Source of the DNA: Bacteroidales bacterium
GTDB taxonomy: Bacteria > Bacteroidota > Bacteroidia > Bacteroidales > JAAYUG01
Direction: 5' to 3'
Assembly: GCA_012517825.1 (NCBI GenBank)
Contig: JAAYUG010000109.1
Location: forward strand, 1 to 33,507
DNA length: 33,507 bases
Of this stretch, positions 1 through 33,507 are shown piece after piece (position 1 is the stretch's first letter; every line of letters begins with the position of its first letter). The position numbers and the translations under genes are program-made. The notes below the pieces were generated by a model, which saw only the letters and a program-made list of their open reading frames with translations, was not told where the DNA came from and made no database searches.

Positions 1-422
1 CCACTTCGTTTCAGCGGGATTTGCCCGGATGCCAACGCGCACGGCCTACCCACTGCGCATCATATCGCTTGCTCTCCTGATGCGCAATCCGGGCTGAACC
101 GGCCGCTTCCACTTCGTTTCAGCGGGGTTAACCCGGATGCCGGCACTAAAGGCCACCCCACTGCGCATTAGTTCGCTTCACTCCTGATGCGCAATCCGGG
201 TTGAACCGGCCGCTTCCACTCCGTTCCAGCGGGGTTAACCCGGATGCCATCCTAAAAGGCCACCCCACTGCGCATCAGTTCGCTTCACTCCTGATGCGCA
301 ATCCGGGTTGAACCGGCCGCTTCCACTGCGTTTCAGCGGGGTTAACCCGGATGCCGGCAGCAAAGACCACCCCACTGCGCATCAGATCGCTTGCTCTCCT
401 GATGCGCAATCCGGGCTGAACC
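1..422. repeat. Tandem array of a 107-bp structured repeat (about 4 units)
   Basis: Four units begin at 1, 109, 216 and 323 (spacings 108, 107, 107); the last stops at about 422. Each unit contains nested inverted repeats. In unit 2 the outer arms are AACCCGGAT (130-138) and ATCCGGGTT (194-202). The inner arms are GCGCATTAG (163-171) and CTGATGCGC (184-192), enclosing a 12-nt loop. A third small stem, CCGCT/AGCGG, spans each unit junction. Units differ mainly in the loop and in the stretch after GGATGCC, while the arms are conserved. No open reading frame in it looks real. The same repeat, inverted, occurs near the right end of the window. The array may continue beyond position 1. Confidence 0.93.
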
Positions 423-481
423 TTTTTATGTTTCGGTTGTTTTTATTTAAAATCATTCTAAACAATTAAAAACATATTGAT

Positions 482-1084
482 ATGGCTTTCGAACTTCCAA
501 AATTAGCTTATGATTACAAGGCACTTGAACCGTATATTGATGCCATGACGATGGAAATCCATCACACCAAGCACCATGGTGCCTATACCAGCAATCTGAA
601 TGCCGCCCTGGCAGGAACGCCAGGAGAAGGATTAACCATTGAGGAAATTCTGCGGAATGTCTCAAAATACCCTGTTGCTGTGCGCAACAACGGAGGCGGA
701 TTTTACAATCATAACCTTTTCTGGCGCTGGCTTTCGCCCAACGGTGGCGGCCAGCCATCCGGTGAGCTGGCAGATGCCATTAAACGGTACTTTGGTTCCT
801 TTGAACAGTTCAGGGATGAGTTTTCCAAAGCCGCTGCCGGCCGTTTCGGCTCAGGATGGGCCTGGCTGGTAAAAGATGCCTCCGGAAAGCTCATTATCGG
901 CTCAACCCCCAACCAGGATAATCCTCTGATGGATGTTTCCGAACTGAAGGGATACCCGATTCTGGGCCTCGACGTGTGGGAACATGCCTACTACCTGAAA
1001 TACCAGAACCGCCGGCCGGAGTATATTTCCGCTTTCTGGAATATCGTGAACTGGGAAGAAGTTGCCCGGCTTTATAAAGGATAA
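482..1084 (+). CDS. sodA: Superoxide dismutase, Mn-type, cytoplasmic
   Basis: Converts superoxide to hydrogen peroxide and oxygen. The 200-residue length is normal for the Fe/Mn superoxide dismutase family. The four metal ligands are visible: H27 (in MEIHHTKHH), H77 (in YNHNLFW), and D164 and H168 (in DVWEHAYY). Metal type is inferred from the active-site glutamine: it lies in the C-terminal half (Q145, in TPNQDNP), and Gly occupies the position where Fe enzymes carry Gln (G73, in NNGGGFYNH). This is the Mn-type signature, though Bacteroidales enzymes can be cambialistic. No signal peptide is present, so it is cytoplasmic. It closely resembles the exported enzyme at 8706-9422 and is more distant from the Fe-type enzyme at 5855-6430. 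A one-mismatch -7 box (TATGTTTC, 427-434) lies between the repeat array and the start codon. Confidence 0.96.
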
Positions 1085-1107
1085 TTCCACATTTCCAATC
1101 AAAAACT

Positions 1108-1120
1108 GGGCAATGTGCCC
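1108..1120 (+). other. Tight hairpin just after the sod stop codon
   Basis: GGGCA-ATG-TGCCC forms a 5-bp stem with a 3-nt loop, 23 bases after the stop codon. It has no T-run and is probably only part of the folded 3' region of the transcript. Confidence 0.35.
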
Positions 1121-1150
1121 TGGTGAGTTGCCATCGGCTGATTTTAATTG

Positions 1151-1219
1151 CATGTCGGTTTTAAAGGCAATCCCACTCAGGATTGGTTCTATTACACTCC
1201 TGATAGGCAAACCGGTTTA
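1151..1219. repeat. Diverged single copy of the 107-bp repeat
   Basis: The stretch contains CACTCCTGATAGGCAAACCGG where the array has CACTCCTGATGCGCAATCCGG, and GGCAATCCCACTCAGGA where the array has GGCCACCCCACTGCGCATC. The nested layout is kept with altered bases: outer arms CGGTTT (1156-1161) and AAACCG (1209-1214), inner arms TCAGGA (1177-1182) and TCCTGA (1198-1203). It lies just downstream of the superoxide dismutase gene, so it may also act in 3' end formation of that transcript (inference). Confidence 0.6.
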
Positions 1220-1227
1220 AAAAATTC

Positions 1228-1268
1228 AATCAGCTTGCTAGAAGGAAACTTCTGATAGGCTGATTTTT
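1228..1268 (+). terminator. Hairpin plus T-run between convergent sod and DUF4340 genes
   Basis: The outer stem is AATCAGC (1228-1234) with GCTGATT (1259-1265). The inner stem is AGAAG (1240-1244) with CTTCT (1249-1253), closing a GAAA loop. A run of five T follows within 1264-1268. This looks like an intrinsic terminator for the plus-strand sod gene. The minus-strand DUF4340 gene ends 36 bases further on and may share it. Confidence 0.65.
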
Positions 1269-1304
1269 CATTGTCGCAGATACTATTGAAGAAGCTTTGA
1301 TTAA

Positions 1305-2273
1305 TCAGTCTTTCTTTTTCATTCCTTTTTCCTTCCCTGAGAAGTAGCTCTTTCCTTTGAAAATCCTCTCGGTGAGTCCGTTTTTGCCGCTGAACCAGCT
1401 TTCAGGGTTCTGGCTTGACGACAGCACAAAACGGTGAACCGAATCAGAGGGGAAGGCTTTGATTTCAACGGGATTGCCTCCGTTCTGTTCCACCAGAAGA
1501 GCAAAAGCGGGGAACTGGGCTCTTTGGGCCGAATCGGCAAATTCATATCCAATCACGTGTTCCATGTTTCCCAGGTATTCTTCTGTTTTGGCCGAATCGG
1601 CCGGTATCTGGTCAATGTACCATCCCTTGTCTTTTTTCTCCAGAACAAAGGAACTGTCGCCGGGATAGGTAAAACGGAGGCGCATCCAGGAGGCACTTTG
1701 TCCCGACAGCAGGTTCTTGTTGCGGAAGGAGCCGGGGTCAGGCGCCATGCTGAAACGGAGAAATCCATTGACAGCGTATACATTCTTTTCATCAGACCGG
1801 CGCACATAGGTGACAGCGGTTCCCTGCCGGTCATAAGGGCTCAGGGGCGGGCGGTAGGAAAAACGGCCGACCACAATTCCGGCCAGTATTTTCCTCTTCC
1901 CTTTAATGGTGACATGAATCCCTGCCGAATCGTCTACTCCCAGCTCTTTCCAGAGAGCATCCGATGTGGCAGCCACCTGCTCGGCTTTCATGAGGGAAAT
2001 TTCTTCCATCAGATTTCGCACTGCGTTGGGGTCGGCTTTCCACTCCGCATGGCCCGCTGAAACCTTCCAGAGGTTATCGGTTCGGAAAATCCTGACTTCT
2101 TTTTTTCCTTCCTGCAGAAGAATTTCGGTAACTTTTGCCGTGTCAAGAGGAGCTATTTCAGTGCGGAAGGTTTTTTCGCCTTTTCTGTTCTGCATCCACT
2201 GCGTTATTGCAAACAAAAGGAGCAATAAGGCAAAGACAACAAGAAGCTGAACGGGTTTGAGTTTTCTAAACAT
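1305..2273 (-). CDS. DUF4340 domain membrane-anchored protein, last gene of the gld-type operon
   Basis: Starting at the ATG at 2273 gives 322 residues. This start overlaps the last 8 bases of gldG (ATGTTTAG) and puts a single membrane helix (LLVVFALLLLLFAITQW) at residues 9-26. The alternative start at 2333 would add 20 residues lying wholly inside gldG and is unlikely. The rest is a soluble, probably periplasmic, domain with the DUF4340 pattern (LxK-type turns, DLWKVSAGHAEWKADPNAV, and repeated beta-strand segments such as VVGRFSYRPPLSPYD). DUF4340 proteins commonly occur beside GldG-like ABC auxiliary proteins. The substrate is unknown. Translational coupling to gldG is likely from the overlap. 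Confidence 0.85.
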   Translation of the reverse strand: MFRKLKPVQLLVVFALLLLLFAITQWMQNRKGEKTFRTEIAPLDTAKVTEILLQEGKKEVRIFRTDNLWKVSAGHAEWKADPNAVRNLMEEISLMKAEQVAATSDALWKELGVDDSAGIHVTIKGKRKILAGIVVGRFSYRPPLSPYDRQGTAVTYVRRSDEKNVYAVNGFLRFSMAPDPGSFRNKNLLSGQSASWMRLRFTYPGDSSFVLEKKDKGWYIDQIPADSAKTEEYLGNMEHVIGYEFADSAQRAQFPAFALLVEQNGGNPVEIKAFPSDSVHRFVLSSSQNPESWFSGKNGLTERIFKGKSYFSGKEKGMKKKD

Positions 2274-3783
2274 AGTCTTCCTCCATCCGTTTGATTCGAA
2301 GTGAACGATTTCTTTCCATGCGGAAAATTCCATAGCCTATGGCCAGGAATACCGGGAAAAGGAAATTGAAAAATTTGAGGAAAGTGCGTTTTCCTTCGCT
2401 GATTTCCTTCAGCGGCCTGGATGTAATAGTTTTGGTGCGCAGGTCGATCAGCCCGCTCTGGTCGTTCAGGTAGTCGATGGCATTGACCAGCAGGTTGACG
2501 TTATCGGGATTCAGTTGCACAGCATTTTCCCCTTCTCCGTTTACGCAGAATTTTCCGCTCGAAACAACCATGATCTGCCCTTTTCTTTCAGGCGAAGCGT
2601 TATTTTTCAATAAACCGGCCACTACCAGATTTTTCTCAGGAAAGTCCGATTCTTTCCATTGGTAGTTGATATCGAAGTAAACGGGAACCTCCCGTCTTCC
2701 CGATTTTTCTGATGTCATGGCAAGGGGGATCCATGTGTGCGCGCTGTCTCCACTGTAAACAATGCTCGAGGCAAAAGGAAGGGCCACTTCTTCCAGCCCT
2801 TTTACTATGGGATGATCGGCGAAAGTGGTAATGTTCGGAAAATACGGAAAAGCCACACTGATGGTAAAGGGAAGGCCCTGCTGTCTTACCCCTATATGAT
2901 TGCAGTTAATGTCGGTTACGAAATCTTCCCTTACATCAATACCCTTGTCTTTTAACCATTTTTCCAGTCCGGTATTATGCGAAGATCCCATGGGAAATCC
3001 GGAACTGAGGTTTCCGTTCACCCGGTCAAAGGCAATGATGAGGTTTCCTCCCTTACCGAGAAATTGGTCGAATTGCCGGGTAATATAGGGGGGGAGACTG
3101 TCCTGGGGATCGACAAAAACAGCGGTCAGGTATGATTCAAGTGCGCTGGTGCTGTCGGAAAGGTACACCGGAACGGTAGTATTCAGAACCGACGCTGCCT
3201 GATTCACCTGGGGCATGGCGGTGATGGTGGCCGCTTTGCAGTTCTGAACAAAAGCTACGGAAGGTTTGTCAGTAACCGTCAGCTTTTTGATGGAGGTGGA
3301 AAGGTAATATTCAATAGGTGCTCCGGGTTGCAGAAGCGGGATGACATCGTTTTTTTCACTATACTGTACCACAGCTCCCAGGTAGGCTTTTTTCTGGACA
3401 ATTTTGTCTTTTTCGCGGCTGTCAATGATCAGGGGTTGCACGCCGGATCGGACAGCTTCCTGTTCTGATTCCGGACTCTGGTTGGGGTCAATAAAGGTGA
3501 ACTGAACCATGCCGTGTGAAATCCGGGAATATTCCGTAAGCAGGTCTTTGAAATCCCTGCGGGTGGTTGCTATATTCGGTGGCAGATCGCGCGTGAAGTA
3601 AGCCTTCACCGTAACGGGCCTGTTCAGATTCTTCAGGATGTCCTTTGTGGCTTTGCTGAGTGTATATCGCTTGTCGGCAGTAAAGTCCAGCCGCAGGAAG
3701 AACGTATCAGAAAGCAGGTTCAGTAAAACAACTATTCCGGCAACGAGAATAACAACAGAATAAAGGGATGTCTTCTTCTTCAT
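2266..3783 (-). CDS. gldG: GldG-like ABC transporter auxiliary component
   Basis: A 505-residue protein with an N-terminal membrane helix (about residues 7-25), the conserved stretch LDFTADKRYTLS (32-43) directly after it, a large extracytoplasmic domain of the ABC auxiliary family (PF09822), and a second helix near the C-terminus (about 465-487) followed by a short basic tail. This is the GldG architecture. In Flavobacterium, GldA, GldF and GldG together form an ABC transporter needed for gliding, whose cargo is unknown; homologues also occur in non-gliding Bacteroidota. The start codon overlaps the stop codon of gldF by 4 bases (ATGA), indicating translational coupling. The gene overlaps the downstream DUF4340 gene as well, so this is a tightly packed operon. 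Confidence 0.88.
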   Translation of the reverse strand: MKKKTSLYSVVILVAGIVVLLNLLSDTFFLRLDFTADKRYTLSKATKDILKNLNRPVTVKAYFTRDLPPNIATTRRDFKDLLTEYSRISHGMVQFTFIDPNQSPESEQEAVRSGVQPLIIDSREKDKIVQKKAYLGAVVQYSEKNDVIPLLQPGAPIEYYLSTSIKKLTVTDKPSVAFVQNCKAATITAMPQVNQAASVLNTTVPVYLSDSTSALESYLTAVFVDPQDSLPPYITRQFDQFLGKGGNLIIAFDRVNGNLSSGFPMGSSHNTGLEKWLKDKGIDVREDFVTDINCNHIGVRQQGLPFTISVAFPYFPNITTFADHPIVKGLEEVALPFASSIVYSGDSAHTWIPLAMTSEKSGRREVPVYFDINYQWKESDFPEKNLVVAGLLKNNASPERKGQIMVVSSGKFCVNGEGENAVQLNPDNVNLLVNAIDYLNDQSGLIDLRTKTITSRPLKEISEGKRTFLKFFNFLFPVFLAIGYGIFRMERNRSLRIKRMEEDYV

Positions 3784-4511
3784 ACGTTATCGGTTATATT
3801 ACGTCGTACAAGAACAAGTTCAGTAGCAAACAACCCGGCAAAAATCAGGGAAAGAAAGTAGACGAGATCCTTTGTATCCAGCACCCCTCTGGAAATGGAT
3901 TCAAAATGGGACTGCAGGCTCAGGTATCCGGAGATTTTGCCGGGAAGTCCGGATAGTCCGTTTGCCAGAAGGCCGAAAAGAAGGTGGAAAAATATACCGA
4001 TGAAGAGGGATGAGAGCAGGGCAACGATCTGGTTATTGGTTACCGAACTGGTAAAGAGGCCGATGCTGATGTAGCAGGCGCTCATCAGCAGAAGACCCAG
4101 GTATCCGTTCCAAACGGCTCCATGGTCAACCGGACCAAGGCTCCATACGGTAAAGTAGTAAGGAAGGGTGAGGGCAAGGGCAATGGCTATGAGGATCAGA
4201 GCGGCAAGGAATTTCCCCGTAACAATCTGCCAGTCGGTAACCGGCCGGGTAAGCAGGAGTTCTATTGTGCCGCTTCGTTTTTCTTCGGCAAACATGCGCA
4301 TGGTAATGGCGGGAATGAAGAAAAATAACGTCCAGTAGGCGATTCCGAAGAATCCCTGCAGGGATGCCTGCCCAACCAGAAAAACATCGGCACCAAACAG
4401 CCAGGTGAAAAATCCGCTGAAACCAAGAAACAAAACCAGCAGAATATACGCTGTGAGCGAATCAAAGAAAGTATGCAGTTCACGCTGTGCAATAATCCAT
4501 GTAGCTTTCAT
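3780..4511 (-). CDS. gldF: ABC-2 type permease, GldF-like
   Basis: A 243-residue polytopic membrane protein with about six hydrophobic segments (for example AYILLVLFLGFSGFF, LILIAIALALTLPYY and ALLSSLFIGIFFHLLFG). The cytoplasmic loop MRMFAEEKRSGTIELLLTRP is typical of ABC-2 permeases of the GldF type and probably contacts the ATPase. Length matches GldF. It is 26 bases downstream of the ATPase gene and overlaps gldG by 4 bases. Confidence 0.9.
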   Translation of the reverse strand: MKATWIIAQRELHTFFDSLTAYILLVLFLGFSGFFTWLFGADVFLVGQASLQGFFGIAYWTLFFFIPAITMRMFAEEKRSGTIELLLTRPVTDWQIVTGKFLAALILIAIALALTLPYYFTVWSLGPVDHGAVWNGYLGLLLMSACYISIGLFTSSVTNNQIVALLSSLFIGIFFHLLFGLLANGLSGLPGKISGYLSLQSHFESISRGVLDTKDLVYFLSLIFAGLFATELVLVRRNITDNV

Positions 4512-4537
4512 CGTACCAGTTTTTAGCGAAACGTGTA

Positions 4538-5467
4538 TCAGTTCATGGTAAGTTCCCGGAAAATGTCTTCCAGTTTTGTTTCAACGGGAGTGAGTTCGGT
4601 CAGGAACCAGCCTTTGGAAACGCAGAGAGAAAAAACCTGTCGGCGGTTCGATATTCCTTCTCTGCTTTCGATTTCAAAACTGCCGGCTGTCCCTTCCAGA
4701 GGATGAACAAGAATCACTCCTTCAAGGCCTTTCAGGGCAGTGAAGATCTCATTGCGCGGAGCTCCTTCGATGGTCACTTTGAGTAATTCATGCCCCTGTG
4801 CCTGTTTTCTCAGGTCGGCAGGGGTTCCGTTGGCCACAATTTTCCCTTTACTGATTATGAGGATGCGGTCGCAGGTTGCTTCTACCTCGGCCAGAATATG
4901 GGACGAAAGAATCACGGTCTTTTGCCTGCCAATCCGTTTGATAAGTTCGCGGATTTCGACAATCTGGTTCGGGTCAAGGCCCGATGTGGGTTCGTCGAGA
5001 ATCAGCACGGCCGGATCATGGATGAGCGCCTGGGCAAGGCCGACGCGCTGTTTGTATCCCTTGGAAAGCTCTCCGATTTTTTTGTGCTTTTCCCCGCTCA
5101 GACCGCATATTGATACCATTTCCCGTATGCGGTCAGGAATCCTTTCCTTCTCCAGTCCCTGTAAACTGGCAACATACCAGAGATAATCAATTACCCCCAT
5201 TTCCTGGTACAAGGGATTTGTTTCGGGCAGGTAACCAATGAGGCGCTTTACTTCCACCGGGTTTTCGGTTACCGAAATCCCTCCCACCCGGATGTCTCCT
5301 GTATCGGGAGCAAAAAAGCCCGTAATGGCTTTCATCGTCGTGGTCTTCCCTGCTCCGTTGGGTCCAAGAAAACCAACAATTTCTCCGGTCCTGACCGTAA
5401 AGCTGATATCATCCACAGCCTTTTGACTGCCGTATTTTTTGGTGACATTTTGTACCACAACATCCAT
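4538..5467 (-). CDS. gldA: ABC transporter ATP-binding protein, GldA-like
   Basis: A 309-residue ATPase with Walker A GPNGAGKTT (35-43), signature LSKGYKQR (134-141), Walker B LILDEP (155-160), D-loop SGLD (162-165) and switch histidine H190. The C-terminal ~100 residues form the extra domain usual in this branch of ATPases paired with ABC-2 permeases. It is the first gene of the operon gldA-gldF-gldG-DUF4340. In Flavobacterium gldA is unlinked from gldFG, but linkage is common elsewhere. A good promoter lies about 65 bases upstream (5532-5562). The assignment as the partner of GldFG rests on this gene order; by sequence alone it could be any ABC-2 ATPase. Confidence 0.85.
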   Translation of the reverse strand: MDVVVQNVTKKYGSQKAVDDISFTVRTGEIVGFLGPNGAGKTTTMKAITGFFAPDTGDIRVGGISVTENPVEVKRLIGYLPETNPLYQEMGVIDYLWYVASLQGLEKERIPDRIREMVSICGLSGEKHKKIGELSKGYKQRVGLAQALIHDPAVLILDEPTSGLDPNQIVEIRELIKRIGRQKTVILSSHILAEVEATCDRILIISKGKIVANGTPADLRKQAQGHELLKVTIEGAPRNEIFTALKGLEGVILVHPLEGTAGSFEIESREGISNRRQVFSLCVSKGWFLTELTPVETKLEDIFRELTMN

Positions 5468-5531
5468 AGTCTCGGAATTACTTTTGATTTCTTATACTTC
5501 CGGATCGTAAATCCGGAGGGCAGGATGGCTG

Positions 5532-5562
5532 CAAAATTACACAGGGGCGTATATTTTGGAAA
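5532..5562 (-). promoter_or_regulatory. Bacteroidota-type promoter for the gldAFG operon
   Basis: On the minus strand, TAATTTTG (5539-5532) matches the -7 consensus TAnnTTTG exactly. TTTC (5562-5559) lies 19 bases upstream, a one-mismatch -33 box at the usual spacing. The predicted transcript start near 5526 gives a leader of about 60 bases before gldA. Confidence 0.65.
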
Positions 5563-5806
5563 CTGTAAAATGTTAATATTTCTTAAAACACAGGAGGCAA
5601 ACTTTGTGGCTTTTCGCTTTTCACCATTCGGGGCGTAGTTTCAAAACTGCCGGCCACCAAACAAATTCTCTGGCGGGGGATGAAGGGAAAACGAAATGCC
5701 CTAATATCTCCTGCGCACCGATATTGCAAAGCCCACAGCGTAAACCATGTGCCTGGTATGTGACGGAACAGGCCATCTTCTGTTACTGTTTTTACGAATA
5801 ATTATG

Positions 5807-5814
5807 TAACTTTG
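5807..5814 (+). promoter_or_regulatory. -7 promoter box upstream of the Fe-type sod
   Basis: TAACTTTG matches TAnnTTTG exactly, 40 bases before the start codon. No convincing -33 box is seen at 19-21 bases upstream. Confidence 0.5.
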
Positions 5815-5854
5815 GATATGGTATAGTTTACTCTTCACCAATAAACCAAAGCAT

Positions 5855-6430
5855 ATGGCGTTCGAATTACCTCCCTTACCTTATGCGGTACAGGCACTTG
5901 AACCGTTCATTTCGGCCCGTACACTGGAATTTCATCACGGGAAACACCATCAGACCTATGTAAACAACCTGAATGGCCTTATCCCGGGCACAGCCTTCGA
6001 AACAACTTCCCTGGAAGAGATTATTAAAAAGGCCGATGGCCCGATTTACAACAACGGAGCACAGGTATGGAATCATACCTTTTATTTCGACTCCCTTTCC
6101 CCCTCGCCGCTTTCGGAACCTAAGGAACCGCTGGCCGGGGCAATAGAACGTGATTTTGGTTCCTTTGAGGCCTTCAGGGAAGAATTTACCAAATCGGCCC
6201 TCACACTTTTCGGAAGCGGTTGGGCCTGGCTGGTAAAGGACGGAAATGGAAAGCTCTTGATTGTCCAGGAATCCAATGCCGGAAATCCCTTGCGAAAAGG
6301 ACTGGTTCCCCTTATGACGTGCGATGTATGGGAACATGCCTATTACCTCGATTACCAGAACCGCCGGCAGGAATATATCAGCGCATTCTGGAAAGTCCTT
6401 GACTGGGGAAAAGTATCAGCAAGATACTGA
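5855..6430 (+). CDS. sodB: Superoxide dismutase, Fe-type
   Basis: A 191-residue Fe/Mn-family superoxide dismutase with metal ligands H27, H74 (VWNHTFYF), D157 and H161 (DVWEHAYY). The active-site glutamine is in the N-terminal half (Q70, in NNGAQVWNH) and the equivalent C-terminal position is Ala (A142, in SNAGNP). This is the Fe-enzyme signature, as in E. coli SodB, numbered one higher. No signal peptide is present, so it is cytoplasmic. It is divergent from gldA and upstream of ldhA, with 82 bases between; ldhA has its own -7 box. Confidence 0.96.
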   Translation: MAFELPPLPYAVQALEPFISARTLEFHHGKHHQTYVNNLNGLIPGTAFETTSLEEIIKKADGPIYNNGAQVWNHTFYFDSLSPSPLSEPKEPLAGAIERDFGSFEAFREEFTKSALTLFGSGWAWLVKDGNGKLLIVQESNAGNPLRKGLVPLMTCDVWEHAYYLDYQNRRQEYISAFWKVLDWGKVSARY

Positions 6431-6488
6431 TATAAAGATAAATACAGAAATTAAGGAAATCCCTGACACCTGATTCAGGATAAAAAGT

Positions 6489-6496
6489 TATTTTTG
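6489..6496 (+). promoter_or_regulatory. -7 promoter box for ldhA
   Basis: TATTTTTG fits TAnnTTTG exactly, 16 bases before the ATG. This implies a very short leader of about 10 bases. No clear -33 box is seen. Confidence 0.45.
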
Positions 6497-6512
6497 TCGC
6501 AAAATAGAATCT

Positions 6513-7568
6513 ATGGTTCCACGCATTGCTTTTTACGATACAAAGCCTTACGACAAGGAAGTTTTCAACAAGGCAAATGAATCCTTTGGGTATGAGATCA
6601 AGTACCTGAAATATCACCTTTCGGAAGAGACAGTGAACCTTGCCGAGGGGTACAATGTTGTTTGCGCCTTTGTGAACGACGAAATTACGGCTCCGGTTAT
6701 TGACCGCCTGCATGCTCTGGGGATAGGGCTCATTGCCCTGCGCAGTGCAGGGTATAACAATGTTGATTTTCAGGCCGCATTTGGCAAGGTTCATGTGGTA
6801 AGGGTACCTGCCTACTCCCCGCATGCCGTTGCCGAACATACCGTGGCCCTGATGCTGACACTGAACCGTAAAATTCACAGGGCCTATTACAGGACAAGGG
6901 AAGCCAATTTTTCCCTGCAAGGTCTGATGGGTTTTGATTTTTACCAAAAAACGGCAGGGGTAATCGGAACCGGTAAAATTGGCAAGGTGCTTATTGACAT
7001 ATTGCTGGGTTTTGGCATGAAGGTTATGGCCTACGATGTTTTTCCCGACAAGGCCTTCGCCGAATCGCGCAAAATTGAATATGCAGATCTGGATACTCTG
7101 TACCGCGAATCCCATGTTATTTCCCTTAATTGCCCGCTGACGAAGGAAACCGAATACATGATCAACAAGGATTCCATTGAAAAAATGCGCGACGGGGTAA
7201 TGATCATCAATACCGGGCGTGGAAAACTCATCCGCACAGCCGACCTTATTGAAGGCCTGAAATCAGGGAAGGTGGGATCAGCCGGACTCGATGTTTACGA
7301 GGAAGAAGGGGATTACTTTTTTGAAGACAAAAGCGAGACCGTGCTTACCGATGACATCCTGGCAAGACTGCTTGCTTTCAACAATGTCATCATTACTTCG
7401 CACCAGGCTTTCTTTACCAGGGAAGCTTTGCATAACATTGCCGATACCACCCTTCGCAACATTCAGGAATATGCCGGGGGCGGTTATCTTGCCAATGAAA
7501 TCTGCTACCAGTGTGTACTCAAAGGTAAAAGCAATTGTCTGAAAGACGGGAAAAAACGTTGCTTCTGA
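6513..7568 (+). CDS. ldhA: NAD-dependent D-lactate dehydrogenase with extra Cys-rich tail
   Basis: Reduces pyruvate to D-lactate with NADH, a fermentation end step that regenerates NAD+. The protein resembles E. coli LdhA throughout (YDTKPYDKEVFNKANESFG, RVPAYSPHAVAEH, FFEDKS). The nucleotide-binding motif is GTGKIG (152-157) and the catalytic residues are R236, E264 and H297. Family members end shortly after a conserved NE motif (here N328-E329). This protein continues for 22 more residues carrying four cysteines at C331, C334, C342 and C350, amid lysines and glycines. The tail is in frame with no sign of a frameshift. Its stop codon directly touches that of the convergent SDR gene (TGATCA, 7566-7571). 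Confidence 0.95.
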   Translation: MVPRIAFYDTKPYDKEVFNKANESFGYEIKYLKYHLSEETVNLAEGYNVVCAFVNDEITAPVIDRLHALGIGLIALRSAGYNNVDFQAAFGKVHVVRVPAYSPHAVAEHTVALMLTLNRKIHRAYYRTREANFSLQGLMGFDFYQKTAGVIGTGKIGKVLIDILLGFGMKVMAYDVFPDKAFAESRKIEYADLDTLYRESHVISLNCPLTKETEYMINKDSIEKMRDGVMIINTGRGKLIRTADLIEGLKSGKVGSAGLDVYEEEGDYFFEDKSETVLTDDILARLLAFNNVIITSHQAFFTREALHNIADTTLRNIQEYAGGGYLANEICYQCVLKGKSNCLKDGKKRCF

Positions 7569-8345
7569 TCAGCCAAAAAGATAAGGATTGCTGCCCCCGT
7601 CAATGCTGAACGTCTGCCCTGTAATAAATTCCGAAAGGGGAGAGAGGAGAAATAAAGCCAGCGAGGCCAGATGATCAGGGTTGCCCAGTTTTTTCACCGG
7701 TACCGATTCCTGCAATTTCTGCCTGGCTTCCTCCACGGAAATTTGCTTTTCGGCTGCTGTATTTTCCAGAATACGATTCAGAGCAGGGGTGTCGTGGTAA
7801 CCGGGGGCCAATATGTTGATGGTGATACCCATAGCAGCTGTTTCGCTGGCAAGGGTTTTAAGATATCCCGTGACGGCAAGGCGCAGTGAAGTGCTTAATA
7901 CCAGGGAAGGAAGAGGGTGTTTTACCGAAATGCTTTCAATACTCACAATTTTTCCATATTGTTGTTGAACGAACAAGGGAATCAGTTCATTGAGCCATTC
8001 CATCTTCCAGCGGAAAAGAAGGGAATAAGCATTGTCAGCGTCAGCAGGTTTGCAGTCTGCAGCCTTTTTAACAGGAGGACCGCCTGCATTCAGTACAATT
8101 CCACCCAGCATTTTTTCATCAATAAAAGGAAGTACCTTTTTCAGGAACCGGGGTTGGGTTATGTCGCCTGCCAGCGTTGTGATCAGTCTTGGATACATTT
8201 GCTGAAGGGGAGCCAGCTTTTCGGCGGTTCTTGAGATGGCAATCACTTCGGCATTTTCCCTGGCCAAAGCCCGGGCAATGGCATTTCCAAATCCGCTGCC
8301 GGCACCGGTTACAATAAAAACTTTCCCTGTAAGCTGCAGATCCAT
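7569..8345 (-). CDS. SDR-family protein lacking the standard catalytic Tyr and Lys
   Basis: A 258-residue Rossmann-fold protein. The start at 8345 (MDLQLTGKVFIVTG) is preferred over 8366 because it puts the first beta-strand at the usual distance. The dinucleotide motif TGAGSGFG and the NAG motif (LNAGGPP) are present, and the C-terminal IDGGSNPY is typical. The active site is not: the usual YxxxK is replaced, since the aligned stretch reads LSTSLRLAVTG, with Ser for Tyr and Arg for Lys. A family subgroup resembling beta-ketoacyl reductases but with an imperfect tetrad is known (cd05344). The substrate is unknown, so annotation as a classical oxidoreductase is unsafe. Confidence 0.9.
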   Translation of the reverse strand: MDLQLTGKVFIVTGAGSGFGNAIARALARENAEVIAISRTAEKLAPLQQMYPRLITTLAGDITQPRFLKKVLPFIDEKMLGGIVLNAGGPPVKKAADCKPADADNAYSLLFRWKMEWLNELIPLFVQQQYGKIVSIESISVKHPLPSLVLSTSLRLAVTGYLKTLASETAAMGITINILAPGYHDTPALNRILENTAAEKQISVEEARQKLQESVPVKKLGNPDHLASLALFLLSPLSEFITGQTFSIDGGSNPYLFG

Positions 8346-8405
8346 AAATTTTTTGCAGAAAAACACCGCACCGAATGAAAATGTTCACAGGGCAAAAGGC
8401 TTGAG

Positions 8406-8455
8406 AAACACCGGAGATTGTCCCATTCAGAAAAATGCAGTGGATTCCGGTGTTT
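8406..8455 (-). promoter_or_regulatory. 10-bp perfect inverted repeat between the small ORF and the SDR gene
   Basis: AAACACCGGA (8406-8415) and TCCGGTGTTT (8446-8455) are exact inverted repeats separated by 30 bases. The repeat overlaps the stop codon of the 50-residue ORF and precedes the SDR start by about 60 bases. No T-run follows on the minus strand, so it is more likely an operator or a processing/attenuation hairpin than a simple terminator. Confidence 0.5.
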
Positions 8456-8606
8456 AACGGTCTTTTTCGGTGCGGAAAGCCGGTCCGGGTATTCCTCTTC
8501 TGCAGGTACGAAGTTGCAGCAAAAACCAGAAAGCCATTATCAGCAACAGAAGCATGAGAATAATCCGCCACCAGGGTGCGGGTCTGGATCGTTGCCGGAT
8601 AGCCAT
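8454..8606 (-). CDS. Small single-pass membrane protein, 50 residues
   Basis: ATG at 8606, TAA at 8454. The product starts with a basic stretch (MAIRQRSRPAPWWR), followed by one strongly hydrophobic segment (IILMLLLLIMAFWFLLQL, residues 15-32) and a polar tail containing one Cys (C35). Basic N-terminus, helix and polar tail are what a real small inner-membrane protein looks like. An exact -7 promoter box lies 18 bases upstream (8624-8631), which supports expression. It is 108 bases upstream of the SDR gene on the same strand, so co-transcription is possible. No family is recognised. Confidence 0.6.
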   Translation of the reverse strand: MAIRQRSRPAPWWRIILMLLLLIMAFWFLLQLRTCRRGIPGPAFRTEKDR

Positions 8607-8623
8607 AATTCAGAGAGTTTCTG

Positions 8624-8631
8624 CAAAAGTA
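8624..8631 (-). promoter_or_regulatory. -7 promoter box for the small membrane protein
   Basis: The minus strand reads TACTTTTG, an exact TAnnTTTG. The expected start of transcription is about 10 bases before the ATG at 8606. No clear -33 box is seen. Confidence 0.5.
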
Positions 8632-8705
8632 TGATCTTTTGAACAGTTTGCTGAAAAAATTGTTGTATATTAAACCAAAAACAAAAAAATTTAACATCTT
8701 TTCCT

Positions 8706-9422
8706 ATGAAAAAGCCAAATTGGATTCAGACCGTCCTGTTTTCAGGGACAATGATGGCACTTGTCCTTCTTACATCCGGTGCCAAAGATCCCAAAAACGA
8801 CATGAATAATGCACAGGCTGTGCAGTTTGAACAACCGCCCCTGGGGTATGCTTACAATGCGCTGGAGCCATATATTGATGCAATGACAATGGAAGTTCAC
8901 TATTCAAAGCATCATGCTGCCTATACGAAAAATTTCAATGCGGCCCTGGCTGAAGCAAACATAAAGGAGAAAAATATCGAAGCGATTTTTGCCCGGATTT
9001 CTCAGTATCCGGCAGCTGTAAGAAACAATGGCGGAGGATATTACAACCATAATCTTTTCTGGCAAATCATTGCTCCCGGTGGATCCAAATCCCCGCAGGG
9101 AGAACTTTTGGAGGCCATCAACAAGAAATTCGGATCGGTGGATGCTTTTAAAGAAGAATTTTCAAAGAAGGCCATGAGCGTATTTGGCTCCGGATGGGCC
9201 TGGCTTATTGTGTCAGACGGAGAGCTTAAAATTACTTCTACTCCCAACCAGGACAATCCTCTGATGGATGTGGTTGCCGAGCGTGGCAGACCTGTGATTC
9301 TGATCGATGTATGGGAGCATGCCTATTACCTGAAATATCAGAACCGCCGGAAAGAATATGTTGATGCTTTCTGGAATGTAATTAACTGGGATCAGGCCTT
9401 AAAGAATTACCTCGGTAAGTAA
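8706..9422 (+). CDS. Superoxide dismutase, Mn-type, with N-terminal export signal
   Basis: A 238-residue Fe/Mn-family enzyme. Metal ligands are H65, H115 (YYNHNLFW), D201 and H205 (DVWEHAYY). Q182 (TPNQDNP) and Gly in place of the Fe-type Gln give the Mn-type signature. Unlike the other two superoxide dismutases here, it has a ~40-residue N-terminal extension: a basic start (MKK), a hydrophobic core (about 9-23) and a possible signal peptidase I site after SGA (24-26). No cysteine follows, so it is not a lipoprotein. It should act in the periplasm or outside the cell. It closely resembles the enzyme at 482-1084, suggesting duplication followed by gain of an export signal. Its stop lies 10 bases from that of the convergent nitroreductase gene. 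Confidence 0.95.
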   Translation: MKKPNWIQTVLFSGTMMALVLLTSGAKDPKNDMNNAQAVQFEQPPLGYAYNALEPYIDAMTMEVHYSKHHAAYTKNFNAALAEANIKEKNIEAIFARISQYPAAVRNNGGGYYNHNLFWQIIAPGGSKSPQGELLEAINKKFGSVDAFKEEFSKKAMSVFGSGWAWLIVSDGELKITSTPNQDNPLMDVVAERGRPVILIDVWEHAYYLKYQNRRKEYVDAFWNVINWDQALKNYLGK

Positions 9423-9432
9423 AGAAACCCTC

Positions 9433-10008
9433 TCAGAGGTTCAGAATCAGTTCCTCAAGACTTCTCTTTGGCACGTGATGGACATTGTGTTCATCACGCC
9501 AGTATTTATAATCCCCGTTAGCAGGCATGGGTTCTATCACCACTTTTTCAGTCGGTTTTCCGAGGGCGATTACCTGAAGGATCTCATACTGTTCAGGAAT
9601 ACCAAGGTTTTTGCGCAATAGTTCCTTATTGACAGATCCGATAATGCAACCGCCGTATCCTTTTTCAGCGGCTCCCAGCAGAATGCTCTGTGCGGCAATT
9701 CCGTGGTCACAAAAGTACTGGTCTGAAATGGATGTATCACCCAGCATAATGATATAGGCAGACGGGCGTTCTCCTTCAGCAGGGCCTTTCCAGTTTTTAA
9801 GGTAGGCTGCCCAGGCGAGGCAGGGAAATATAAGCTTATTGTGCTCAGGTGTCCATGAAAGAATGTATTTAAGAGGTTGTGCATTCTTTGCTGAAGCGGA
9901 GTGCCTGGCCAGGTCAACCAGGGAAACCAGTTCTTCCCTGCTGATGGCATGCGATTCATCAAACCGCCGGTAACTGCGGTTTTTTATAATCAGATCCCTG
10001 AGATTCAT
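9433..10008 (-). CDS. Nitroreductase-family FMN protein
   Basis: A 191-residue protein of the nitroreductase fold, normally an FMN-dependent NAD(P)H oxidoreductase. Visible family features are the N-terminal arginine-rich FMN segment (NRSYRRF, 10-16), SAKNAQPLKY (39-48) and the C-terminal half motif GIAAQSILLGAAEKGYGGC with IPEQYEILQVIALGKPTE. The physiological substrate cannot be told from sequence. An exact -7 box lies 13 bases upstream. It is convergent with the exported superoxide dismutase. Confidence 0.92.
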   Translation of the reverse strand: MNLRDLIIKNRSYRRFDESHAISREELVSLVDLARHSASAKNAQPLKYILSWTPEHNKLIFPCLAWAAYLKNWKGPAEGERPSAYIIMLGDTSISDQYFCDHGIAAQSILLGAAEKGYGGCIIGSVNKELLRKNLGIPEQYEILQVIALGKPTEKVVIEPMPANGDYKYWRDEHNVHHVPKRSLEELILNL

Positions 10009-10021
10009 GGTGGTTTTTTGG

Positions 10022-10029
10022 CAAAATTA
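10022..10029 (-). promoter_or_regulatory. -7 promoter box for the nitroreductase gene
   Basis: The minus strand reads TAATTTTG, an exact TAnnTTTG, 13 bases before the ATG at 10008. The leader would be only a few bases long. Confidence 0.45.
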
Positions 10030-10053
10030 ATGATTTCCTTCGCTCATAAGCTA

Positions 10054-10600
10054 TCAGGGGATCAAGGACAATGAAATCATATTCCAGAGTCCCAGAGTTT
10101 CAAAGTTCCAGCATAGAGCGTAGAGCATAGAGCGTAAAGCATTGGGCTTAGAGTTTAGGGCAGAGCATGGTATTCCAGAGTTTCAGAGTTTCAAGGATTT
10201 CCGATTTCCGATTTCCCATTTCCTATTAACGTGTTCTGGTTTTTATAGCGTGATCAAGGACAGGAAATTGGAAATGGGAAATGGGAAATTTTCAGTGATT
10301 TTCGATTTCCCACTAATGAAGTTCCAGAGTTTCAAAGTTCCAGCGTAGAGCGTAGAGCGTAAAGCGTAAAGAGGGGTATTGGGTTTATAGTGCAGAGCAT
10401 TGTTTATTTAGCGTAGAGCGTGAAGCGAATGGCAAAAGATCTTTCCATTTCCCCGTTAGGGGATGAAGGATAATAGATGTAGTGATGTAAACCATATCTT
10501 TTTCCCCGTAGGGGATTAAGGAACGGGTTCCAAGGTTCCAGGGTTCCAGAGTTTCAAAGTTCCAGCATAGAGCGTGTAGCGTAAAGCGTATGGCCCTGAC
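10054..10600. repeat. Non-coding region of 7/8-bp periodic repeats in a ~225-bp higher-order repeat
   Basis: No credible gene lies between 10009 and 10620. The block GAGTTTCAAAGTTCCAGC occurs at 10095-10112, 10327-10344 and 10549-10566 (spacings 232 and 222). Each copy is followed by heptads of the form GCGTAGA/GCATAGA/GCGTAAA; the first run is eight heptads from 10111 to 10166. Each copy is preceded by a GGNATNAAGGA-like element (near 10059, 10250, 10460 and 10513). Other 7-bp runs are GATTTCC (10195-10222) and GGAAATG/GGAAATT (10263-10291). An 8-bp run of GGTTCCAN spans 10526-10549. Two short palindromes, CCCCGTTAGGGG (10451-10462) and CCCCGTAGGGG (10504-10514), are included. Confidence 0.85.
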
Positions 10601-10620
10601 TGAATAGCGAACGGCACGCT

Positions 10621-11532
10621 TCAGCCCCTGTAAAACAACGCCTTAATAATATGCCACACCATGTTCGGATTTTCCTTCAACCTGCGGGTTGAATACCCAA
10701 ACCAGTGCTTCCCGAAAGGAACATACACCCGCATGGTATGTCCTTCTTTTACAATGGAACTGCGAAGGTCGGGTGTAACCCCGTACAGCATCTGAAATTC
10801 ATAACGGTTGCGGGGAACATTGTATTTCGAAATCAACTCATATGCCTTTTGCACCAGGTACTTGTCATGTGTTGCAATCCCAACATATATGCCATTCCTC
10901 AGCATAAAATCCATGTCTTCCACAAAGTGGTCACGTACCTCCTGATAGCCTTTATATGCTATGCTTGCCGGTTCAACGTAAATTCCTTTGCACAGTCTGA
11001 AGTTCAGGGGATACTGCTCACTATGGAGATCAAGCAGGTTGTGAAGATCATCCAGGGTACGTTTCAGATACGCCTGAACCACAATGCCTACATGGCCGGG
11101 AAATTCGGCTTTCAGCTTGCGAAACAGCTCAAACTCCCTGTCAACACAGCTTGAATCTTCCATGTCGATGCGGACGAAATTGTTCTTTTCGGCCGCTTTT
11201 TTCACCACGTCGCGAAGGTTCTGATAACAAACTTCCTTGTCGAGCAACAGGCCAAACATGGAGGGCTTTACTGAGAAATTGCCGTCAATGCCTTCTGAGG
11301 TAATGCGCTCAATGATGTCGATATAGGCCTTGCGGTTTGCTTCGGCTTCATCAAGCCGTGTTATATACTCCCCAAGGAGGTCGATGGTGACCTTGATTCC
11401 ATTGTTATTTAAGTCCTTTGCCGCTCTGATGGCATCTTCAATTTTTTCTCCGGCAATGTACCTGCATGAGAAAATCCAGACCAGTTTCTTGGGCATGTAT
11501 GGCAAAAGCCAGGCGATGAATTTTTTTATCAT
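10621..11532 (-). CDS. Proline dehydrogenase (monofunctional)
   Basis: Oxidises proline to pyrroline-5-carboxylate using FAD, passing electrons to the respiratory chain; this is the first step of proline breakdown. The 303-residue TIM-barrel protein carries the family motifs SVKPSMFGL (87-95), RIDMEDSS (121-128), QAYLKRT (153-159), RLCKGIYVEP (179-188), ATHD (220-223) and the C-terminal signature YVPFGKHWFGYSTRRLKEN (270-288), whose paired arginines bind the substrate carboxylate. There is no fused pyrroline-5-carboxylate dehydrogenase and none nearby, so the second step must be encoded elsewhere. A basic, hydrophobic N-terminus may contact the membrane. Confidence 0.93.
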   Translation of the reverse strand: MIKKFIAWLLPYMPKKLVWIFSCRYIAGEKIEDAIRAAKDLNNNGIKVTIDLLGEYITRLDEAEANRKAYIDIIERITSEGIDGNFSVKPSMFGLLLDKEVCYQNLRDVVKKAAEKNNFVRIDMEDSSCVDREFELFRKLKAEFPGHVGIVVQAYLKRTLDDLHNLLDLHSEQYPLNFRLCKGIYVEPASIAYKGYQEVRDHFVEDMDFMLRNGIYVGIATHDKYLVQKAYELISKYNVPRNRYEFQMLYGVTPDLRSSIVKEGHTMRVYVPFGKHWFGYSTRRLKENPNMVWHIIKALFYRG

Positions 11533-11563
11533 AATATTGAATTTGTACCTGAATTAATCCGGA

Positions 11564-11571
11564 CAAAGGTA
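11564..11571 (-). promoter_or_regulatory. -7 promoter box for proline dehydrogenase
   Basis: The minus strand reads TACCTTTG, an exact TAnnTTTG, about 31 bases upstream of the ATG at 11532. The -33 box is not clear. Confidence 0.5.
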
Positions 11572-11681
11572 TATAGGTCATCTTTTAAATTTGTATGACG
11601 TTTATCAGTATTAGGAGTGATTTACAGCATAGGGATATTATAAAATTACATTTTTCAGTTCCTCCGGCAGGACTGTAAATG

Positions 11682-11716
11682 ATCAGCCGGTTGAGCTGAT
11701 GCGTCAACCGGCTGAT
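11682..11716 (-). terminator. Strong 13-bp hairpin after the 1651-residue secreted protein gene
   Basis: ATCAGCCGGTTGA (11682-11694) and TCAACCGGCTGAT (11704-11716) are perfect inverted repeats with a 9-nt loop, 21 bases past the stop codon. No T-run follows on the minus strand, so it may be a transcript-end stabiliser or a non-canonical terminator. Confidence 0.6.
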
Positions 11717-11736
11717 ATGGGATGAACGAAATGCTG

Positions 11737-14700
11737 TTAGCGGACAATGATTCTGGTTGCCTGAACAAAGTCTGCGTTGAAAAATTTCAGGATATAAACC
11801 CCGGGAGAAACAGCATTCAGGTTTATCAGTTCATGGTAAGCCCTGTCGCCTGAAAGGTGACTGTTCATTATTGTTCTGCCCTGGACGTCCAGTATCTCCA
11901 GTTCCAGAGTGGTAATTTTCCTGAACTCAGCTTTGAAATACAGATGATCTGATGCCGGATTGGGATAGACAGCAAAGTGCACGGGCTGGTCTTCGGGGTT
12001 GGTGATTCCGGTAGTCAGATGCAGGAAAACGGAGTCGGTATCGGGGCAACCATATTCATTGGTAACCCGCACCCAGTACCAGCCCTGGGAGATGGCAGGA
12101 TAGGTCTGGTCAGTTGAACCGTCCTGCCAGTAGTAGGATGCAAATCCACTGCCTGCATCCAGCACTACAGGACCCACGGTCTGGTGGATCGTATCGTTTA
12201 TTCCGCCCAGGTTGACCACCGGACTTGGATTGACGGTGAATTGTTGCATAAGGGTATCATTTTCCGGTCTGAGGTCACCCTGCATACTGGTGAAGATGGC
12301 AATTGAGGCGGAACCGGATGGTTTGACCGGCCATTTTTTGATGGTGAAGTTTACGGTGCCGGAAGGAGCCAGTGTACTCTGCAGAGTGAGGGTGTCTTTC
12401 ACCACAGGGTGTCCGTCCAGTATATAGTAAACCGGAATTTTTTTGTTGGCCGGGTAGGGCGGTGTTCCGAAATTCTTTATGGTTACAGTAATACCGTTAA
12501 ACTGGGCCGAACACAATGCCGTATCACCAATCCACCTGGTAATTCCCACATCATCAATCACCAGCTGAATTACAACGGTATCGCGTGAGAAGCATCCGGA
12601 AACAGTATCGGTTACTTTTACGTAGTAAAATCCTGATTGGGTGACGGTATAAGTCTGATTGGTGCTTCCGTCGCGCCACAGGTAGGACCGGTTGGGGCCG
12701 GCTCCTGCATCCAGTAAATAGGACAATGCTTTCACGGTGGTGTCCTTTCCCAGATTGACCGGCGGATTTCCCCAGACGTGCACAGTGAATATTGCCGTAT
12801 CATTGGCCGGATTGATATCTCCCGGTATGAGGGTGCTCGCCTCTATATTCCACGCACCGATTGTATTGAACGATTCGGACGGGGTGAAGGTATGATCGAC
12901 ATACTGCGAAGGATACATGGGAGAGGACAGGGTTACCGTGTCATTTGTCCAAAGGCCTCCGTCAATTCGGTATGCTACGGCGATCTTTTCACCCGCTGAG
13001 ATGGTATCTGTACCACTGTTTTGCACACGGATCCGGATTTGTTTTGAACCCTGGGGCAGACAGCTGTTGGCCGGCTGAATAAGAGCCGTGGGCGAAACAT
13101 CATGAATAACAAGATGGATAAAGGCGGTATCATAAGCCGGGCAATCGTGAACATCGGTCACCCTCACCCAGTGATACCCCATAAAACGGGCAATGTATGT
13201 CTGGGTAGTATCTCCGTTGTTCCACAGATAGGTTTTATATCCGGGTCCGGCATCAAGCTGGTAGGTAAGGCCGTAAATAACCGTATCGGGTCCTATGTTC
13301 ACGGTGGGATATCCAAATACAGTGACATTCCGCTGCAGTGTATCGTTGGCCGGCAGGCTGTCGTATTTAAAGGAGAGGAACGTTTTCAGAGAGTAGGTTC
13401 GTTCCTGGCTCATATCGAGATCATTGCCGGCAAACGTGTACGTGGTGAAACTGCCGGGATACAACCGGGACGTTAGAATTTTTTTCCCTGTATTTATCGG
13501 CCCTCCTTCAAATGTAAATCCAACATGGATGGTGTCGCCGGGCGAAAGAGTGTCGTTTCCCGCATTGAATATTCTTATGGTAACATGTTCCTGCGTTCCG
13601 AGTTCACAGGAATTTAACGGATGAAGAATGGAATCAAGCGCCAGATTGATGGTCAGTTTTTCAACAACCGTTGTGTCATAGTTAGTACATCCGTTTCCTC
13701 TGGTGTCGGTTACGCGTACAATGTATTTGCCTTTGCCCGGAATCGGAAGGGTGCTGGCGGTTGACCCATTGTAATACCAGTAATAATCGTAGTTGGGATC
13801 GAAATGGGGATGCAACATGATGGTGTCAGGACGCGAGGAACGCATGGTGTCCAGCAAACCGATCTGAGGCAACGGATAGATGTCGATGATTTTGGTGGCT
13901 GTGTCGTTGGGTACCGGCTGGTAAAAATATAAATCCGTTTCGTTGTTGGTCCATGCTTTTACGGTATAATGACCGGGAGCGCTGAGGTTGACCGGCCGTG
14001 TGAAGGTCAGCAAAACAGAATCCCCGGAAGAAATATTGCTAGTCAGGGTTATTGTGTCCGACACAACAGGATTATTATTCACTTTTGCTTTCAGATAGAT
14101 TTTTTCGCCTGACTTTACTTTTCCTTTTCCATAGTTTTTAACATAGACTTTCAGGTAATTGGAATTGTCATTCAGACAGGCTGTGCTGAGATCTTTGAAG
14201 GAGGAAACCCCGATGTCGATAGGCGCTTCATAAATACGGAACAGATCAATTCCGACCCCTTCGTAGGTGGTTAAAAGGTCACTTTCGAAGTGGAAACGGA
14301 ATTTTACCAGGGGCTGGTTGGCACAGGCAGCGGGGAGGAACTGCCGTGCGGTAACCCAGCCGTTGCTGGCCGAATCCCACCCCGGTGAGTTGAGGGCTGA
14401 AACCATCGGGCTGTTGTACCAATACCATGGATAAGTATAGGGATCTTTGGGTACAATATGCCAGGAACTTCCGTTATCGGTTGAATATTCCAGCCGCAGG
14501 CCGTCACGGTCCTTTTCTGTTTCGTGCCAGAGTTTGAATTCAACAATGGGTTTCTCCAGGCCGGTGAAGTTAAAACAGGGGCTTTCAAGATACGATGAAT
14601 CGTCGTCGAGGTAATAACTGGTGAGGAATGTTTTCCATGCTTTGAGGCCGGAGGCTGTGGTCTTAAGGGTAAATCCGCTGGGCATACCCTGCTGCCAGGT

Positions 14701-16692
14701 TGAGTTTTTGCCATAAGGCCTCCAGAAGCTGATACTCTGTTCAAAATCATCGGTATATGGTGGGGTACTGTATGGCAGTGAATAGATAACTGTATCAGTC
14801 TGATCATTGGAATTGTCTTCATCTCCGGGGTAAGAGGTGCGGGCATACACTGAAGTGAATACCTGCGGTACTGACAGGTCAGCTTTCTGAGCAAAGGTAT
14901 AAATGACGCTGTCGTCAGGTGCAATGTTCTGGTTTATGTTTTCGGTTACCCATGATTGTCCTCCGTTAAACGAATAACTGACAGGAATGGGGGCATTGGC
15001 TGTCTGTGCACCGTAATTTTTAACGACAACCGTCACGGGTTCGGCACTGGAAAGACCACATCCCGTTGAAGGAGAAATCCAGCGTGAAACACCAACATCT
15101 TTGGCAACAAAATCGCCAATAACCAGGAAGTCATCAATATTCCATCCGCTGTAACTGCGGCTGTCGGACGTTGGGCCAAGGGTGAAACGCACTTTCAGAT
15201 TGTTTTTGCGGGCCATAGCCAGAGGAAGCGGATAGTTTCTGAAATTCCAGAGGTTTTCCGAAACCGTTCCCCCGTCCATTTCATTTCCATAGAATTTAAC
15301 CCAGTTCACTCCGTCGGTACCTGCCTGTATCTGGGCATCGTCCTGGTAATAAATATTAAACCACCTGTAAAAGCTGATATTGACGTCTTTAAAATATTTC
15401 AGATCCAGGGGTGGCGAAACAGCCTTGTTCATAGCTTCATAACTAACGTTCAGCTCATAGTTGCCTGGATAGGTTCCTATACCATTCAGGTCATTTCCCA
15501 GTACTTTTGTGCCACTGTAGGCAAAGGAAGGATCGGGGGACCCTCCGGTAAAGTTCGGGTCAACAACCACACCCCCCTTGCCCTGCGGGACATCTCTTTC
15601 AAAATCGCCTGTTAGCTGCCATCCTTTATTGGTTTCGAAATCATCAATAAATATTTTCTGATAAATAGGTCTGGCCCCTGCCGGGTCGGCAACAGAGTCA
15701 GGATACGTTTGTCCGTTGACGGTGATGGCATTGGCATCAATCTGCAGGTCGATGTAGTTTCCTTCCTGTGCAGTTTCTTTCAGATCAAAGGTTACCCACA
15801 CCGTATTCATTCCGAACTGCAGATTTTTATTCAGGCCGGTAAACGAAGCCACTCCTCCGCTCAGGCTTTGGGCGGAACCAAGAGGCGCCGATGCATTGAA
15901 GAAGGTGTCGGTTGTAAAATAGAGTTTAACTCCGTTCAACGCAATATCATTATCATCGGTATTTTTAGACCTGATGCTCAGATTTTGCAATGTGCAGGTA
16001 CCATCATTCCCGATGACATTCAATACAATTTTTACCACCGGGTTATTCTGGGTACCGCTGGCAACAAATTGTGTGGTTGCCTGGGAGATATTAACTGTGG
16101 ATATCCGGAGCGGAGAAATCTCTGTTTCGAGGATGGTGACATTATCGATACAGGTTCCGTTTCCGTATTTTGAGATTCCTTCAAAACCGATAAAAACACT
16201 GTCGGTGAGTGTTGCCGGAGGCAGGGGGATTTGCCGGAACGTCCAGTTTTCCACTGCAACAAGGTACTCGGCAAGCTGATGCCAAGCACCATTTTTGCCA
16301 ATCCGGTAATAAACTTTCAACTGGTCACTGTAATTTTGTCCGCCCCAGCTCCAGGTTGCCTGGGCATGCCAGAACCGAAGCTCGGGTTTGGTTCGTCCGG
16401 TGAGGTTTACCGGAGTAGTAACCAGCATGGTTGCTTCATTATTGTAACTCTGCCATCCGAAAACCGCATTTTTCTGTCCTGCCGCGGCAGTATCCGGATA
16501 GGGGTGATCCTGCCATCGTCCGCCCTGCATGTATTCCCATGGAATCAGCTGGACTCCGCTCCGCTTGATTTCCGTCCAGCCATCGGGTTTGGCCCCGCTT
16601 TCAAACGTCTCGAACAGTAAGGTAGCCTGGCCAAAGAGCGATACGCCCAAAATCCAGAGGCTAATTCCTGGCAGGAGTATTTTTTTATTCAT
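11737..16692 (-). CDS. Secreted multidomain protein with type A T9SS C-terminal signal
   Basis: A 1651-residue protein. Residues 1-22 are a signal peptide. Domain order (rough): a MAM/choice-of-anchor-J-like lectin-type domain (25-190); a BNR-associated N-terminal-like beta domain (195-335); a second J-like domain (346-528); a CARDB-like domain (530-625); a third J-like domain (650-824). From about 825, CARDB-like domains alternate with four Ig-like modules, of which three carry the pattern LDAGxGxxxYxWxxGxTxQTY (near 940, 1127, 1309 and 1489). The C-terminus (1576-1651, beginning YPNPASDHLYF) is a type A T9SS sorting domain (TIGR04183 type). This predicts export across the outer membrane, cleavage and surface attachment or release. 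No catalytic domain is recognised; adhesion or carbohydrate binding is the best guess. Confidence 0.9.
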   Translation of the reverse strand: MNKKILLPGISLWILGVSLFGQATLLFETFESGAKPDGWTEIKRSGVQLIPWEYMQGGRWQDHPYPDTAAAGQKNAVFGWQSYNNEATMLVTTPVNLTGRTKPELRFWHAQATWSWGGQNYSDQLKVYYRIGKNGAWHQLAEYLVAVENWTFRQIPLPPATLTDSVFIGFEGISKYGNGTCIDNVTILETEISPLRISTVNISQATTQFVASGTQNNPVVKIVLNVIGNDGTCTLQNLSIRSKNTDDNDIALNGVKLYFTTDTFFNASAPLGSAQSLSGGVASFTGLNKNLQFGMNTVWVTFDLKETAQEGNYIDLQIDANAITVNGQTYPDSVADPAGARPIYQKIFIDDFETNKGWQLTGDFERDVPQGKGGVVVDPNFTGGSPDPSFAYSGTKVLGNDLNGIGTYPGNYELNVSYEAMNKAVSPPLDLKYFKDVNISFYRWFNIYYQDDAQIQAGTDGVNWVKFYGNEMDGGTVSENLWNFRNYPLPLAMARKNNLKVRFTLGPTSDSRSYSGWNIDDFLVIGDFVAKDVGVSRWISPSTGCGLSSAEPVTVVVKNYGAQTANAPIPVSYSFNGGQSWVTENINQNIAPDDSVIYTFAQKADLSVPQVFTSVYARTSYPGDEDNSNDQTDTVIYSLPYSTPPYTDDFEQSISFWRPYGKNSTWQQGMPSGFTLKTTASGLKAWKTFLTSYYLDDDSSYLESPCFNFTGLEKPIVEFKLWHETEKDRDGLRLEYSTDNGSSWHIVPKDPYTYPWYWYNSPMVSALNSPGWDSASNGWVTARQFLPAACANQPLVKFRFHFESDLLTTYEGVGIDLFRIYEAPIDIGVSSFKDLSTACLNDNSNYLKVYVKNYGKGKVKSGEKIYLKAKVNNNPVVSDTITLTSNISSGDSVLLTFTRPVNLSAPGHYTVKAWTNNETDLYFYQPVPNDTATKIIDIYPLPQIGLLDTMRSSRPDTIMLHPHFDPNYDYYWYYNGSTASTLPIPGKGKYIVRVTDTRGNGCTNYDTTVVEKLTINLALDSILHPLNSCELGTQEHVTIRIFNAGNDTLSPGDTIHVGFTFEGGPINTGKKILTSRLYPGSFTTYTFAGNDLDMSQERTYSLKTFLSFKYDSLPANDTLQRNVTVFGYPTVNIGPDTVIYGLTYQLDAGPGYKTYLWNNGDTTQTYIARFMGYHWVRVTDVHDCPAYDTAFIHLVIHDVSPTALIQPANSCLPQGSKQIRIRVQNSGTDTISAGEKIAVAYRIDGGLWTNDTVTLSSPMYPSQYVDHTFTPSESFNTIGAWNIEASTLIPGDINPANDTAIFTVHVWGNPPVNLGKDTTVKALSYLLDAGAGPNRSYLWRDGSTNQTYTVTQSGFYYVKVTDTVSGCFSRDTVVIQLVIDDVGITRWIGDTALCSAQFNGITVTIKNFGTPPYPANKKIPVYYILDGHPVVKDTLTLQSTLAPSGTVNFTIKKWPVKPSGSASIAIFTSMQGDLRPENDTLMQQFTVNPSPVVNLGGINDTIHQTVGPVVLDAGSGFASYYWQDGSTDQTYPAISQGWYWVRVTNEYGCPDTDSVFLHLTTGITNPEDQPVHFAVYPNPASDHLYFKAEFRKITTLELEILDVQGRTIMNSHLSGDRAYHELINLNAVSPGVYILKFFNADFVQATRIIVR

Positions 16693-16925
16693 TGCAGCAG
16701 GATTTTAGATTCATTTGGTTTACGATAAACGTTTCCACGAAGTTACGTTAAATGGTTGAAAAAAATTTTTTCGTGCAATGCAAAATCATGTATATTAGAC
16801 TGTTTGTGTTATATCGGGGATTGTTCGGTCAATACGTGCAGGATGTACGTCAAAATGCAGGGAGGTGAGCAACAAATTTGCGCATTTTTGCGTAAAAGTA
16901 CTACAGACGATGATGAAACATTAAA
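16693..16925. other. Divergent intergenic region between the two large secreted-protein loci
   Basis: 233 AT-rich bases between divergent giant genes. The minus strand has a one-mismatch -7 box, TAACTTCG (16745-16738), before the 1651-residue protein gene. No exact TAnnTTTG is found for the plus-strand gene. A perfect extended Shine-Dalgarno-like GGAGGTGA (16861-16868) lies 57 bases before the plus-strand ATG but precedes no good reading frame. A four-codon frame (16910-16924) ends just before that ATG. Confidence 0.6.
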
Positions 16926-19900
16926 ATGACTGGTTTGGAATACACACAAATGTTTTTTTGTGAACGATTCATCCCGTTAGTGCGCAGGACCGTTGTTTCC
17001 CTGGTAGTTCTGGCCGGAATGTGGTTTCATCCTTCCGGTGTATCGGCCCAGACCGATCGCGAATTCTGGTTTGTTGCGCCTGATATTACAAAGTATCACA
17101 ACGGAGAAACGCCTATCTTTTTTTATTTCACCACCACTGATCTGCCGGCCACTATTAGGGTTGATATGCCGGCCAATCCGTTGTTTCCGGTATTTACTTT
17201 TTCGATGGCGGCTCATTCATCCTATAAGCTGGACGTTTCAGCTTATGTAGCCCAGGTGGAAAACCGTTACGATTACCGCGACGGAATTCCGGGAAAGAGC
17301 AATAAAGCCATTCACATTGTTTCAGACAACTTAATAACAGTATACTACGAATGCTCCATGCAGAACAATCCCGATATTTTTTCTCTTAAGGGGAAAAATG
17401 CCTTAGGGACAGAATTTTTTGTTTCTTTTCAGGAGCGGATGTTCAACATGAGCCAGTCATCCTGGCAGGAACCTGCTTATTCCTCCTTTGAAATTGCTTT
17501 TACCGAAGATAATACCTTTATCACACTCGAAATTCCACCGGGAAAACAGATATACAATGGTTCCAATCCGCCTCTTACAGGGACGGTGGTTCTGGGGCCT
17601 TTTCATCGTGGGGAATCTTACTCAGGCGCACCGGCCATACGGAAGTACGCCCCCTATATTCCGAAAACCGGATACTACTCATGGGACAAGTACTTTGGCC
17701 GGGTAGGTGCCGATCACCTGAATGGAGTGCGCATCAGAACCAACGGAAAAAAGGTTGCCATCACTTTGAAAGATGATTCAATGAAGGCTCTGGTGGGCGG
17801 GTGTTATGACCTGGCCGGCGACCAGACAGTTCCGGTGAATATCGTCGGGAAAACATACATTGCCATGAAGGGCCAGCTTTCTGTGGGGAACCTGAATACC
17901 ACCTATTACAATCCTCCTCCGCCAAATCCGGTCTACCAGGAAGTTGTGTATGCTCTGGCCACACGGAACAATACCCGTATTTTCGTAAACAGCGAAGCGA
18001 CCCCCCGGGCAACCCTCAACGCAGGGCAGTCGTATATGTACCAATTGACTTCGGCCGAACAATACGTTAAAATCTGGACCCCTGATTCCGGTTTTTACTG
18101 CCTCCAGATTTCAGGTTGGGGATGTGAAATGGGCGAGGCTGTTCTTCCTCCGGTTGACCAGTGCACAGGCTCTACACAGGTGGGCTTTACCCGTTCCCAT
18201 TACCCGGGAGAACAATTTTACCTTAACATCATGGTTCGCAAAAAAGCGAAAGGAGGGTTTCTTCTCAACGGGGCCTACAATGCACTGCTCGATTCTACCA
18301 AATTTATTGACGTACCCGGCACTGAGTGGGCTTATGCCCGTATTGGCCCTATTTCGGACAAAGTTATTCCCCTAAATGTTTCCACAATGGTCAGTAATAC
18401 TAAAGATGTTTTTCACCTTGGATGTATTTCGGGTGGACCCTCTTCCGGTACCCGTTACGGTTACTTTTCTGATTATAATCCGCTGAAGGTTGAGGCCTAT
18501 ATTACAGAATCCGGTTCTCAGGATATCCGTTTGTGCTTTGGAAATTCAGCCCAGATTGTTGCCCGGGGTGGGGTGTTTTACCGATGGACTCCCACCAAAT
18601 ATCTGTCCGATTCTACTATTGCGTACCCGGTTGCAAAACCACCCAGGACAATTACCTACAAGGCGTTTGTTTCAGGCGCCTGCGATCAGATTGATTCCAC
18701 GGTGATCTCCATCCAGGTTTCCAATCCGGTGGAAGCCAGGTTCACTATTGATACCACCTTTGGATGCGCTCCCCTCCGGATCAAAATCAGGGATCAGTCG
18801 TACGGAGTGAAAAAATCCTTCTGGAAGATGGGCGACGGATATTCGTTTATAGCCATTTCACCTACCCTGGGAGTGCGGGATAGTGTTTTCCATTATACCT
18901 ATCAGCAGAAGGCCCGGCCGGCTGTAACCCGCAACCTGATGCTGATTGTCGAAAATCCTGATCAATGCCGCGATACCCTCATACGCCCGGTCATTGTTTA
19001 CCCCGAGGTAACCGCTGAAATGACTGCCATGCCCGATACCGGATGCCACCCCCTGGGGGTACTCTATACCAACACCTCCAAAAATGCCGATGCTTACCAA
19101 TGGGAATTCGGTGACGGAGCCTCATCGTCCGATACAATTCCCTTTCATATCTTTAATAATTATACCAACAGGGAACAAACTTATCGTACCCGTCTGGTTG
19201 CCCGTTCGCAATATTATTGCTACGACACAGTCTATAAAAACATCCATGTTTACCCTTATTTGAAAGCCGATTTTACAGTAAGTCCGTACGAAATATGCGC
19301 ACCTTACACCGTCACAATAACCAATAATTCCCAGGGTGGTGCCGGCATCAAAACAGTATTCTGGGATTTCGGCGACGGAACCACCAGCAACGATACGGCA
19401 AAAATCATTGCCCATACCTATACGAATGTTACCGATACCATTCAGACAAGAACACTGCGGCTTGTTATCGGCAGCGGCAACGGATGTTTCGACACACTGA
19501 CCCGCACTATCAAGGTGTATCCTGATGTGTTCTCATCGTTTACAATGGATAGAAATATCGGGTGCCACCCGTTGACCGTCAGTTTTACCCCGCCTTCGAA
19601 CAACATTCCCGTGAGCTGGCAATGGGATTTTGGCGACGGTGGATCCTCCAGCCTGTCCAATCCGTCGCATATTTTTCTTAACAACAGCCCCAGAGGGTAC
19701 GATACAGTTTTTAATGTCAGACTGGTGGTTACTTCGCAGCATTTCTGCACCGATACGACGGTTATACCTGTTACAGTTCATCCCAATATCAGGGCTGAAT
19801 TTACCGTGAGCCAGGGCGAGGGATGCGCTCCCCTTCCGGTGGTTATTACCAATAATTCCTTTGGAAAGTATCCCGGAATAAGCAATTATGACTGGAATTT

Positions 19901-22900
19901 CGGGGATGGCTCAACTACTTCCCAACCCCTGCCGGTTTACCAGCATACTTATCAGAATAATATCACAGCCCCGGTGCAATACAATCTCAGGCTGATTGTG
20001 AACAACCTGGGAGGGTGCAGGGATACCCTTATACGACCGGTGAGAGTTTATCCGAAGATCATAGCCGGTTTTACAGCCGATCATAAGAGCGGTTGCAATC
20101 CTCTTGATGTTCAGTTTACCAACACGTCCAATATTCCGGTAGCAAGCAGTTTTTACTGGACATTTGGCGACGGCGTATCTTCCAGCGCAGTGAATCCTCT
20201 TCACCGCTTTGAGCACTTTTTAAGCAAGGACACCACATTCAGTGTGCAAATGGTGGCCACCAGCGATTATCAATGCCGTGACACACAGAGGATGGCGATA
20301 ACGGTTTATTCCTATATCAATGCCGATTTTGCTCTTGACCGGGCGAGCAAATGCTCTCCTTTTCCGGTTCAGATCACCAATAATTCCTCCGGCGGTATTA
20401 CTTCCTGGTTCTGGGATTTCAGGGATGGGACCACCAGTGCGTTTCCCAATCCCTCCCATACCTATGTTAATAAAACCCTGGCCGATCAGGTGAGAAACCT
20501 CAGGCTGGTTGTGCGCAACAACCATGGCTGTGCCGATACGATGGAACGGCAGGTCACAGTGTTTCCTGAAGTGCGGGCCTCGTTTTCAGCCGACAGGCTT
20601 CAGGGATGCGAGCCGCTCACCGTATCATTCACCAATACATCCAACGAGCCGGTAGCTGATGTTTACAGCTGGACCTTCGGCAATAAAGGTACTTCTTCTC
20701 TCAGGAACCCGGTGTTTGTATTTGATAATCCTGGTCCGGCCGACAGCACATGGCTGGTAAGGCTGCAGGCAACTTCAGTGCACGGTTGCACCGATGATAC
20801 GATTGTCCCCGTTACCGCCTTCGCACATATTGAAGCTGATTTCAAAGTGGCCAATCCTCAGATCTGTTCGCACGAGTCGGTTGCTATTACCAATACTTCC
20901 AGGGGAGGAGTGGTTCAGTACTTCTGGGACTTTAACGGCGACGGCGTAAACGATTCAAACCGGTCTGATGCCAGTTTCACTCAGCCATATACCAACTTTA
21001 CCCCGGATCCGCTGGTTCTGCCTCTGCGTTTGGTTGTAAGAAATGCCCATGCATGTTTTGATACCCTTGTTCGTCAGGTTACGGTCTATCCAAAGATTAC
21101 CGCCCGTTTTACAATGGATTCAGCCGGATGCCATCCCCTGGAGGTACATTTTGACAACCAGACCCTGAACGGAAATGCTCTTCTGGGTTCAGCCGGGAAT
21201 TATGACTGGTATTTCGGTGACGGAAGCACATCCGGCGACCTGCATCCGGTTAAGACCTATTTCAATTATGGTTCAACCGACATTGTGCGCCAGGTGAAAC
21301 TGGTGGCCAGTTCTCCCTATCAGTGCAGGGATTCAGTAACAAAAACCGTACAGATTTACCATCGTCCCAAAGCACTTTTTGCCGTTGACAGAACGATTTC
21401 CTGCCCGCCTTTCGATCTTCAGATTACCAACAATTCTGTTACCAGTAATGCAACCTATTACTGGGACTTTGGTGACGGACAACAACAGAATACCTCATCA
21501 AAGGCGACCTTTGTACACCGTTACACCAACGACGGGATCAATGTGGCGGAATACCTTCTGAACCTCAGGGCTGTGAGCAACCACGGATGTGATGATGAAG
21601 CTTCTCTTACAGTAAGTGTTTATCCTATGGTTACGGCCGCCTTTGATTATGATGCGGCCGGCTGTTCTCCGCTGACAGCCACTTTTACCAACCGTTCCCT
21701 CAATGCAAACTTCTACAAATGGGAATTTGGCGATGGAAAGGTATCGGTTGCCGAGCATCCTTCTGTACGGTTTGTGAATACCGGAGCGTCCGATCTGCCA
21801 ATATCCGCAAAGCTTATTGCCACATCCCTTTACAATTGCTCTGATACACTGGTAAAAAACGTTACCGTTTACGGTCAGCCGGTGGCAGAGTTTGATCCTT
21901 CTCCGGTTTTTCAGGTCTTCAAGCCATTTCCTCAGGTTCAGATTGCCAACTATTCCAATTTGCAATCAGCATGGAATTATGATTGGACCTTTGGCGACGG
22001 AACCATTTCGGCTGACAAATCACCGCAGTTTATAAAAACCTACCAGACGTGGGGAAGGAATGACCGGAACAATGAATTCAATATCATCATGCGGGCTTAC
22101 AATCCGCTTCATCCACAATGTGCTGATACGGTTTCGCACATAATCCGCATCATGCCTCCGGTACCTGAAATTGCAATTACCAACAACAACCCCAACGGGT
22201 GTGAACCGTATGAAGTTGGCTTCAAGACGGTTTACCAGTATGCCTATACCGATTCATTCTACTGGGATTTTGGAGACGGAACCTTTTCAAGGGAGGTTGA
22301 ACCGGTGCACGTTTACCAGCATGCCGGAACATATACGGTGCAGGTTACCGTTACCGGGGATGGAGGGAAAAACAGCGCATACAAAACGGTGATTGTGCAT
22401 CCCACACCGGTGGCTGACTTCGATGCAGCCCCCCGGGTAGCCCTTCTGCCTGATGCGGAAGTTAAAGGCTTCAATAAATCCCAGCTGGCGGTTACCTACC
22501 TGTGGGATTTTGGCGACGGAGGCCTTTCGTCCGAAAAAGATCCGGAGCACCTTTATAAAAAGCTGGGAAAGTACACCGTTAAATTAACCGTATGGTCAGA
22601 ATACGGATGCGTTGATTCCATTACCAAACCTGAAATTATCAGTGTGGAAGGGGAGGGAATGATTGAGTTTCCGAATGCTTTTACTCCCAATATGGCAGGG
22701 CCTTCTGACGGCCATTATGCCAATCTTACCGATCAAAACATCAACGACATTTTCCATCCCAAACATGCAGGTGTCAAAGAGTACCATCTTGAGATCTATA
22801 CACGCTGGGGTGAAAAGATATTTGAGTGCGACGATGTTATGGTGGGATGGGACGGATACTACAAGGGAAAGCTTTGCAAGCAGGACGTATATGTATGGAA

Positions 22901-22976
22901 GGCAAAGGGTAAGTTCTGGAATGGCAGGGAGTTTATGAAAGCCGGCGACGTCACGCTTCTGCATAAAAAAGATTAG
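16926..22976 (+). CDS. Giant PKD-repeat surface protein with type B T9SS C-terminal domain (paralogue 1)
   Basis: 2016 residues. The signal peptide ends near the SAQ before TDREFWFV (about residue 42); the ATG at 16950 would give a more usual n-region. Residues ~44-530 resemble the IgGFc-binding N-terminal domain (PF17517), ending in a Cys-containing stretch (CTGSTQVGF). An Ig-like domain (532-605, with GGVFYRWTPTKYLSD) follows. Fifteen PKD modules (about 606-1908) then carry W-x-FGDG cores and a conserved Cys before the last strand. The C-terminus (about 1915-2016: EFPNAFTPN, IYTRWGEKIFE, GWDGYYKGK, CKQDVYVWKAKG) is the type B sorting domain (TIGR04131), used by SprB-like adhesins. No enzyme domain is seen. 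It is 10 bases from the paralogue downstream and is probably co-transcribed with it. A surface adhesin is the best inference. Confidence 0.92.
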   Translation: MTGLEYTQMFFCERFIPLVRRTVVSLVVLAGMWFHPSGVSAQTDREFWFVAPDITKYHNGETPIFFYFTTTDLPATIRVDMPANPLFPVFTFSMAAHSSYKLDVSAYVAQVENRYDYRDGIPGKSNKAIHIVSDNLITVYYECSMQNNPDIFSLKGKNALGTEFFVSFQERMFNMSQSSWQEPAYSSFEIAFTEDNTFITLEIPPGKQIYNGSNPPLTGTVVLGPFHRGESYSGAPAIRKYAPYIPKTGYYSWDKYFGRVGADHLNGVRIRTNGKKVAITLKDDSMKALVGGCYDLAGDQTVPVNIVGKTYIAMKGQLSVGNLNTTYYNPPPPNPVYQEVVYALATRNNTRIFVNSEATPRATLNAGQSYMYQLTSAEQYVKIWTPDSGFYCLQISGWGCEMGEAVLPPVDQCTGSTQVGFTRSHYPGEQFYLNIMVRKKAKGGFLLNGAYNALLDSTKFIDVPGTEWAYARIGPISDKVIPLNVSTMVSNTKDVFHLGCISGGPSSGTRYGYFSDYNPLKVEAYITESGSQDIRLCFGNSAQIVARGGVFYRWTPTKYLSDSTIAYPVAKPPRTITYKAFVSGACDQIDSTVISIQVSNPVEARFTIDTTFGCAPLRIKIRDQSYGVKKSFWKMGDGYSFIAISPTLGVRDSVFHYTYQQKARPAVTRNLMLIVENPDQCRDTLIRPVIVYPEVTAEMTAMPDTGCHPLGVLYTNTSKNADAYQWEFGDGASSSDTIPFHIFNNYTNREQTYRTRLVARSQYYCYDTVYKNIHVYPYLKADFTVSPYEICAPYTVTITNNSQGGAGIKTVFWDFGDGTTSNDTAKIIAHTYTNVTDTIQTRTLRLVIGSGNGCFDTLTRTIKVYPDVFSSFTMDRNIGCHPLTVSFTPPSNNIPVSWQWDFGDGGSSSLSNPSHIFLNNSPRGYDTVFNVRLVVTSQHFCTDTTVIPVTVHPNIRAEFTVSQGEGCAPLPVVITNNSFGKYPGISNYDWNFGDGSTTSQPLPVYQHTYQNNITAPVQYNLRLIVNNLGGCRDTLIRPVRVYPKIIAGFTADHKSGCNPLDVQFTNTSNIPVASSFYWTFGDGVSSSAVNPLHRFEHFLSKDTTFSVQMVATSDYQCRDTQRMAITVYSYINADFALDRASKCSPFPVQITNNSSGGITSWFWDFRDGTTSAFPNPSHTYVNKTLADQVRNLRLVVRNNHGCADTMERQVTVFPEVRASFSADRLQGCEPLTVSFTNTSNEPVADVYSWTFGNKGTSSLRNPVFVFDNPGPADSTWLVRLQATSVHGCTDDTIVPVTAFAHIEADFKVANPQICSHESVAITNTSRGGVVQYFWDFNGDGVNDSNRSDASFTQPYTNFTPDPLVLPLRLVVRNAHACFDTLVRQVTVYPKITARFTMDSAGCHPLEVHFDNQTLNGNALLGSAGNYDWYFGDGSTSGDLHPVKTYFNYGSTDIVRQVKLVASSPYQCRDSVTKTVQIYHRPKALFAVDRTISCPPFDLQITNNSVTSNATYYWDFGDGQQQNTSSKATFVHRYTNDGINVAEYLLNLRAVSNHGCDDEASLTVSVYPMVTAAFDYDAAGCSPLTATFTNRSLNANFYKWEFGDGKVSVAEHPSVRFVNTGASDLPISAKLIATSLYNCSDTLVKNVTVYGQPVAEFDPSPVFQVFKPFPQVQIANYSNLQSAWNYDWTFGDGTISADKSPQFIKTYQTWGRNDRNNEFNIIMRAYNPLHPQCADTVSHIIRIMPPVPEIAITNNNPNGCEPYEVGFKTVYQYAYTDSFYWDFGDGTFSREVEPVHVYQHAGTYTVQVTVTGDGGKNSAYKTVIVHPTPVADFDAAPRVALLPDAEVKGFNKSQLAVTYLWDFGDGGLSSEKDPEHLYKKLGKYTVKLTVWSEYGCVDSITKPEIISVEGEGMIEFPNAFTPNMAGPSDGHYANLTDQNINDIFHPKHAGVKEYHLEIYTRWGEKIFECDDVMVGWDGYYKGKLCKQDVYVWKAKGKFWNGREFMKAGDVTLLHKKD
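20923..20964 (+). other. Calcium-loop-like insert in PKD module 9 of paralogue 1
   Basis: The core W-x-FGDG is replaced here by WDFNGDGVNDSNRS. DxNGDGxxD is the spacing of EF-hand/dockerin-type calcium-binding loops. The same module of the downstream paralogue has WDFDGNGSVDSNDG at the same place. Confidence 0.55.
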
Positions 22977-22986
22977 ACGGGCAGCT

Positions 22987-25900
22987 ATGTGGATGAAGAG
23001 GTTTATATTGCTTTTGGTTATTTCGTCTTTCATGGGCATGACAAAGGCCCAGGTTGACAGGGAATTCTGGTTTGTGGTTCCTGTTGTTACCCAGGATTAT
23101 CCCTCAGCTGGAGCACCCCAGACTTTTCTGAATATTACCACGCACGACCTTCCGGCACACATCACGATTGACATGCCAAAAGAACCGTTGTTTACGCCAA
23201 TCCAGATTACCATACCTGCTTTCACCACCCAGCTGGTGGATCTGACAGCCCGGCTCGGGATCATTCAGAACACATGGAAACCCGGAGGGAAGAACAATAA
23301 AGGGCTTCATATCGTATCGGATAATTACATCAACGTTACTTTCGAATCGAACAAGGCCAATAATCCTGAAACCTTTACCCTCTTTGGACGGAATGCCCTT
23401 GGGAGTGATTTTTACACTTCTTTTCAGACCGATATGATGAACTGGAACGAAGCTACATGGACTACACAGGGTTATTCGGCTTTTGACATCGTATTTACCG
23501 AAGACAATACGACAATTGACCTTTATATTCCGGCAGGGAAAGGTTTATACAACGGAGGAGGTCCTCCTCTTTCAGGACATGTTATTCTCGGGCCTTTTAT
23601 GCGGGGTGAAACGTTTACCGGCATACCTGCCTGGCTGCACAATCTTGAAGTAACTCCCAAACTGGCCAATGATGTTTACGGGCGTTCCGCTGATGATCAT
23701 CTTGCCGGGCTGAGGATTGTGGCCCAGGGAGGCAAGAAAATTGCCGTTACCGTGAAGGACGATGCGGTAAAGAGCCTGGTTGGCAATTCCCTGAACCCGG
23801 TACAATGCGACCTGCTGGGCGATCAGATTGTTCCGGTAACCATGCTCGGCAAACAATATATAGCATTCCGCGGGCAGTTGCAGACAGGCAGCCTCGCTAC
23901 CAATTATTACAATCCACCGCCTGCCAATCCCGTGGTTCAGGAAAGGCTGTATATTCTGGGAGTAGCTAACAATACTTCCCTTTACATAAACGGTGTTTTT
24001 GTGGCTACCATCAATGCGGGAGAAACGTTTGTGTACCCCATGAGCACCGACATTGCTGTTGTTTCTTCCCCCAATCAGCCGTTTTATTGTTATCAGGTTA
24101 CCGGAGTTGGAAACGAACTCGGGGATGCCCTTCTGCCTCCTACTGACAGGTGCACGGGTTCCTCGCAGGTGGGATTTAGCCGGCCTTCCAATACCGGGGC
24201 ACTTCAGCTGAACATCCTTGTAAGGAAAACCGGCAAGGATTCCTTCCTGCTGAACGGACTGCCTTCCAGCCTTCTGGAAACATCGCAGTTTACCGATATC
24301 CCGGGAACTGACTGGGCCTACCTGCGCAACCTCTCGGTTCCTTTGTCGACCATTCCTTTCGGAACCAGAACCATAATTTCCAACACCCAGGATCTTTTTC
24401 ACATCGGCATAATGAACGGGGTATGGTCGTCTTCGAGTAACCTTGGAGGAGCAAGATATGCCTGGCTTTCGGAATTCAATTCTGTCCGGTTCGAAGGATT
24501 TATTTCCCCCGACGGAACCACATACAAAAGAATCTGTTATGGTGATACAGTACAGCTGGTAGCTCATGGGGGAACAGCATACGACTGGTCTCCGCGAAAA
24601 TATCTTTCTGATGTTTACAGTCCTGTCCCTGTGGCGCGGCCTGACTCATCCGTAATCTATACCGCTACCATTTCAGGAGCCTGTGGCCTCAGCGATACGG
24701 TAAAGTACCGCATTGATGTTGCCCGACCAATAGAAGCCCGTTTTAATATTGATACCTCGCAGGCTTGTGCTCCTTATGCCCTGAATATCAGGGATCAGTC
24801 ATACGGAGTAAAAACTTATTACTGGAACCTGGGCGACGGAACAATATTTTCCTATGGCTCAACCGAAAGCAAGGTGGCTGATACGGTACTCACGCACACC
24901 TATATCAATACCGGACCCGTTGCCCTGCTGCGAAACATACGATTAATTGTAGAGAATACTTACGGATGCCGCGATACACTGATTCGCTCTTTCACAATAA
25001 ATCCTGAAGTGACAGCAGGATTCAATATGGCACCCGGAAACACCGGCTGTACGCCCTTTACGGTAGCCTTTACCAATACTTCTGCCCGCGCCAATTCCTA
25101 TCAATGGAGCTTCGGCGACAATACTTCTTCCTCTGAAGTTTCGCCTGTGCACACTTATGAAAACTACGGGCCTGCCGACAGCCTCAGGAATATTCTTCTC
25201 ATCGCCACTTCTTCTTATTATTGCTCCGATACTGCCTTTGCCCAGGTTACGGTGAGGCCTTTTGTCAAAGCTGATTTTACCGTTGGGCCTGATAAAGGCT
25301 GTTCCCCCCTTCAGGTAAGTATCCAGAATCGGGCCGTCGGAGAAAGCTCCATTGTTAGCTATGAATGGGATTTTGGCGACGGGAATACCAGCAATTCATC
25401 CGCCCCGGTGCTTACCCATACCTATACGAATACAACCGGTCTGGTGCAGATCCGGCAGCTTCGACTGGTGGTTACCAACCAGCAGGGTTGCACCGATACA
25501 TTGATCAGGTCAGTTACCGTATATCCCGAAGTTTCAGCTCAGTTCACACAGGATGTTGTTCAGGGTTGCAATCCTTTGACAGTAAGCTTTACCCGGCCGG
25601 TGAACAATGCTGAGGTAACATGGAACTGGGATTTCGGGCAGGGAAGTAGTTCGAGCAATCCCGATCCCATTGTGGTTTTCCGGAATGCCGGGGGGAATGA
25701 TACAACTTTTACCGTGCGGCTCATTGTTACCTCTGCCAATTTCTGCCGGGATACTTTTAGCAGAAACATTACTGTGTATCCATACATTGATGCCCGGTTT
25801 ACCATTGACCGGGATGAAGGGTGCGTCACCTATCCGGTTGTCATCAGCAATCAGTCGTCTGTTTTGCCCGGGATCAGCAATTTTGAATGGGATTTTGGCG

Positions 25901-28900
25901 ATGGTTCGCCTCTGAGCAATAGCAATTCCGCCACACTCAATCACACTTACTCCAACCCCGGGGCTGTTACACAAACCTACAACCTTCGCCTGGTTGTGCG
26001 CAACCATGCCGGTTGTACCGATACCCTTATACGGCCGGTTAAAGTGTTCCCACGGGTTATTTCAGCATTTAACCCATCGTTGACGGCAGGATGCAATCCG
26101 CTCACCGTAAATTTTTCCAATACTTCCAATATGCCGGTGGCTTCTTCATTCCGCTGGGATTTCGGTACGGGAGCAACTTCATCGGATGTCAATCCTATTT
26201 ATGTTTTTGAAAATCGGTCGTCTTCTGATACTGTTTACCGGGTAAGGCTTATAGCCGTTTCTTCTGATCAATGCACGGATACTTCCCGGGCTGATATTAC
26301 GGTATATTCATTTGTTAAGGCGGCTTTTACGGTGGATACCAATGCATTCTGTTCGCCGTTTGCTGTTGCCATCAGCAATGCTTCATCGGGAGGAATATCA
26401 CAGTTTGAATGGAATTTTGGCGACGGGTCACCGGTATCAAATGTTTTAGCTCCTGCGCATACTTATGTGAACCAAACCCTTGCGCCGCAGGTACATGGGC
26501 TGAGACTGAGGGTGCAGAATCCGCACGGATGTGCCGATTCGCTGGAAAGAACTATTACGGTTTATCCTGAAGTACGGGCGGCATTTGCGGCCGATGTTAC
26601 GGCAGGATGCAATCCGCTTACGGTGCAAATGACCAATCAGTCAAACATACCTGTAGCTCAGGTATATTACTGGGAGTTCGGTGATGGGGCCAGCTCGGAG
26701 CTTCAAAATCCCCAACATACCTTTGTTCATTATGATGCCTCAGATCAGATTTATCCAATCCACCTTCATTCGGTTTCACAGTACGGCTGCTCGGATGATA
26801 CCACACTGAATATTACGGTGTATTCCTATGTTGATGCCGATTTCAAAATGAACGACCAGGATGTCTGTTCAGGATTCCCCCTGCGCTTTGAAAACACCTC
26901 CATGGGAGGCATCCATCAGGTTTCCTGGGATTTTGACGGCAATGGTTCTGTTGATTCAAACGATGGTTCGCCGTTTTTCGATCATCCTTATACCAATCTG
27001 AACGATGATCCTGTAAGTTATAATGCCTTTCTGCGGGTTAATAACATTCACGGATGCGCCGATTCTGTAACTCGTCCCGTAACCGTATATCCCAAAGTGA
27101 CAGCATCTTTTGCTTATGATTCGGCTGGTTGCAGTCCACTGGAAGTGCAGTTTGCCAACACTTCCCTCAGAGGATCCGCACTTCTTGGGAGCAGCGGCTT
27201 TTATGCATGGGATTTTGGCGATCAGACCAGTTCAAGCCTGGAAAATCCGACGAAGATCTTTTACAACTACAATGATTTTGACATTACCCGCACGGTGAAG
27301 CTCATTGCAACATCACAGTATTTCTGCCAGGATTCGGTTGAAAAAACAGTATATGTGTACCATAAACCCCGTGCCATTTTCAATGTTGACCGTACCATCG
27401 ACTGTCCTCCGTTTAATCTCTCCATCCAGAACAATTCCTATACGACCAGTGCTGTCTTTTTCTGGGATTATGGCGATGGTCAGCATGATACGACGTTTGT
27501 CCAGTCCGGATTGACACATACTTATTATAATTCTGCCGATTCCATTCAGAATTACAACCTGCGCCTGAGGGTACAGACCAACCGGAATTGCATTGATTCA
27601 AGTGCCCTGACAATAAGTGTTTATCCTGAGGTTCATGCTGAATTTACTTACGACAGTTCCGGGTGCAGTCCCTTTGTGGCCGGATTTACCAATCAATCGG
27701 TTCATGCAGCGTATTTTCATTGGGATTTTGGTGACGGTTCGGTTTCTTCGCTGGTGAATCCGGTAAAAAGGTTTGTGAACCCCGCAGATGTTGATGCAAC
27801 GTTTGATGTCTGGATGAAGGCTGCTTCCGTTTATAATTGCCGGGATTCGGTGCGGCATCAGGTAACGGTGTTTGCCCAGCCTGAAGCGGAGTTTCTGGCG
27901 ACGCCTCCGCATCAGATATACGAACCGGAGCCGGTGGTTTCGATTTCCAATCTTTCCAATCACCAAACAGTGTGGGATTATCAGTGGGATTTCGGTGACG
28001 GAACTTCCTCCGTCACGCAATCGCCTTCCTTTCAGAAGACCTATACGGCATGGGGTCCCAACAATGATGAGAACCGGTTTTACATTACCCTGATTGCCAC
28101 CAATACCCAGCATCCTCAATGTGCCGACACCATTACCCATCCCATCAGAATACTGCCTCATGTGCCGGTGCCTGAAATCCTGACCCAGGATGCCGCAGGA
28201 TGCGAACCGCTTGAAGTGACCTTCGCAATGCAATGCCTGTATGCATATCCTGATTCGTTTGTCTGGGACTTCGGTGACGGATCGGTCGGTACCGGTCAAC
28301 AGCCTGTTCATACGTATCAGCATGCGGGTATTTATCAGGTACGCCTGAAAGCTGTTGGCGACGGTGGCGTGGCCTATGCGTTTGCTCTGGTAAACGTATA
28401 TCCGCTGCCCGAAGCTGATTTTGACGTAAGCCCTCGCCTGGTCATGCTTCCTGATGATAAAATCACAGTCATCGACAAATCAAAATATGCCGTTTCGTGG
28501 TGGTGGGATTTTGGTGATGGGACAACCTCAGTGGAACAACAGCCCCAGCATCAGTACATCCAGCCGGGAAGTTATGACATACGTCTTATTGTGCTTACAG
28601 AACATAATTGTCCTGACACCTTGCTCAGAGAGCGCTTTGTAACAGTGGAAGAATCCGGTATCCTTGAGTTTCCAAATGCTTTTACACCCAATCTTAACGG
28701 GCCTTCGGGCGGAGATTACAACAACCTTCCCTGGGCCAATATCAACGACGTTTTTCATCCAAAGCACAGAAATGTTGTTGAATTCAGGATGGAAATCTAT
28801 ACCCGCTGGGGTGAGAAAATTTTTGAAACCAATGATATCAATGTGGGATGGGACGGATATTATAAGGGCAGGCTCTGCAAACAAGATGTTTATGTGTGGA

Positions 28901-28974
28901 AAGCATCCGGCAAGTTTATCAATGGGCGGAACTTTCTGCTTTCAGGAGATGTAACCCTGCTCCACAAAAAGTGA
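22987..28974 (+). CDS. Giant PKD-repeat surface protein with type B T9SS C-terminal domain (paralogue 2)
   Basis: 1995 residues, homologous along its whole length to the preceding protein. A clear signal peptide (MWMKRFILLLVISSFMGMTKAQ) precedes VDREFWFV. An IgGFc-binding-like N-terminal domain (about 24-512) and an Ig-like domain (513-585) are followed by fifteen PKD modules (about 585-1890). The type B T9SS domain (about 1894-1995: EFPNAFTPN, IYTRWGEKIFE, GWDGYYKGR) closes the protein. Module count and order match paralogue 1, including the calcium-loop-like ninth module (near 26926-26967). The start lies 10 bases after the stop of paralogue 1. The copies have diverged considerably, so the duplication is not recent. 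The function is probably as a paired surface adhesin or a filament subunit, exported with help from the PorP/SprF protein downstream (inference). Confidence 0.92.
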   Translation: MWMKRFILLLVISSFMGMTKAQVDREFWFVVPVVTQDYPSAGAPQTFLNITTHDLPAHITIDMPKEPLFTPIQITIPAFTTQLVDLTARLGIIQNTWKPGGKNNKGLHIVSDNYINVTFESNKANNPETFTLFGRNALGSDFYTSFQTDMMNWNEATWTTQGYSAFDIVFTEDNTTIDLYIPAGKGLYNGGGPPLSGHVILGPFMRGETFTGIPAWLHNLEVTPKLANDVYGRSADDHLAGLRIVAQGGKKIAVTVKDDAVKSLVGNSLNPVQCDLLGDQIVPVTMLGKQYIAFRGQLQTGSLATNYYNPPPANPVVQERLYILGVANNTSLYINGVFVATINAGETFVYPMSTDIAVVSSPNQPFYCYQVTGVGNELGDALLPPTDRCTGSSQVGFSRPSNTGALQLNILVRKTGKDSFLLNGLPSSLLETSQFTDIPGTDWAYLRNLSVPLSTIPFGTRTIISNTQDLFHIGIMNGVWSSSSNLGGARYAWLSEFNSVRFEGFISPDGTTYKRICYGDTVQLVAHGGTAYDWSPRKYLSDVYSPVPVARPDSSVIYTATISGACGLSDTVKYRIDVARPIEARFNIDTSQACAPYALNIRDQSYGVKTYYWNLGDGTIFSYGSTESKVADTVLTHTYINTGPVALLRNIRLIVENTYGCRDTLIRSFTINPEVTAGFNMAPGNTGCTPFTVAFTNTSARANSYQWSFGDNTSSSEVSPVHTYENYGPADSLRNILLIATSSYYCSDTAFAQVTVRPFVKADFTVGPDKGCSPLQVSIQNRAVGESSIVSYEWDFGDGNTSNSSAPVLTHTYTNTTGLVQIRQLRLVVTNQQGCTDTLIRSVTVYPEVSAQFTQDVVQGCNPLTVSFTRPVNNAEVTWNWDFGQGSSSSNPDPIVVFRNAGGNDTTFTVRLIVTSANFCRDTFSRNITVYPYIDARFTIDRDEGCVTYPVVISNQSSVLPGISNFEWDFGDGSPLSNSNSATLNHTYSNPGAVTQTYNLRLVVRNHAGCTDTLIRPVKVFPRVISAFNPSLTAGCNPLTVNFSNTSNMPVASSFRWDFGTGATSSDVNPIYVFENRSSSDTVYRVRLIAVSSDQCTDTSRADITVYSFVKAAFTVDTNAFCSPFAVAISNASSGGISQFEWNFGDGSPVSNVLAPAHTYVNQTLAPQVHGLRLRVQNPHGCADSLERTITVYPEVRAAFAADVTAGCNPLTVQMTNQSNIPVAQVYYWEFGDGASSELQNPQHTFVHYDASDQIYPIHLHSVSQYGCSDDTTLNITVYSYVDADFKMNDQDVCSGFPLRFENTSMGGIHQVSWDFDGNGSVDSNDGSPFFDHPYTNLNDDPVSYNAFLRVNNIHGCADSVTRPVTVYPKVTASFAYDSAGCSPLEVQFANTSLRGSALLGSSGFYAWDFGDQTSSSLENPTKIFYNYNDFDITRTVKLIATSQYFCQDSVEKTVYVYHKPRAIFNVDRTIDCPPFNLSIQNNSYTTSAVFFWDYGDGQHDTTFVQSGLTHTYYNSADSIQNYNLRLRVQTNRNCIDSSALTISVYPEVHAEFTYDSSGCSPFVAGFTNQSVHAAYFHWDFGDGSVSSLVNPVKRFVNPADVDATFDVWMKAASVYNCRDSVRHQVTVFAQPEAEFLATPPHQIYEPEPVVSISNLSNHQTVWDYQWDFGDGTSSVTQSPSFQKTYTAWGPNNDENRFYITLIATNTQHPQCADTITHPIRILPHVPVPEILTQDAAGCEPLEVTFAMQCLYAYPDSFVWDFGDGSVGTGQQPVHTYQHAGIYQVRLKAVGDGGVAYAFALVNVYPLPEADFDVSPRLVMLPDDKITVIDKSKYAVSWWWDFGDGTTSVEQQPQHQYIQPGSYDIRLIVLTEHNCPDTLLRERFVTVEESGILEFPNAFTPNLNGPSGGDYNNLPWANINDVFHPKHRNVVEFRMEIYTRWGEKIFETNDINVGWDGYYKGRLCKQDVYVWKASGKFINGRNFLLSGDVTLLHKK

Positions 28975-29024
28975 CGCCTGTTAATTAATTATTAGATTTA
29001 TGAACTAATTGATAATAAATTGAA

Positions 29025-29055
29025 TATGATGAGATAAAAGAATTGGGTACATTTG
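29025..29055 (+). promoter_or_regulatory. Promoter for the PorP/SprF-family gene
   Basis: TACATTTG (29048-29055) is an exact TAnnTTTG. TATG (29025-29028) lies 19 bases upstream and is a weak -33 box. The gene may therefore be transcribed apart from the giant genes. The AT-rich stretch 28981-29030 contains only degenerate TTAATTA-like inverted repeats. Confidence 0.5.
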
Positions 29056-29091
29056 ACCTGTTCTTTGATTCTCTGCTGACGGAGATTGACA

Positions 29092-30093
29092 ATGAACATA
29101 ATGAAAGCAGGAACAAAAATAAAAAAGCTGGTTTTTCTCTGGACTACGGGTGTGTTGCTCACGGCCAGCCTGATGGCTCAGGACCCGCAGTTTACCCAGT
29201 TTTTTGCCAACAAGCTGTATCTGGCGCCATCGTTTGCAGGAGCTACAAAGCAGCAGCGTATTGTCAGCATGTACCGGAACCAGTGGGCAGGTATTCCCGG
29301 AGGATTCAATACCATGTCTTTCTCGTATGAGTATTTCTTCCCGAATTTCAACAGCGGGTTGGGTGTTCTTGTATTGCGCGATATGGCAGGAAGCGGAAGA
29401 CTGGGTATGACCAATGTAGGGGTGCTTTATTCATATGATTTTCAGATATTTGAGGAATGGCATGTGCGCCCCGGCCTGCATTTTCTTTATTCCATGTACG
29501 GTATCGATTTCTACCGCCTGCGTTTTTATGACCAGCTGGTTACAGGCAACGGTACGACATTTGAGGACCCTCCTGCTCAGGAAAATATCGGAGCCTTTGA
29601 TGCTTCAACTTCTGTGCTGATTTATTCAAAATCTGTGTGGGCAGGAGCTGCTGTGGATCATCTCTTCCGGCCCGACCAGTCGTTTTATGCCAATAAAGCA
29701 ATCATCCCGATGAAGTTTTCCTTTTTCGGAGGATTCCAGATCATACGGCAGGGGAAGCTTCTGAAACCCATTGACGAAACTGTTTCACTGGCCTATCTGT
29801 TCCGGCTCCAGCAAAACAAAAAACAGCTCGATATAGGCCTTTACTGGAATAAGGTGCCGCTGGTTCTTGGTTTCTGGTACCGGGGTATACCCCCTTTCAA
29901 TTCCGAACGTGGCGATGCACTGGCCATGCTGGTTGGCTTTAAAATGAAGGGCTTCAGTATTGGATACAGCTACGATTTTACCATATCAAACCTGGTTTCC
30001 TCAACACACGGAGCCCATGAAATTTCCCTCAGTTTGGATTTTCAGACCAACCGGAAGAAAAAAATTCACGCTATTCCATGTCCTGAGTTCTAA
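29092..30093 (+). CDS. PorP/SprF-family type IX secretion membrane protein
   Basis: 333 residues from the ATG at 29092, which has GGAG (29081-29084) 7 bases upstream; ATG at 29101 is an alternative. The signal peptide (KKLVFLWTTGVLLTASLMAQ) is followed directly by DPQFTQFFANKLYLAPSFAGA and YRNQWAGIPGGFNTMSFSYE, the hallmark start of PorP/SprF proteins (TIGR03519 type). The rest alternates short amphipathic strands typical of an outer-membrane beta-barrel. In Flavobacterium, SprF is needed to bring SprB, a type B T9SS substrate, to the surface, and such genes typically follow the gene for their substrate. Here it follows two giant type B proteins and so is their likely dedicated partner. Confidence 0.93.
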   Translation: MNIMKAGTKIKKLVFLWTTGVLLTASLMAQDPQFTQFFANKLYLAPSFAGATKQQRIVSMYRNQWAGIPGGFNTMSFSYEYFFPNFNSGLGVLVLRDMAGSGRLGMTNVGVLYSYDFQIFEEWHVRPGLHFLYSMYGIDFYRLRFYDQLVTGNGTTFEDPPAQENIGAFDASTSVLIYSKSVWAGAAVDHLFRPDQSFYANKAIIPMKFSFFGGFQIIRQGKLLKPIDETVSLAYLFRLQQNKKQLDIGLYWNKVPLVLGFWYRGIPPFNSERGDALAMLVGFKMKGFSIGYSYDFTISNLVSSTHGAHEISLSLDFQTNRKKKIHAIPCPEF

Positions 30094-30107
30094 TCTTTCG
30101 TTTTTGT

Positions 30108-30140
30108 TTTGCTTTTTAATTTATCCGGTATATTTTTGGC
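30108..30140 (+). promoter_or_regulatory. Promoter for the OmpH-glycosyltransferase pair
   Basis: TTTG (30108-30111) and TATTTTTG (30133-30140, exact TAnnTTTG) are spaced by 21 bases, the best-matching promoter in the window. The predicted start near 30147 gives a leader of about 60 bases to the ATG at 30210. Confidence 0.6.
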
Positions 30141-30209
30141 AAAATTTTTATTGTTAACCTACGTCAGGGGAATGTTTTGAATTCTCCAGGCGGAAAAAAT
30201 AAAAACCCT

Positions 30210-30824
30210 ATGAAAAAGTGGCCGGTTATTATTAATGGAATCCTTGTTGTTGCCGTTATTGTATTGTACATATTGTTCTTTGCCTCAGGGAAAAAGCACG
30301 GTAATGGAATCATGGCACAGGGTTATGATTCGCTTTCAGGCAATGCTTCTGTAAGAATAGCCTACATCAATACCGACACCTTGCTGAACAATTATGACCG
30401 TTTTTTTGAGCTGAGAAAACAGATTACCGACAAGCAGCAGCGTTACGAAAACGAACTGAGCACCAAGCAGGTTCAACTGCAGAAAAAAATCAGCGATTAC
30501 CAGTCAAAAGTGCAGAAAGGGTTGTTGCTCAGGTCTGAAATGCAGGAAATTGAGCAGCAGCTAAATGCCGAAGGACAAAATTTCCAGCAGCTTCAGATGG
30601 AATATAATCAGCAGCTCAACGAAGAAATGCAGGTGATGAACCGCAAGCTGTATGAAGATATTGTTGAGTTTCTGAAAGAGTACAACAAGGATCACCAGTA
30701 TGCCTACATACTTTCTGACTCCTATGGAGGCGGGCTTCTTTATGCCGATAAGAGCCTGGACATTACATGGGATGTTATCAGGAAGATGAACGAGAAATAC
30801 AAAGCTGAAAAGGCCAAAAATTAG
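30210..30824 (+). CDS. OmpH/Skp-like periplasmic chaperone-family protein, membrane-anchored
   Basis: 204 residues from the ATG at 30210. A TTG start at 30177 would add 11 polar residues before the membrane segment and is unlikely. An N-terminal hydrophobic helix (about 9-25) precedes the family-typical strand IAYINTDTLLNNYDRFF. A long Gln/Lys/Glu-rich coiled coil follows (QQRYENELSTKQVQLQKKI through EEMQVMNRKLYEDI), then a short C-terminal domain (YAYILSDSYGGGLLYADKSLDIT). This is the OmpH/Skp architecture (PF03938); Skp chaperones unfolded outer-membrane proteins. The N-terminal segment lacks an obvious cleavage site, so it may stay anchored. It is 10 bases upstream of the glycosyltransferase gene. 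Confidence 0.88.
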   Translation: MKKWPVIINGILVVAVIVLYILFFASGKKHGNGIMAQGYDSLSGNASVRIAYINTDTLLNNYDRFFELRKQITDKQQRYENELSTKQVQLQKKISDYQSKVQKGLLLRSEMQEIEQQLNAEGQNFQQLQMEYNQQLNEEMQVMNRKLYEDIVEFLKEYNKDHQYAYILSDSYGGGLLYADKSLDITWDVIRKMNEKYKAEKAKN

Positions 30825-30834
30825 ATTTCGGAAT

Positions 30835-32118
30835 ATGGATTTTGCCGATGCTTATTTTCAGAAGCATCGCATATCGGATTCGCTGTCAGTACCTCCGTCA
30901 AAAGAGCTTCGTTGTGTTGTTGTTCTTCCCTCCTACAGGGAAGAACATTTGTTTAAGGCGGTAGGGTCTCTTCTCATGGCCCATTGCAGCCCTGGCGAAG
31001 TTGAAATTATTGTCGTACTTAATTCCTCCGAGAGGGATCCTGCAGAAATCAGGGAGCAGACCCTTCAAACGAAGGATCAGTTGTTGCAGTTTCTTCAGAA
31101 TACCAACACATCCGGTATTCCCGTGCATGTTGTCTGCTATCCTGATATGCCGTTCAGGGAAGCAGGTGTGGGACTGGCCAGAAAAATCGGGATGGACATA
31201 GCAGCAGCCCGGCTGAGGTCGGTCAACCGTCCCGAAGGAATCATTGGTTCCTTTGATGCAGATGCCTGGTGTGAAACCAATTTTTTCCGGGAGCTTCTTT
31301 CCTTCTTCGACCAGCATCCTGATGCACCCGGGGCATCTGTTTATTTTGAACATGACCTCATCGGTGAAGGAATCAGACAGGAAATAACGGAATCTATCAT
31401 CCGGTATGAATTGCACCTGCGGTATTTTGTAAGGGCATTGCGCTATGCAGGTCATCCCCATGCGTTTCAGACCCTTGGCTCATCGTTTGCGGTAAGAGCC
31501 GGTACATATACAGCGCAGGGCGGTATGAACAAACGAAAGGCAGGAGAAGACTTTTACTTTCTCCACAAAGTTATCCCTCTGGGAAACTACGGGGAAATCA
31601 ATGGTACATGCATTCATCTTTCCCCCAGGCCGAGCGACAGGGTTCCCTTCGGCACCGGTGCGGCTGTTCGCAAAATGCTTCTCACCGGCGAACTTCGGTG
31701 GATGACCTATCATTTCGATGCCTTCAGAGACCTGAGTGCTTTGTTCGGCAGGGTTCCCCTTTTGTATAGTTCTTCCAGAGAAACAATCAGAGAAATTTAC
31801 CATAATCTGCCGCTTCCTCTTACGGAATTTCTTACCCTGGCCGAGTTTTCTGAAATTATGGATGAATGCCGAACGAATTCTGCAACCGAAGCATCATTTT
31901 CCAAACGATTCTTCAGGTGGTTCAATGTGTTCCGTGTTATTAAATTCCTGAACGCCGCCCATGAAACGTTCTATCAGAAAAAAGAAATATCAGAAGCGGT
32001 TCCGGATTTGATGAAATATGACGGAAGCCGCCCGTCGGGGCAACCACTGACAGCAGGCGAACTGCTTTTTCTTTTCAGGACAGCCGACAGGAGTGGTTAC
32101 ACGAAGGTTATTCCTTAA
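30835..32118 (+). CDS. Family 2 glycosyltransferase
   Basis: 427 residues, with no signal peptide or clear membrane helix. The N-terminal GT-A nucleotide-sugar fold begins VVVLPSYREEHLF (28-40). The metal-binding motif is DAD (141-143, in GSFDADAWC). The stretch GVGLARKIGMDIA (111-123) is typical of GT2 enzymes, and the acidic catalytic motif is GED (237-239, in KAGEDFYFLHK). The C-terminal ~170 residues are not recognised. Donor and acceptor cannot be predicted. It is co-transcribed with the OmpH-like gene (10-base gap) and overlaps the convergent DivIC-like gene by 11 bases. Confidence 0.87.
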   Translation: MDFADAYFQKHRISDSLSVPPSKELRCVVVLPSYREEHLFKAVGSLLMAHCSPGEVEIIVVLNSSERDPAEIREQTLQTKDQLLQFLQNTNTSGIPVHVVCYPDMPFREAGVGLARKIGMDIAAARLRSVNRPEGIIGSFDADAWCETNFFRELLSFFDQHPDAPGASVYFEHDLIGEGIRQEITESIIRYELHLRYFVRALRYAGHPHAFQTLGSSFAVRAGTYTAQGGMNKRKAGEDFYFLHKVIPLGNYGEINGTCIHLSPRPSDRVPFGTGAAVRKMLLTGELRWMTYHFDAFRDLSALFGRVPLLYSSSRETIREIYHNLPLPLTEFLTLAEFSEIMDECRTNSATEASFSKRFFRWFNVFRVIKFLNAAHETFYQKKEISEAVPDLMKYDGSRPSGQPLTAGELLFLFRTADRSGYTKVIP

Positions 32119-32413
32119 TGATGAAGATGTCTTCATTGTCTTTTTTCATCAGATACTGTTCCCGGGCAAACTTTTCGAGATGATCGGCATCTGATTTCAG
32201 CTCTTCGAGCCGGGCCGAATCGGCTGCAATTTTTTTCAGGTAGTAGGCTTTGTCAGCCTTCAGGCGTTCGAGCTGACGACGGGTTTTGTACCGGTCAATC
32301 ATGTTATTCTGGTCAAAAAACATGAGCCAGATGACAAAAAGGAAGATCCCCGCAACATATTTGTTTTTTAGTTGCCTCAGTAAGCGTTGCAGTATCAGAC
32401 GGACTTTTTGCAT
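32108..32413 (-). CDS. Septum formation initiator, DivIC/FtsB family
   Basis: 101 residues: a basic N-terminus, one membrane helix (about 19-33, YVAGIFLFVIWLMFF), a coiled coil (about 40-82) and the family C-terminal motif LEKFAREQYLMKKDNEDIFII (79-99). DivIC/FtsB proteins bridge early and late cell-division proteins at the septum. Length and layout are standard. The minus strand reads TAATTTTG (32425-32418), an exact -7 box, only 5 bases before the ATG, so the transcript may be nearly leaderless. Confidence 0.92.
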   Translation of the reverse strand: MQKVRLILQRLLRQLKNKYVAGIFLFVIWLMFFDQNNMIDRYKTRRQLERLKADKAYYLKKIAADSARLEELKSDADHLEKFAREQYLMKKDNEDIFIIKE

Positions 32414-32417
32414 ACGG

Positions 32418-32425
32418 CAAAATTA
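32418..32425 (-). promoter_or_regulatory. -7 promoter box immediately upstream of the DivIC-like gene
   Basis: TAATTTTG on the minus strand, an exact TAnnTTTG, ends 4 bases before the start codon (32413). Transcription would begin at or next to the ATG. Confidence 0.45.
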
Positions 32426-32575
32426 GCACGAATTATTTCTTATATGGAATGAGTTTTCAACGGGTTGTTGAAGAAATTACCTGTGAGGCAAAATTATTAC
32501 GGTTGGAAAGTTCTTTTATCAAATTATCAGTTGGTTACAACTGAATTGTCACTATCATTCTTCAGTGGATATTAA

Positions 32576-32915
32576 GCCCGGATTGCGCATCAGGAGGGAA
32601 GCGAACTGATGCGCAGTGCGTTGGCCTTGCGCGCAAGCATCCGGGCAAATCCCGCTGGAACGAAGTGGAAGCGGCCGGTTAAGCCCGGATTGCGCATCAG
32701 GAGGGAAGCGAACTGATGCGCAGTGCGTTGGTCTTGCGCGCAAGCATCCGGGCAAATCCCGCTGGAACGGAGTGGAAGCGGCCCGCAGGGAACATTGCGA
32801 ATGTTTTCATGAGCAATGTGGGTTAGGCCCGGATTGCGCATCAGGAGGGAAGCGAACTGATACGCAGTGTGTTTTCCTTGCGCGCAAGCATCCGGGCAAA
32901 TCCCGATGGAACCAA
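32576..32915. repeat. Three copies of the 107-bp repeat, inverted relative to the left array
   Basis: GCCCGG starts the copies at 32576, 32683 and 32827. The first spacing is exactly 107; the second is 144 owing to a 37-base insertion that includes a hairpin, ACATTGC (32792-32798) with GCAATGT (32813-32819). The sequence is the reverse complement of the array at 1-422, with the same stems (inner arms ATTGCGCATCAG and CTGATGCGCAGT, loop GAGGGAAGCGAA). The region 32414-32575 before it holds nothing beyond the DivIC promoter. Confidence 0.92.
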
Positions 32916-33364
32916 ATTCCTGAATTTTCACCGCATGAAGTCAGAATATATGCAGTATTCTTCAATACCTCCGGTGTTGAAAAGGTTAGCTTTCAATTTA
33001 CCATGGATGTAACTATGGATATTGGAGTTCGAAACCTACGGTTTCGTGCTGTTTTCGTTCCATTTTTCTCAAACAAGCTTCCTTTAAACATGTTAAGAAA
33101 CGCAAAGAGCAAGAACACAAATATGAGCCAAGTCTCATTCCAAAAAGGGATTTCATTTATGAACGCAAACCCCATGCGCGTTGGCCAAGGCAAAACAAGT
33201 AGCTCAGGCTGTTGTGAATGCCTGAATGCGTAGAATTGCGGCAGAGGGCCCCACGCCAAAGTCGGGATTTGCCCTTAATACCCGCAAAATATTTAGTGAA
33301 GGACTAATTTTCTGTGATGCTTGCATTAAGGATGAAGGTAGGGGTCTTTATGAAAAGGGTTATG
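32916..33364. other. No supportable gene; possibly decayed sequence
   Basis: Short overlapping frames occur on both strands. A minus frame at 33259-32993 has a hydrophobic stretch (NETWLIFVFLLFAFLNMFKG), and a plus frame without any start codon encodes a Lys/Arg-rich stretch (SFKHVKKRKEQEHKYEPS) and stops near 33203. None has a promoter, a family match or a clear start. It may be a fragment of a dispersed element. Confidence 0.4.
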
Positions 33365-33420
33365 CGGGGTTTCACCCCGAACCCTGAGTTACTTTTTTGT
33401 CAGCTACACAAAAAAGTAAC
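33365..33420. repeat. Two adjacent strong hairpins
   Basis: CGGGGT (33365-33370) and ACCCCG (33374-33379) close a 3-nt loop. GTTACTTTTTTG (33388-33399) and CAAAAAAGTAAC (33409-33420) are a perfect 12-bp inverted repeat with a 9-nt loop. The second has the look of a bidirectional terminator, but no gene of the window ends there. Confidence 0.6.
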
Positions 33421-33443
33421 CAAAAAAAGTCTCCACGATTGAA

Positions 33444-33502
33444 GGCTGAGGCCTCTTCGGAGGGTACCCAAACTATCGTCCATAACCAACCCGGCCTCAG
33501 CC
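33444..33502. repeat. 10-bp inverted repeat at the window end
   Basis: GGCTGAGGCC (33444-33453) and GGCCTCAGCC (33493-33502) are perfect inverted repeats enclosing 39 bases. It follows directly on the hairpins at 33365-33420 and the structure may continue outside the window. Confidence 0.55.
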
Positions 33503-33507
33503 CGCAC

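Follow-up and report, generated by a model that had tools for sequence, protein, structure and literature searches.

The window analysed here, a stretch of 33,507 nucleotides, belongs to the genome of an uncultured Bacteroidales bacterium (G000, contig C109), of 3.3 Mb in 207 contigs, and it contains two giant genes, A (16926-22976) and B (22987-28974), which lie head to tail on the forward strand with 10 bp between them. Gene A encodes a putative giant surface protein of 2016 aa with a signal peptide-like start, an N-terminal IgGFc-like region, 15 PKD modules and a type B-like T9SS C-terminal domain, as read from its open reading frame and a domain scan. Gene B, by the same means and by alignment to A, is a tandem paralogue of A that encodes 1995 aa with the same architecture. 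Downstream, also on the forward strand, are genes for an outer-membrane protein of the PorP/SprF family (29086-30093; PF11751, 193 bits), an OmpH/Skp-like periplasmic protein (30177-30824) and a glycosyltransferase family 2-like protein (30835-32118), the latter two being neighbours that are kept at many homologous loci. Upstream of A and divergent from it, on the reverse strand, a gene at 11737-16692 encodes a protein of 1651 aa that carries a type A T9SS signal at its C-terminus (Por_Secre_tail, 40.9 bits). This neighbourhood, with PorP/SprF downstream and the divergent type A protein upstream, is kept in other families: among homologues with enough flank, 69 of 91 have a PorP/SprF gene no more than 3 kb downstream, and relatives of the 1651-aa protein occupy the same divergent position in 53 of 73.

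The N-terminal regions of A (17046-18719) and B (23047-24720), which are 47% identical, match PF17517 (IgGFc_binding) with 78.9 and 81.3 bits, respectively, against a gathering cut-off of 25.6. The model of the B region (pLDDT 88) is all-beta and its final part is Ig-like; only this last part was matched in the PDB, with no match to the whole domain, an absence that is no evidence for a new fold. The Ig-like domain that directly precedes module 1 (residues 481-562 of the N-terminal model) has no PKD profile match and was left uncounted. The modules that follow, for which PKD_4 gave 299 bits in A and 352 in B, above the Pfam cut-off, are of two alternating types, O and E, and are best described as O-E pairs. 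In A these are pair 1 (modules 1-2, 18726-19256), pair 2 (modules 3-4, 19257-19784), pair 3 (modules 5-6, 19785-20312), pair 4 (modules 7-8, 20313-20825), pair 5 (modules 9-10, 20826-21362) and pair 6 (modules 11-12, 21363-21875), succeeded by a three-module C-terminal cap (modules 13-15, 21876-22646); pair 6 and the cap are conserved in position across homologues. The corresponding pairs of B lie at 24727-25260, 25261-25782, 25783-26310, 26311-26826, 26827-27363 and 27364-27876, and its cap at 27877-28647. The C-terminal domains (22647-22973 in A, 28648-28971 in B) resemble CHU_C and type B T9SS sorting domains and are 72% identical to each other, the highest conservation of any part of the two proteins. 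Their scores were 24.4 and 25.4 bits for CHU_C, slightly below the 27-bit cut-off, and 25.6 and 22.3 bits for TIGR04131, for which the cut-off is 35; these matches, under the curated cut-offs, had E-values of 1e-5 to 1e-4.

PorP-like barrels have been reported to bind type B T9SS cargo (PMC9143113). From the C-terminal domains, the adjoining PorP/SprF gene and the SprA and PorP/SprF genes of the genome, A and B are predicted to be exported by the T9SS, and the PorP/SprF protein encoded at 29086-30093 is probably the anchor of A and/or B. In this respect the locus resembles the type B cargo and partner pairs SprB-SprF and PG1035-PorP: a giant or surface-exposed protein carries a type B-like C-terminal domain, a PorP/SprF gene adjoins, and the SprA translocon is encoded in the genome, which has SprA together with seven PorP/SprF genes. 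It differs from SprB-SprF in that A and B carry PKD O-E pairs instead of SprB repeats, none of which was listed in the Pfam scan of the two proteins, and in that their C-terminal domain falls slightly below the curated cut-offs.

The sequence-only reading had described A and B as adjacent giant paralogues with 15 modules each in corresponding order, and this description was borne out. The two proteins align from end to end with 49% identity and 2% gaps, and cutting the arrays gave 15 modules in each, of 81-94 aa, in one-to-one register. The number had been reached by counting W-x-FGDG cores; the total stands, whereas A has only 11 literal cores and B only 8, and this count was rejected as a measure of module number, so that the total of fifteen depends on degenerate cores such as WKMGDG, WDFRDG, WTFGNKG and WDFNGDG. 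When all modules were compared with all others, the best match was the counterpart in the other protein for 29 of 30 modules, the exception being module 8 of B, which matched module 6 of A best. In the module tree, which that reading had proposed as a check, the labels of A and B were fully interleaved (15 changes, the maximum), with no clustering by protein and no difference in module number; ten of the fifteen counterpart pairs were drawn as sisters, and modules 2, 3, 5, 7 and 10 were without a resolved pairing. The counterpart matches and the full interleaving show that each module of the two arrays descends from the corresponding module of a single array of 15, and that there has been no concerted evolution between A and B.

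The duplication took place before two genera diverged, since the order of A and B is kept in both relatives examined. In a genome of the same genus (G001) both copies are present, 90% identical to their counterparts and with 15 modules each. In fragments from another genus of the same family (G002), the C-terminal piece of the upstream gene is nearer to A (63 vs 55%) and the downstream gene is nearer to B (52 vs 48%). A separate tandem pair, also with 15 and 15 modules and in the same gene setting, was found in G321, within the clade of another family. At most homologous loci there is only one copy. Paralogue counts were equal within nine genomes (G000, G001, G321, G026, G234, G311, G214, G274 and G429) and unequal in G412 and G413; the equal cases were not taken as support for co-assembly, since most of them are explained by shared ancestry.

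The module identity matrix of A and B has the form of a checkerboard, in which odd modules resemble odd ones and even modules resemble even ones. Homologues were collected by an order-wide genome search, a profile scan of genome contigs and family searches, which together yielded 100 distinct full-length arrays; homologues were found in 95 of the 393 genomes of the order, and among homologues with names many were from Bacteroidales. O and E labels drawn along 50 arrays gave the pattern (OE)n plus three cap modules at the C-terminal end. In 95 arrays, 1012 of 1328 modules had their best partner within the array an even number of modules away, compared with 613 expected, and the mean similarity score was higher at distances 2, 4 and 6 than at 1, 3 and 5; this analysis was filtered for odd counts, a filter that removed nothing, as no gap-free array is even. 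About one third of the arrays show only weak alternation in their sequences, and their counts are odd nonetheless.

All 95 gap-free arrays have odd module numbers: 11 (one array), 13 (4), 15 (45), 17 (12), 19 (19), 21 (8), 23 (5) and 27 (1). With three of the five gap-flagged arrays counted on inspection (L144, L097 and L102) and two left out as uncountable (L086 and L106), the 98 countable homologous arrays range from 11 to 27 modules and every count is odd, although these counts share ancestry. The divergent homologues of about 2920 aa (L086, L106 and L116) stand outside the counts. Several automatic counts were corrected by inspection or by better profiles. Array L144, first taken as 24 modules, has 25 when read by eye; L114, taken as 18, has 17, one weak match lying inside the N-terminal domain; L097 and L102, which had 16 and 20 modules with a general profile, have 27 with a dedicated one, which also gave 27 for L096 and L105, members with them of a subgroup of about 2910 aa; and the 21 modules of L153 were upheld by eye, one split and one missed module offsetting each other. 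The counting method itself does not force odd numbers, since PKD arrays lacking this N-terminus, taken as a control and counted in the same way, gave even runs too (6, 8, 8, 8 and 10). The sequence-only reading contains no mention of the odd/even rule.

Since all counts are odd, every inferred change of count is even in size, and on the tree of the 98 arrays (a quick tree that includes weak forks) there were at least 30 such changes. A step of exactly two modules is also visible directly between close relatives, whose lengths differ by 173 aa (L074/L076), 181 (L066/L070), 176 (L094/L118), 177 (L206/L208), 174 (L083/L077) and 180 aa (L041/L114). Two-module indels of this kind, of 173-186 aa, occur in several clades, and those that were located lie inside the array and away from its ends. 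Two genomes, G412 and G413, each carry a 19-module copy together with a chimeric copy that has a type A tail, no cap and 10 or 8 modules, respectively; the two chimeras differ by one 186-aa deletion, the junction of which falls at equivalent points in modules 8 and 10, which are E modules.

Taken with the architecture, these observations make it probable that A and B are old tandem duplicates of a Bacteroidales surface-rod protein, in which the rod is built from a two-module unit; the rod shape, and an adhesive role, would be properties of both proteins. The T9SS would export A and B, the neighbouring PorP/SprF protein would hold both, and the PKD array would keep the N-terminal IgGFc-like head at a distance from the cell. 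O followed by E six times and then by the three-module cap would give the observed length, (OE)6 + 3 = 15. Only whole pairs could be added or removed if the two kinds of junction, O-E and E-O, are unlike or if the face presented differs: a one-module change would bring like modules next to each other and put head and cap out of phase, and a two-module change would do neither. Every count would then be odd because changes are tolerated only in pairs, and the one-to-one match of A and B would follow from a 15-module array that predates the duplication and from the absence of any later gain or loss of a pair in either copy. A parallel is found in the G5-E repeats of SasG and Aap of staphylococci, which likewise form a surface rod in which two domain types strictly alternate and the repeat unit is the pair, and twisted cables are made by Aap (PMC4261907). 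This parallel is functional only, as the folds (G5 and E) are unrelated, the staphylococcal repeats are near-identical and the proteins are anchored in a Gram-positive wall; the Pfam scan of A and B, which shows PKD, found no G5 domain.

Repeat proteins are usually viewed as varying freely in length, by single modules. The roughly 100 homologues compared here, which come from many families of Bacteroidales, range from 11 to 27 modules and have never left the odd numbers. Such a rule is countable, links sequence evolution to the architecture of the rod and offers a rare handle on how a T9SS surface rod is constructed; it also makes a sharp prediction, namely that one-module changes fail and two-module changes pass. 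The components are of known kinds. The two-module unit with its always-odd count is the part that deserves following up and is absent from the literature searched, which held nothing on point about a PKD pair rule, super-repeats or this architecture.

Parity could also be purely mutational, if like modules recombine, O with O and E with E, so that two-module steps arise without selection on the rod. Like modules are indeed the more similar ones, with a mean score of 111 at distance 2 and 80 at distance 1, and the chimera deletion with its junction inside two E modules is of the expected form. At the DNA level, however, the difference is small: module identity is 47% at distance 2 and 45% at distance 1, the longest in-register exact match averages 8.1 and 7.5 nt, respectively, and in-register matches of at least 12 nt are found in 8.3% of the pairs at distance 2 and 5.2% of those at distance 1. 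If recombination depended on DNA similarity alone, about 40% of the events would be predicted to involve a single module, and none of the changes on the tree did; arrays with a poor distinction between O and E, moreover, are likewise odd. Since DNA similarity at the present day may differ from that at the time of each event, these figures only weaken the mutational explanation, which we regard as possible and distinctly the less probable one. Selection for the two-module unit, rather than a mutation bias, is likely to lie behind the parity, and this is favoured here, not proven.

A stronger form of the two-module unit would make the O-E pair an obligate unit with two opposite faces, with rods packing in register by one face as homo- or hetero-oligomeric cables, of which A and B would be two strands. 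If this were true, with one added module all that follows in the rod would present the wrong face, and an odd module number would be a physical rule for a whole family of Bacteroidales surface cables. We put this forward tentatively and think it rather unlikely as it stands. The model of six modules of B (modules 5-10; pLDDT 91, pTM 0.50) consists of PKD beads and matches PKD structures, and a single module superimposes on 1l0q with Z 13.1 and 1.2 A over 80 residues. The archaeal S-layer protein 1l0q and the collagenase PKD domain share this module fold, and they differ from A and B in that the solved chains have one or two PKD domains and not long alternating arrays. The best multi-module match of the B array was GhpA of Aureispira (profile E 2e-97, and the top match of both Foldseek and VIA-align), which is exported by the T9SS and forms a heptameric filament that is spanned by each of its chains (PMC13319060; PMC11205867). 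The likeness to GhpA (9flp and related entries) is that of T9SS-exported strings of beta-sandwich beads and is limited to the beads. GhpA is a homo-heptamer of 5898 aa with hooks, whereas A and B have about 2000 aa and are two different chains; in addition, the GhpA modules in the matched stretch have no WDFGDG core. GhpA was for this reason dropped as a relative with O/E alternation, which was not established for it.

The sequence-only reading had found the equal counts surprising, on the ground that modules turn over quickly, and a related proposal is that the two proteins come together in register, each forming a strand of the same surface cable, and that 15 modules have been kept in both for this reason. 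It may be noted in its favour that GhpA, the closest solved multi-module relative, forms a heptamer, and that the second tandem pair, in G321, likewise has 15 and 15 modules in the same gene setting. GhpA, however, is a homo-oligomer and thus a precedent for the in-register packing of identical chains, and a second chain is not required, since most homologous loci are single-copy. Furthermore, equal counts are expected from common ancestry: even among all homologue pairs of like divergence (40-50% identity in the N-terminal domain, for which A and B have a value of 47%), 29% are equal in count, and 15 is the commonest count, found in 45 of 100 arrays. The surprise is thereby removed, and on these comparisons ordinary ancestry accounts for A and B having the same count. 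In-register assembly of A and B is mechanistically plausible at most, and we consider it unlikely as the cause of the equal counts.

The least probable explanation, a form of one proposed in the sequence-only reading, is that strict retention reflects a binding role of its own for each of the 15 positions; it agrees with the 29 counterpart matches between A and B and with the positional conservation of modules 11-15 across families, but it is refuted for modules 1-10 as a rule across families, where these keep only their odd/even type and interior pairs appear and disappear between close relatives, so that it could hold for them only within this family and is very improbable overall. When the window modules were compared with those of 41 other 15-module arrays, the best match had the same index for modules 1-10 in only 12-44% of the comparisons and for modules 11-15 in 59-100%, and the odd/even type was retained in 85-100% at every position. 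From these matches and from the loss of interior pairs, we conclude that the constraint acts on the phase of the pairs and on the five C-terminal modules, and not on each of the 15 positions. In longer arrays, of 17-21 modules, the same five C-terminal modules mostly hold their place when counted from the C-terminus.

The gene for a 1651-aa type A T9SS protein (11737-16692, minus strand) lies in divergent orientation beside the tandem PKD paralogues A and B, and this position next to the PKD gene was found to be kept across many Bacteroidales families. Chimeric relatives were identified in genomes G412 and G413 (L200:1420-6717 and L202:8455-13329). Both chimeras have the N-terminus and the pairs of odd and even modules (O-E pairs) seen in the A/B family, lack the cap formed by the last three C-terminal modules, and end in a type A T9SS tail; the difference between them is a single precise deletion of one O-E pair. 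In a divergent subgroup of approximately 2910-2930 aa, all countable copies (L096 in G385, L097 and L105 in G054, and L102 in G253) contain 27 modules, and the two copies in G054 are tandem paralogues.

Both ends of the contig carry a 107-bp tandem repeat unit (1-422, minus strand; 32572-32912, plus strand), for which no Rfam match was found in the window. The 107-bp repeat is a dispersed repeat family, with 57 matches in the source genome that are spread over many contigs and frequently close to contig ends, and the assembly may have broken at its copies.

The same contig also contains, together with A and B, an ABC transporter set on the minus strand (1305-5467), with PF09822, ABC2 membrane and DUF4340 proteins, which is similar to the gliding-associated transporter GldF/GldG. 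Two Fe/Mn superoxide dismutase genes (5855-6430 and 8706-9422) are separated by less than 4 kb.
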